A DNA stretch of 64,000 nucleotides. Origin: Phytophthora colocasiae (Eukaryota; Oomycota; Peronosporomycetes; Peronosporales; Peronosporaceae). Every line of letters begins with the position of its first letter. The first letter of the stretch is position 1. This document shows positions 1 through 64,000 of the stretch, one piece after another. A program made the position numbers and the translations under genes. The notes under the pieces were generated by a model. It ran no database searches. It was not told the DNA's origin and saw only the letters and a list, made by a program, of their open reading frames with translations. The DNA is taken from contig JAGKQI010000027.1 of assembly GCA_018806915.1 (NCBI GenBank), forward strand, positions 62,001 to 126,000, read 5' to 3'.

Positions 1-3000
1 GAGCCGCTACCAGGAGGAGTTGAGGTCTTCAAGTTCGATTTGGAACGGCTCTTGGATCCCTTTTCCGATTTGTTATCATCATCAGACTCGGTGTCACTGG
101 AGCTTGAACTCGAGGCACCGTCGTCCATGTGCAGGTCCGCGCCACTTAGAGCCTGAGGCGGTTGGTTTGCCGACCGCCGCTTGTAGAACCAGCAGCGGAT
201 CTGCTTGTAGTCAATGGACCTTTGTGCAGCATCACTGGACGGATCTAGAGACGCAATTCCATTAAGTCGTGCAGCGATCTTGTCAAGCTTCTTTTTGCTG
301 GGCGTGTCTTCTTTGTGGAAATATTTCTCGAGCTTCACCAGTTGAGCCAGGGAGAACTTCACACGCGGCCGCCGCGACTCGGGTGAAGGCGTTGGACCAG
401 AAACTGGTGAAGAGCCAGGAGTTCCAGGCAGAGATTCCGTATCCACACTCAGCAATAGCGACCGCGATTTCTCCTTCTTTTTCTTGGTGGTACCAGTCTC
501 CCCAGACATTGCTGCCACCACGCCTGGTGCATCCCCGTTCTCCACGATCGAATTAAATTCTTCTTGCAATTTCTTCGTCTGGCGCACAAGCTCTTTGTTA
601 TCTTTGTGCGCCATCAGAACCAATTCCAACTGCTGCTGAAGATCCGACTCAACCAGTACGGCACGAGGGATGGTAAGTGACAGCAGCAACTCGATGAGAT
701 CAGTAATTTCTTCAGCAGAAGCATCTTCCTCCAGCAACTTCAGCATTTTCATCTTGATGTGTGACAGCTCATCTTTTCCCAGCGGCTTAGACGCTCCAGT
801 ACGCGCATTTCTGTATGGAACATGTAACCTCTCACGCGCACGCTCGATCGCTGCAAGGCGCAGTGCCTTGGTTTCTTCTTCACTTTTACCAGCATCGCGA
901 GCATCCTTGAGTGCCTTCCTCACAGAAGCAACATGGTCGATTCGAATCCGCTTCTTCGGAATACTGGAAGTATGGGGTCTATCAAGCCCATCTTTAGTCA
1001 TACCCATCAATACGCCCGAACTCGATTTAAAAGCTCTTCCATGCATTGGTTGATCAGCGGTATTCGCGATCAAAGCCATGTCTGCTTCATCAACGACATG
1101 ACCAGAGCCTTGTCCATTCTCACGCATCCGAGAAACTCTTGCCTCCAGCACCTCCTTGGCCTCGTCAATATAAGCAGCCTTCATCTTTTTGACACTGTCA
1201 GCATCCATGTCAGTTGTTGAAATATCCTTCATCTTCAAGCGCATGTAATCGAGACGTTCCTTCGCGCGTCGGTTGTCAAACCAAATGCGGATTTGCTTCA
1301 CTGAGATGCCTTCCGGCTGCAATTCTGGATCTGCATACTCTTGGCAATTAATAATGCGGTACATCGAGTGGATCTCACTAGACTCAGGCCGAGAGGACCG
1401 CTGATACCATTCCTCCAACTTCTGGATCTGCTTTGATGAATACAAGCGGCTGGCACCGCTCTTTCCCTTTGATCCTGATGCAGACCGGCCTGCTGTTCCT
1501 GTTGCCTGCTTCCTAGATCCACTGGAGGATGCTGGCTTGCGGTCTTGGTTGGGGGTTGCCTTCGCCTCTTTAATCAGATCAACCTCGAACTGGATGCCCA
1601 GCAACCTGTAGCTGCTCTAGTAATTGCTTCAAAGAATCCAAGCCGCTGTGAACACGTCGAAGCAGAATATCCTTCTCTGATGCTGCTCCTCCTGCTGCTG
1701 CTGCTGGGTTGTTCCACGTTCCATTACTGTTGCTGGCACTTACATCGTCTGTCGCAACAATTTGAGAAGAAGCGGCAGAAGACGCGTGTGTTGAAGACGA
1801 TGAAGGGACTAACAGGAACGGAGGTGGGGGCGGGGACGGGGACGCCACTGGCTGCTGCTGTTGCTGCTCACGCTTGTCGTCGCTGTTACTGTTCTCGGCG
1901 CTAGCGACGTCAATATTCCCGTTGGCGGCTCTAGTGGATTTTTCAAGCCAATTCAATCCCATGACACTTGTGATCTCCTTAGTCAGAGTCCGCGTGATAT
2001 GCAACATCTCCCCGGTCTGCTCCAGTATTGTGGCGTTGATATTCTTTCCACCGCGCAACGCTAGATCCATCAAGCGCTGCACCTCTGTCTCCGCTGCTGC
2101 ACCTGTTAAACCACTCACCACAGCGGATCTGTCCTCGAAATCACCTTTGGTCGACAAAGACTTGGAACTGCGACTATTCCGGCCCTTGACTGAAGAATCG
2201 CTACGTTGCTGTTTGCGTGGTGTGTTAATAGGCGGTTTCTCAGCCCCCGCGCTCTTGGCAACCGGCTCACACTCTGGACAATACCACTGACGGTTGGCGC
2301 CGCCCTGAGCGAGCTTGGGGAACTGCTGCCGGAAACAGCTTGAGTGATACATGCACTTGCACTGCACGCACAGCAGCGCGCGTCGTCCATTGCGAGGCTC
2401 GTGGCACGCCTCACACTCCTTACGCGCAACAGTGCGGCGACGAGCAGCGATAATAGCCCCCACATTGGATGTGCCAGACTTCAGCGTTAGCGTTGTAGAC
2501 TCGTCCACTGGCTGAAAGCTGGCGTTGCTGAGGCTGGGCGACGGCGCGCGGTTGGCAGCCGCTTCCGACGCCGAGTCCGTCTCACTATGCGCTGGCGTCT
2601 TCTTCAGCTCGTTGTTCTTTTCGTCAACAGCAGGTGATGGCGCCTTAGAGGATGACGCGCTCCCAGGCGGCAGATCGTCGTCTTCGTCGGTCTCCGAGCG
2701 CCTAGGCGTGGCTGTGCTGTCCAGGTCGTCGTCGGACGGCGCATTCAGCAACTCGTCGTCATCCTTCTCCACCTGTACACCTCCCTCTTCATCCTCTTCC
2801 ACGTCTTCTTCGTCTTCTTCCTCACGCATTGCTGCGGGACGTTTGGTTGGCGATGGGGGTGCGTTCATCGAAGGTGGGGGCCTCGCGTAACCTTGGACGG
2901 CTGACGCGTCCTCGTCGTCGTCTGAAGCGTCATCGTCATCGTCTGATCCTGATTGGAGGTTGCTCTTATACACAAGAAGCGCCTTCTTGCGCTCCGTGGC

Positions 3001-3042
3001 GTCGTCCAGCGCCGTCTTGTCTTCCATCTCGACGTCTGCCAT
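1..3042 (-). CDS. PHD-finger protein with two homeodomains (3' end beyond window, one internal frameshift)
   Basis: Probable nuclear chromatin or DNA-binding regulator. The ATG at 3042 opens a 487-codon frame. It starts with a very acidic, Ser-rich region (residues 30-160), followed by a C4HC3 PHD finger at residues 210-258 (C210, C213, C225, C228, H233, C236, C255, C258). At about 1603 the frame shifts by one base inside LEQLQ/LLGIQ. The next frame is then open without a stop to base 1; I translated it by hand. It encodes homeodomain 1 (about 1463-1257, recognition helix VKQIRIWFDNRRAK), a Lys/Glu-rich linker, and homeodomain 2 (about 366-166, helix YKQIRCWFYKRRSA), where the usual Asn51 is Lys. 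A Ser/Asp-rich tail runs off the edge. PHD plus homeodomain proteins are known in plants; a PHD with two homeodomains is less usual. The shift is too small for an intron, so it is an indel in the assembly or a real lesion. No introns are needed to read the rest. Confidence 0.85.
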
Positions 3043-3161
3043 CAGTCGCTCTCTCTATCTCGCTTTGGCCTGTGCTTCTTGAGGGGGCTCGAACGACCGT
3101 AATAAGTACGATATGATGTGTACGGTGTGGTCCACCTAATTATACTCTTCTACTACTGTAG

Positions 3162-3736
3162 TACCGCATCGCCCCTATCATTGCCGACATGGTGGATTGT
3201 GGTTATGCAAAGCATGTGTAATGGGGAAGGGGTAAATTACAAAGATTTAGCTGCCAGCACATGAAGAATTATCTAGTCCGCATCTTCATCGCACGTAAGG
3301 TCCTGCTCTTCTCCGACAACCCCCAATTTCTTCAGCTTTTCGACCAGTTCAGGAATATCTACGTCGCTGTCCGAAGTTTCGTCTTCATGTACTCGTGTAT
3401 CACCAAGAAAACCAACTCGGGCAAATCCTCCTACAATGGTAGCTGTTGTCAGGCTCTCTATCGCTTTGCTAGTGGCATGAACATGCTTATATGTAAATGA
3501 CGTACGGCTGTAGGTTTTTGGCTTCCTACCCGTGCCAGTTATGCATTGGCGCCCCATAGGAGATCTGGATCACGAAGCAGAATCAAAAATGAGTGTCAGC
3601 TACGTTTTAGCTGCGTCGGTATAGCATTTTAGTGCGGGCAGTAACCCTCAACAGATGATCTCTATTCGGGTTCCTATTGGATGACTTGGTCTGTCGGCAA
3701 TGAGAAAACGTCGGCAATGATAGGGGCGATGCGGTA
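3162..3736. repeat. 27-bp perfect inverted repeat, 575 bp end to end
   Basis: The left arm 3162-3188 (begins taccgcatcgcccctatc) is the exact reverse complement of the right arm 3710-3736. No target duplication is visible outside the arms, and the arms do not continue outward. The enclosed 520 bp hold one small minus-strand ORF. This could be a small terminal-inverted-repeat element or a local inverted duplication. Confidence 0.7.
3273..3557 (-). CDS. Hypothetical 94-aa protein inside the inverted repeat
   Basis: A 94-codon frame starts at the ATG at 3557 (MGRQCITGTGRKPKTYSR). It has a basic N-terminal half, a small hydrophobic centre (TATIVGGFARVGFLG) and an acidic C-terminal third (EDETSDSDVDIPELVEKL, then DEDAD at the end). 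I do not recognise a family and see no signal peptide or membrane helix. The lopsided charge and lack of low complexity make it more gene-like than a random frame. It lies between the arms of a 27-bp inverted repeat, downstream of the PHD-homeodomain gene's 5' end and on the same strand, so it may be cargo of a small element or a remnant of a longer gene. Confidence 0.4.
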   Translation of the reverse strand: MGRQCITGTGRKPKTYSRTSFTYKHVHATSKAIESLTTATIVGGFARVGFLGDTRVHEDETSDSDVDIPELVEKLKKLGVVGEEQDLTCDEDAD

Positions 3737-3993
3737 AATGTTTTGCACATTTTAAAAAATATCCAAAACAATCCAAAAGTCCGTGTCATTTGACAAGGAT
3801 CCTGAAGGGCTGCAGCTGCTGATCGACGCAGACCATGACACGACATCCATCTGACGGCAATGTGCACCCCGCGATTCATCAACCCGTACAGCGCCTCCAG
3901 ACTCGGCGTTACGACGAAAGCCTCAAACTGGGACAAACTCTGCTTCAACACCACCAGGCTCGGTGATGCGACGAACGCTTCGTTTCAGCCCTT
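3607..3993 (-). other. Open minus-strand fragment next to the element A insertion site
   Basis: This minus-strand frame has no stop between about 3993 and 3607. It contains two similar phrases, FVASPSLVVL and FVVTPSLEAL, which suggests an internal duplication. It has no ATG near its start and no family I recognise. Element A inserted 5 bp beyond it. The sequence on the other side of A (11559-11737) does not restore an obvious longer frame. It could be the remains of a gene or of old element D. The rest of 3737-4004 holds nothing recognisable. Confidence 0.2.
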
Positions 3994-4004
3994 ATCACAG
4001 AGGT

Positions 4005-4426
4005 TGTAACGGGGATGTTACACGAATGTTTCTCGTTGGTGTGTGACACACGTGGATACATTTATGTGGGTACATAATGGTGTGTGACACTCATGGATAC
4101 ATTTATGTGGGTACATAATGGTGTGGCACACACGAGTAGATACGTAGATGGCCTCAGAGCCTCACGTTGCATTTTGATTAGGATTTAGTATGTTAGATAC
4201 TAAATCCGTTACATTTAGGATTAGGGCAATAAAGTCAATAAAAATCAGTTTGCATTTTACATAGTTAGTGTTAGTCCTTTGTTATAGGGACACTGACTCT
4301 GTGAGTCCCGTATTTAGTGGACTACTTGGTTCTTGTATAGAACCGAAGGCTAGTGCCTTGCAAGCAGGACTCTACGAGTCAACTAAACTTCCTCTGTGCC
4401 GTGCACACCTACGCAGCCCCGCTGCA
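4005..4426 (+). repeat. 5' LTR of element A
   Basis: 422 bp, starting tgtaacggggatg and ending ccccgctgca. It carries a 37-bp near-repeat (catggatacatttatgtggg type) near its start, seen at about 4050 and 4092. A row-by-row comparison with 11132-11553 showed no difference. The LTR should hold the promoter and polyadenylation signal; I did not single out a TATA box. Confidence 0.95.
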
Positions 4427-4428
4427 TC

Positions 4429-4440
4429 TGGTAGCACTTG
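4429..4440 (+). other. Primer-binding site of element A
   Basis: tggtagcacttg lies 2 nt after the 5' LTR. It begins with the TGG expected for pairing with a tRNA CCA end. The same TGGTAGCACTT start follows the LTR in B-left and, on the minus strand, in F, so these families probably share a primer tRNA. The tRNA was not identified. Confidence 0.6.
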
Positions 4441-4483
4441 TAGTCAATCCAACTCCTGAGTTGAAGACTGTTTCTCTGTGAGA

Positions 4484-5455
4484 ATGGAGCCAGAAGCATA
4501 CGCTCACTTGACTCCGAGTCAGCGGGACACGCTTAACAAGCTTACGCCCTTGCTGGGCCCCGAAGGTATGGCGCACCTTGCGTCCCAAGGGCCGGAGGCC
4601 GTCAACGCGCGTCTTGAGGCATTTGCCTCGTACGAAAACGCTCTCGTTGAGCACATCCAACGGAATGTAAAAGGAGTTAACCCCGCTCCGAGAGCTAAGC
4701 CCGTCACGCTCAGCGTGAAGACCTTTCACGGGCACGAAGGAGAGAACCTCCTGTTGTGGACCCAAGAGGTCGGAATGGCCATGGGAGCCGCTATGCTCCA
4801 GTTGGAAGGCCAACGCGTGGCGTTCGCCATCTCTAAGCTCGAAGGGCGAGCACGAGAATGGGCCTTGACGTCTGGGACGTCGGTAGAAATGGCCTTCCCC
4901 ACTTGGGGTGAGCTTAAGGTCAAGCTTACGCAAGTGTTTGCTCCGCCTAACCAGGCGTATCGCGTGCGGTCACGCTTCCTTGCTTGCCGACAGGGCAAGA
5001 AGGACCTGGTGGACTATGTCCAAGAGCTGCGCACGCTCATTGCCGGCATGGCTGCCGACCCTCTACCTGAGGTGGTCACCGTGACCATCTTCATGGAAGG
5101 TTTACGAGCTGGCGTGGCCAGAACGGAGGCATTCCGTCAGAATCCTCGCACCTTCGAGGACGCTGTCAGCGTGGCATTGAATGCCGAACACAACTTTAAG
5201 TTGTCGAGGGTCGGTGCTAACAGCACAGGGTCCGGGGGACCCGAGCCCATGGACCTCAGCTATGCTGAAGATGAAGTAGCCGAGCTACGAGCTGCGGTGC
5301 AGCGTATGAGCACCCGCCGGTGCTACACGTGTGGTAGTCCCACACATCTGAGGCCCAACTGCCCTCTGCGCAAAGAGCGCGCCGGCCAGAATGGCCGCAA
5401 CCCTGTCGCGGGTCCCGCTTTGGGCTCTGCCCAGGGAAACGACGGCTCCCAGTAG
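4484..5455 (+). CDS. gag: Gag of element A
   Basis: Structural capsid/nucleocapsid protein of 323 residues. The start is the ATG at 4484, the first in frame after the leader. The middle region (WALTSG, then [20 protein letters not shown], then [15 protein letters not shown]) fits the Ty3/Gypsy gag capsid family. Near the C-terminus, around residues 280-293, is a CX2CX4HX4C zinc knuckle, [14 protein letters not shown], which binds RNA. It ends at TAG 5453-5455. The last codons overlap pol in the -1 frame by more than 100 nt, and the slippery site GGGAAAC lies 13 nt before the stop codon. Gag looks intact although pol does not. It is close in sequence to the B-left Gag. Confidence 0.92.
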
Positions 5456-5475
5456 ACGCGGGGCGGTCTACTGGG
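5434..5475 (+). promoter_or_regulatory. -1 ribosomal frameshift signal between gag and pol (element A)
   Basis: The slippery heptamer G GGA AAC sits at 5434-5440 in the gag codon phase. A 7-nt spacer (5441-5447) follows. A perfect 10-bp stem, cccagtagac (5448-5457) with gtctactggg (5466-5475), closes an 8-nt loop. The gag stop lies inside the 5' stem arm. A -1 slip enters the frame that reads straight into the protease. Heptamer, spacer and stem match known -1 frameshift elements; that it functions is inferred. Confidence 0.8.
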
Positions 5476-8400
5476 GAAGAACTGAGTTCTGCAGTGCGTG
5501 AGAGGCACTGGGGCTCAGCCCCGAAGAGCTCCATGCTCTTTAACACGGAACGTGTGAGCAAGCAGGGCTTGCTGGTCGTCCATGTGGACGTGAAGGGCTT
5601 CGAGAAGCCGTGGATCGTGTTGATCGATTCGGGAGCGTCTGGCAACTATGTCAGACGCTCCACCGTTGAGGGTAGTCAGCAATATACTGAGGCGCTTCGA
5701 GCGCGAAGAGGTGACACCGTCACTGTCCGTCTAGCGACGGGCGTCCGTGTCACGGTGGCCAAGGTCCCCATGGACCTGCGGCTGAAGTTCTTGGACTTCG
5801 ATAGCGTGGAACGCTGCTTGGTCCTGGACCTGGATTCGAGGTACGACCTCATCCTTGGCATGGCGTGGCTGGAGCGCCACGAGCCATGGATTGATTGGAG
5901 GTCGAAGACCTTAGGTGCTACGCACTTCTCTCCTAGTGGAGCTTTGGCGAGTCATGAACCCACCTCTGCTAGGAAGCAGAAGCGCTATTGGCGCGAGCAT
6001 CGAGCCGAGTCGGCTATGATGCTGGAAGTCGGTGTGTCCGAGTTGGTGGACAGCGCCGAGTGCGAGGACCGCAGTCCTGTTGAGCGCGTAGCGCTGGTTG
6101 ACAGTGAGTCAACGTGTGGGCAAAGCTCACGTAACCCCTGTGGGGCGGCACGTACTCCGCCGAGTGACGCCGGTCGTGGACCGACACAGGATGCCGATGG
6201 CATCGGGCCTACCAGGCCGTGAACTGTGGGGCGACACGTACTCCGTCGAGTGATACTGGTCGTGGACCAAGTCGATCGCTGAGTGTCTCTGACACTGGAC
6301 CTGTTACGGTCATTGATTGTGCCGCGGCACGTACTCCGCTGAGCGGCATCGGTCGTCGACCGAGTGGGATCGCAGAGTGTCACTGACACTGGGCCTGAAG
6401 GGGCCGAAACCTGTGCGGCGGCACGTACTCCGTCTAGTGACGTCGGCGGTAGACCGATTCAGTCACTGAGTGTCACTGACACTGGGCCGGGCAAGGCCAT
6501 AACCTGTGCGGCGGCACGTACTCCGTCGAGTGGACGTTCGTCGGCTAGGCGACGACGTCGTAAGGCCCTATGGGCGAGACGCTCTGCGTCTGAGTCGTCC
6601 GTGACGTCAAGTGTCAACGCACGGGAGGGCTGTGGGCAGCTATACACTCTGGTTGATGGAGTGGACGGCAGTGCCGAAGGCAGCGTCCTGCTGGACGGAC
6701 TGCCGAGTGTTGACAAGCTCCTTGAGCTAGAAGAGATGTCGTTCGCCGACTTTGGCGATGCCTTGAAGGCTGGCGAACTCGCCGAGGTGGTCATCGTTCG
6801 ACCTGAGGAGGAGTTAAACTCATCGTCCCTCGTAGACGAGTCCGTCTTGCCGAGGTCAAGAAGGCGCTGAGCGCCAGGAGTGGATCGGAGATCCTCAAAA
6901 ATCCCTCGGATCCCTTCTACTCCTTGCTGAAGGAATATGGAGACGTTGTCTCAAAGGAACCACCGAGTGGCCTGCCTCCTGACCGAGGCGTTCGTCACGA
7001 GATCGACTTAGTTCCCGGAACTAAATACTGCGTGACCCGGCAGTGGCCTCTTCCTAAAGAGCAATGCGACGTCATTGACGCCTTCTTCCGTGCTAAGCAC
7101 GCGGCGGGTCTCGTGCGCGAGAGCAAGTCTCCGCACTCCGCGCCAACGTTCTGTGTCAGAAAGCCGAATGGCAAGTGGCGTATCGTTCACGCTTTTAACA
7201 AGCTCAACGCTGCCACGATTCCGGCGCAGACGCCGATTCCTAGGAAGGATGTTCTTCAGAACAACATGGTGGGTTGCACCATGTACAGTGCACTCGACTT
7301 AGTCGATGGGTACTATCAGCTGCTCATGCGAGCCAGTGATATTCCGCTTACAGCGGTGAGCACCCCGAGCGGTATGCTCTGGGAGTGGCTCGTCATGCCC
7401 CAAGGGCTCTCGAACGCGCCCGCAACGTTCAATCGTCTAGTGACGCAGTTGTTCAGGCCCCTACGGGCATTCGCACAGACGTACTTTGACGATGTGTTCG
7501 TCCACAGTCGTGCTGAGCACGGGAAGACTGATGTCGAGGTACACGTGGAACACGTGAGAGCAGTGCTCGAGTGCATGCGCACCAACAAGTTGTACGCCAA
7601 CGCGGACAAGTGCGTCTTTGGCGCGGAAGAAATCCCTTTCCTAGGGTGCTTCATTGGGAAGCATGGCCTTCGTGCTGATCCAGCAAAGGTCAAGGCCATT
7701 GTGGACTGGCCGGTTCCCTTGAACCAGAAGGACTTGCGTAAGTGGCTGGGCTTGGCCAACTACTTGCACAAGTACAGCGAGAACTACGCTGAGTTGGCTC
7801 GGCCACTGTCGGATCTCCTTAAGAAGGATGCCGAATGAAGGATAGCCTGCTTCAGGCACCGATACTGGCGTTGCCAGACCCCGATCGTCCGTTCATCGTC
7901 GTCTGTGACGCCTCGGACTTTGCCATCGGCAGTGCTTTGCTACAAACGGACGCCGACGGGCGCGAACGCGTCATTGCGTTTGAGTCTCGGCAGCTCAAGG
8001 CTGCTGAGAAGAACTATCCAGTTCATGACAAGGAGCTACTTGCGATGAAGTACGCTCTCGTCAAATTCAGGGTTCACCTGCTCGGCTCCAAGCCGTTTGT
8101 GATCTACACGGATCATGCGTCACTACGCACAGCGACGCAGTCGCCTCACCTCTCGCAGAGGATGGCCCGATGGCTCTCCTTCTTTGCGGAGTATAACTTC
8201 GAGGTGAAGTACAAGCCTGGCAGGCAGAACGTCCTCGCTGACGCGTTATCACGTCGCCCGGACTATGAGCTATCTCATGTCACCTCGGTGACGTCGTCCG
8301 TGACGGACATGGTTCGAGCAGCGTACGCTCAGGACGACTCTTGTGTCGCGCTGCTTCAAGCTCTAGGGAGCGATGAGTTTAAGGACTCAAATGTGACTCT

Positions 8401-10260
8401 GTCACGACGCCTAAAGGCGAGACTCCAACGCTATAGCCTGGAAGGCGGTCTGCTGTACTACAGCACGGGTCAGGATGACCCACCACGTGTGGTGGTTCCT
8501 CACGATGAGGACCTGAAGTATCGCATCCTCTATGAGGCCCACGACACGCCCACAAGCGGCCACCTCGGTCGCGAGAAGACCTACGGCTCGGTGAGCTCCA
8601 TGTACTGGTGGCCGAAGATGTACAAGTGGGTCAGCACATATGTGCACACGTGCGAGACGTGTCAGCGGGTTAAACCCTCGCCGCATGCGGCAGCGCCTTT
8701 GGCGAGCTTGCCTGTACCCTCTGGGTGTTGGCAGTCCATGAGTATGGACTTCGTGTTTGGCCTGCCGAAGGATACGGCAGGCAACACGGGCGTTGTGGTC
8801 TTGTTGACCGTCTGAGCAAGATGGCTCACCTAGCGGCTGTGCCGGACACCGTCGATGGCGCTGGTACAGCGACGATCTTTATCGATCGGGTCTTCCGCCA
8901 GCATGGGCTGCCAGAGACTATTGTCTCGGATCGAGACCCCCGTTTCACGGGTCACTTCTGGACGTCCGTCTTCAAAGTGCTTGGCACTCGACTGGACATG
9001 TCCACGGCAGATCATCCGCAGACCGACGGTCAGACTGAACGCGTGAACCGCGTCCTGGAGGACATCCTCCGCAGCGTATGCGCTGAAACGCCGAAGCGTT
9101 GGAGCGCTATGCTCCCTCTCGTTGAGTTCTCAATGAACAACGCGGTGCATGCCTCGACAGGCTTCACCCCGTTCTACGTGAACGGCCTTGCGCATCCGCG
9201 CGTCCCGCTCACTCCGCCACGCGGTAGCCTTGGGCTTGGTGGGGGAGAGGCTGTGCCGTCGCTCGACTCCGAGCTTGCTGATGTCAGCCCCCTTGCTGTT
9301 CGCAAGCAAGTCGATGACTTCCTCTCGATGAGGCTTAGCGTCTTACGCCGTGTGCGTGACGCAATGGCTGAAAGCCAAGATGTTCAAAAGGAACAAGCTG
9401 ATGCCAAAGGCAGAAGCAACATGTGGGAATTCAAGGTCGGTGATCACGTTTTATTAAACGCTAAGAACCTGCCTACACACGCAGTGTCAGCCGTCTTCAA
9501 GACGAAGTTGCGGCCGCGCTTCATCGGCCCGTTCACGGTCGTGGCCAAGAAGGGCCTGGCATACACGCTTGACTTGCCAAAGCGTATGCGAACACATCCT
9601 GTGTTCTACGTGGGCTTGCTTAAGCCATATCGGGACCCTGCTCTTGTGAGTTCTGAGGAGCTGGCGCCGAGTCGGACGAAGGCTGCACGGCAGCAGGTGG
9701 CAGAGCCACAGGTGGTTGCATCCGAACCAACAGGTCTTGTCAATCCGGAGCAACGTGATGCTCGAGGTCATAGACCCGCTGATGCAGCACCAGAGGCGAC
9801 TCAGACCGGTCCCCGAGACTCTAGGTCTCCTCGAGACCAGTCGCTAAGCGATGGGTCGGATGACCGACGTGGTGGTCGTGCTCCTTCACCGAGCCGACGC
9901 GGGTCTGCAAGCAATGCAGCGCGTCTACACTCGCAGCGCGAGAACCCATCGACCGCTCGTCCTCCTCCTGCTCTGCTCGATGAGCAAGGTGAGCTTCACT
10001 ATCACGTGGATCGCCTGATGGCGCGGCGTCGTCGCCAAGGTCACAACCAGTATCTGGTGAAGTGGCGAGGTTACCCTCACTCACAGAACTCGTGGGAGTT
10101 TGAGGTGCCACTACGGCAGGATTGCCCCGACGTCGTTGACGCGTATGATCGGGCACACCCGGTGTCAGACCGCCTGATGGGGTGCGACGGAGTCGCCGGG
10201 TGCCAAGCACCTCCCACTAAGGTGGGGGTCCACAGGGTCGTTGCTGAGCTCAGGCTCTGA
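5440..10260 (+). pseudogene. pol: Pol of element A: protease, RT, RNase H, integrase, chromodomain (broken)
   Basis: Domains in order: aspartic protease (DSGA at 5626-5637); repeat-bearing linker; reverse transcriptase with YFDD at 7482-7493; RNase H (VVCDASDFAIGSALL and YTDHASLR blocks); integrase with zinc-binding HHCC (last pair CETCQR near 8650) and catalytic blocks MDFVFGL, SDRDPRF, QTDGQTERVNR; GPF/LLNAKNLPTHAV region; chromodomain YHVDRLMARRRRQ...YLVKWRGYPHSQNSWE at about 9990-10150; stop 10258-10260. Comparison with B-left shows the breaks: 1-nt loss near 6205, 1-nt gain near 6368, 1-nt loss near 6852, a 40-bp deletion at 7835 between RT and RNase H, and 1-nt loss near 8803. The single-base changes could be assembly errors; the 40-bp deletion is probably real. 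It is expressed, if at all, by -1 frameshifting from gag. Confidence 0.9.
6139..6530 (+). repeat. 93-bp tandem repeat in the protease-RT linker of element A
   Basis: Unit starts are at 6139, 6225, 6318, 6412 and 6505, with spacing 86, 93, 94 and 93 bp. Each begins tgtg(g/c)ggcg(g/a)cacgtact. The unit is about 31 codons and encodes CAAARTPSSD followed by LSVTDTGP. B-left has only three starts (31134, 31221, 31313), so copy number varies between copies. Confidence 0.8.
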
Positions 10261-11131
10261 CCCGTAGCTGCAATACTTGCAGCGAGCACGTCGGTGCCGT
10301 CGACATGGCATCGAATGCTCAAACTGCAAGTGCAGTAGAGCTACATGCGCCTCGCGCGCGTGTTTCAAGGGTCTATGACCCTTTAACAACACTGGCCTAT
10401 GGCCCGGAGCTTCGCGATCATGAAGCGAAGATGGTTCGTGATGAACAACCGTCTTAATGACGTTCTGTATAAGTGACAAGTGGTGATGGAAACAGATTCT
10501 ATCCGATCACCTGACGCTAGAAGCGATCAATGGGTATGACTATGTCATGAGGCACTGTGGATGCCAGGGATGCCAATGCATTGGACCCCGCATGCTGCAT
10601 AGCAGTAGGAGGTAGGTAAGCTCCTCCTGAGCGACAGCTTAGCTGTCTGGTGCTCGTTGTCGTGTCTACGACGGTGCTGAGCACGTGTATTCACAAGACA
10701 CAGTGTCTGTGACACATAGTGGCGCTTGCGCCTGCTTCAAGGACAACTTGGGCATCAAGCCCTGCACACAGTGCTCATCCGAGGGTCACATTAACTGTGA
10801 AGCGAGTGGGCCCCACTGCTGTGGGGTTCGTGGAACCGTTGGTAGCTTGGAAGGCTCGCCCTGTGGATCACTGATCCAGTAGTATCATAGATACGCCACC
10901 TGTGGCCTTCTTTCCATGCCCGTAGAGCCCCTTGACTCGAGCCAGTAGGCTCCTATGCTTGGTAAGCATTGGGCCCAAGTGTGTACCAAGTGGCATCGCG
11001 TACGGAGGCGTGTAACACGCACGAGAGACAGCGCCGTCCGCGCAAGGCAAGGTGCCGTGGCCATCGGCCGATAATCGCGTCGTGTGTTTACACTTTCCGG
11101 ATACGGTATCCGGAGTCTTGGTGGGGGAGAG
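10261..11131 (+). other. 3' untranslated region and polypurine tract of element A
   Basis: 871 bp between the pol stop and the 3' LTR with no credible gene. It contains several short perfect hairpins, for example around ccccactgctgtgggg and tccggatacggtatccgga. The polypurine tract gtgggggagag (11121-11131) directly abuts the LTR and should prime plus-strand DNA synthesis. Confidence 0.75.
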
Positions 11132-11553
11132 TGTAACGGGGATGTTACACGAATGTTTCTCGTTGGTGTGTGACACACGTGGATACATTTATGTGGGTAC
11201 ATAATGGTGTGTGACACTCATGGATACATTTATGTGGGTACATAATGGTGTGGCACACACGAGTAGATACGTAGATGGCCTCAGAGCCTCACGTTGCATT
11301 TTGATTAGGATTTAGTATGTTAGATACTAAATCCGTTACATTTAGGATTAGGGCAATAAAGTCAATAAAAATCAGTTTGCATTTTACATAGTTAGTGTTA
11401 GTCCTTTGTTATAGGGACACTGACTCTGTGAGTCCCGTATTTAGTGGACTACTTGGTTCTTGTATAGAACCGAAGGCTAGTGCCTTGCAAGCAGGACTCT
11501 ACGAGTCAACTAAACTTCCTCTGTGCCGTGCACACCTACGCAGCCCCGCTGCA
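11132..11553 (+). repeat. 3' LTR of element A
   Basis: 422 bp, apparently identical to 4005-4426. It is followed by gaggt (11554-11558), the second copy of the target-site duplication. Confidence 0.95.
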
Positions 11554-11558
11554 GAGGT

Positions 11559-11737
11559 GCTAGAAGATCAAGCACAGGTGGTCAGTCGTCACAAGCGACT
11601 CCGGGAGAGCAGTCAGTCTAAACTCCGGCATCAACTCCTGCGCGATCCCCTGGTCGACCTCGTAGGTCACCTGGCTCGGCGCGGCAACAGCCATCACCAA
11701 CGAAGATTGGGCGACCAACTGATCCTATTTGGCAGTA
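11559..11737. other. Flank between element A and element D remnant
   Basis: 179 bp of target sequence. A short minus-strand frame (starts MAVAAPSQVTYEVDQG) ends at a stop close to the insertion point and does not join cleanly with 3607-3993. No function is recognised. It may be the 3' end of old element D. Confidence 0.3.
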
Positions 11738-12453
11738 CTATTTCGTTGAGAAAGAGAACGGGAAGAGGCACCGGCGATGCAAATAAGCAAAGCAAGCGGA
11801 AACTTGTTGAAACACTTCACAGGTCCCAAATCGTGCCCTAGCGTTGTGCTGCGTTCCCAAAGCAGGGATAACAGCCTGCCAAAACTTGGACGTAAATTTG
11901 GAGTCACGATCGGACACAATCGTCTTCGGAAGGCCATGATCTCCTACATACCTCTTCATGAAAACATTCGCAGTATCCTCTGCTCTGTCCGTCGTCTGAG
12001 TAGCAATAAACTTTGCACGCTTGGTCAATCGATACACGATGATCATGATGGCATTATAGCCAACCTTGCTGGGAGCTGGGAGGTAGAGACACAACGAAAT
12101 CCATCGAAATGTCGACTCATCTACCCCGAGGTATCTCCAGCGGTTAAAGTAATCCCGGAGGCTTCTCTGGCTCGCTTTGTTGCGCTGACACAATTTACAA
12201 GTGTTTACGTAGCGTTGGATATACTTCATCATCTTCGGCCAATAGTACTTCTCACGTGCTGCGACATAGGTCTTGTAATACCCTGGGTGGCCTTCCGTAA
12301 CTGCATCGTCGTTCTCACAAATGACTCGATTCTTCAGATCTTCGTCATCGGGAATGTACAATCTAGGACTCTCATCTTCACGCGTCTGATAATACAGCAC
12401 GCCATGATTTAGCGAGTAATGCGGGACCTTGTCTCCAAGCTTTAGCTTCTTGA
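11738..12453 (-). pseudogene. pol: Integrase fragment of old Gypsy element D
   Basis: Reads on the minus strand from the edge of element C. It holds a linker (KKLKLGDKVPHYSLNHG), the integrase zinc-binding region (EGHPGYYKT...YVNTCKLCQRNKA) and part of the catalytic core (MIIVYRLTKRAKFIAT, GLPKTIVSDRDSKFTSKFW). A frameshift interrupts the normal path after CQRNKA, and the core degrades after LGTQHN, where the QTDGQTER-type block would be. The upstream half of the same element lies beyond C at 25207-28795, so C split it. It is dead. Confidence 0.8.
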
Positions 12454-14393
12454 TGTGGTAAAGCACATCTCGATTTTTCGTACTTACTCGAGAAATACAT
12501 GGGATTAGTATGGTGGACCGATGGCTGCTTCCGATCGCTTTGGACGACGCTAGTTCAGTGAGATTTTGCTTGATCCAGTGCTGTAAACCCATGATCACTG
12601 CAGATATGGGTGGATATTTCTCGATCACGCTTCGAGTGTATACTGTATACTCAGTCCAAGCCAAAGTGTGATCTGCTGATGATCACCGTCGATAGATATT
12701 CTTGAGGTCGAAAGACTGTGATCCTCGATGGAGAGGTACACGTGACACCCCAGGAGTGAAGATCACCGAGGATCCAGTCGATTCGGCAGTCATGAGGAGG
12801 AGACCAACTAGGATTGCTGACGATCTTGAGTTTAAGTGTGATCCACGGAGGCAGTCATGTTTAAGCGATAGGCTGTGGGGTGGAGTTCACGTCAGTGAAG
12901 ATCATCAGCTCGAACTAAGTGTAATTAGCCGACGCGATGTGAAGATCGGCGAAGATTGACTGAGAATGGTGAACGGAGACCGGTGATCTTACATTATGCC
13001 TCTAAGAGCAAGGATCGATGCTCGCTAACTGTGGCACGGGTTCGCGAGCGGATATCACGGTTAATCAAGTGTAATCGGTGGCAGTGGAGTGGTGATTGAC
13101 AATAATCAAGTCATATCGAGTGGCAAGAAGGAAGGAGCAAGGGTGTTGCCACGTGATCGGCTTTGGCATGGTCCTAGGTGGATACGATCTTGACTCACGG
13201 TCCAGCCCGGCGCTCGCGACCCTCCCATTGGCCTGATCCTGATTCCCTGGAGGACGACCAAGCGGGATCACGCGCGATCAAGTCCCGATCAGGCAGCGAT
13301 CAAGTCCCGATCAAGTGCGAGATCAAGTCCCGATTAAGTGCGAGATCAAGTCCCGGTTAAGTACGAGATCAAGCTTCGGTTAAGTACGAGGTCAAGCTTT
13401 GGTTAAGTACGAGATCAAGCTTCGGTTAAGTACGAGATCAAGCTTCGGTTAAGTACGGAATCGGCTCAAGATCAGGGTTAGGGGAACCAAGCTAGGGATC
13501 AGCTATGTAGCCAGTGTCATGTGATCGTAGGATAGTAAATCAGGATGGGATTAGTAGGCATAGGAATAACCATAAACAGACTCGAATTTACCTTCTAGTG
13601 CGCAAGTGGATTTCTTCAGGACCCAGGACAAGGGAAGAGGATAGCATATTGGCCTCCCCTTAGTGTTCCAGCAAGTCACTTCGCCCACCTAGCTACAGCT
13701 AAGACCGGATCCCCGATTTGGCCGGCTTACCTTACGCTAGTGTGAGGATCTCTCGATATCTCAACAACCCCAAGGGACTCGAATTTCCCCTGAACCACTC
13801 AAGTGTCTTCGCTACGCCTGGAACCGGGAACTACATTGGCCCTACAAGCGTCAGGAAGGTAAGGATACGTGACCTAGTATAGCGGTTAAGTCTGGATAAT
13901 ATATTGGCCAGCTTTGCCCTATCTAGTGAACTATCCTTTAAGTGTATACATCGGATCGGAAGGAATTGGTTGTTTAGCCTAAGGATCCAGTCGAATCTCG
14001 CCCCCTCAAGACCCCCGCTATCGGAAGCGGAAAACAACGAAAGGAAGGGACTGAATCCCGAATATTGGACTATTGGAAGACCTGGATCAAGAACCAGGCA
14101 CCCGGATCAAGGCTCGAGAACTCGCCTACGACCGGGATCAAGTACCCGAGGTGGAGTGAAGAACTTCCACGCCGCCTCAAACTCCCTGCGTCACTCAAGA
14201 CCTTCTTCTCGTCCCAAGACATCTTCAGAAGTTACCTGAAGAGCGTAACCCGCCTGCCGACGGGTACACAAGGTGAACACTACACGCAACAAGATCACGG
14301 ATCATCGGGGACCCTCCGTTAGTCGGTGTCATGGGCGCAAGTGGCGATCGCGATCGGCCTCAACCAGATTTTGGCCAGATCCGCTCCACCACA
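12454..14393 (+). repeat. 5' LTR of element C
   Basis: 1940 bp, from tgtggtaaagcacatctc to gatccgctccaccaca. Contains a 23-bp tandem array (13295-13458) and no long open frame. An ATG at 14331, near the LTR end, is in frame with the first gag ORF but is missing in the 3' LTR copy. Confidence 0.92.
13295..13458 (+). repeat. 23-bp tandem repeat in LTR C
   Basis: The motif cgagatcaag recurs at 13341, 13364, 13387 (gtc variant), 13410 and 13433, an exact 23-bp period, each with ggttaagta following. The same array is in the 3' LTR near 24108-24270. Such LTR arrays often act as transcriptional enhancers, but nothing here proves that. Confidence 0.8.
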
Positions 14394-16720
14394 ATGGTGC
14401 GCGTGCCCGGATCTTCTGGTGACTTCGGATATCACCGTGAGTCCCAAGAAGATGTCAAGATTAAAGAAGAACAAGGGGAAGAAGTGCCTACGAAGGTTGG
14501 ATCGACGGAGGCACCGATGAAAACAGAAAGATCCACAGATCAGCAGAGTTCTGGGAGGATCTCTACTGACAGGCACGAGGCAGACCTGGATCGCAATCCA
14601 GATCTCGAAGAAAAACCTCGAATTCCTCCCCAGGCCCCGTCGAGGGCCATTGCGGATCTCGACGAGAATCGAGATCCGCACACGAGCGATAAGGAATCAG
14701 CAAAGCTGAAACCTAATCTGCTCACCAAGTCCACTGTTGCCTCAAGATCGACCAAAAAAAGAAGATCAAGAGCACCCGGACGAAATTGAAAGCTCCAGAC
14801 TCAGAGCCAGAAGATGTGATCAACCCAGGATCAACGATCACCAGGGATGCGATCGAGCAGGCCTACTACAGGAAGAGGCTAAGCGAGACCTTGCTTAACG
14901 ATCCCGTTCTCACGATCATACAAGTCCGCCAGATCGGTAACCTCGCCGGACCAGTGTCGAAGCCCCGGACTAGCTCTGACCGCCTGAACGCGGTGAAGAT
15001 CCTACTTGATCTGCTCCAAGAAGCTGGTTTGGTGGCTGGAGAGTTCGACCCGAACTCTCTATTTGACTTGGAGCTGCAAGCGATTCAATCTGCGACCCAG
15101 GATCTATTCGATTCCCTCAAGATCTTGGTCGGCGAGCGCCCACTGACGCCCGACCCAGGCTATCAGACTGGGTCGTCATGCTACGCGTCAGCGACCTCGG
15201 AACCAGACTCAGATAGCCCGAGAAGGCTGCAACGCATGTCGTTAGGGCCTTCCGGCGCCAAGTTCCTGAAATCGCGTATGAAGAAACAGGATACACGATC
15301 GGTGGCTGCGAAGCTGGAGGTCAAGATGCCCGATCAGCAAGAAAATCGCCGGATCCGGACGGACCAGACCGCGCCGACGACTAACTCCACTGGATCGAGC
15401 AACAAGTTGGACGACTACTTTCAAATGGCGATGGATCGTTTCTTGAAAGAACGGAATCTCGCGACACCCCGATCGCCGATCAAAGGGGAGTTGGATGTGG
15501 AAATGGAGTCCGTTACGGCCTCGGATCCGGATGCATGGGAATACGATCCGGACGATCTGGGCATACCAAGTTCCGGTGGACAGGTGTCGAGCCGAGCAAC
15601 GATCGCATCCGCGGCGATCGGTCAAGGAGGATCGTCGATGATCCAGCGGGTCCGGATCTCAGCGATCTCGGATCTGAAAGATTTTGCGGGTAAAGATCTA
15701 GACGAAGATCGCGCTCGGGCCTGGATCAGTAAGGTCAAGTCAGCGTTCCAGCGCGATCAGGCTACGGAAGAAGAGAAATGCCTCACGTTTGCAGATCTGA
15801 TGGTGGGACCGGCAAAGAACTGGTACAGGCAGCTCAGTCGAACGACGAAAACCAAGTGGGCGGATCTGTTGGACAGTTTCCAGACCCAATATTGTGGGCT
15901 GGGTATGTCGGTCGCGTGGCAATACTATCACGCTCGCAAGCGATCGGAAGAAACTCCTCTCGATTATCTCTACCGGCTCAACGTGGCGGCTTTACGTGCT
16001 AGACTAAAGATCAAGGATGGGAACCCCAAGGCCCGCCGGGAACATGTAGACCACTACATCGAGACATTGGGAGATCCGGAGTTAGCTGATCGGCTGACCC
16101 TACTCCGGCTGAGCGACGTCGATGAACTGGAGGAAGTACTTCGCGCCCGGGAACGGGCGAAAAGCAGACAGCGTAAATCTGCGTTCGGATCGAAGTACAG
16201 ACAAAAGGCACCGGCCAGCGCCCCGGCAGCACCCACCCGAGCGGTGGTGCGGGCGATCCAAACCCAAGATCCGAGCTCGGAATCGGAAGAAATATCCGGA
16301 TCGGACGGATCCGATTCTGAAGGTGATCTCCGGAGGATATATCTTGCCGCGTCAGAAGACAAGCCGATCGGTACTGGGGGCGCTCCCCACCAACAGGATC
16401 AGCCGCGATCGCACACGAACTCGCAAGATCGAGGCAGGATCACGGATCACAGGGGATCAGATCACGATCGAGGTCGCTGTTCGCATTGTGGATCGCGGAA
16501 GCACACGGATCTGGACTGCTGGAGACGTTTAACCTGTGACAAATGCGGAAAGAGGGGCCACCCAACGGATCGCTGCTTATATACATGCCGTGGTTGCGGG
16601 GAGATCCATGAAGCTGGAGAATGCCCCATGGAAGAATTTTACAACCAGATTCGCAAGTGGTACGATCCGACCCGACACGCCGGATTGTTCCCCGAGAAGG
16701 TGGAAAAGATGTTAAACTAG
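14394..16720 (+). CDS. gag: Gag of element C (two frames joined at an A7 run)
   Basis: Capsid/nucleocapsid precursor. A first frame from ATG 14394 gives a charged, Ser/Asp-rich N-terminal region ending at TGA 14787-14789. The main frame, one base back, is open through an A7 run (14754-14760) to TAG 16718-16720. Joining needs a -1 shift there, or one base is wrong. The main part has a gag capsid region (DFAGKDLDEDRARAWISK, then MVGPAKNWYRQLSRTTK) and three zinc knuckles near the C-terminus: CSHCGSRKHTDLDC, CDKCGKRGHPTDRC and a shorter CRGCGEIHEAGEC. Three knuckles are unusual; one or two are typical. The stop is next to the slippery site GTTAAAC, and pol overlaps in the -1 frame. Confidence 0.85.
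14395..14411 (+). other. Primer-binding site of element C
   Basis: tggtgcgcgtgcccgga starts 1 nt after the 5' LTR. It begins TGG as expected for pairing to a tRNA CCA end. The sequence differs from the primer site of A/B/F, so another tRNA is used. The possible gag start codon at 14394 overlaps it. Confidence 0.55.
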
Positions 16721-16751
16721 GACGCTCGCCGGTTTGGAAACCGGTACGAGC
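16711..16751 (+). promoter_or_regulatory. -1 ribosomal frameshift signal between gag and pol (element C)
   Basis: The heptamer G TTA AAC (16711-16717) is in gag phase and is followed at once by the gag stop TAG. After a 6-nt spacer comes a stem: gctcg plus ccggtt (16724-16734), loop tgga, then aaccgg (16739-16744), a 2-nt bulge ta, and cgagc (16747-16751). The -1 frame continues LGRSPVWKPVRAER into protease. GUUAAAC is a known working -1 site in an arterivirus. Function here is inferred. Confidence 0.75.
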
Positions 16752-19700
16752 CGAGCGTTCTGAGTACTGCATCTATGCATATGTGAACAAGAAATCGAGA
16801 GATCAAGATAGGGAGAATTCGGATCTGCGCGGTAATACATGTAAGTTGCATTCGTATACTGCTAAGATCGCGAGTCTTCCCCGGGTCGATGAATTCTCGC
16901 GATCTGGTGCGGAAGCGGCTCTGGATCTCAAGGAAGGAGAATCCAGGGGGTATTGGAAATACCACGCACCAGGAAAATGGTTCCGCCAAGCCAAGATCTC
17001 AGGCAAGATCAATCATGAAAGAGCGATCTTGCTCCTGGACACTGGCGCCGAGGTATCCATCTTGGATACCGCCTTTGCTCGTAAGGTTGGGTGCCAATTT
17101 GACACTAGTCAGAGACAGGAATGTGTTGGGATCGGTGATAATGTGTACACCACCGAGGGAAGAACGAGGGTCAAGATCACGCTCGCGGGATACTTGGTCT
17201 ACTTTTTCGACATCTGGATCGGGGATCTATCCGGACAAGATGCGATCCTGGGTATGGATTTCATGATTCCGGCTGGGGTCCGGATGGACCTAGCGAAGGG
17301 ATCGATGTGCTTACCTAATGAAGTGGGGATCCCACTTAGTGGTCGCAAGAGATTATACGGGGAGAAGGTAAGATCGGTAAAATTGGAGGAAGATCTACAT
17401 ATCCCAGTTGGGGCATCCGAAGAGACCGCGTCGAGAGTGAAATTATCGGCTACGGAGAAATTGTGGGTGACCAGAGGCGACCGATGGGTACCTACTGTGG
17501 TAGATGGACCCGGTCGAACTCGGTACTTAGTGATCACGAATTTGAGCGAGAAGATTTTACGATTGGATCACAGATTACATGTCGGAATGGTACTTGATCA
17601 AGAAAAAGTGCCCCGATCACCCGGGTTTGTGTCGGTCGGATCCCGGCGTTACATGGAGTGGCAGAATCTAGCTCTAGAAGCGACTGTGGACGCAAGACCG
17701 GAACCTCAAGAATCCGTGGAGATCCCCTTGCCGTCGGTCGAACGGCCGACCTACGTTACGCCGCGATCTATACTCCGTCGAGGTAGGACGGCCAAGACCG
17801 ATCTTGATCCTGTACCGATATCGACATTGGAATCTCGATCACCATCAACCGACGCAGCCGAAGTCAAGGTCACTTTCCTCGAACCCAAACAGGATCCCAT
17901 GGACACCCCAACGATTACGATCAGTTCCGACAAGACCCCGAGTGGCGAAGCTGGGGGCGGTGAGACTGAGACGAATGAGAGCTTGCCAGATCAGGCCCCA
18001 GATCGAACAGATCGGACATGCGAAGAAGAGATCGAGGTAAAAACAGAAAAACCAGATTTTCAAATCGAGATCCAACATGTATCCGACGCTGACGCCGGCC
18101 CCACGGTTGAGGACGCCCCGATCCTGACGGCCAAGGACGATAGACTTCGTGATCAATCAACGGATGAACCGGATCCGACATCTCTTGAAGGGATCGAGAA
18201 CGCCGATCAGACCCACTTACACGAAAGTGGCGATTTTTCGGTCGAAGATCTAGCCGATAATCTCGCAGTAGTACCAGAGATCCAGATCTCCACTACTGAA
18301 GAAGTCAGGATTGAAGATCTACAAGTAGGAAATCCGGGATCGGCTACCCCGGAGGAGATCGAGAAACTTCGGCAGATTATATGGAAGAAGCGACATCTCC
18401 TGATCGGGAAAGGAAACGCACTTCCTCCGGCGGCTAAGGGCGTCATTTGTGATATCGACGTGGGGGATGCAAAGCCGATTGCACAACGAGTCCGAAATGT
18501 GGCGCCACAGTTCCGCGAGAAAGTATCGGATCTCATCAAAGGACTCCTAGCTGCCAAGATCATTCGGCCATCGACCTCGCCATGGGCATCTCCGATCGTA
18601 GTGATCATCAAGAAGAACGGCGTAGACATCCGACTATGTATCGATTATCGGCTAGTGAACGGTCTCACAAGGCTGATGATCTACCCGATGCCTCTGATCA
18701 ATGACCTGTTAGAAGATCTTGACAAGGTTCTGTGGTATTGTTCATTAGACATGGCGAGTGGATTCTGGGTCGTATCAATGACCGATCGAGCTCGCGCGAT
18801 CTCAGCTTTCATCACTCCATTTGGCCTCTTCGAGTGGAATCGCATGCCGTTCGGGCTGAAGAACGCCCCTCAGATCTATCAACGTCTCGTAGACAATGCC
18901 CTATATGGATTTTTGAAGATCTCCCAGTCCGGAGATGCGGAAGGATCTGCGGATGTGTTCGAATCAGGAATCCCGGAAGATCCCGGTCGCCCGTCGGTGC
19001 TAGGACGGAGATCATACATCGATGATATCTTGATCACGGCTGGATCATGGGGTCAAATGTGCGATCGGGTAGAAGACCTATTGGAGGCCTGTGATAAGTG
19101 GAATCTCTCCATCAGCGTGACAAAGAGCTTCTGGGGCATGGATAAGGTGGAATATCTCGGGCACAAGGTGTCGATCGATGGACTAGAGGCAAACCCGAAG
19201 GACCTGAAATCCCTGACGGATCTACCGTTCCCAGGATCGCTCCGATCTATGCAGTCCTTCTTAGGGAGCCTGAACTATTATAGTCGGTTCATAGAGGTTT
19301 ACGCGATCTACGCATCGGTTCTGTATGAACTACGTGAAGTGGAGTTCGCAGAACTGAGGAGGCGACCGGACTTACGAAAGATCATGGACAGAACGAACCA
19401 GATCTCCCATGATCCTACTAAGACAGAGTCAGATCGAGATGGATCGCGAGACATTTCGGGTCAAGGAGGCGGTAGTGTTCCGGGCCCAGACTTGGGGGCG
19501 ACGTGTTCCTCCAGATCAAGCGAAATTAAGGTCGCCACGGAACTCAAGACGGAGGATGAGAGGTGGAGTAGAGCGCATGGGGCGTTTACAGCCTTGAAAG
19601 CTAAGATCGCATCGACTCCGGTCCTCCGCCACTTCGATACGGCGAAAGTGCCTGTGGTGATCGTATATGCCAGCGACTGGGCGATCTCCGCTGCGTTGAC

Positions 19701-22316
19701 GCAAGAACATGACCAGGTCTATCACCCGGTCGCGTTCGCCAGCCGAACCCTGAAAACGAACGAGCTGAACTACAACATGTTGCAGAGAAAGAAGTGTTAT
19801 CCCTCTTACGGATCCTGGATCTGTACTACACCATGTTGGTGGGTCGCCGGATCAAGGTCTTGACCCGGCATTCCACCCTTGCCTGGTTGTTCAAGTCATC
19901 CGGTCTCCAAGGGCGCCTAGGTCAATGGTCTGCGCTCCTATCCCCTTGGTCGCTTGAGATCACGAAATGTACGAAAGGGGAAGACGAGATACTGGGGGCG
20001 ATCGCAGCCAGCATGACGCCCAGAACGAAGGTCGACGACGCCCTGATCGCGATCGCACCCCTTAAGGAACCCAAGCGCCGGATCCAAGCCCCAGTGCCCA
20101 CGGTGGGTCAAGATGATGAGTTGTGGGTGTTAAGCTTTGACGGATCAGCTCGGGTCAAACGAGGTGGGGGCGCGTTCAGCGCGATTGTGTGGAGACTACC
20201 TGGTTGGGAGATAACTGACGCTAGATCCGGTTACGCCGAAGGTCTCACAGTTAACGAGGCAGAATACAACGGGCTCCTCTTAGGGCTCGATACGCTCGCA
20301 GGCCGGGATCGTCGTCGCCTGGTAATCTGTGGTGACTCAAATCTCGTGATCCGTCAAGTTCGTGGCGAGATCGATTGTAAGGCGCCAGAAATAACGATAT
20401 TGAAACAGAGGACCCTAGATCGTCTGAAGGGATGGAGCAATCACGAGCTGGTTCATGTGAAGAGAGACTGGAACGGGAGCGCAGACAGCCTAGCAAGTGC
20501 CGCTCTACAACGTCAAGGCGGGATCGAGGTTCGTAGCGAGGGAGATCAGCAGGATCTAGTCACCTTAAATCGACTAGACGAGATCCTGATCCCCAAGACT
20601 GAAGATCTCGTGGTCCGAGTGTCCGCGGTAACTACGCGAGCCGCTCGAATGAGGTCGGACGCCGCTGTCCTACAAGAAGAGTTGGTCCGAGAGATGAGGA
20701 TCGATCGGGTCAAGCGGGCGCAGGACGAAGAAGCTTGGATCGCAGGATTGAAGAAATACCTGATCGGGCCGATTACGGACATCACTCAAGCGGAATTGCG
20801 ATCCTATAGTAAGATTGCGTCCGAATACGAGGTAGACGAGCATAATCTACTTTTCTACTGTCCCCCAACGCCGAGGTCGGACGTCGATCGAGACCGACTG
20901 ATGAAGCTGGTGGTCCCAGAAACGCTACAACAGGATGTCCTGCACCACTATCATACGACTCTCGAAGGCGGACACCAAGGAATCGGGCGTACCTACCAAC
21001 GGATCCGGGATCACTTCCACTGGAGAGGACTGTATCGGAGCGTGCAACGATACGTGGGGGAGTGCGTGGATTGTGAGACAGGAAAAGGTAGACCCACTAT
21101 CCAAGGCGAATCCCCAGGGAATTTGCAAGCGACTTACCCGTTCCAGATTATAGCAATGGACCATATACCGTCCTTGCCCAGATCCGATAAGGGCAACACC
21201 GAGTTGCTGATCTGGGTCGATCTGTTCTCGGGATATGTGATTGCCAAGGCCAGTTCCTCTCGATCCGCCCAGACGATCGCGGAATCTTATGAGGAGTGCG
21301 TGTTCCGAAGATTTGGTGCCAGCGAGATCATCCGACACGATCGGGAGCCGGGTTTCATGTCCGACTTCTTCCGATCCTTCAACAGGATATTGGGGCAACG
21401 GCAGCGAGCGACGATGGCATATCGCCCCCAAGCCAATGGAACAGCAGAACGAATGGTACAGACGGCAACGAGGGCGATCAAGATGTATGTCCAGGATCTT
21501 GATCAGAAGGACTGGGATGAATACGCTGAGCGGTTAACGTTCGCGATCAACACCGCCCACGACCGGATCCAGGGAGATACCTCTCATTATCTGGTACACG
21601 GGTGGGATCCGAGATCGACGTTGGAGGCTACGATACCAGTTGGGTCCACCAGGCATCACGATCGTGATCCTCGTCGATGGCGATATAGGGTCCAAAGATA
21701 CTATCAGCAGTCGCGGGAACAGGTCAATGTCCGTTTGCGGGAAGCGATCGCTAATCGGGCGGATCGGCATAACGAAGAGATCGACCCCCACGGGATCGAG
21801 GTTGGGTCCCGTGTCTGGTTATACCTCGATCGCGTGAGGGAAGGTTACGCACGTAAATTGGCACATTTATGGCATGGTCCGTTCCGAGTAGCAGAAAAGA
21901 TCAATGGGTTCACGATCAAGCTGGAAATTGCGGGATCCGGGTATCACATATTCCCGATAGTCCATGTCTCGAAGCTGAAGCTGGTGCGGAACTTTCCCGA
22001 CCGACCCTGAGTCGAGCTGACCGTGAACGAGGCCGATCGCCTAGATTTCGACGAAACCTTGCTCCCGGAGGATAGTTGGACCCCAGATCTGGATGCCGAC
22101 GAGTACGAAGTTGAGCGGATTTCCGACATGCGATGCGGAAAGCGGACTCGCCACGGCAGGATTTACCGAGAGTTCCTGGTACACTGGGTCGGATATGATG
22201 ATCCGACTTGGGTTGATGAGGCGGACCTCAATTGCGGAGCTATACTGAGCACGTTCTTGCGAGACCACGCGAACCGGAACCGATTCGGCGTGATGCAGTC
22301 ACATGAAGAGGTGTAG
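16717..22316 (+). pseudogene. pol: Pol of element C: protease, RT, RNase H, second RNase H, integrase, chromodomain (two lesions)
   Basis: Protease LLDTGAEVSILD (DTGA 17038-17049); long acidic linker; RT about 18350-19200 with YIDD at 19015-19026; retroviral-type RNase H (ASDWAISAALT) about 19620-19990; a second RNase H at about 20119-20520 with DEDD candidates in SFDGSAR, NEAEYNG, CGDSNLV and WNGSAD; integrase about 20935-21720 with HHCC (HHYHTTLEGGH...CVDC) and blocks MDHIPS, RHDREPGF, RPQANGTAERM; chromodomain YEVERISDMR...FLVHWVGYDDPTW at 22104-22270. Two breaks are seen: a 1-nt frameshift near 19783 inside the first RNase H and a TGA at 22008-22010 between integrase and chromodomain, with the frame otherwise unbroken to TAG 22314-22316. 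Either could be a single-base error, so the element may be active or very recently dead. Confidence 0.92.
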
Positions 22317-23266
22317 GTGGACGGCAGGTGAAGAAACCGGGTTGCTTCACCGTGACCGACGAAGCTGGTCCGGAGTAAAATCTGGATCAGGATGAGAATT
22401 TTATATTTGTGTATATGCATGTGAAACAGGGCGGTCGACGCCAGTGGAAGGTGATCCTGGGCGCTCTGGTGAAGATGATGGAGGGTCACGACTTGGGGGC
22501 GATGGGTACAGGCTATTCTCGAATGGTGACTATGGTAGATATTTGAATTACGTGGGTTATTATCAAGGACTGGGGACTGATGAAGGATGCGATACCCAAA
22601 ACGAAGATCGAGTGTGGGCCTGGTCGTATTGCGCGAATTGCCTCAGAAGCAGGCCAGCAATGAGTATTGGACTTATTTTACTGTCAACAGTAAGTGGTGC
22701 TTGAACTTAGATAGAGCTTACACTTCGATATCGCGGAACATTGGAGGTGATCATGCGGGGTGTATCGAGATCGGCAGTGAGGGCTGGATATGACAATACC
22801 GAGTGCAAGTTTGGCTCAATTACGCGAAACACCGAGTCGTTATTGCTTATTTACGATCGTTTGTTCAAGAACAAGTTCGTTTCAAGCTCATCACAGGTGA
22901 TGTGTCGAGATGACGTACCAGCTGCACCTGATCACGCCCAACATTACATTACCGACGTTTTGTACCCATTTGAAGTTGATACGATGGGACGTACTATATT
23001 ACGACCTCAATCACGTCGAACGTCGCCGAATTTCTTTGAGTATGGGGCACCAACAAGGTAGCTGTGCCGGGAGCGCCGGTGTATTATCCTTTTCCTGCGG
23101 GAACAACAAGACAAGAGGACATTGCTCGATTACAGATTACGTTGTAGTCCACCGGACTGAATGGGGTATTCGTCACGGTTCACTGCATACGTCAATACCA
23201 GTCGTTTCTAACGCAGCGAGTTCGAAGTGAATCCCTGTGTGATACAACTTGCGAACTGGGGGCGGA
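22317..23266 (+). other. 3' untranslated region and polypurine tract of element C
   Basis: 950 bp with no long gene-like frame and a locally AT-richer composition than pol. It ends in the purine-rich gaactgggggcgga (23253-23266) directly before the LTR, the likely plus-strand primer. Confidence 0.7.
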
Positions 23267-25206
23267 TGTGGTAAAGCACATCTCGATTTTTCGTACTTAC
23301 TCGAGAAATACATGGGATTAGTATGGTGGACCGATGGCTGCTTCCGATCGCTTTGGACGACGCTAGTTCAGTGAGATTTTGCTTGATCCAGTGCTGTAAA
23401 CCCATGATCACTGCAGATATGGGTGGATATTTCTCGATCACGCTTCGAGTGTATACTGTATACTCAGTCCAAGCCAAAGTGTGATCTGCTGATGATCACC
23501 GTCGATAGATATTCTTGAGGTCGAAAGACTGTGATCCTCGATGGAGAGGTACACGTGACACCCCAGGAGTGAAGATCACCGAGGATCCAGTCGATTCGGC
23601 AGTCATGAGGAGGAGACCAACTAGGATTGCTGACGATCTTGAGTTTAAGTGTGATCCACGGAGGCAGTCATGTTTAAGCTGATAGGCTGTGGGGTGGAGT
23701 TCACGTCAGTGAAGATCATCAGCTCGAACTAAGTGTAATTAGCCGACGCGATGTGAAGATCGGCGAAGATTGACTGAGAATGGTGAACGGAGACCGGTGA
23801 TCTTACATTATGCCTCTAAGAAGGATCGATGCTCGCTAACTGTGGCACGGGTTCGCGAGCGGATATCACGGTTAATCAAGTGTAATCGGTGGCAGTGGAG
23901 TGGTGATTGACAATAATCAAGTCATATCGAGTGGCAAGAAGGAAGGAGCAAGGGTGTTGCCACGTGATCGGCTTTGGCATGGTCCTAGGTGGATACGATC
24001 TTGACTCACGGTCCAGCCCGGCGCTCGCGACCCTCCCATTGGCCTGATCCTGATTCCCTGGAGGACGACCAAGCGGGATCACGCGCGATCAAGTCCCGAT
24101 CAGGCAGCGATCAAGTCCCGATCAAGTGCGAGATCAAGTCCCGATTAAGTGCGAGATCAAGTCCCGGTTAAGTACGAGATCAAGCTTCGGTTAAGTACGA
24201 GGTCAAGCTTTGGTTAAGTACGAGATCAAGCTTCGGTTAAGTACGAGATCAAGCTTCGGTTAAGTACGGAATCGGCTCAAGATCAGGTTAGGGGAACCAA
24301 GCTAGGGATCAGCTATGTAGCCAGTGTCATGTGATCGTAGGATAGTAAATCAGGATGGGATTAGTAGGCATAGGAATAACCATAAACAGACTCGAATTTA
24401 CCTTCTAGTGCGCAAGTGGATTTCTTCAGGACCCAGGACAAGGGAAGAGGATAGCATATTGGCCTCCCATTAGTGTTCCAGCAAGTCACTTCGCCCACCT
24501 AGCTACAGCTAAGACCGGATCCCCGATTTGGCCGGCTTACCTTACGCTAGTGTGAGGATCTCTCGATATCTCAACAACCCCAAGGGACTCGAATTTCCCC
24601 TGAACCACTCAAGTGTCTTCGCTACGCCTGGAACCGGGAACTACATTGGCCCTACAAGCGTCAGGAAGGTAAGGATACGTGACCTAGTATAGCGGTTAAG
24701 TCTGGATAATATATTGGCCAGCTTTGCCCTATCTAGTGAACTATCCTTTAAGTGTATACATCGGATCGGGAAGGAATTGGTTGTTTAGCCTAGGATCCAG
24801 TCGAATCTCGCCCCCTCAAGACCCCCGCTATCGGAAGCGGAAAACAACGAAAGGAAGGGACTGAATCCCGAATATTGGACTATTGGAAGACCTGGATCAA
24901 GAACCAGGCACCCGGATCAAGGCTCGAGAACTCGCCTACGACCGGGATCAAGTACCCCGAGGTGGAGTGAAGAACTTCCACGCCGCCTCAAACCCCTGCG
25001 TCACTCAAGACCTTCTTCTCGTCCCAAGACATCTTCAGAAGTTACCTGGAAGAGCGTAACCCGCCTGCCGACGGGTACACAAGGTGAACACTACACGCAA
25101 CAAGATCACGGATCATCGGGGGGCCCCCTCCGTTAGTCGGTGTCTGGGCGCAAGTGGCGATCGCGATCGGCCTCAACCAGATTTTGGCCAGATCCGCTCC
25201 ACCACA
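23267..25206 (+). repeat. 3' LTR of element C
   Basis: 1940 bp, very close to 12454-14393. Differences noticed include one-base indels near 23679, 24287, 24770, 24955 and 25045, and a substitution near 24469. It is followed by ttga (25207-25210), the target duplication. Confidence 0.92.
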
Positions 25207-26163
25207 TTGACAAGTCCCTGCAAGTCCTTGTTCCACGAGTACATCTTCTGTGCGAAGTTCATTAAACCACCGCGCAATGCATCGATTCGTTGTTTTCTGC
25301 GTAACAATCATCTCGATGCTCTTGTGATCCGTTTCCACCGTGAATGACTTGTCGAGTAGGTATACACGCCATGCCTTTAGTGCATGCATAATCGCAAGTA
25401 ACTCTTGTTCGCGCACAGGATAGTTCAGCTCTGCAGACTTCATCTTTCGGCCGGTAAAGGCAATTGGATGTTCCAACTCTCTTTCCTTTTGAAACAAGAC
25501 TCCCCCATTAGCAACATTTGAGGCGTCCATCCGAATACCGTACGGTTTTGAGAAATCTGGAAGACTTAGAACCGGAGGTGATGACAAGCGCTCTTTCAGT
25601 TCGTCAAAACAGCTTAGCTGGTTCTCATCGAGTTCGATAGCATCTCGAGACCGTTTTCCCTTGATACATTCAAGAAATTTGTCTTGTCAGGATCCATCCG
25701 AACGCCATTGCGTCCGACAAAACCGCCTAAGCACGGAATCTCATCCACGCAAAATTGGCATTTGGACAGTTTGATGTAGAGGTTCTTCTCCTCTCATCGT
25801 TTGAGTACTCTGTCCAAAGCGTCGATATGTTCGTTCAAATCTTCACTGCTTGTGTAAACGTAGATGTCGTCGAAGTAAATCCGCATCACGTCGTTCAAAT
25901 CCCTGGAACCCTTCTGAAGTAACCGATTAAAGGTTCCCGGACTACCACTGAGTCACGTGTGCGTGACGAGATATTCAAAAAGACCGTCTGGGGTTGGAAA
26001 CGCCGTGAATGGTATGTCCGCTTCACATAGCTTAACTTGGTAATAACCCCAGAGTAGATCCATGCACGAGTACCAGTAGCTACCGGCCATCGCGTCGAAG
26101 ATGTCTTCTTTGCGAGTATCGAGATAGCAGGCAAAATCGTAGCCAAGTTCAATTGGCGATAGT
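25207..26163 (-). pseudogene. pol: RT and RNase H part of old Gypsy element D
   Basis: On the minus strand: RT core with the box RIYFDDIYVYTSSEDLNEH near 25880, thumb region SKCQFCVDEIPCLGGFVGRNG, then RNase H (PYGIRMDASNVANGGVLFQ, ELNYPVREQELLAIMHALK, VETDHKSIEMIVTQ). The frame is broken several times, and a stop lies in the RT-RNase H connection. It reads up to the C boundary, and its continuation is at 12453 downward. The upstream RT start lies beyond solo LTR E at 27455. Confidence 0.8.
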
Positions 26164-26167
26164 CGTG

Positions 26168-27454
26168 TGTGGTGAAGCGAACGAGAATCTTTCCCGGAAA
26201 GGCAATTTCAGCCACGAAGCTGAAGAGAGCCGGAAAAAGCGACAGGGGGGGGCTGTGATACCCAGATCTGAGGCGAATCAGACGAGGGTACGATGGGTCC
26301 CGCCCGTGAACAGGCAACGGAGATACCTGCGGAAGGTCATTCGAGGGACGTGGAGCGGTGGTCGATGGTGATCGGAGCCCTATCGGGTGGAAGAGTAAGA
26401 AGATCAAGGGTGTTCTCGCGCGATCAGCGATGACGGGGTACTAAGTGGATACAATCTTGGCTCACGGCTCGCCCCGGCGCCCTGGAGCATTCAAACGACA
26501 TGATCCTGATTCTCCGGGCGGCGACGAAGCGGAATCACGTAGTGATCCTCTCCTGTTTAAGTACGAGATCAACTCCATCCAGACTCGGCGTGGACACTTC
26601 TACCGGCTTGATCCTGGTTCTTCAGACGATGACCAAGTGGGATCACACGACGATCAAACTCCCGGCTAAGTACGAGGTGACCTCCCGGTTAAGTACGATA
26701 TCAGCTCCAGATTAAGTATCACATCAGCTCCCGATCAGGGTTAGGGGAACCAAGCTAGGGATCAGCTATGTAGCCAGTGTCATGTGATCGTAGGATAGTA
26801 AATCAGGATGGGACTAGTAGGCATAGGAATAACCACAAACAGAATCGAATTTGCCCTGAACCACTCAAGTGTCTTTGCCACGCCTGGAACCGGGAACTAC
26901 ATTGGCCCTACAAGCGTCTGGAAGGTAAGGATACGTGATCTAGTATAGCGGTTAATACTGGATAATATATTGGCCAGTTTTACCCTATCTGGTGACCTAT
27001 CCTTTAAGTGCAAACCCCGGATTGGAAGGAATTGGTTGTTTGGCCTGACGATCCCGTCGAATCTCGCCCCCTCAAGACTCCCGCTATCGGAAGCGGAAAA
27101 CAACGGAAAGTAATCCCTAATACTGGACTATTGGAAGACCTGGATCAAGTACCAGGCCCCCGGATCAAGGCTCGAGGACTCGCCTACGACTGGGATCAAG
27201 TACCCCGAGGTGGAGTGAAGAACTTCCACGCTACCTCACACCCCTGCGTCCCACAAGACTTTCTTCCGACCTACAAGAGATCTTCAGAAGTCACCTGTAA
27301 GAGCGCAACCCGCCTACCGACGGGTACACAAGGTGGATACTACACACAGCTAGATCACGGATCATCGGGGGACCCCCTCCGTTAGTCGGTGTCTGGGCGT
27401 AAGTGGTGATCGAGACCTGCCTCAACGAGATTTTGGCAGATCCGCTCCACCGCA
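26168..27454 (+). repeat. Solo LTR E (element C lineage)
   Basis: 1287 bp from tgtggtgaagcgaacg to gatccgctccaccgca, with a 4-bp target duplication cgtg on both sides (26164-26167, 27455-27458). Long blocks match the C LTR, for example 26735-27000 and 27290-27440. It lies within the RT of element D. No internal region remains, as expected after LTR-LTR recombination. Confidence 0.88.
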
Positions 27455-27980
27455 CGTGCACAATACGCCATCCGACAGGTTTCTTCACACAGAAAGTCGG
27501 AGCGCAAAACGATGACGTACTCGGTCGAATGATACCGGCTTGAACCATCTCTTTGGTCCACTCCTGGATCGTTTTTCGCTGATCAGGACTTTGATGCCAT
27601 TGTTTTACTGAAATTGGAGTAGTACCCGCCTTGAGCAAAATCTCATGTTCAATTCCTTTACGAACTGGCGGCGTCTCACTCGGTAGCTCCGTACGGAAGA
27701 CCGTATCTGCATATTTTCGTAACGTCTCATATGCCGGATTGGCCTTGAAGGCATCCCATCATTGAGTCTTGAAGCGTTCAGCCTTCTCAGAGTCGTGTGG
27801 ATTGATGATAAATACTGCCTCAACATCCTTGTCTTTGCGCAACTTGCGCTGGAACTGCTTTGTTGATGTGAGCTTGGTACTTTCGTGCTTGCCCTTGTGG
27901 CCATGGTCTCGATAGTAGTTGAAGATCTTACGGCTCTGCGCTACTCTTGCGCGGCGTTGTCCTGCTACCCATCTTGCAAA
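27455..27980 (-). pseudogene. pol: Protease/RT N-terminal part of old Gypsy element D
   Basis: In mixed frames this encodes a charged stretch (HGHKGKHESTKLTSTK), then the start of a Gypsy RT (ETPPVRKGIEHEILLKAGTTPIS, MVQAGIIRPSTSSFCAPTF, CVKKPVGWRIVH). The phrase is cut by solo LTR E at the target site cgtg and resumes at 26163 with DYRQLN. The protease itself is not recognisable here. At least two frameshifts and a stop near 27761 are present. Confidence 0.7.
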
Positions 27981-28795
27981 TCAGATGATTCCTGTGAAGG
28001 TTTCGACTGACTCGAGGTGCTTTCCCGAGAAGTGTGCAAACTCGAAGTTGGACGCAATCTCAATAGCCTCTTGAAGCGTTAATGGACTCTCTTCCTTAAT
28101 CTTCTTCGCAGTTTCTTCACGTAATCCGTTTTGGAAGAAGAACCGCTTCTCCAATTCGCTGATCGACAATTCAGTCTGCGATAGCAGATCTTGAAACTTG
28201 GCGACGTACTCGTGAATCGTTTCTTTCTGTTTGAGACGAAACATTCTCTCGCGAAGATCATAATATGACATCCTACGTGGTCGCTTGAAGAGCGACCACG
28301 TAGGATGTACTTATAATCTTTCGCAATCCGCAATAAACGCGCGGTACCAATTCTACACTGAGTTGCCTAGATCATCGTTACAAAGTCTGATGAATCTGAC
28401 TCCATCAACTCGTGTCTGCTTGCATAGTACTGCTCGGTGGTAAAGATCCACAACTTAATATCTTCGCCGTACTTGCCTTCATACACCGGGGGGGTCTTTC
28501 TTCTTCTGATCGCCCCGCGATGCCACAAGAGACTCAAATCTTGCGTTAGCCTGCTGCATTTGTGCTTGAAACTGAGCTTGTAACTGGGCTTGAGCGGCTG
28601 CGTTATAAACACTAATAATTGCTGCATTGACATCGCATCTGGAACTGAAGCTTGGCCGTTTGGGGCAGCCGAAGTTGCTGAGTCTCTAGGACCTTCTGAC
28701 GCTTCATCATCATTCGGCGCATTCATTCTGGTTTGCTGCCGAGGACGAGGGTTCGGTGATGGGCGCTCAGCTCCACGACTTCTTCTTTGAGCCAT
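27981..28795 (-). pseudogene. gag: Gag remnant of old Gypsy element D
   Basis: An N-terminal fragment from 28795 (MAQRRSRGAERPSPNPRP) is Ser/Pro/Asn-rich and enters the gag capsid region (PPVYEGKYGEDIKLWIFTTEQYY). A second fragment, 28271-27981, carries YDLRERMFRLKQKETIHEYV and FQNGLREETAKKI, typical of a retrotransposon gag. Between them lies an 18-bp fold-back hairpin and missing sequence, so the protein is broken. No zinc knuckle is visible. Confidence 0.75.
28268..28308. repeat. 18-bp perfect fold-back hairpin in D gag
   Basis: acatcctacgtggtcgct (28268-28285) pairs perfectly with 28291-28308 across the 5-nt loop tgaag. It sits at the point where the D gag frame breaks, as if a copy of the neighbouring sequence had been inserted in reverse by template switching. 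Confidence 0.85.
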
Positions 28796-29006
28796 ACCAA
28801 CTGAACTTTTAGTGCGTCTTTAATAATGTCTACCGAAACCCTAAAAAGCAAGAAAAAAGAAAGAAACTACTGTTTTTGAGTTTTACGCCTACGCTTCTTG
28901 TCGAGCTGGATGAAGTGGTCGAGGGTTCCTTCCAAGATAGTTTGCGTCTGGTTTATGCGGCGTTTCAGCAGTTCCGTCGTATCGTGCAAGATGTTCCATG
29001 CGTCGG
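28796..29006. other. Spacer between D gag and B-left LTR
   Basis: 211 bp, A-rich near 28840-28870. It may be the 5' leader of D. No LTR of D was recognised before B starts, and no supported gene is present. Confidence 0.3.
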
Positions 29007-29421
29007 TGTAACAGGGATGTTACACGAATGTTTCTCGTTGGTGTGTGACACACGTGGATACATTTATGTGGGTACATAATTGGTGTGTGACACTCATGGA
29101 TACATTTATGTGGGTACATGATGGTGTGGTACACACGAGTAGATACGTGGATGGCCTCAGAGCCTCACGTTGCATTTTGATTAGGATTTAGTATGTTAGA
29201 TACTAAATCCGTTACATTTAGGATTAGGGCAATAAAGTCAATAAAAATCAGTTTGCATTTTACAAAGTTAGTGTTAGTCCTTTATTATAGGGACACTGAC
29301 TCTGTGAGTCCCGTATTTAGTGGACTACTTGGTTCTTGTATAGAACCGAAGGCTAGTGCCAGGACTCTACGAGTCAACTAAACTTCCTCTGTGCCGTGCA
29401 CACCTACGCAGCCCCGCTGCA
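29007..29421 (+). repeat. 5' LTR of element B-left
   Basis: 415 bp, the same type as the A LTR, from tgtaacagggatg to ccccgctgca. It lacks an 8-bp stretch present in A (after gctagtgcc) and has a few substitutions. It is followed by the same primer site, tctggtagcacttg. Confidence 0.93.
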
Positions 29422-29478
29422 TCTGGTAGCACTTGTAGTCAATCCAACTCCTGAGTTGAAGACTGTTTCTCTGTGAGA

Positions 29479-30450
29479 ATGGAGCAAGAAGCATACGCTC
29501 ACTTGACTCCGAGTAAGCAGGACACGCTTAACAAGCTTACGTCCTTGCTGGGCCCTGAAGGTATGGTGCACCTTGCGTCTCAAGGGCCGGAGGCCGTCAA
29601 CGCGTGCCTCGAGGCATTTGCCTCGTACGAGAACGCTCTCGTCGAGCACATTCAGCGGAATGTAAAAGGGGCTACCCCTGCTCCGAGAGCTAAGCCCGTC
29701 ACGCTCAGCGTGAAGACCTTCCACGGAAATGAGGGAGAGAACCTCCTTTTGTGGACCCAAGAGGTCGGAATGGCCATGGGGGCCGCCATGCTCCAGTTGG
29801 AGGGGCAACGCGTGGCGTTTGCCATCTCTAAGCTCGAAGGACGAGCACGAGAATGGGCCTTGACGTCTGGGACGTCGGTGGAAGCGGCCTTCCCCACATG
29901 GGGCGAGCTAAAGGCCAAGCTCACGCAAGTGTTTGCTCCGCCTAATCAGGCGTATCGCGTGCGGTCACGCTTCCTTGCTTGTCGCCAGGGCAAGAAGGAT
30001 CTGGTGGACTATGTCCAAGAGCTGCGCACGCTCATTGCTGGCATGGCTGCCGACCCTCTACCTGAGGTGGTTGCCGTGACCGTCTTCATGGAAGGCTTAC
30101 GAGCTGGCGTGGCCAGGACGGAGACATTCCGTCAGAACCCCCACAGCTTCGAAGATGCTGTCAGCGTGGCATTGAATGCCGAGCACAACTTTAAGTTGTC
30201 GAGGGTCGGTGCTATCAGCACAGGGTCCGGTGGACCCGAGCCCATGGACCTCAGCTATGCTGAAGATGAGGTAGCTGAGCTACGAGCTGCGGTGCAGCGT
30301 ATGAGCACCCGCCGGTGCTATACATGCGGCAGTCCCTCATACTTGAGGCCCAACTGCCCTCTGCGCAAAGAGCGCGCCGGCCAGAATGGCCGCAACCCTG
30401 TCGCGGGTCCCGCTTTGGGTTCTGCCCAGCGAAACGCCGACTCCCAGTAG
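29479..30450 (+). CDS. gag: Gag of element B-left
   Basis: 323-residue Gag like that of element A, from ATG 29479 to TAG 30448-30450. It has the same capsid region ([20 protein letters not shown]) and a CX2CX4HX4C knuckle with substitutions at non-metal positions ([14 protein letters not shown]). Note that the knuckle's His is replaced: the A knuckle reads PTHLRP and this one PSYLRP, so metal binding may be lost. The overlap with pol in the -1 frame is kept, but the slippery heptamer is altered. Confidence 0.88.
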
Positions 30451-30470
30451 ACGCGGGGCGGTCTACTGGG
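30429..30470 (+). promoter_or_regulatory. Altered -1 frameshift signal of element B-left
   Basis: The hairpin cccagtagac/gtctactggg (30443-30452 and 30461-30470) and the 7-nt spacer are kept exactly as in A. The heptamer, however, is GCGAAAC (30429-30435), which breaks the X XXY YYZ rule. If A's site is functional, this copy should frameshift poorly. Confidence 0.7.
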
Positions 30471-33400
30471 GAAGAACTGAGTTCTGCAGTGCGTGAGAGG
30501 CACTGGGGCTCAGCCCCGAAGAGCTCCATGCTCTTTAACACGGAACGTGTGAGCAAGCAGGGCTTGCTGGTCGTCCAGGTGGACGTGAAGGGCTTTGAGA
30601 AGCCGTGGATCGTGTTGATCGATTCGGGGGCGTCTGGCAACTACGTCAGACGCTCCACCGTTGAAGGTAGTCAGCAATATGCTGAGGCGCTTCGAGCGCG
30701 AAGAAGTGACACAGTCACAGTCCGTCTAGCGACGGGCGTCCGTGTGACGGTGGCCAAGGTCCCCATGGACCTGCGGCTGAAGTTCTTGGACTTCCATAGC
30801 GTGGAACGCTGCTTGGTCCTGGACCTGGATTCGAGGAATGACCTCATCCTTGGTATGGCGTGGCTGGAGCGCCACGAGCCATGGATTGATTGGAGGTCGA
30901 AGACCTTAGGTGCTACGCACTACTCTCCCAGTGGAGCTTTGGCGAGTCATGAACCCACCTCGGCTAGGAAGCAGAAGCGCTATTGGCGCGAGCATCGAGC
31001 CGAGTCTGCTATGATGCTGGAAGTCGGTGTGTCCGAGTTAGTGGACAGCACCGAGTGCAAGGAGCACAGTCCTGTTGAGCGCGTAGCGCTGGTTGACAGT
31101 GAGTCAAAGTGTGGGCAAAGCCCACGTCATCCCTGTGGGGCGGCACGTACTCCGTCGAGTGACACCAGTCATGGACCGTCACTGGATGCCGATGGCATCG
31201 GGCCTTCCCAGGCCGTGAACTGTGGGCGGTACGTACTCCGCCGAGCGATGCTGGTCGGGGACCAAGTCGATCGCTGAGTGTCTCTGACACTGGGCCTGAA
31301 GGGGCCGAAACCTGTGCGGCGGCACGTACTCCGTCGAGTGGACGTTCGTCGGCTAGGCGATGACGTCGTAAGGCCCTATGGGCGAGACGCTCCGCGTCTG
31401 AGTCGTCCGTGACGTCAAGTGTCAACGCACAGGAGGTCTGTGGGCAGCTATACACACTGGTCGATGGAGTGGACGGCGGTGCCGAAGGCAGCGTCCGGCT
31501 GGACAGACTGCCGAGCGTCGACAAACTCCTTGAGTTAGAGGAGATGTCGTTCGCCGACTTTGGCGATGCCTTGAAGGCTGGCGAACTCGCCGAGGTGGTC
31601 ATCGTTAGACCTGAAGAGGAGTTAAACTCATCGTCCCTCGTTGACGAGTCCGTCGTGGCCGAAGTCAAGAAGGCGTTGAACGCCAGGAGTAAATCGGAGA
31701 TCCTCAAGAATCCCTCGGATCCCTTCTACTCCTTGCTGAAGGAATATGGAGACGTTGTCTCGAAGGAACCACCGAGTGGCCTGCCTCCTGACCGAGGCGT
31801 TCGTCACGAGATCGACTTAGTTCCCGGAACTAAATACTGCGTAACCCGTCAGTGGCCTGTTCCCAAAGAGCAATGCGACGTCATTGACGCCTTCTTCCGT
31901 GCGAAGCACGCTGCGGTCTTGTGCGCGAGAGCACGTCTCCGCACTCCGCACCAACGTTCTGTGTCAGAAAGCCGAATGGCAAGTGGCGTATCGTTCACGC
32001 TTTCAATAAGCTTAACGCTGCCACGATTCCGGCACAGACACCGATTCCTAGGAAGGATGTTCTTCAGAACAACATGGTGGGTTGCACCATGTACAGTGCG
32101 CTCGACTTAGTCGATGGCTACTATCAGCTGCTCATGCGAGCCAGTGATATTCCGCTTACAGCGGTGAGCACCCCGAGCGGTATGCTCTGGGAGTGGTTCG
32201 TCGTGCCCCAAGGGCTGTCGAACGCGCCTGCAACGTTCAATCGTCTAGTGACGGAGTTGTTTAGGCCCCTACGGGCGTTCGCACAGACGTACTTTGACGA
32301 CGTGTTCGTCCACAGTCGTGCTGAGCACGGAAAGACTGATGTCGAGGTGCACGTGGAACACGTGAGAGCTGTGCTCGAGTGCATGCGCACGAACAAACTG
32401 TACGCCAACGCAGACAAGTGCGTCTTTGGCGCGGAAGAAATCCCCTTCCTAGGGTGCTTCATTGGGAAGCATGGCCTTCGTGCTGATCCAGCAAAGGTCA
32501 AGGCCATTGTGGACTGGCCGATTCCCTTGAACCAGAAGGACTTGCGTAAGTGGCTGGGCTTGTCCAACTACATGCACAAGTACAGCGAGAACTACGCTGA
32601 GCCAACGCTGAGTTGGCTCGGCCACTGTCGGATCTCCTTAAGAAGGATGCCGAATGGGTATGGCGTGCTGAGCACGAGAGTGCGTTCACTCGTATCAAGG
32701 ATAGCCTGCTTCAGGCACCGATACTGGCGTTGCCAGACCCCGATCGTCCGTTCATCGTCGTCTGTGACGCCTCGGACTTTGCCATCGGCAGTGCTTTGCT
32801 ACAAGCGGACGCCGACGGGCGCGAACGCGTCATTGCGTTTGAGTCTCGGCAGCTCAAGGCTGCTGAGAAGAACTATCCAGTTCATGACAAGGAGCTACTT
32901 GCGATGAAGTACGCTCTCATCAAATTCAGGGTTCACCTGCTCGGCTCCAAGCCGTTTGTGATCTACACGAATCATGCGTCACTACGCACAGCGACGCAGT
33001 CGCCTCACCTCTCGCAGAGGATGGCCCGATGGCTCTCCTTCTTTGCGGAGTATAACTTCGAGGTGAAGTACAAGCTTGGCAGGCAGAACGTCCTCGCTGA
33101 CGCGTTATCACGTCGCTCGGACTATGAGTTATCTCATGTCACCTCGGTGACGTCGTCCGTGACGGACATGGTTCGAGCAGCGTACGCTCAGGACGACTCT
33201 TGTGTCGCGCTGCTTCAAGCTCTAGGGAGCGATGAGTTTAAGGACTCAAAGGTGACTCTGTCACGACGCCTAAAGGCGAGACTCCAACGCTATAGCCTGG
33301 AAGGCGGTCTGCTGTACTACAGCACGGGTCAGAATGACCCACCACGTGTGGTAGTTCCTCACGATGAGGTTCTGAAGTACCGTATCCTCTATGAGGCCCA

Positions 33401-34067
33401 CGACACGCCCACAAGCGGCCACCTCGGTCGCGAGAAGACCTATGGCTCGGTGAGCTCCACCAACTGGTGGCCGAAAATGTACAAGTGGGTCAGCACATAT
33501 GTGCACACGCGCGAGACGTGTCAGCGGGTTAAACCCTCACCGCACGCGGCAGCGCCTTTGGAGAGCTTGCCTGTACCCTCTGGGTGTTGGCAATCCATAA
33601 GTATGGACTTTGTGTTTGGCCTGCCGAAGGATACGGCAGGCAACACGGGCGTTGTAGTCTTTGTTGACCGTCTGAGCAAGATGGCTCACCTAGCGGCTGT
33701 GCCGGACACCGTCGATGGCGCTGGTACAGCGACGATCTTTATCGATCGGGTCTTCCGCCAGCATGGGCTGCCAGAGACCATTGTCTCGGATCGAGACCCC
33801 CGTTTCACGGGTCACTTCTGGACGTCCGTCTTTAAGGTGCTTGGCACTCGACTGGACATGTCCACGGCGGACCATCCGCAGACCGACGGTCAGACTGAAC
33901 GCGTGAACCGTGTCCTGGAGGACATCCTCCGCAGCGTATGCGCCGACACGCCGAAGCGCTGGAGCGCTATGCTCCCTCTCGTCGTGTTCGCACTGAACAA
34001 TGCGGTACATGCCTCGACAGGCTTCACCCCGTTCTACGTGAACGGCCTTGCGCATCCGCGCGTCCGA
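30435..34067 (+). pseudogene. pol: Pol of element B-left (broken)
   Basis: Protease (VLIDSGASGNYVRR near 30617), linker with three 93-bp repeat starts, RT with YFDDVFVHS near 32291, RNase H, integrase zinc-binding region and DDE core. Lesions against A: a frame change near 31270, 1-nt loss near 31915, an 11-bp duplication at about 32600 (between RT and RNase H), and a junction at 34067 right after NGLAHPRV. The integrase zinc-binding pair reads HTRETC instead of HTCETC, so the first Cys is lost. The RNase H block has YTNHASL where A has YTDHASL, so a likely catalytic Asp is gone. Unlike A, it lacks the 40-bp RT-RNase H deletion. Confidence 0.88.
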
Positions 34068-34564
34068 GATCACTTTCAGAGAGGCGTGCTGCTGGCGGGC
34101 TGGCAACACGGGCAGAGTGTGCCAAAGGGAACGGCACATGCGATCCCCGCTTCCATGGACAGATCATGGAGGCGTTCACACTTACCACGAGTGGTGTAAG
34201 TGTAGTAGCGATCGCGAGCTGCAGCAACGCACTCGCGATACGCCAGCAGGGTGTTTGATCCCTGCTAGCGAAGAAGAAGTCTTCTTCGCTTGCTTCTCCT
34301 TGTGGAGAGCATGGTAGACGGTGACAGAGAGCTTCTCTGTCGAACCGCTGGAAGCAGCAGTGCTAGTAGGCACTGCTGATGTTGTTGTTCCTGCTGCAGA
34401 AGCAGCAGGAGAGGCTTGCGTGTCCGCAGAAGCGGACGGAGACGTGGGCGTTGGCGAGTCCATTGCGAAATGAACTCGGATTTCTCTCGGGAACTTGGCG
34501 GTCTTGTCAAGTTCTGTTGATTGACGTATCAAGACCGATACGTCGAATCTTAACGGGGGGATGG
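34068..34564 (+). other. Inverted 3' untranslated region and polypurine tract of F
   Basis: Matches the minus-strand 3' region of element G (54335-53802) but reads here on the plus strand. It ends with the purine run ggggggatgg (34555-34564) just before the LTR start. It holds many hairpins, such as gcgaagaag/cttcttcgc and gacgtatc/gatacgtc. No gene is seen. Confidence 0.75.
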
Positions 34565-34935
34565 TGTAACGGGGTTACACGTACAAGTGGTTGTACCACT
34601 TGTAACTCTAACAGTTAGGATAACTGTTAGAGGTTGCAATGGACCTCAGACCTTGGTGCGTGCTGTACACACCAAGGGATACATGGGCGAACCACATTTA
34701 TTGGATGGTTCGTGTGCATTTGTGCATATTATTGGTAGAAAGTAACGGATTTCTACCAATCACTGAGCAGAGTTTCTGCCAACCACACGTTGGCAGACCC
34801 TTTAGAAATAGATAACAAACAGTTTTAGGAGGTCCATAATTGGCTTATGCCAAATTCAATAACAGTTCTCATTTTACGGTATTTTGCAGTTTAATTTAGT
34901 TATATTTGATTTAATTATACTTATTTAAATAAGTA
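34565..34935 (+). repeat. Inverted, truncated 3' LTR of F
   Basis: 371 bp starting tgtaacggggttacac and ending in the palindrome at 34918-34935. It is the reverse complement of the outer part of the 41231-41687 LTR. The last 91 bp of the LTR (beyond the palindrome) are missing here. Confidence 0.85.
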
Positions 34936-35023
34936 CCCGATCACATCAAAGAGCTTCGTGGTCGTCTCGAGCCACGCGGAGCTTCGAGTGCTGTGGCTGA
35001 CCGCAGCACTCCTCGTGCAGGGC

Positions 35024-38000
35024 TTACCCCTGCAAGTTACGGTGGGCTTCGTACGCCATCACCATTTCCGGAACGTCCTCCATCAGGACGTTCCGCGGCT
35101 CCCATGTATCTCGATGGGGAGGAAATCCTCTCCACCGAATACGAAAACGAACCCCTTGAGAGTTCGTTCTCTTATGAGCCACGATCCGCTCCACAATCCA
35201 GCGGATCGCTCCACGCGCGTCGCGCAACGGCGGCGGAGGGGGTGGGAACACTCCCTCCGCATGGTCAACGCTATGACCATGACGATCGTGCCCTGCACGA
35301 TCGAGTTGCTGCGCTGGAGCAGACACAGAGCGCTGAGATAGCTGCTCTGAAGCAGGAGGTTCGTGTCCTCCGTGCTGAGGTCTGCGAGGCAGCTCAGACT
35401 GCCTCGAACCTCTCGTCCGGTCTTGGGACGAGAGTGAACCGGTTGATCGACCGTGTCGACGGTCTCGAGAAGGCCTTCCAGGCCTCTCGCACTCCTCAGT
35501 CGGACTACCAGCCATAGGTAGCCCGTGCTACACGTACGGCTTCAACCGCCCGACGTAGAAGGTCGGGTGGAGCCTCATGCTGGACGGTATGTCCAGCCGG
35601 TACGCGTTACCATGCCGTTCAAGTACTTTGAACGGCCCAATGAATCTTGGAGCAAGCTTGCTTGCTCCAAAGTCAGACACTGCATGTTTAGGCAGGTTTT
35701 GTGTAGCTAACAAAACCAATGAACCCAATTTGAATTCATTTATGTTGCCCCTACCAACATTATCTGCGTTCAGCTTCTGTCGATCGACAAAAGCTGCGAT
35801 AGCATCCTGGACAAACCGTATGACGGCTTGTCTTCGCTGGACAAAGTCTAGCGCACCCGAGCTGAATCCTTTCAGCTTGTCGCCCTTGTCAGCAGCAGGC
35901 CCTGCCCGCTCGCTATCATCTCTCATGTCTGTGCCCGGCACAGACATCGCGCGCTCGTTCCTGCTAGACCGAGACGTCGCACGCGTCACCGCAGCTGATA
36001 GTGTGCTGCTATCAGTTGCATTCTGCGGTTGTTCGGACGCAACCGTAGATCCTCCCCCCCTTAAGGAGGAAACTACCCCGCCGAGCATGCTCGGCAATCG
36101 TGGATGTCTCATGGCGTTCACGTAGAACGGTGTATGCCCTGTCGAGGCATGCACCGAGTTGTTGATGGCAAACTCTGCCATCGGCAAGCACTCGCTCCAA
36201 TGCGGGAACGAGTGAGCGTAGCTCATCAGCGTGTCACCCAGTACGCGGTTGACACGTTCGGTCTGTCCGTCCGTCTGCGGATGATCCGCAGTCGACATTG
36301 ATAATTGTGAGCCAAGAAGTGTAAACACTTCTTGCCAGAACCGCGCTGTGAAGCGTGGATCACGGTCCGACACAATGTCGAGCGGCATGCCATGGTGTTT
36401 GAACACCATGTCAACAAACAGTCGCGCAGTCTGCGCGGCTGTAACAGTAGCCGGGACGGCAGCAAGATGAACCATCTTGCTGAATCTGTCCACAAAGACA
36501 ACGATGCCCGTCCTCCGCTTGCTGTCAGGCGGAAGACCGAAGACAAAGTCCATGGACATGGACTGCCAACACTCCGACGGAGTCGGTAGTGATTGAAGAG
36601 GAGCCTGCGAGAACTGCGCAGGCTTCACGCGTTGACAAACCTCGCAAGCACGTACGTACTTGCGCACCCACTTGTACTGGTGGTACCAGTAGAAGTCACG
36701 CGTGAGAAGAGTGTACGTCTTCTCACGACCCGGATGCCCTGCCGTGGGGGCATCGTGATACTCGAACATGATCCTCAACCGGAGGTTGTGATCATTCGGA
36801 ACGACAATGCGATCAGCATTGTCGTCTACTGCACTGTACAACAGTAGTCTTTCGTGTACACGATAGCGGTGTACATGAGCTCGAAGATGAGGGGTTAGCT
36901 TCCGACGTGCCACGTCGGAAGATGCTGCGAGGAACTCCAGCAGCCCCTTCGCGTCTGCATCCCTTGCATACGCGTTCTTCACGTCGTCAATCAACGTTGA
37001 CGACGGCACGCCAACTGCGTTGGCGTCGACCGTCTCCGCGTAGTCAGGTCGACGCGATAACGCGTCGGCCACTACATTGAGTCTTCCGGGTTTGTACTCC
37101 ACCCGGAAGTTGTACTCCGCGAAGAAGGACAACCATCTCGCCATACGTTGCGAGATGTGCGGCGACTTAATCGCCGTACGCAATGATGCGTGGTCTGTAT
37201 AGACCACGAATGGTCTACTCCCAAGTAGATACACTCGGAACTTTGCGAGTGCATACTTCATGGCAAGGAGCTCCTTGTCATGTACGGAATAGTTACGCTC
37301 AGCTGGCTTCAGCTGACGCGATTGATAGTAGACTACACGATCACGCCCTTCGTGATCGTGTTGCATCAATGCACATCCGATTGCGAAGTCGGATGCATCG
37401 CACACTACGTGGAATGGACGATCTTGGTCCGCCACGGCCAAGATCGGCGCTTCAGTCAAGCCCTGCTTGACTGCACCGAATGCATCCTCGCACTCGGTCG
37501 TCCAAATCCACTCAGCTTCTTTCTTGAGAAGCTGTGACAACGGGCGAATCTTGCCCGCATAGTTCTCCACGTACTTGCACAAGTACGTGGCAAATAAGGA
37601 ACTGCCTCAGTTCCTTCACATTGGATGGCGTGGGCCATTCATTGATCACTCTGACCTTCTCTGGGTCAGGGCGCACGCCGTCTTTCCCCACGAGACACCC
37701 CAGCACGGGTATCTCGCTCGCCCCGAAGATACACTTCTTCAGGTTCGCATAGAGCTTATGTTTCCTCATAAGCTCTAGCAGCTTCCGGAGATGCACCTTG
37801 TGCATCTCAATGTCCGTCTTCCCGTTCACAGCCCGGCTGTGGACGAACACGTCGTCGAAGTAGCTCGGTGCGAAGTCGCGCACCGAGCGCAATAGATGTG
37901 TCACGCATCTATTGAACGTCGCAGGGGCGTTCTTAAGCCCCTGTGGCATGACGAGCCACTCCCAAAGCATACCGCTTGGAGTGTTTACCGCAGTGAGAGG

Positions 38001-39925
38001 GATGTCCCTCTCACGCATGAGGATCTGATAGAATCCATCACGCAGATCTAGAGCACTGAAGATAGTGCTCAAGGCCATCGAATCGATGATGACATCTTTT
38101 CGCGGTATCGGCGTCTGCGCCGGTATCGTCGCATCGTTCAGCTTGTTATACGCATGAACGATGCGCCAGCCGCCCTGTGGTTTCTTAACACAGAACGTTG
38201 GAGCACTGTGCGGGGACTTTGACTCCCGCACTTGACCTGCAAGACGACGACTTTCAAAGAAGTCGTCGATCGCTTGCACTTGTTCACGCGGCAGTGGCCA
38301 CTGCCGTGTAACACAGTACTTCGTGCCCGGCACGAGATCAATCTCGTGCTGTACGCCCTTGTCCTTCGGAAGCTCCGAAGGAATCTCGTCCGGGAGTACA
38401 TCCTTGTACTCCCGCAGAACTTCGTAGTAGGGACTCGACCTCAACGAGTCCCAACTCTGCTCTTCGAAGCGCTGTTTCTTAGTCTTCGCACTGAGGGGTC
38501 ATCGCCCTCAGTGATGCCATCGACGACGAGCTGCTTCAGCTCCTCGGCTTCGCGATCCACTCTCTCGATATCCGAGAGAATGCAAATTTGTTCGATGCGT
38601 CCATCGTACAAGTCCCGCGCGAAGCGCTTCCAACTCATCGTTGGAAGTGCGGTCAACGCCGACGCACTCGTCGGCGGATTCTCCAACCGCATCCTCTGGT
38701 ACTGTAACCCAGTACCAGTACGTGTCAAGACGTTCAACGTCTCGACACTCGGTGTCTGCACTGCAGATACACCCGTCTCAGTCCCGGACTGAGACTCGCG
38801 CAACTCCTGAGCTTGCGCCGCGAAGATCTACCATGGAGCCCGGCTCCAGGTGCTCCCACGTCCAAGGCATCGCACCTTGGACGGGACGTTATCGCAATCG
38901 TCAGCGGATTCCTTCCGCTGACTCGCACTATCAAGCCCGGCTTGAGTGCCGCTCATCGCGTGCAGCGCTGCTGCACGTGAGCACGCAGGTTGTTCGGGTG
39001 CTGGGCGTTTGCAACCGCCAGCACCTCCTGCCGCGCAGTCGGTTCCCTGAACCGCTGCGCCTCCATCCGCCCCCGGAGCGGATGAAGCAACCGCATCGTC
39101 GAGTCCCGGAGTCGACGTGCTCTCGCTAGCTTCCTGCGCTAGCGAGTGTTCGCTTGTACACGTATCGTCAGCTCCCAGAGCTGACGCACGATCGCTAGTT
39201 CCCGGAACTAGCAGCGAAAGTTCGCCTCTACACGCATCATCAGCTCCCGGAGCTGATGCACGATCGCTAGTTCCCAGAACTAGCAGCGACGCGCCAGTGG
39301 CGTCAGCTCCCAGAGCTGACGCACGCCTTTCGGTTCCCCGAATTTTATTTATTTCGTCAACTCCCAGAGTTGACGCGACGTCGTCGGCGCGACCCTTGGA
39401 GGCTTGAAGTACCTCCAAGGATACCGGTAATACCCCTTCTCTCAGGTGAATTGCATTCACCTGACCATCACTCATGTGACAAACATCATTCAGATGTTTA
39501 TGCGTCAGGTGATTCACATTCACCTGACCATCACTCATGTGACCGCGACCCTTCGGCTCAGATTTCTGAGTCGACACACATTTTCTCACAACGACTCCCG
39601 CAGTCGTTTATGGTCGCCGGCGGCGATCGGAGGCAGCGGCGGATGCTGCTGCCTCAACTGAGGAATCACATGCACCGCCTGGTGCATGTGCAGCACTGAC
39701 AGGGCCATCGCTCTCTGTCGCGCATGCGTTGTTGAAGCGTACGAGCGTACGCTTCTCCCAGTTGATCACCGGGTCATGCCGTACAAGCCACGGCATGCCT
39801 AATACCAAGTCGAACTTATCGTCTAGATCCAAGACGATAAGGTCTTCTACAAACGTCCTTCGTTTGTAAGAGAAGCGCACACGGACCACGCGCTTCTCAC
39901 TCCTTACGGTGGCACCTGTTGCCAA
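35024..39925 (-). pseudogene. pol: Pol of element F: protease end, RT, RNase H, integrase, chromodomain
   Basis: From 39925 downward: C-terminal half of the protease (FDLVLGMPWLVRHDP), a variable linker (39589-38450), RT (38444-37512) with SYFDDVFVHS (YFDD at 37862-37851), RNase H and integrase in one long frame 37582-35528 (VVCDASDFAIGCAL; CEVCQRVKPAQ; MDFVFGLPP; SDRDPRFTARFW; QTDGQTERVNR; LPKHAVSDFGASKLAPRFIGPFKV), and a chromodomain (IVERIVAHKRTNSQGVRFRIRW) about 35290-35120. Frame changes occur near 39910, in the linker, near 38445, near 37570 and before the chromodomain. Each is small, so some may be sequencing errors. Synonymous positions appear to be shaped by hairpins. Confidence 0.88.
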
Positions 39926-41181
39926 CCGCCCTCCAACACGCCGCGAGGCGTGTCGGTCTCTTCGAAGTCAAGCCTTCGAAGACTTCCCTGTCGAACAAAG
40001 TTGTTCGACGCGCCCGAGTCCACTAGGGCACGAAGAGAGTTCACTCTCTTCGACATCACGTTCAGGATGACAAGGCCTGGCTTGTCATCTTGCATCTCGC
40101 AGCGAGAAACCTTCTCGCTGGGGGCAGCAGCCTTCAGCGTCGCGTGTCCGAGTTCGACACGCGAGACTGCATTACCAGTAGGACGCCCCGCGCCTACTGG
40201 TTCCTTGGAGTTTTTTGAACGCCCGCCCGCTGTGCACTTGCGTGCATAGTGACCGATGTTACCACACAGGTAACATCGAACCTTGACGTTCTTACGCTGC
40301 TGTTGACCAGCAGTCGTAGCACTCGAGAGGTCCATAGGTTCCGGACCTCCCGTCTTCGCAACAGGACGCGCCGGCTTCGGCGCGTTCGCATGGAGTTTAG
40401 CTTGACGCCGGCTAAACTCCTCTTGTATCGCAAGGCTGATCGCCTCTTCGAGAGTATTCGGATACTCTCGAAAGAGATATGTTTTGATGGGACCATCTCT
40501 TAGTCCCTTCATGAACGTGACGACCTTGGTCGCCTCGTCGATCGGGTTGGCCACTATGTTCGATACCAAGTATCGAGCACGCTGGGCAAAGGTGTGAACA
40601 TCATCCTTGCCCTGTTGCAGATCGAAAAACTCCGCTCTCGATCCGAACTCGTTCTTCGGAGGCTCAAACGCAACCTTGAGTTCCTCCTTGAACTCCTCGT
40701 ACGTGCTGAAGCACGTAGGATCCGAGAGTCGGTGCCCATAGGCCCAACTCCTCGCACGTCCGCCAAGACATGACATGGCGAACGCGACCTTCGACATCGG
40801 ATCGACGATACGTCGAGCCGCAACGGCTGTATCAAGTTCGACAAGCCAACAAAGGAGGGTCTCGTCCTCCGTCCCCGTGTAGGTACTCATGTGGAGTGTC
40901 AACGACTCCACGCGTGGCTTCGGAGAAGCCACCGAGGCAGCAACATCCCGTTGCTCCTTAACAATGTACCCCAGAGCAACACCATGTTGCTCTGTCGGCG
41001 ATAGCGTACGAAGCATCGTCGCTACCGCCGCCTCTCCAATGACTTGCGAAAGTCTTTGGAGAGCTTCCCACTCTGGGTCCGACAGGTGGGCACAGTCCGT
41101 GCGCGTCACGGACATGTGTGGGGTCCCAGTGGATCCCTGATCCATTGGGGAGTTCTCGACCCCGCGTTCGTATGACTCCAT
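39904..41181 (-). CDS. gag: Gag-protease N-terminal part of element F
   Basis: 425 residues from ATG 41181. Capsid region (TGTEDETLLCWLVELDTAV, then FSTYEEFKEELKVAFEPPKN), then a zinc knuckle CYLCGNIGHYARKC (CX2CX4HX4C), and in the same frame the start of the aspartic protease (LRALVDSGASNNFVRQGS). The frame ends early at 39904, where a small indel moves the rest of the protease to another frame (39925 downward). Unlike A, B and C, no gag stop separates gag from protease, so this lineage makes a fused precursor. Confidence 0.85.
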   Translation of the reverse strand: MESYERGVENSPMDQGSTGTPHMSVTRTDCAHLSDPEWEALQRLSQVIGEAAVATMLRTLSPTEQHGVALGYIVKEQRDVAASVASPKPRVESLTLHMSTYTGTEDETLLCWLVELDTAVAARRIVDPMSKVAFAMSCLGGRARSWAYGHRLSDPTCFSTYEEFKEELKVAFEPPKNEFGSRAEFFDLQQGKDDVHTFAQRARYLVSNIVANPIDEATKVVTFMKGLRDGPIKTYLFREYPNTLEEAISLAIQEEFSRRQAKLHANAPKPARPVAKTGGPEPMDLSSATTAGQQQRKNVKVRCYLCGNIGHYARKCTAGGRSKNSKEPVGAGRPTGNAVSRVELGHATLKAAAPSEKVSRCEMQDDKPGLVILNVMSKRVNSLRALVDSGASNNFVRQGSLRRLDFEETDTPRGVLEGGWQQVPP

Positions 41182-41230
41182 ACGAACGAACTGCAGTCGG
41201 TCGTGGGACGGACTACAAAGTGCTACCAGG

Positions 41231-41687
41231 TGTAATGGGTCTACCTAGACCTATTAGATGGCGTACACGTGCGCTTACGTGTATGAGGAAGCGTGCAATT
41301 AGAATAGACTTAATTTAGGTATACTTATTTAAATAAGTATAATTAAATCAAATATAACTAAATTAAACTGCAAAATACCGTAAAATGAGAACTGTTATTG
41401 AATTTGGCATAAGCCAATTATGAACCTTCTAAAACTGTTTGTTATCTATTTCTAAAGGGTCTGCCAACCACGTTGGCAGAAACTCTGCTCAGTGATTGGG
41501 AGAAATCCGTTACTTTCTACAAATAATATGCACAAATGCACACGAACCATCCAATAATGTGGTTCGCCCATGTATCCTTTGGTGTGTACAGCACACCAAG
41601 TCTGAGGTCCATTTCCAACCTCTAACAGTTATCATAACTGTTATAGATACAAATGTTACAACCACTTGTACGTGTAACCCCGTTACA
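41231..41687 (-). repeat. 5' LTR of element F
   Basis: 457 bp on the minus strand, from tgtaacggggttacacgtac (at 41687) to ggtagacccattaca (at 41231). It is followed on the minus strand by cc and then tggtagcacttt (41228-41217), the same primer-site start as A. It contains the palindrome at 41322-41339 and many hairpins, for example ctgccaac/gttggcag. Confidence 0.88.
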
Positions 41688-42600
41688 TTCTGCTGTGCGT
41701 AAACAAGTCGATGACTTCCTCTCGGTGAGATTGAGCGTATTACGCCGTGTGCGTGACGCGATGGCTGATAGCCAAGACGTTCAGAAGGAACAAGCTGATG
41801 CAAAAGGTAGAGGCAATGTGTGGGTCGGTGACCAAGTTTTATTAAACGCTAAGAACCTACCTACACATGCAGTGTCGAGTGTCTTTAAGACGAAATTGCG
41901 TCCGCGCTTCATCGGACCATTTACGGTCGTGGCCAAGAAGGGCCTGGCATACACGCTTGACTTGCCAAAGCGGATGCGAACACACCCTGTGTTCTACGTC
42001 GGCTTGCTTAAGCCATATCGGGACCCCGCGGGGGTGAGCGCGGAGGCGCTGGCGCCGACGACACGCGCCCAGGCTGCGTCATCTGCAGCAGCAACGTCAC
42101 CTGACCCCGCAGCTCAGCGAGCTGAAGCTCCTTCTGGTGCAGGCGAGCAGTCAGGGACTGAGGACCTTCGAGCCAAGCCACCCGGCTTTCAATCTCCTCT
42201 ATGTCACGAGCGAAACGGGCATGCGAATGCCAAAAGCTCTCCATGTTCCCCTGAAGAGACTGAGTCGGACTCTGGAGAGTACCGATCGAGCGATCGAGTT
42301 GATACCAGGCGCGCTGCGACAAATAGCGCTCATCACACTCATCGAATCGGCCTCCTCCGCCGTTGCTCGGTAAGCAGGGGACTCCCCATTACCACGTGGA
42401 GCGCCTGATGGCGCGGCGTCGCCACCGTAGTCAAAACTAGTATCTGGTGAAGTGGCGTGGGTATCCTCATTCCCAAAACTCGTGGGAGTTTGAAGGGCCC
42501 CTGAGGCAGGACTGCCCTGACGTCGTGGACACTTTTGATCGCGAAGATCGGAGGCGCCCGAAGGGCTCAAGGTCGACCACTCGGTCGACACCCGCTTCTC
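41688..42600 (+). pseudogene. pol: Pol C-terminus with chromodomain, B-right
   Basis: Resumes an A-type pol at AVRKQVDDFLSVRLSVLRRVRDAMADSQ, runs through LLNAKNLPTHAVSSVFKTKLRPRFIGPF and THPVFYVGLLKPYRDP, then a linker unlike A's, and a chromodomain (YHVERLMARRRHRSQN, then YLVKWRGYPHSQNSWEF) at 42390-42560. A TAG interrupts the chromodomain after SQN, and the linker joins it with a frame change near 42375. About 90 bp present in A (9203-9295 region) are missing at the F junction. The linker is open on both strands. Confidence 0.82.
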
Positions 42601-43617
42601 ACCACTAGTGTGGGAAGCTGACGGGCTAGCAGCCGAGCTCAGGATCTGGTCCGTGGCTGGCACAGCCAGTGAGTCTCCTTCGGAGACCGGAGGAGCGTCC
42701 TGCGAAGCAGAGATAGTGGCCTGAGAGACGGGAGCCACTGCCGTCGTGTGACGAGGAAAGCGGCCGGGCCGCACGCGTAGCTTCGCGTATTGGAAGAGTA
42801 GACCTCGGGCGAGGCGGACGTCCACCTCGGAGCAGCTCTCCATGAGCCGATCGAATGACGCGAGCTTCCGTGAAGCTTCGGCCCAAGTGGCCACATGGAC
42901 CATATAGTCCCTGGACGTCTCTCCGGTCTGGAGGAGCAGCGGATACGTCCTCATCTGAGGCACAGACTCGCGCCGTCGTTGCTTATCCCAGCGTTGTCGA
43001 TACTCGACGAGTGTGCATACCTGCGGGGTCAGGAAACGCTCATGGAGCCCTTGCCGCTGCTGAGTCTCAGCCACGGTGCGAGGTGCAGCGCCTATGGCGT
43101 ATCCGTGCAGGTTTGCGCCATTAACTGTTTCACCTGCTCGGCAGGGTCACGAGACTCGAAGCCGTAGTCGCGTCGCGACGAAGTCCCCACGATGTCCCGT
43201 TGGACCGGTCGACGTGACTCTGGAGCACCGCTCATAGAGGTCTCCTGTGCCTCATCCAGAGGGTTGGTGATCGCGTCTTCGACCCCTGAGCGACTCTGGC
43301 TCATCGCGAGCAGGAAGTGGTGGTGCGTTGCGTAACGCGTTGAGCACGAGGCTCGAAGGTCCCTCCGGGAATGGATTGGGCTGATGCAGCTGCCGAGGAA
43401 GCGTGTACCGACGCGGATCACGTGGAGAGCGCAGAGTCGTCCGAGAGCTCGCAGGAGCAGGAGACGCAGGGGCATCGCCCTGTTCGGACTCCTCATAGTC
43501 CACTTCGACCTCGCCGTCCTCAGCAGGAGAGCGACGTGGGTCGCGCGTCGGCGACGCTGTCGAGTTCTCGAACGGCGAGCCACCGCTACCACTTGTAGTT
43601 GGGTTGGCCTTGAACAT
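42008..43617 (-). other. Antisense open frames in the 3' part of B-right
   Basis: On the strand opposite pol, long frames encode gene-like protein. From an ATG at 43617: MFKANPTTSGSGGSPFENST, a Pro/Arg/Asp-rich region, then after a frame change MSQSRSGVEDAITNPLDEAQ, then 43074-42199 (RFLTPQVCTLVEYRQRWDKQ; GETSRDYMVHVATWAEASRK; MESCSEVDVRLARGLLFQYA), and finally a coiled-coil-like end (QRAWYQLDRSIGTLQ; FARDIEEIESRVAWLEG; ELQLAELRGQVTLLLQM). Heptad spacing and lack of low complexity argue for past coding use. Two or more frameshifts are needed, and 42390-42560 is antisense to the chromodomain. It could be a captured host gene or an antisense accessory gene of the element. No family is recognised. 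Confidence 0.4.
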
Positions 43618-43915
43618 CGCTCCGTAGTGAAGGCGAGACGCCGCGAAATACTCCGAAACGGAGAGCGTGAGAGGAGCCGGGGGCTCAGTCAGGAAAGCCT
43701 GGAGACTCCGCCTCAGAGGCGCTGAGGCGGAGACGCCAGGACCTGGACACCGAGGGCGGTAGGCTCGCTGGGGCGAATGGGAGAATGTGCTCGTTGAGCC
43801 AGCGCGCACGCTCGTTGAGAGATTTCTTTTATCGAAAAGTTGCCGGTGACAGGCCTTGACAAGGCAGTTATACCTGCAGTTGTAGATACTGCGTATCCAC
43901 GGTTTGGTGGGAGGG

Positions 43916-44317
43916 TGTAACGGGGTTACACGGCGCTGCGCGCCCTGGCTACAGTTGGTGTGGTATACACCGGCCAGGTCACACGTCACAGATCTGTGTA
44001 TGACACATCGTATCTCACACGTCACATGTACCCATGTGAGGGGGGGTTGGCTGAGAGCCACACATTGCATTTTGATTAGGATTTAGTATGCTAGATACTA
44101 AATCCATCACATTTAGGACTAGTGCAATAAAAGTCAATATAATTCAGTTTGCATTTTACATAGTTAGTGTTAGTTCCTTTATTATATGGACACTGACTCT
44201 GTGAGTCCCGTATTTAGTGGACTACTTGGTTCTTGTATAAAACCGAAGGCTAGTGCCTTGCAAGCAGAACTCTACGAGTCAACTAAACTTCCTCTGTGCC
44301 TACGCAGCCCCGCTGCA
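43916..44317 (+). repeat. 3' LTR of B-right
   Basis: 402 bp, tgtaacggggttacacgg to ccccgctgca, preceded by the purine-rich ggtttggtgggaggg. The 3' two thirds match the A LTR, but the first 130 bp differ strongly from both A and B-left. Copia J begins immediately after it. Confidence 0.85.
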
Positions 44318-46971
44318 GACATGGTGACGGGCGCAAAAATGCCGACCTCGTCGAAGAACTCAAGCGGATGCCGCGGGTGTCAGCAAGGGAAGATGGTCCA
44401 AAAACCCTTTCCGAGTAACCCGGACAAGCCCAAGTACAAGCCATTCGAGTTCCTGCACTTCGACCTTTGTGGCGCCATGGAGAAAGAGTCGCTTGGTGGC
44501 AGCAAGTATCTACTGCTGATCACTGACGAAGCCCGCGGCTGCATGACGGGCTTCTGTTTGCGCGCCAAGTCGGAGGGTGGAGACTGTCTGCGCAAGTTCA
44601 TCGCTAAAGTGGAGCGCCAATTCGATGCCAGGAGTCAAGATTCGTGCGTCCTGACGGTGCCAAGGAGTTCGCGACCAACTCGCTCAAGGCCTTTTACGAC
44701 AATCATGGCATTGAAGTCCAGCCGACGGTTCGATATGCGCATCAGACGAATGCTACTGCGGAACGCGCCAACCGGACGATTGTGACTATCGGGCGCAGCA
44801 TGCTTCACTTCGCACGTTTGGACCAAGACGTTTTTGGGCGGAAGCGGCGATGACGGCAATTTACATCAAGAATCGACTGCCATCACCCAAGGTCCCAGGG
44901 AAGACGCCGCTTGATATTGTGTACAAGAGGAAGCCCAACGTGAAGCACATGCGCGTTTTCGGCTGCAAGGCCTACGTCCTGACGCCAAAGGAGAAGCGAC
45001 TCAAGTGGGACCCCAAGGCTCGTGAAGGAATTTTCATGGGCTACGAAGACCGTTCGAAGGCGTATCGCGTTTATGACATCGAGGCGGGCCAGGTAGTGAT
45101 TTCTCGCGATGTCACTTTCGACGAATCGACCTTCGACGATGCCAATGTTGTTGATGATGATGAAGATGTCGAAGATGCTGCGGATATCCTTGAAGACCTC
45201 GAGATTTCGAACGACCATGGAACGCGTGAATTCAAGCAGGCGGGAAAACGCAAGGCTCGTTCTAACGCCGAGGATCGTGAACATGTTCGTCGACCGCGTC
45301 GCAGTGCTGGATTAGAAGAAGCAAGCGCTCCGGACTCCGACCATCAAGAAGCCAAATCTGAAGACAATGATGATGATGACTCGACTCAGCCGATGAACTG
45401 GCATGCGAGTGCGAATGCAGCGGAGACGAGTGACAGCGCCGAGCCGAAGACGTTCCAAGATGCTGTGAGCGGCGAAGACCAAGTCCACTGGCGCAAGGCG
45501 ATCCGAGCAGAACTCAAGTCGATGCGACTTCGTGGAGTGTTTCGTGGCGCCAAATTACCGAACAACCAACGCGCAGTCGGAACCAAGTGGGTGTTCAAGA
45601 TCCAGCGTAAAGCCGACGGGTCCATCCCGAGAAATACAAGGCTCGACTTGTCGCGAAAGAATTTGTGCAGAAGTACGGCATCGACTACACCGAGACGTTT
45701 TCGCCGGTGGTCAAGTACGTCACGCTGCGAATGATCATCGCTGTGGCCAAATTCTTCAATTGGCCCCTCGACCAACTTGATGTCGTCACGGCGTTCCTGT
45801 ACGGCTTGATGAAGGAGAAGGTGTTCTGCAGTGTTCCAGAAGGCGTGGAACTTGATGACGGCTACGACTGCGTGGAACTGCTCAAGGCGATCTACGGTCT
45901 CAAGCAAGCTCGAGTGTGGAATGAGACCTTCGACGAGTATGTGCGCTCCATCGGATTTCGCGTTTCGAGCTACGATCCGTGCCTCTACATCAAGGTTGTC
46001 GACGGTGACTGCGTTCTGATGCTGGTGTACGTCGACGATGTTTTGGTGACCGGAAGCTCTTCGACGATCATTGCTGAAGTCAAGAAGCAGCTCAAGGCAC
46101 GATTCGAGATGACCGACAGCGGCAAGTGTTCCTTCATTCTGGGCATCGAAGTGTTTGACAACGCAGATGGCAGCGTCACGTTGTCCCAAGCTCGCTACAT
46201 CAACGACATCCTGGAGCGCTTTGGCATGCAGAACTGCAAACCTGCTGCCAGTCCAGTCGACCTCAACGCCATGAAGCTCGTTGCCAGTGACGTCTCGACC
46301 AAGTTGGATGCGCCGTTCCGTGAAGCTGTCGGTGCTCTCATGCACTTGATGACGTCGGACATTGCTTTTGCAGTCGGTTACGTTTCGCGCTTCATGGAGA
46401 ACCCTCAAGTCGAGCACTGGATTGTAGTCAAGCGCATCTTCCGTTACCTTCAAGGCACCAAGTCGCATGGACTTCGTTTTGCCGGCCAAAGGGAATTGAC
46501 TTTCGTGGCTATTCGGATGCAGACTGGGCTGGTGACCACAGTGGCCGCAAGTCAACATCGGGCTATCTGTTTCAAGTTCTTGGCGGACCTGTGTCGTGGG
46601 GATACAAGAAGCAATCGAGTGTGTCTCTCTCCACGAGCGAAGCGGAGTACATTACGCTCAGTCTGGCAAGTGGGTGCACAAGCTTCTGTGTGAGATCCTC
46701 GACGCTGCAGGCGAAGACATCCCGGATCTGAAGATTTTCCGAAGACAATCAGTCGTGCATCATGATGACGAAGAACCCTGTGAACCATGGCCGCGCGAAG
46801 CACATCGACATCAAGTACCACCACATCCGTGATGAAGTCAAGCGCGGTGAAGTGATCGTCGAGTACTGCGAGACTACGACCATGCTGGCCGACATCTTGA
46901 CCAAGGGACTCGGCGGACCTCGTCACAAGGACTTAACGACGGCTCTTGGCGTTCAAGCGTGTTCGCATTGA
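44318..46971 (+). pseudogene. pol: Copia element J, gag-pol remnant
   Basis: Ty1/Copia polyprotein lacking its 5' part: end of the integrase zinc-binding region (CRGCQQGKM), integrase core (FLHFDLCGAMEKESLGG, NATAERANRT), RT (GTKWVFKIQRKADGS; YTETFSPVVKYVTLRM; YVDD at 46028-46039), RNase H (DIAFAVGYVSRFMENP; ADILTKGLGG), stop 46969-46971. Frameshifts near 44636, 44830, 45640, 46480, 46640 and 46740 make it dead. It is nearly identical to H (50177-53321) in inverted orientation. It starts abruptly at the B-right LTR. Confidence 0.9.
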
Positions 46972-46978
46972 GAGGGGC

Positions 46979-47033
46979 TGTTGCAGGTGATCCAATACGA
47001 TCCCGCGATGATTACGGTAAGATGTTTACGCCA
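46979..47033 (+). repeat. Truncated 3' LTR of Copia J
   Basis: The first 55 bp of the Copia LTR (tgttgcaggtgatccaatac start), preceded by the purine run agagggg. It matches the start of the H LTR on the minus strand (50452 downward) and then stops at a junction with LINE sequence. Confidence 0.85.
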
Positions 47034-47103
47034 TGGTTCCGCACCGGCCAGAGTATGGCTATTCCGTAGCTACAAAAATCACCAAATCCGTCCCAAAGCT
47101 GCT

Positions 47104-49387
47104 TCATATTCCACAGTCCACTGCCCATAGAGATGAATGACGCGCTCTTGGAGACTGGCTGCCAATGGGCGGTCGAGTTCTAGACGATAGGAAGTCTTTG
47201 TATGCTGCAAGCCCACCGTCTGTAACTTCCTGATCCAGCCAATGAGTCAGTAACTTTTTCCAGAATGCTTGAGCTCTTGAGCAGTCCCACGATATGTGTG
47301 AGCGTTGTCCGTCCTTCTGGTCAGCGCGTATCCAGCGGACACCTCTGCTCCTCCTGCCACCCCGCGTAGTGGATATTGAGCTGCTGTGCTGCAAGCCGAT
47401 AGTTCACCCACACCTGATAGTTGGTTATCAGATTTCCAGTGAGCCCAGAGTCGCCAGGAGTTTGACTCTGCAGCCCTCGGACCCGTTCTGCCCCATTGTT
47501 CTCCACTTTTCCAGTACAGACAGTTTGCACCGGTCTTTACACCCTTTGAATCGCCGCTTGATCTGCTGCTTGAGTTTCCAGACAAGGGCCTTGTTGCGTG
47601 TGGTTTTGGGCACTGCCCAGGGGAAGGCATGGATGAGTGGGTTTGCCAGAAACACACCCCTCCTGAGTTTTCTCGCAGTTTCTTCACATCCGAAGCCGCG
47701 CTTTCCTGATCGACAACCGCCCATACAAGCTCATTGGCCTGTTGTTGCAGGGTAATGCCCGCCCCTTGGATAACGTGACAGTCGCGTAGCTCCCATAGGT
47801 TCTGGTGGTCGAGCACTGGCGGACGTCGTAGCTGCAGCGGCGGGGGATGCCCGAGCACATCCCCAATATTTAACCGTGGATAGTTGAGTAGGATCGCAAT
47901 AAGCCAGCGCTGTAGCTTCACAATAGTATGGCCCCGTTCGAATCCGGCCGTTGTCGGTACTTGCGCGGTAAATAGCGTTGCCGTGGTTCGAGTAAATTGA
48001 AAGACTTCAATTCGCGTGGCTTGGATGCGTTCGTACTTACGTCGGGTCAACGTGGAGGCATTGCTATCGGGAAGTCAAGGATTGTCTGCCCACGTAAACC
48101 TACCCCAGAATGCAGCAATTTCTACTGGAGTCGCTAGGCAGTGGAATATCCCTCAGGTCCACGTTCACCGTGATCGCCTCTCTCGAAACGGGTTGACGAG
48201 TTGTACTGGCCTCATCTCTCGCTACATCTGCTGCGAGTTCCGGTAATTTCTGCTTCGTTATTTGTTGGCGAACGAGTGCTTCCGCAGGAGATGGTGCGAT
48301 TAAAGGACCCATATCGAGTTGTAGCGTTCGTCTCCGCGAGGTCCACCCCGTACCCATCGCTCGGGTCCGTCGTGGCGATACACCCAGTTCTCCAGTCGAT
48401 GACGCGAAGACTCCTGTCCACGCCAACCACGCATCGGAGTAAATATCCCTGCGACTGAGAAGCCAGAGCAGCGTATCTTTTGCGCGCTGTGCCTGAATCG
48501 CCACCGAAATGTCCGCTAGCCCCAGTCCGCCTGCCCCCTTCGGGGTGAATACCAATATGGGAGACATCTTGTGGCGGCTTGGATCATCAATAACCTGGCG
48601 GTGCCACAAAAACTGCTTCTGCATGTTGATGAGTTGCTGTAGGATCGTTTGCGAGGGTGGGAACACTTTGGCTGTGAACAGAATTGAGGGCAAGACTACC
48701 GCATTGAGCAGATCCACGCGATCCCGCACCGTAGTGGCCGCATGTTTAGCAGTCGCCATTCGCCGTTTAACGCTGCTGACTTGTTTCGCCCAGTTATACT
48801 TGTGCATATCCCCCAAGCCCACTTCGTATCCTAGATATCGCACCGATAGGACTGGAACCCCACGCCACTACTCACGATTTACGGTCTTGTTGAGAAAAAT
48901 ATACTTGCTTTGCTTGGCTGCATACGCAGACCGAGATATTGCCAAACTGTAGCTAAAGCGAGGCCTAACAGTTCCGCTGCCAGTATGAAGAGCAAAGGCG
49001 CCAACGGGCACCCTGCCTTATCCCCGACTTGACCTCGAATGGTCTCGATAGCTCTCCATTAACGAAAAACCGCGCCGACGTATGCACGTGGAGCCGTTCA
49101 ATCAAATGTACAAATTCTGCGGCGAAGCCAAATTGTCGTAGCTTCGAGCATATAGAGCCTATCCACGGCTTTGCGAAATCGAGCAATAAAATCCCAGCAC
49201 TATCACCCTCAGATAGCAGCGCATCACTGATCGAAGATTCCAAATGGGCAAGCATCATGATCACCGAGTAAAAGTATCCATTCTTCGTGGATCCTTCTCC
49301 GACCGGTTCATCTGCTGTGTGTTGCCGATCAACCGTCCGATGAATCTCTGTAGTCGTGTAGCGAGCACCTTGGCAAATAGTTTGTAG
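47104..49387 (-). pseudogene. LINE (non-LTR retrotransposon) RT remnant
   Basis: In minus order: RT fingers (TSYKLFAKVLATRLQRFIGR; 49400-49261), palm start (LLDFAKPWIGSICSKLRQFG; SARFFVNGELSRPFEVKSGI), a gap where the YxDD box should lie, then post-RT sequence (MRYLGYEVGLGDMHKYNWAK; RMATAKHAATTVRDRVDLLN; GGLGLADISVAIQAQRAKDT) and, near 47350-47250, a zinc-binding-like end (HISWDCSRAQAFWKKLL). It is 5'-truncated by LTR K and has many frameshifts. The block 49430-49569 belongs to K rather than to the LINE. 47034-47103 is probably its 3' tail, with no poly(A) seen. Confidence 0.8.
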
Positions 49388-49391
49388 CTAG

Positions 49392-50176
49392 TGTGGTGAA
49401 GTGAATAAGAAGATTTCCCGGGATAGGTGATCCCAGCCACGAAGTCGGGAGAGCCGGAGGGAGCGACAGGGACTATCTGTGATACCCAGATTTGAGGTGA
49501 GTCAGATAACGGCATGGTGGATCCCGACTGGGAACAGTCGCAGCGGGTCGCCACCGGACAACGGACCAAGAGGATGGCCTCCGACCCGGGGACGTCACAA
49601 CGACTCCAGCAGCCCCGATCTGCGCTCCGGAGAGCAAATGTGACGGGGTGAATCAGGTGGGACTCAGGCAGGAACAGATGGCGACTTCAGGAGTTCTGGC
49701 GCCGATGATCTGTGGCAGTGGGGCGATTGTCAAAGGGGATCAAGGTAGAAGGAAGTGGTGACGACACCCTTGGCTTTGCCAAAAGTGTGATCTGGGTTCT
49801 CCGGAAGATGACCAAGCAGGATCGCCTCCGGATAGAGTGCGAGATCGACTCCATGCTAAATTGGGCTCAAGGCTCGACGCGGGTCTCTCTACGAGCTTGA
49901 TCCTGGCTCTTCGGGCATCGACCAAGTGGGATCGCGCGGCGATCGCCTCCGACTAAGTACGAGGCCGGTTCTCATCGACTCACGACTCAACCCGACCCTT
50001 TGGACACCTCCATCGGCCTGATCCTGACTCCCCAGATCAAGCGGGATCACGGGGCGATCGGCTCCCGATTAAGTATCGCATCAGCTCCCGATTAAGTATC
50101 GCATCAGCCCGGATCAGGGTTAGGGGAACCAAGTTAGGGATCAGCCATGTAGCCAGTGTCATGTGATCGTAGGATA
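49392..50176 (+). repeat. Partial LTR K (element C lineage)
   Basis: 785 bp starting tgtggtgaagtgaataag and resembling LTR E (26168 onward) and the C LTR (for example ggggaaccaagttaggg). It inserted into the LINE. It is cut at ggata|tgaag by the 3' LTR of Copia H; C reads ggatagtaaatc there. The rest of K is not in the window. The four bases before it are ctag, a possible target-site copy with no partner seen. Confidence 0.75.
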
Positions 50177-50452
50177 TGAAGAAGGTCGTGGTAGAGGTTG
50201 TCTTGCGAGGGGAGGACTGCCGAAGCTTGAGGCGAGGAGACCGAGGCGAGGGAAGTCACTTGAGGGGTAGAATGGAAATTCAGAAGTGATTGATTGATAT
50301 AAGATTACACTGTCTTCTATACCTAGTCTGCATCCAATCATTTGGTGCATCAATCACCTCTGTACTCGTCAGATCATCCTACTCGTCTAATCATCGGTGG
50401 CGTAAACATCTTACCGTAATCATTGCGGGATCGTATTGGATCACCTGCAACA
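50177..50452 (-). repeat. 3' LTR of Copia H
   Basis: 276 bp on the minus strand, from tgttgcaggtgatccaatac (at 50452) to ccacgaccttcttca (at 50177), with TG...CA ends. Upstream on the minus strand is the purine run gagagggg. The start equals the J LTR fragment. Confidence 0.85.
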
Positions 50453-50459
50453 GCCCCTC

Positions 50460-53321
50460 TCAATGCGAACACGCTTGAACGCCAAGAGCCGTCGTTAAGT
50501 CCTTGTGACGAGGTCCGCCGAGTCCCTTGGTCAAGATGTCGGCCAGCATGGTCGTAGTCTCGCAGTACTCGACGATCACTTCACCGCGCTTGACTTCATC
50601 ACGGATGTGGTGGTACTTGATGTCGATGTGCTTCGCGCGGCCATGGTTCACAGGGTTCTTCGTCATCTTGATGCACGACTGATTGTCTTCGAAAATCTTC
50701 AGATCCGGGATGTCTTCGCCTGCAGCGTCGAGGATCTCACACAGAAGCTTGTGCACCCACTTGCCAGACTGAGCGCAATGTACTCCGCTTCGCTCGTGAA
50801 GAGAGACACACTCGATTGCTTCTTGGATCCCCACGACACAGGTCCGCCAAGAACTTGAAACAGATAGCCCGATGTTGACTTGCGGCCACTGTGGTCACCA
50901 GCCCAGTCTGCATCCGAATAGCCACGAAAGTCAATTCCCTTGGCCGGCAAAAAACGAAGTCCATGCGACTTGGTGCCTTGAAGGTAACGGAAGATGCGCT
51001 TGACTACAATCCAGTGCTCGACTTGAGGGTTCTCCATGAAGCGCGAAACGTAACCGACTGCAAAAGCAATGTCCGGCGTCATCAAATTGTGCATGAGAGC
51101 ACCGACAGCTTCACGGAACGGCGCATCCAACTTGGTCGAGACGTCACTGGCAACGAGCTTCATGCTGAGGTCGACTGGACTGGCAGCAGGTTTGCAGTTC
51201 TGCATGCCAAAGCGCTCCAGGATGTCGTTGATGTAGCGAGCTTGGGACAACGTGACGCTGCCATCTGCGTTGTCAAACACTTCGATGCCCAGAATGAAGG
51301 AACACTTGCCGCTGTCGGTCATCTCGAATCGTGCCTTGAGCTGCTTCTTGACTTCAGCAATGATCGTCGAAGAGCTTCCGGTCACCAAAACATCGTCGAC
51401 GTACACCAGCATCAGAACGCAGTCACCGTCGACAACCTTGATGTAGAGGCACGGATCGTAGCTCGAAACGCGAAATCCGATGGAGCGCACATACTCGTCG
51501 AAGGTCTCATTCCACACTCGAGCTTGCTTGAGACCGTAGATCGCCTTGAGCAGTTCCACGCAGTCGTAGCCGTCATCAAGTTCCACGCCTTCTGGAACAC
51601 TGCAGAACACCTTCTCCTTCATCAAGCCGTACAGGAACGCCGTGACGACATCAAGTTGGTCGAGGGGCCAATTGAAGAATTTGGCCACAGCGATGATCAT
51701 TCGCAGCGTGACGTACTTGACCACCGGCGAAAACGTCTCGGTGTAGTCGATGCCGTACTTCTGCACAAATTCTTTCGCGACAAGTCGAGCCTTGTATTTC
51801 TCGATGGACCCGTCGGCTTTACGCTGGATCTTGAACACCCACTTGGTTCCGACTGCGCGTTGGTTGTTCGGTAATTTGGCGCCACGAAACACTCCACGAA
51901 GTCGCATCGACTTGAGTTCTGCTCGGATCGCCTTGCGCCAGTGGACTTGGTCTTCGCCGCTCACAGCATCTTGGAACGTCTTCGGCTCGGCGCTGTCACT
52001 CGTCTCCGCTGCATTCGCACTCGCATGCCAGTTCATCGGCTGAGTCGAGTCATCATCATCATTGTCTTCAGATTTGGCTTCTTGATGAGCGCTTGCTTCT
52101 TCTAATCCAGCACTGCGACGCGGTCGACGAACATGTTCACGATCCTCGGCGTTAGAACGAGCCTTGCGTTTTCCCGCCTGCTTGAATTCACGCGTTCCAT
52201 GGTCGTTCGAAATCTCGAGGTCTTCAAGGATATCCGCAGCATCTTCGACATCTTCATCATCATCAACAACATTGGCATCGTCGAAGGTCGATTCGTCGAA
52301 AGTGACATCGCGAGAAATCACTACCTGGCCCGCCTCGATGTCATAAACGCGATACGCCTTCGAACGGTCTTCGTAGCCCATGAAAATTCCTTCACGAGCC
52401 TTGGGGTCCCACTTGAGTCGCTTCTCCTTTGGCGTCAGGACGTAGGCCTTGCAGCCGAAAACGCGCATGTGCTTCACGTTGGGCTTCCTCTTGTACACAA
52501 TATCAAGCGGCGTCTTCCCTGGGACCTTGGGTGATGGCAGTCGATTCTTGATGTAAATTGCCGTCATCGCCGCTTCCGCCCAAAACGTCTTGTCCAAACG
52601 TGCGAAGTGAAGCATGCTGCGCCCGATAGTCACAATCGTCCGGTTGGCGCGTTCCGCAGTAGCATTCGTCTGATGCGCATATCGAACCGTCGGCTGGACT
52701 TCAATGCCATGATTGTCGTAAAAGGCCTTGAGCGAGTTGGTCGCGAACTTCTTGGCACCGTCATGACGCACGAACTTGACCCTGGCATCGAATTGGCGCT
52801 CCACTTTAGCGATGAACTTGCGCAGACAGTCTCCACCCTCCGACTTGGCGCGCAAACAGAATCCCGTCATGCAGCCGCTGGCTTCGTCAGTGATCAGCAG
52901 TAGATACTTGCTGCCACCAAGCGACTCTTTCTCCATGGCGCCAAAAAGGTCGAAGTGCAGGAACTCGAATGGCTTGTACTTGGGCTTGTCCGGGTTACTT
53001 GGAAAGGGTTTTGGACCATCTTCCCTTGCTGACACCCGGCTTGAGTTCTTCGACGAGGTCGGCATTTTTGCGCCCGTCACCATGCCGGTCGAAACCATCT
53101 TCCGTAGCACGTCGTTCGGAGAATGAACCATTCGTGCATGAAGATCGACACTGTTGGTCGAGACCGTAGTCGTCAAATTGGCAGAACCCTGGGGTACTCG
53201 TAGCCAGTAGAGTCCGTCGACCAGGTCCGCGGAAGCAACGATCTTCCTCGACGACTTGCGCGCAATATGCATCTCGGAGCCGTCAAACACCACCTTGAAG
53301 GCTCCACCTCGGTTGATCTGA
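50460..53321 (-). pseudogene. pol: Copia H pol: integrase, RT, RNase H
   Basis: One frame stays open for over 860 codons (53293-50699): gag-pre-integrase region (LHARMVHSPNDVLRKM), integrase core (FLHFDLFGAMEKESLGG; RHDGAKKFATNS; NATAERANRT), acidic linker, RT (YTETFSPVVKYVTLRM; YVDD at 51403-51392; AIYGLKQARVWNETF), RNase H (GYSDADWAGDHSGRKSTSGY; TSEAEYIALSLA). A frameshift near 50770 moves the last 120 residues (EDNQSCIKMTKNPVN; ADILTKGLGG) to another frame, ending at TGA 50460. The zinc-binding Cys pair is damaged: J reads CRGC, while H lost 8 nt and one Cys. The 5' end is truncated. Confidence 0.9.
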
Positions 53322-53801
53322 TGTAATAGGTCTACCTAGACCTATTAGGTGGCGTACACGCGCGCTTAGGTATATGAGGAAGCGTGCAATTAGAATAGAC
53401 TTAATTTAAGTATACTTATTTAAATAAGTATAATTAAATCAAATATAACTAAATTAAACTGCAAAATACCGTAAAATGAGAACTGTTATTGAATTTGGCA
53501 CCAACGTTTCTCAATTATGGACCTCCTAAAACTGTTTGTTATCTATTTCTAAAGGGTCTGCCAACGTGTGGTTGGCATAGAAACTCTGTTTCCAGTGGGA
53601 TTGGTAGAAATCCGTTACTTTCTACCAATAATACACAAATGCACACGAACCATCCAATAATGTGTGGTTCGCCCATGCTTAATCCTTTGGTGTGTACAGC
53701 ACACCAAGGTCTGAGGCTCCATTTCCAACTCCTCTAACAAAGTTATCCTAACTGTTAGAGTTACAAGTGGTACAACCATCTTGTATGTGTAACCCCGTTA
53801 C
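53322..53801 (-). repeat. 3' LTR of element G
   Basis: 480 bp on the minus strand, ending ggtagacctattaca at 53322. Its start near 53801 reads gtaacggggttacac and has lost the first bases seen in F. It includes the palindrome tacttatttaaataagta. It is homologous to 41231-41687 in full length. Confidence 0.8.
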
Positions 53802-54459
53802 CCACCCATCCCCTGTTAAGATTCGACGTATCGGTCTTGATACGTCAATCAACAGAACTTGACAAGACCGCCCAAGTTCCCGAGAGAAATCCGGAGTTCA
53901 TTTCTGCAATGGACTCGCCAACGCCCACGTCTCTCCGTCCGCTTCTGCGGACGCTTGTAAAGCACCTCTCCTGCTGCTTCTGCAGCAGGGCAACAACAAC
54001 CTCAGCAGTGCCTGCTAGCACCTGCGAAGCTTCCAGCAGTTCGACAGAGAAGCTCTCTGTCACCGTCTACCATGCTCTCCATTAAGCGATAGGAAGCGAA
54101 GCTGAAGAAGACTTCTTCTTCGCTGGCAGGAGATCAAACACCCTGCTGGCGTATCGCTGACGCGATTGCTGCAACTCGCGATCGCTACTACACTTACACC
54201 ACTCCGTGGTAGAAGTGTGAACGCCTCCATGATCTGCTGTCCATGGGAAGCGGGGATCGCATGTGCCGTTCCGCTTTGGCAACACCCTTCTGCCCGTGTT
54301 GCCCACCCCTTGGCAAGCACGTCTCACCGAAAGTGATCTCCCAAAGGGGTACACGGGATTGTCCGTGGTACCTGATCGCATCAAGGAGCTTCGTGGTCGT
54401 ATTGTGCCGCGAAGCTCCGAGTGCTGCATGGCCTGACCGCAGCACTCCTCGTGCAGGGA

Positions 54460-56265
54460 TTACCCCTGCGAAGTTATGAGTGGGCTTCGTACGCCCTCAC
54501 CATTTTCCGGAACGTCCTCCATCAGGACGCGTTCGCGGCGGCCATCCCATGTATCTCGGGATGGGGAGGAAATCCTCTCCAACGAATACGAAAACAATGA
54601 ACCCCTTGAGAGTTCGTTTCTCTTGCCATGAGCCACGATCCGCTCCACAATCCAGCGGATCGCTCCACGCGCGTTCGCGCAACGGCGGCGGAGAGGGGTG
54701 GAACATCTCCTCCCGCATGGTCAGCGCTATGACCATGACGATCGTGCCCTGCACGATCGAGTTGCTGCGCTGGAGCAGACACAGAGCGCTGGAGATAAGC
54801 TGCTCTGAAGCAGGGAGGGTTCCGTGTCACTCCCGTGCTGAGGTCTGGCCGAGGCAGCTCAGATCACTGCCTCGGAACCTCTCGGTCCGGTCTTGGGACG
54901 AGAGTGAACCGGTTGATCGACCGTGTCGACGGTCTCGAGAAGGCCTTCCAGGCCTCTCGCACTCCCTCTGCAGTCCGGACTACCAGCCTTGTAGGTAGTC
55001 CGGTGCTGCCCTTACGTACGGCTTCAACCGCCCCGACGTAGGAAATGTCGGGTGGAGCCTCATGCTGGACGGTATGGTCCAGCCGGTACGGCAGTTACCA
55101 TGCCGTTCAAGTACTTTGAACGGCCCCAAGCTGATCTTGGAGCAAGCTTGCTTTGCTCCAAAGTCAGACACTGCATTGTTTAGGCAGGTTTTGTTGTAGC
55201 TAACCTGAAACTAATGAACCCACTTTGAATTCATTTATATGTGCCCCTACCAACATTATCGCGTTCTAAAGCTTCTGTCGATCGACAGAAGCTGCGATAG
55301 CATCCTGGACAAACCGTATGATGACGCGGCTTGTCTTCGCTGGACAAAGTCTAGCGCGGCACCCGAGCTGAATCCATTCAGCTTGTCGCTCCTTAATCAG
55401 CAGCAGGCCCCTGCCCTTGCTCGCTATCATCTCTCTATGCCATCTTAACTGCGCCGGCACAGCCATCAGCGCGCTCGTTCCTGCTCGAACGAGACGTCGC
55501 ACGCGTCACCGCAGCTGATAGTGTGTGCTGCTATCAGTTTGCATTCTGCGGTTGTTCGGACACGCAACCGCAGATCCTCCCCCACTTAAGGAGGAAGCTA
55601 CCCCGCCGAGCATGCTCGGCAATCGTGGATGTCTCATGGCGTTCACGTAGGGCGGTGTATGCCCTGTCGAGGCATGCACCGAGTTGATGATGGCGAAACT
55701 CTGCCATCGGCAAGCACGCTCGCTCCAATGCGGGAACGAGTGAGCGTAGCTCTTCAACGTGTCACCCAATGCACACGGTTGACACGTTCCCGGTCTATCC
55801 GTCCGTCATGCGGATGATCCGCAGTCGACATTGATAACTGTGAACCAAGAAGTATAAACACTTCTTGCCAGAACATCTCGCGCTTTGTGAAGCGTGGATC
55901 ACGGTCCGACACAATGTCGAGCGGCATGCCATGGTGTTTGAACACCATGTCAGCAAACAGTCGCACGCAGTCTGCGCTGGCTGTAACAATGTAGGACGGC
56001 AGCAAGATGAACCATCTTGCTGAATCTATCCATACAAAGACAACGATGCCCGTCCTCCGCTTGCTGTCAGGCGGAAGACCGAAGACAAAGGTCCATGGAC
56101 ATGGACTGCCAACTTGCTACCTGACGTGAGTCGGTAGTGATTGAAGAGGAGCCTGCGAGAACTGCGCAGGCTTCACGCGTTGACAAACCTCGCAAGCACG
56201 TACGTACTTGCGCACCCACTTGTACTGGTGGTGCCAGTAGAAGTCACGCGTGAGAAAGAGTGTGT
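54460..56265 (-). pseudogene. pol: Pol 3' part of element G: integrase and chromodomain
   Basis: From 56265 downward: integrase zinc-binding region (DFYWHHQYKWVRKYVRACEVCQ), core blocks (VFKHHGMPLDIVSDRDPRF; QLSMSTADHP), NSVHASTGHTPPYVN, GPFKVLERHG, and chromodomain remains near 54730-54520. The frame changes every 50-100 nt because of 1-3 nt insertions relative to F. This is far denser damage than elsewhere in the window, so either strong decay or poor local consensus. Several insertions fall in pairs on both sides of hairpin stems. Confidence 0.8.
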
Positions 56266-56699
56266 GGCGGTGTAGTGGATCCGCTGGAATGAGCAGGGAT
56301 CCAACGTTCACACACGGCGCCCAGACACTGACTAACGGAGGGGGGTACTCCGATAACCGTGGGGTTGCTGGAGGCTCACCTTGTACCTACCCTGTCAGTG
56401 GTGCAGGATCTGCTTCGCTCAGGAACAGGAGACTCGTACACAGGCGTGAGGGGCTTGAACGTCCTTGGCGGGGACTTGGGAGGTTGGACGTGCGTGGGTA
56501 TTCCTGGCAACACAGGTCCCTGGTTAGGAAGGATCTTGGTCTTGGACTCGAAGATCTTGTGGATCCTTGGATCGGGGTTGCCTTTGGTGGGTGTGGGGTC
56601 CCTTTTCCTTTCCTTTACTGTCTTGCTTGCCGCCTCCTGTAGCGGTTGGTCTTGAGGTGTTGAGAGGTCGAGGATCCTACGGTTAAGCAATCAACACCA

Positions 56700-57100
56700 A
56701 GTTGGATCAGGGTCTTCACTTAGCGTAAGGTAAGCCAGGCCAAATCGGGGATCCGGTCTTAGCTGTAGCCCAAATTAGTGTACAGAAGAAACTCTGCAGG
56801 TAAGGATTAAGGGGAGGCCAATACCACTATCACTCTTCCCTTGTCTGAGGTCCTGAAGAAAACCACTTGCGTACTAGAAGGTAAATTCCGACTCGCTCTA
56901 GGGGGTGAGATATCGAGAGATCCTACACTAGCGTAAGGTAAGCCGGCCAAATCGGGGATCCGGTCTTGGCTGGTAGCTAGAGTGTTAACGTCAGTGACTT
57001 GCACAGGGACACTAAGGGGAGGCCAATACGCTATCCTCTTCCCTTGGTGAGCCACTGGAGGGAAAACCACTTCTGCGCACTAGAAGGCCAAATTCGACTC
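56700..57100. repeat. Tandem duplication of about 215 bp inside LTR L
   Basis: The block aaggtaagcc(a)ggccaaatcggggatccggtctt occurs at about 56726 and 56935, and the flanking block with ggaggccaata, ttcccttg, aaaaccact and actagaaggc also occurs twice. The C LTR has a single copy, so the duplication arose in L. The copies have diverged by several indels. Confidence 0.7.
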
Positions 57101-57227
57101 TCTGATTTATGGCTATCCAGTTTCTCATCCTGTACCCTCATCTTTCCCATCGCAAATCTCTATCTTAGATCATGCTGGCTCTCTTCCAACCTGCTTCACC
57201 ACGTTGATGTCATAAACCTTGAGGATC

Positions 57228-57770
57228 CGGGTTTGGATCCGAGGATCTAACTTCTCAGGATCCGAGGATCCGGCTTCCCGGGATCTCTGGATCTTGGATC
57301 TTGGGGATCTTGAGATCTGGATCTCTGGATCTTTGATCTAGGGGATCCGGCTTCAGGATCCGAGGATCTTGGATCTGGATCTCTGGCATCTGGATCCGAG
57401 GATCTTGGATCTGGATCTCTGGATCTTGGATCTTGGGGATCCGGCTTCAGGATCCGAGGATCTTGGATCTGGATCTCTGGCATCTGGATCCGAGGATCTG
57501 GGATCTGGATCTCTGGATCTTGGATCTTGGGGATCCGGCTTCAGGATCCGAGGATCTTGGATCTGGATCTCTGGATCTTGGATCTAGGGGATCCGGCTTC
57601 AGAATCCGAGGATCTTGGATCTGGATCTCTGGCATCTGGATCTGGATCTCTGGCTTCTGGATCCGAGGATCTTGGATCTGGATCCCTGGCATCTGGATCC
57701 AAGGATCTTGGATCTGGATCCCTGGCATCTGGATCCAAGGATCTTGGATCTGAAGGATCCCGCGCACTTA
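57228..57770. repeat. GATC-rich tandem array with 36- and 58-bp units
   Basis: About 540 bp built from ggatctggatctctgg and ggatccgaggatcttgg pieces. Unit starts gaggatc(t)tgg at 57362, 57398, 57456, 57492, 57550 and 57608 give spacings 36, 58, 36, 58 and 58. Frames stay open on both strands because the repeats lack stops; these are not genes. Confidence 0.85.
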
Positions 57771-57930
57771 GGACTGCCGGATCCGGTACACTCTGGGACT
57801 GTGGGATCCGAACTTTAAGTCAGCCAGGCCAAAGTGGATCCTAACTTAGGGTCCGCTCCTAGAGTAGAGTACCAGTTCCAGGGACCTGCCCCTTATCGTA
57901 GCACCACTGTCGCACGCGTCACCCATCATC

Positions 57931-60900
57931 GTGGTCGTTCTGCGTCCTGTCCGGCTTGATTTGAATCCACTTCACACACAATCGTCCCTGGGACGAGGTT
58001 GTTGCCGCACAACGGCATCACGTCGTTCCCTGCTACAAAAATTCCAATTTGGCTCGTCATTTCCTCAAAATCCGCGACCTCTGCAAAATGGATCGGCCTG
58101 CCGACGACTGTTCTTCCGCGATACACCACCGTGTTCTTCGGCCAAGATCCCTCTGCGGCTCAGCCTCCATGTCCCCATTGTGACCACGCTCCTTCCGATC
58201 CCGCTGTAGCCGCCGCGACTCCAACGGTCCCGGATCTGGATCCTGTGTATGCTGCCGTTGCCTTCCCTCCAGTCTCTCTCCGATGGATATGCTGAGATGG
58301 CAGGCAAGCTACCAACAAAGTGCTCCGGGATCTCGCTTCGGCGCGGCGACACAATGAAGAACTCCGCATGGTCTGTTGCAGCCTCGTCTGAACTCTTGCT
58401 CACAAGCGTTCATTGACTTCGCGCAGCGTCGGTATAATGCTTTCTCAAGCTGCTCTCCGGCTGGCGAAGCAAAAGGGAAGCGGAAGCGGTGCAAGATCTG
58501 GATCGGCTCCAAGGATCATTTGCAGTGAATTCGACACTCCTAAAGGTCCAATACTCGGATCTGGAAACTTCTCTCATGGCGGAGGCCTACGCAATCCTGC
58601 AAGGCTATGCTGCGGGGCTCGGAGCGCCGGATTGCTGGGGAAAAACTCTCGGTAGGAAGATCCGTCAGTGGTTCGGTTGGCTCAGGATCTCCAGGCATCA
58701 ACGTGAAGAATCTTCGGAACTCTTTACAGCGTTCGAGCGCGGAGCTGGAGGCGAAAGTTGCAGACAGCAGAGGCTACAAAGCGAGAAGCTTGGCTGTACT
58801 CGAGCGTGGACCTGCACCAGCGTCCCAATCTTGCGGAGTCGGCCATCCGTTGTGACTCAGCAAGCACGCAAGATTAGAAGACCTGCCGGGCCCATCGTGA
58901 CCAGCTGCGTGAGTCTCTCAAGCAACTCCCCCATCAGAACCTCGTGAAGACGGTCGAAAACGCTCAAGCTGGAGCTTCATGTCCGAAGGGAAAGGATCGC
59001 TGAGTTGGAGAGGTCTTTCTCGCCAGAGTCAGAGCGTCGGCGCAGTGAAGATCTTCATCGGGTTCATGCGCACAATGTCCAGAAACTCGACCGGGCCAGC
59101 GAAGCTCTGGCGCATCTGAAGCAGGAAAGCCTTCAACGCTCGCCCGAAGAGGGGTGGAAACGTCAACAGAGGCGGTCTGAGAAGAACGTGTTCAGGCGTC
59201 AGAGGTGGCCGAAGACGATCTGCTGAAGGTACCAACGTCAACGCGATCCGAGCGGACCAAGGCCCGGGGAAGAAGGCTGAACGTGGAGGCTCGACAAGAT
59301 CCAGAAGCCAGTCGACAGAGCAGAAGCAGATGCGTACGGATCTTGATCGGATCCGCCTCCGAGCGCGACGGTGAGCTGCCCGGGCAGCCACAGCAGCGAC
59401 ACAAGAGCTGGACAAGGCCACGCAGAAGATCTCCACGAAAACTAACCCTCGAACGCGATCAGGCCAGACAGATCTTCGCCGGGAAGGATCAGTTTATTTA
59501 TTTGGCACCAAGGGGCCGAGATCCAGCGCTTGAAGAAGTGAATCAGGAGCAGCTGGCTGCGTCGTTGGCACAGGCGGCGACCAGCGAAAGAAGACCTCAA
59601 GCGCCTTCACCACGACCATCAAGACCTGGAATTGCTGATCGGTATGACGCGCTCCGGCAGGAACATCTCGCCCTGGAAGAAGAGCATCGCAGTGTGATAG
59701 ACGAGCGCACGTCGGCCCCCTTCGCAAACTTGGCTTCGATCGCCTCTGCTTATGGCCATGCGCAGTTCGTCCTAATGCCACAAGCGCGTGCTGCACTCTG
59801 AGGCTTCCGCGAACTCAAGAAAATTCGTCTTCAAGCGTCGGCGCCGCGAAGCTTTTTCTCCCCCAGAAGAGCCGCCACGCAGGTCCAGCGCTCTACCAAT
59901 CTTGCAGATCCTCTCTGCCGCCGCGGCCAAGCCTGCGTCTGTCCCCGTCCCTGAAGCAGCAAGCCATGCGACCGACAATCGGATTTCGACTCCGGGGCGC
60001 GACGCAAGAGTACTCGAGCAAGATCCAGACTCGGCAGATCCCAAGGACGTACATTCTTGCCAAAGCAAACCTCATGAGAAACTTCTGTCGGTGAGAACAC
60101 AGTGATCCAGGAAGCCCGACGCCCTCTGCGGATCACTCCCGTCACTGTGACCAAGCCCCACAAAGGATCGCAGAGCTCTGGCAGGGAGATCGGCTGCATC
60201 TGTCTCGGGCGATGACCAAGAAGCTAGCTCGGACGGCGGCTCGGAGGAATTCGACGAGGAGCAGATAAAAGCTGCCATGTCACGCTCCCGGTCGGATCTA
60301 CGCAGGCGTCCATCTGGGGATGGGTCGGCGTCCGCCCCCATCGAGATCCGCGAAGTTCCCACATCTCGATCCAGCGCTGCGTCTAGTCCTTCACATCCGC
60401 GTCTCCTGGTGGTGAATAGGACCGGATCCTCCTACAAAAACACTGCTGGTTTCCCGAGTTCGAAAGCTTATGGCCCGCTGGCAGAGTTCGTTCCGGCCGT
60501 CCAGGATCCGCGCGAGATGGCTCCCGAAGAAGTAGCCCCTTGGATCGCCGGACCAGGTCAGCCTTCTGAGTGCGTCCAGACACTCTCTGCGGGTGGTATG
60601 ACCGGCTTGTTACCGCCCTGGATGGTTGTTTCCCTCTCACGCGTTCGACGTGGTGCTTTGGACCCGGCCTGTTACGCTCAGATCTCATCTCCAAGGCACA
60701 CATCACCGAGTTATACGCAACGGAGCCAAGTGGAAAGATCTTGGATCCCGATCTCCGCCTCCTTATACCTTCTAACCCGACTTGTCTCTCCCCATCTCCT
60801 TGGAGATCCTGAATTGGTATGACGCATTTGGAGTCAGCCAACCTACCCAAGCAATCTGCGGGAGTGCACGCATTCGTTCCCGATCTCAATGGAGCTTCGG

Positions 60901-61115
60901 AAAACGGATAGTTGGTTCACGAGCTTCTACCGTCGCCGAAAGAATCGTGGATCCGTGCTCTGGACAACTACCGCAAGCTTCAGAGACAAGATCTTCCGGA
61001 GAGGATGCAGCTTGACTGGGTGTTGTGACTTGGATTTGTGGCTGGATCCCCACTTCGTTCCACTTCCCAGGGCCGATGGAGGATGTAACCTGGTATTCGA
61101 GAGCTGAGGCCATTG
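57931..61115 (+). pseudogene. Decayed plus-strand gene with charged coiled-coil regions
   Basis: Gene-like stretches in changing frames: TSFPATKIPIWLVISS and QPPCPHCDHAPSDPAVAA (58000-58250, one CX2C pair); Lys/Arg/Glu-rich segments (59005-59460); NQEQLAASLAQAATSERRPQ and YDALRQEHLALEEEHRSVID (59540-59720), a clear coiled coil; a Ser-rich region (60277-60420), then PEEVAPWIAG, WYDRLVTALDGCFPLTRSTW and, near 60915, VHELLPSPKESWIRALDNYR. Many frameshifts and stops prevent one product. I do not recognise the family. It lies between two GATC arrays, opposite in strand to LTR L and element M, so it may be cargo of, or lie within, a C-lineage element. Confidence 0.45.
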
Positions 61116-61429
61116 CCGCCGGAACGGATCCTCCGCAGTCTCTCTTGACCGCTCTCAGGAGACTGTGATCGCAAAGATCTCGTTGGCGTACTCACTACCG
61201 GTTGGGATCCTCTCATCCCAACCTTGGTGCCGATCGGCTCTCTAATAAACTCGTCCGATTGCTGCCAGGAGTTCGATCCTGACGCTGCCCGATCCAGAAC
61301 TCTGCTTAGGCCACATTGCATAACTCCATATATTTTTCTTTTGTCCGTCTTCTGTCTTCTTCACCCGATATCCATGTCCTCCATCTTCAGGTTTGCTAAG
61401 ATACACTTCGAGATCCAATATCAAGAACT

Positions 61430-61900
61430 GGGGATCCGGCGCGCGGATCTTCAAATCCGGCACTCCAGAGAATCCAAAGATCCGGCCTCCGGAGATCCGA
61501 AGGATCCGGCTTCCAAAATCGAGGATCCGAGGATCCGGCCTCGGGATCCGGAGATCCAACTTCCAAAAAGTGGATCCGCTTCGAGGATCGAGGATCCCGG
61601 CCTCGGGATCCGGAGATCCAACTTCCAAAGTGGATCCGCTCCGAGGATCCGGCCTCGGGGTCCGGAGATCCAGCTTCCAAAATGGATCCGCTTCGAGAAT
61701 CCGAGGAGATCCGGCCTCCGGGATTCGGAGATCAACTTCCAAAGTGGATCCGCTTCCGAGGATCGAGGGTCGGCCTCAGGATCGGAGATCCAACTTCCAA
61801 AATGGATCCGCTTTGAGAATCCGAGGATCCGACCTCTGGGACCCGGAGATCCAGCTTCCAAAGTGGATCCGCTTCGAGGATCCGAGGATCAGGTAGAAAA
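61430..61900. repeat. Second GATC-rich tandem array
   Basis: About 470 bp of repeated ggatccgg(c/a)ctc, gatccaacttccaaa and gtggatccgcttcgagg pieces, with units of roughly 60-75 bp. The composition resembles the 57228-57770 array, but the unit differs. Open frames on both strands are repeat artefacts. 61900-62059 holds no supported gene. Confidence 0.8.
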
Positions 61901-62059
61901 TTCGTCCCAAACACGAGCTCTAGACGGGATCGAGCGCAGGCTCTGGTTTCTGCTTTCCAGCCCTCTCCAGAGAAAATCCGGTCTTCTTTTTCTTCCATAT
62001 ACAAACATACATCGCGTCCACTCGCAGTAAAACTGCCAGTTTTCTCTTCTCCCACATTG

Positions 62060-64000
62060 GCGAGCGCCCTCACCAATGAAAAGATCCACCACCTCGGCTA
62101 CTCCTCCTCATGTGACTGCATCGCGCTTGGAGATCGGTTCCGTTTGCTCCCGTTCCTGGGAGGAACTCATGCAGTAACGCGCCGCAGTTCAGATCCGCTT
62201 CGTCCACCCAAAGTGGGATTCTCATACCCCTTCCAGAAAACTTGGAACTCTCGTCGGATCCGGCCGTATCGGGTGGGTCGTCCTGTCCGGACGTCCGCGA
62301 TCCTCTCGACTTCGAACTCATCGTCCTCCAGATCACGATCCCAGCTGTCCTCCGGTAGCAAGGCTTCGTCAGAAGTCTAAACGATCCGTCTCGTCCACTG
62401 TCAACTGGGTCTTCGGTCGGTCTGGGAATGTCTTGACTGGCTTCAACTTGGAGATGTGCACCACCGGGAACAACTGGTAGTCAGTACCGGCGATCTCCAG
62501 GCGGGCTGCATACTCGTTCGTCATTTCCGCCACACGGAACGGTCCATGCCACAGGTGAGCCAGTTTCTTGGCGTATCCCTCCTTCACTCTGTCTAAGAAC
62601 AGCCACGCCCAGGATCCGGCGGCCTCGATGGGGTGCTGCGTCGCCATCTCGTTCTGCCGGTCGGCACGATCCGAGATCCGCCTGCTTCAGGCGGTCATTC
62701 ACCTCAGCCCTGGCCAGTTGGTAGTGTCGCTGGATCTTATACCTCCAGCGTCGTGGATCCGCTTGTATCTCGACGTCGGTATTCCCCACGGAGAGCGTTG
62801 CTTCAGAGTCGTCTTGGGATCCCCAACCGTGTGCGAGGTAGAACGGCGTGTCGCCCCTAGTCGGTCTTGTGCAGTGTTCAAAGCAAATGTCAAGCGTTCG
62901 GCATGCTCGTCCCAATCTCTCTGGTCGGGATCCTGAACATACATCTTGATTGCTCGAGTAATCGTCTGCACCATCCGTTCAGCCCGTGCCCGTTCGACTG
63001 TGGTCCGATAAGCCATAGTGAAGCTCTCTGGCGCTGGCCTAGGATCCCGGTTGAAAGCACGAAAAGAGTGCGGACATGAACCCGGAGTTCTCGGTCGTGC
63101 CGGATCACCTGGCTGGCGCCGAAACGACGAAACACACAGATCTCATAGGACTCCGCCACCGCTTGTGCTGTTCGCGAGTTATTGGCATTGACGATCACGT
63201 AGCCGGGCGGGATCCACGCATACCAGAAGTTCCAGCGTATTCCCGTTCTCGGATCTTGGGAGCGAGGGTATGTGATCCATGGCGATCACTTGAAACGGGT
63301 AAAGTGGCTTGAATGTTGCCTGGCGACACACCACGGATCATGGGTCGCCCCTATGCCCGTCTCCACAGTCCACGCATTCTCCGACGAACTGTTGCACAGA
63401 TCTGAAAAGAGTCCTCTCCAGTAGGAAGTGATCCTTGATCCTCCTGGTACGTGCGGCCAAAATCCCTTGATGACACTCCTTCTAAGCTGCTATGATAGTG
63501 ATGAAGCAGGTCCGTCTGAAGCGATCTCAGGTTTGACCAGTCGTAGCAATCCATCTCGATCGGCTTCGGCCCTTCGTGAAGGTGCGCAATAGAACCAACA
63601 GCTCATCCTCGTCAACTCGAAGTTGTCTGCCAGCAGGCGGCACGTCTTGGCTTCAGCCGCAGTCAGATTCGTCAGCTGTCCCCCCGCAGGAACGACTTCA
63701 GGTTGAAGATCCATGTCTCTTCGTCCTGGGCTTGGTCGGATCCGGTCGATCCTCAACCGTTGCACGGATTCCTCGTCGAGTACTCCGGGGTCGCCCCTCT
63801 CTAGCTTGTCTTCAGTGGCAACGCTGCACTGACCCGTGGTGTCGGATCCTCGGATCCCGATGTCAGAATCTCATCCAACCGATTCAAAGTGACTTGAGAT
63901 CCTCGCGATCCGCCCCTTGGTCGATTGTAGTCCCGCTCTCTCGTTGCAATGCTGCGCTGGCCAAGCTGTCAGCGCTTGCGTTCCACGCTCGTTTCATGTA
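62060..64000 (-). pseudogene. pol: C-lineage Gypsy pol M: end of second RNase H, integrase, chromodomain
   Basis: Reads on the minus strand from the right edge. It contains the last block of the second RNase H (RAWNASADSLASAAL at 63990), a spacer, the integrase zinc-binding region (LLHHYHSSLEGV near 63500), catalytic blocks (AESYEICVFRRFGASQVIRHDRE; near 63000), the end region YAKKLAHLWHGPFRVAEMTN and FPVVHISKLKPVKTFPD (62500-62400), and a chromodomain (FEVERIADVRTGRPTRYG, FQVFWKGYENPT) at 62310-62170. At the site of C's premature TGA this copy reads on. Frameshifts are frequent. The element continues beyond 64000. Confidence 0.85.

What the first reader, a model, noticed from the sequence alone, without database searches (positions are those of the whole stretch)
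34068..41687. A retrotransposon saturated with short perfect hairpins, in coding sequence, UTR and LTR
Between 35995 and 36921 (927 bp of F pol) I find about 21 perfect stems of 6 bp or more with short loops, and 15 of 7 bp or more. Examples: 36314-36333 (8 bp), 36391-36410 (9 bp), 36462-36480 (8 bp), 36701-36727 (9 bp), 36801-36825 (10 bp), 36899-36921 (11 bp). A rough chance estimate for 7-bp stems with loops up to about 10 nt is below one per kb. The same holds at 35070-35094 (10 bp), 35647-35670 (10 bp), 37567-37590 (10 bp), 38430-38452 (8 bp), 39193-39211 (9 bp), in gag and in the LTR (ctctaacagtta/taactgttagag). Element A shows a weaker form (7008-7024, 7265-7283). Scanning Copia H by eye, I did not see it. 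Since F and A share protein sequence, the stems seem to be built at synonymous positions. Possible causes: repeated template-switch correction of quasi-palindromes, selection for RNA structure, or a link with small-RNA production. I know of no description of this.
Basis: seen in the sequence. Interest (0 to 1): 0.88.

Follow-up and report, generated by a model that had tools for sequence, protein, structure and literature searches.

The report
Jumping genes saturated with perfect hairpins
Several related retrotransposons of a Phytophthora-like microbe are filled along their length, genes included, with perfect little hairpins, and the two best-studied families each have their own hairpin length (about 5 and 9 base pairs), which looks like the trace of an unusual copying process.

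Summary
Element F holds 130 perfect stems of 7 bp or more in 7.6 kb against 4.2 in dinucleotide shuffles; its ORFs hold 15-20 per kb against about 1 in codon-preserving shuffles. All 20 loci fetched around F copies show it. Two further families (G, K) are enriched near 7 bp on small samples; gypsy C, Copia H, a PHD-finger ORF and fragment L041 show no such excess. (2) In A, Watson-Crick stems are enriched six- to tenfold in four energy bins, while stems with one interior G.U stay near chance. That favours arms copied from one another, as in template-switch mutagenesis, probably during reverse transcription with an element-specific patch length; enzyme and step are inferred. Against: in F one-mismatch stems of all classes, G.U included, are enriched; transmitted variants in stems are mostly one-sided; no arm bias; births could not be polarised. 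Nine literature searches listed no description.

The parts
34066..41687 (-). Element F: Ty3/gypsy LTR retrotransposon copy, hairpin-saturated, nested in element A2; its 3' end (34066-34935) is inverted
41231..41687 (-). 5' LTR region of F (LTR begins TG at 41687); hairpin-rich
34066..34935 (+). 3' untranslated part, purine tract and LTR part of F, inverted relative to the 19 other fetched copies L010-L028; hairpin-rich (34565-34935: 7 stems in 371 bp; 34068-34564: 8 stems in 497 bp)
39904..41181 (-). F gag ORF (Retrotrans_gag, Ty3_capsid, zf-CCHC), 19 stems >=7 bp against 1.05 in codon shuffles
38828..39589 (-). F ORF between gag and RT, 15 stems against 1.15; no Pfam match
39166..39375 (-). 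Repeated 8-10 bp hairpins with triloop NGG; paired differences among paralogues
37512..38444 (-). F reverse transcriptase ORF (RVT_1), 16 stems against 0.93
35528..37582 (-). F RNase H / integrase ORF, 33 stems against 2.02
53322..56263 (-). Older partial F copy (about 90% identity), 32 stems in 2.9 kb against 1.25 in shuffles
4005..11553 (+). Element A1: Ty3/gypsy with chromodomain, LTRs 4005-4426 and 11132-11553 identical over 422 bp; 4005-10260 saturated with 5-bp hairpins
29007..34065 (+). Element A2, left part (interrupted by F; continues at 41691): loop-3 5-bp stems 37 against 3.6
41691..44300 (+). Element A2, right part after the F insertion; weaker 5-bp excess (loop 3, 42200-44000: 7 against 1.8)

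Best explanation
A group of related oomycete Ty3/gypsy retrotransposons is being rewritten by templated fold-back copying. During copying of the element, most likely reverse transcription, the growing DNA strand folds on itself over a loop of at least 3 nt, is extended for a few nucleotides on its own earlier arm and then returns to the first template; the second arm becomes the exact complement of the first. The stretch so copied has an upper limit particular to each family (about 5 bp in A, 9 in F, perhaps 7 in G and K), so the limit is probably set by the element's own enzyme. Purifying selection on the proteins removes events that harm them, and over many rounds the survivors fill coding, UTR and LTR sequence alike. 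Shown: the excess, its confinement to some of the families tested, the different lengths of A and F, the near-strict Watson-Crick rule in A, and paired differences among repeated hairpins in F. Inferred: the fold-back step, the reverse transcriptase as the agent, and that no function is needed.
For: Watson-Crick 5-bp stems in A1 number 61, 76, 43 and 15 against 9.8, 10.5, 4.4 and 1.7 in four falling energy bins, while stems with one interior G.U number 5, 13, 17, 13 against 5.0, 13.3, 13.7, 7.5, with a similar result on the other strand. Length, not energy, is the constant: mean energy goes from -8.5 at 7 bp to -15.3 at 11 bp in F; stems beyond the mode are, by my reading, about as frequent as chance extension gives. 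The length differs by family in one genome, while C, H, L041 and the PHD ORF show no excess beyond shuffles, so it follows the element. Excess fades at loops of about 13-16. Loop-3 hairpins of A favour GNA triloops (13 of 62, p=1e-4) and C-G closing pairs (38 of 62), motifs I recall as stable in DNA mini-hairpins. In A1 there are more T-A than A-T pairs (209:139) and, away from the closing pair, more G-C than C-G (231:176), the asymmetry that PMC8794818 derives from intrastrand switching (passages). In F density is alike in coding (94 in 5.26 kb), 3' UTR+LTR (31 in 1.62 kb) and LTR (7 in 0.46 kb). Paralogous 9-bp hairpins in F differ by paired changes.
Against: In F the energy test does not separate the causes: 9-bp windows with one interior G.U are also above shuffles (30 against 0.9 sense, 60 against 1.1 antisense, overlapping windows), as are windows with every other mismatch. 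F lacks the pair asymmetry seen in A1 (T-A 229, A-T 224; G-C 298, C-G 265), and in A1 the G-C bias vanishes when the closing pair is counted (277:269). Among F copies transmitted changes in stems are mostly one-sided (68), with 4 two-sided Watson-Crick changes and 4 other two-sided ones, so correction is not fast now. No bias between 5' and 3' arm (shared 28:40, p=0.18; private 71:88, p=0.20), and protein agreement with homologues shows no overwritten arm. Majority-state one-mismatch stems in F favour A.C over G.U on the sense strand (39:19, p=0.012), so wobble may be tolerated on the antisense strand, which selection on an antisense molecule would also give. Stems differ a little less than other sites between one copy from each of two haplogroups (9/242 against 33/378, p=0.02), which selection would also give.
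Confidence: 0.45

Rival explanations
1. Selection for structure in the element's RNA: a genome-wide ordered structure that helps packaging, shields the RNA from small-RNA silencing or tunes translation.
For: Folding of F is far stronger than codon shuffles on both strands (-43.2 against -31.5 kcal/mol per 100 nt sense, -42.7 against -28.9 antisense). Stems vary a little less than other sites in transmitted variants (10/330 against 34/594 fourfold sites, p=0.076) while private variants do not differ (27/330 against 56/594, p=0.55). Paired changes exist. One-G.U stems are above shuffles in F. Sense and antisense small RNAs cover two abundant Gypsy-type elements in P. infestans (PMC3522703, passages).
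Against: No clear excess of G.U stems of equal energy in A; in F G.U is no commoner than A.C at outer and internal positions or in the majority state. Length, not energy, is held constant. Different lengths in families sharing one host. A's stems lower long-window folding energy by only 2.7-4.7 kcal/mol per 100 nt against codon shuffles, F's by 11.7. No stem protection in LTR+3' UTR (20/607 against 40/912, p=0.35) or between A1 and A2 (89/1680 against 145/2929, p=0.63).
Confidence: 0.2
2. Selection acting on single-stranded DNA or on both RNA strands at once (for instance minus-strand cDNA, or sense and antisense transcripts that must not anneal), which would demand strict Watson-Crick pairs.
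For: G.U and A.C both near chance in A1 (50 against 41.0 and 38 against 40.0); the A.C surplus in F means G.T or G.U on the minus strand; long antisense open frames in many F copies.
Against: Gives no reason for family-specific stem lengths; protection of stems from change is weak; the antisense frames tested in one copy have no domain above the Pfam cut-off.
Confidence: 0.13
3. An element-encoded protein (Gag, nucleocapsid or integrase) binds hairpins of a family-specific length, and many dispersed binding sites are selected, as in packaging-signal models of RNA viruses (recalled).
For: Family-specific length; NGG triloops recur in F (12 of 26 triloops in the window copy); hairpins span the whole element.
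Against: No loop motif common to all; loops from 3 to about 13 nt; near-strict Watson-Crick rule in A; positions mostly differ between F and G and between F and A (12 coincident against about 6.4 expected).
Confidence: 0.1
4. Chance, low complexity or assembly artefact.
For: None found.
Against: Shuffles; 19 other loci with F copies (L010-L028); low density in the non-F sequence of the fetched loci (66 stems in 50.7 kb, the hairpin-rich K and G stretches included).
Confidence: 0.01

Closest known systems
Template-switch mutation creating and maintaining hairpins (PMC8794818; passages seen)
   Same: Perfect Watson-Crick stems, stable loops favoured, paired changes, G-C and U-A asymmetry (seen in A1, not in F)
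   Different: There events in RNA genes under DNA replication; here whole retrotransposons saturated, with a stem length particular to the family, and reverse transcription as the likely stage
Template switching between inverted-repeat arms in yeast coding genes (PMC8604942) and quasipalindrome mutagenesis in E. coli (PMC7202029); for both only the start of the abstract seen
   Same: Imperfect inverted repeats whose arms are changed by template switching; in the yeast paper homogenised arms in coding sequence
   Different: By what I saw, single sites; here 15-20 stems per kb over a whole element
Genome-scale ordered RNA structure of RNA viruses (recalled)
   Same: Excess folding along the whole coding RNA
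   Different: Here stems are short, perfect, length-limited and, in A, without G.U excess
Oomycete Ty3/gypsy elements with chromodomain (PMC5348765; passages seen)
   Same: Host group, Ty3/gypsy with chromodomain
   Different: In that paper's main text the words hairpin, stem-loop, palindrom and inverted repeat do not occur

Membership tests
Ty3/gypsy LTR retrotransposon with chromodomain | Gag with CCHC, protease, RT, RNase H, integrase in gypsy order, chromodomain | tested here: met
   gag with CCHC in the window copy; protease, RT, RNase H, integrase, chromodomain in one other copy
Ty3/gypsy LTR retrotransposon with chromodomain | Direct LTRs at both ends | tested here: met
   13 of 18 oriented copies gave an LTR pair, 95.9-100% identical, 12 of 13 at 97% or more; 5 gave one LTR hit. 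The window copy has its 3' end inverted
Template-switch (quasipalindrome) mutagenesis | Arms exactly complementary, not merely pairable | tested here: met
   for A; in F A.C and G.U are alike at outer and internal positions, but one-mismatch stems of all classes are enriched
Template-switch (quasipalindrome) mutagenesis | Clusters of changes in one arm in a single step, polarised on a tree | tested here: inconclusive
   11 of 98 shared alternative haplotypes carry two or more arm changes; no outgroup to polarise them
Template-switch (quasipalindrome) mutagenesis | One arm consistently the template | tested here: not met
   No arm asymmetry; switching on both strands would hide it
Genome-scale ordered RNA structure | Folding energy well below codon-preserving shuffles | tested here: met
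   (F strongly; A mildly)
Genome-scale ordered RNA structure | G.U pairs accepted in stems | tested here: inconclusive
   Not met in A; in F one-G.U stems exceed shuffles but no more than other mismatches do
Small-RNA precursor hairpins (miRNA or long hairpin) | Stems of about 20 bp or more (recalled) | tested here: not met
   stem lengths 5-12 bp in the copies counted; the longest met was 14 bp, in one copy

The most novel reading that the evidence does not exclude
Some retrotransposon reverse transcriptases edit their own element: each carries a built-in fold-back patch length (5, 7 or 9 nt) and over evolutionary time turns the element into a string of perfect hairpins of that length, so that the genome records a biochemical constant of an enzyme.
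Probability: 0.38. Interest if true: 0.93.

Novelty: categorically new. Interest (0 to 1): 0.86.

Why it matters
If the copying reading is right, reverse transcription can impose a nucleotide-level pattern on a whole coding element, strong enough to shape codon choice, and the pattern can be read as a family-specific ruler. It would bear on how perfect RNA hairpins arise, on mutation spectra of retroelements, and on the use of 'conserved structure' as evidence of function. If selection is the cause instead, these elements carry a denser ordered structure than any I know of, and the lack of G.U stems in A would need explaining.

Tried and rejected
1. The first counts of transmitted variants gave strong stem protection (fourfold sites 7/338 in stems against 36/526 elsewhere and 15/86 in loops; shared-to-single ratio p=0.0025). 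Defining stems on the majority state hides variants that break a stem in most copies; with stems defined in any copy the effect shrank to 10/330 against 34/594 (p=0.076), and in LTR+3' UTR to 20/607 against 40/912 (p=0.35). I do not rely on the first counts.
2. Short guide RNAs made useless by self-folding: 21-nt windows fold no better in F than in A; dropped as the main idea.
3. Energy threshold as the ruler: GC and stem length correlate in F significantly but weakly (rho -0.24, p=0.003) and energy still rises with length; rejected as the main rule.
4. Arm overwriting seen in the protein: no difference between arms.
5. Synonymous-only building: potential sites are realised more often in the hard register (46% against 12-16%), which either cause can give.
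6. Relatives elsewhere: none confirmed in viral contigs or prokaryote genome contigs; DNA of other Phytophthora was not available.
7. L045, an older copy of the G family, has lost stems by point changes; uninformative.
8. A1 against A2: stems 89/1680, other 145/2929, loops 49/574; no protection of stems in A, though A2 is an older copy. Of the changed pairs 73 are one-sided, 8 two-sided and Watson-Crick in both, 3 two-sided otherwise; 5 of the 8 lie in a repeated stretch (6138-6548).
9. One search stopped on a script error; the mended script is.
Full report
Setting. The window is G000:C88:62001-126000 of a 92.5 Mb assembly. Among the 120 listed relatives of the F pol protein (of 4227 found) the best that carry a species name are from Phytophthora and Globisporangium; by BLASTP the nearest, from P. 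ramorum and P. cinnamomi, stand at about 82%. I take the host to be a Phytophthora-like oomycete; the species is not known to me. F (34066-41687, minus strand) has gag, RT, RNase H and integrase ORFs; a copy with an open frame also shows protease, the Tf2-type SH3 domain and a chromodomain. F lies inside an older gypsy element, A2.

The observation. With perfect stems of at least 7 bp and loops of 3-12 the stretch 34000-41999 holds 131 of the 217 stems of the window, a partial F copy at 53-56 kb holds 30, and the remaining 53 kb hold 56. Against 20 dinucleotide shuffles F has 130 against 4.15 (max 8). Against 40 codon-preserving shuffles its four ORFs have 33, 16, 15 and 19 against 2.02, 0.93, 1.15 and 1.05. 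Twenty loci around further F copies (L009-L028) hold 120-168 stems in 9.5-9.9 kb each, flanks included; L009 is an allele or duplicate of the window copy. Non-F sequence in the fetched loci holds 66 in 50.7 kb, hairpin-rich stretches of other families included, so the effect stops at the element's ends. Of 18 oriented copies 13 gave an LTR pair; identities run from 95.9 to 100%, 12 of 13 at 97% or more, so these insertions look recent.

Shape. Excess is limited to loops below about 13-16 nt and to stems of about 7-11 bp; more distant inverted repeats are at background. In one copy 146 hairpins have lengths 7:35, 8:29, 9:48, 10:24, 11:8, 12:2. Mean stem energy falls from -8.5 at 7 bp to -15.3 kcal/mol at 11 bp, so length rather than stability is what is held, though longer stems are somewhat less GC-rich (rho -0.24, p=0.003).

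A second length. The 21-nt windows of A fold better than in its codon shuffles although it has few 7-bp stems. The reason is a different stem length. In A1 (4005-10260) loop-3 stems of 5 bp number 49 against 2.6 in dinucleotide shuffles, in A2 37 against 3.6; 4-bp stems are also raised there (39 against 15.1 and 32 against 11.9). With 60 codon-preserving shuffles the 5-bp stems (loops 3-6) in five A1 ORFs, which overlap slightly, are 22, 18, 17, 18 and 32 against 3.9, 3.7, 3.9, 4.0 and 7.2, while 7 bp and above is near background. The same test gives 24 against 0.2 for 9-bp stems in F. For the gypsy C (three ORFs), the Copia H, the PHD-finger ORF and the gypsy fragment L041 the counts at 5 bp and above lie within the range of their shuffles, or exceed it by nothing (one C ORF has 4 stems of 6 bp against 1.3, max 4). 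With dinucleotide shuffles C is somewhat above at 5 bp with loops 5-6 (18 against 9.3), and 57-64 kb, which holds tandem repeats, is mildly above at 4-6 bp. Two more families turned up: L044 (G; 62% DNA identity to F over 885 aligned columns), with 8 stems >=7 bp in 900 bp (7 with loops to 12) at mostly other positions than F, and a stretch in L012 (K) with 12 in 790 bp; 10 of the 19 stems listed for G and K are 7 bp. I treat the value 7 as tentative. Of the four samples fetched two (L042, L043) proved to be F copies.

What is enriched. In A1, Watson-Crick 5-bp stems are enriched six- to tenfold in each of four energy bins down to -2..-0.5 kcal/mol, while stems with one interior G.U stand at 5, 13, 17 and 13 against 5.0, 13.3, 13.7 and 7.5; the antisense strand is similar (2, 8, 15, 11 against 3.3, 9.9, 13.9, 6.2). 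So exact complementarity is favoured, not pairing energy. F is less clear: 9-bp windows with one interior G.U are above shuffles (30 against 0.9 sense; 60 against 1.1 antisense), but so are all mismatch classes (A.C 60, G.U 30, A.A or U.U 19, A.G 13, G.G or C.C 8, C.U 8; overlapping windows). Outer mismatches next to stems in the window copy are 18 G.U and 18 A.C. In the majority state of the copies, counted once per site, one-mismatch stems are 39 A.C, 19 G.U, 14 A.G, 13 C.U, 18 A.A or U.U and 9 G.G or C.C. The A.C surplus equals G.T on the minus strand and is a hint (p=0.012) that the hairpins matter on that strand.

Dynamics. With stems defined in any of the 18 copies (8 bp or more), transmitted variants at fourfold sites are 10 of 330 in stems, 34 of 594 elsewhere and 18 of 86 in loops; private ones 27, 56 and 13. 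Stem protection is not significant (p=0.076); the loop excess is (p=1.6e-5). In LTR and 3' UTR stems and other sites do not differ (20/607, 40/912). Of the shared changes in stems 68 are one-sided (25 G.U, 22 A.C, 21 other), 4 two-sided Watson-Crick and 4 two-sided otherwise. One copy from each of two haplogroups, compared over two stretches between gag and RT, differ at 9 of 242 stem sites and 33 of 378 others. In the same region paralogous 9-bp hairpins with NGG triloops differ by paired changes, for instance CGTCAGCTC/GAGCTGACG, CATCAGCTC/GAGCTGATG, CGTCGACTC/GAGTCGACG and CATCCGCTC/GAGCGGATG; that listing kept only hairpins with at least 8 of 9 pairs, so it shows that paired variants exist, not how often pairing fails. 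Stems therefore persist and covary over longer times, while quick correction in each cycle does not fit.

Protein level. F residues in stems agree with 115 distant homologues as often as elsewhere (ratios 0.845 and 0.824 for the arms, 0.839 outside), and with four near relatives more often (0.84 and 0.86 against 0.78). Stems fall in all three codon registers (35, 34, 27 of 96).

Explanation. Complementarity whatever the energy in A, a family-specific length ceiling, loops of at least 3 nt, stable-loop preference in A, confinement to certain elements and equal density in LTR, UTR and genes of F point to arms copied from each other. Template switching on a nascent strand does this (PMC8794818, passages). 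That the ceiling differs between families in one host points to the element's own enzyme. I cannot explain why the ceiling is so sharp, F does not show the pair asymmetry that A1 shows, and I could not see births directly. Selection on a DNA or two-strand structure remains possible.

Novelty. Nine searches of the held library listed nothing, by title and start of abstract, that describes hairpin-saturated retrotransposons or a family-specific stem length; most subscription papers are not held. For PMC5348765, PMC3522703, PMC3804510 and PMC8794818 I saw passages only; for PMC8604942 and PMC7202029 the start of the abstract.

Noticed in passing
window 34066-34935: The 3' end of this F copy is inverted, with the junction at a short AT palindrome near 34920-34940; the 19 other loci L010-L028 have the canonical order.
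   Followed up: partly
L009 (G000:C22:973001-982500): 99.2% identical to window 33501-42120 including flanks: an allele on another contig or a duplication.
   Followed up: no
F copies, e.g. L012, L016, L021, L024, L025: Antisense open frames of about 490-565 aa at the 3' end of many F copies; in the one copy tested no Pfam domain above cut-off. Hairpin symmetry may keep them open without function.
   Followed up: partly
window 50699-53293 and 1579-3042: The Copia ORF and the PHD-finger ORF hold fewer 4-bp hairpins than codon shuffles on average (17 against 30.9 and 9 against 16.7).
   Followed up: no
L012:9116-9900: A further gypsy family with LTR start TGTAACGGGGTTACA nested in an F LTR; hairpin-rich.
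   Followed up: partly
L028:6160-6860 and the same stretch in other copies: Two haplogroups and an apparent recombinant among F copies in the region between gag and RT.
   Followed up: partly
hairpin loops in F copies and in A1/A2: Loop sites at fourfold positions carry about four times as many transmitted variants as other sites; loops also differ more between A1 and A2 (49/574 against 145/2929, p=0.001).
   Followed up: partly
window 57000-64000: Mild excess of 4-6 bp stems in a stretch with tandem repeats (57255-57752, 61479-61890).
   Followed up: no
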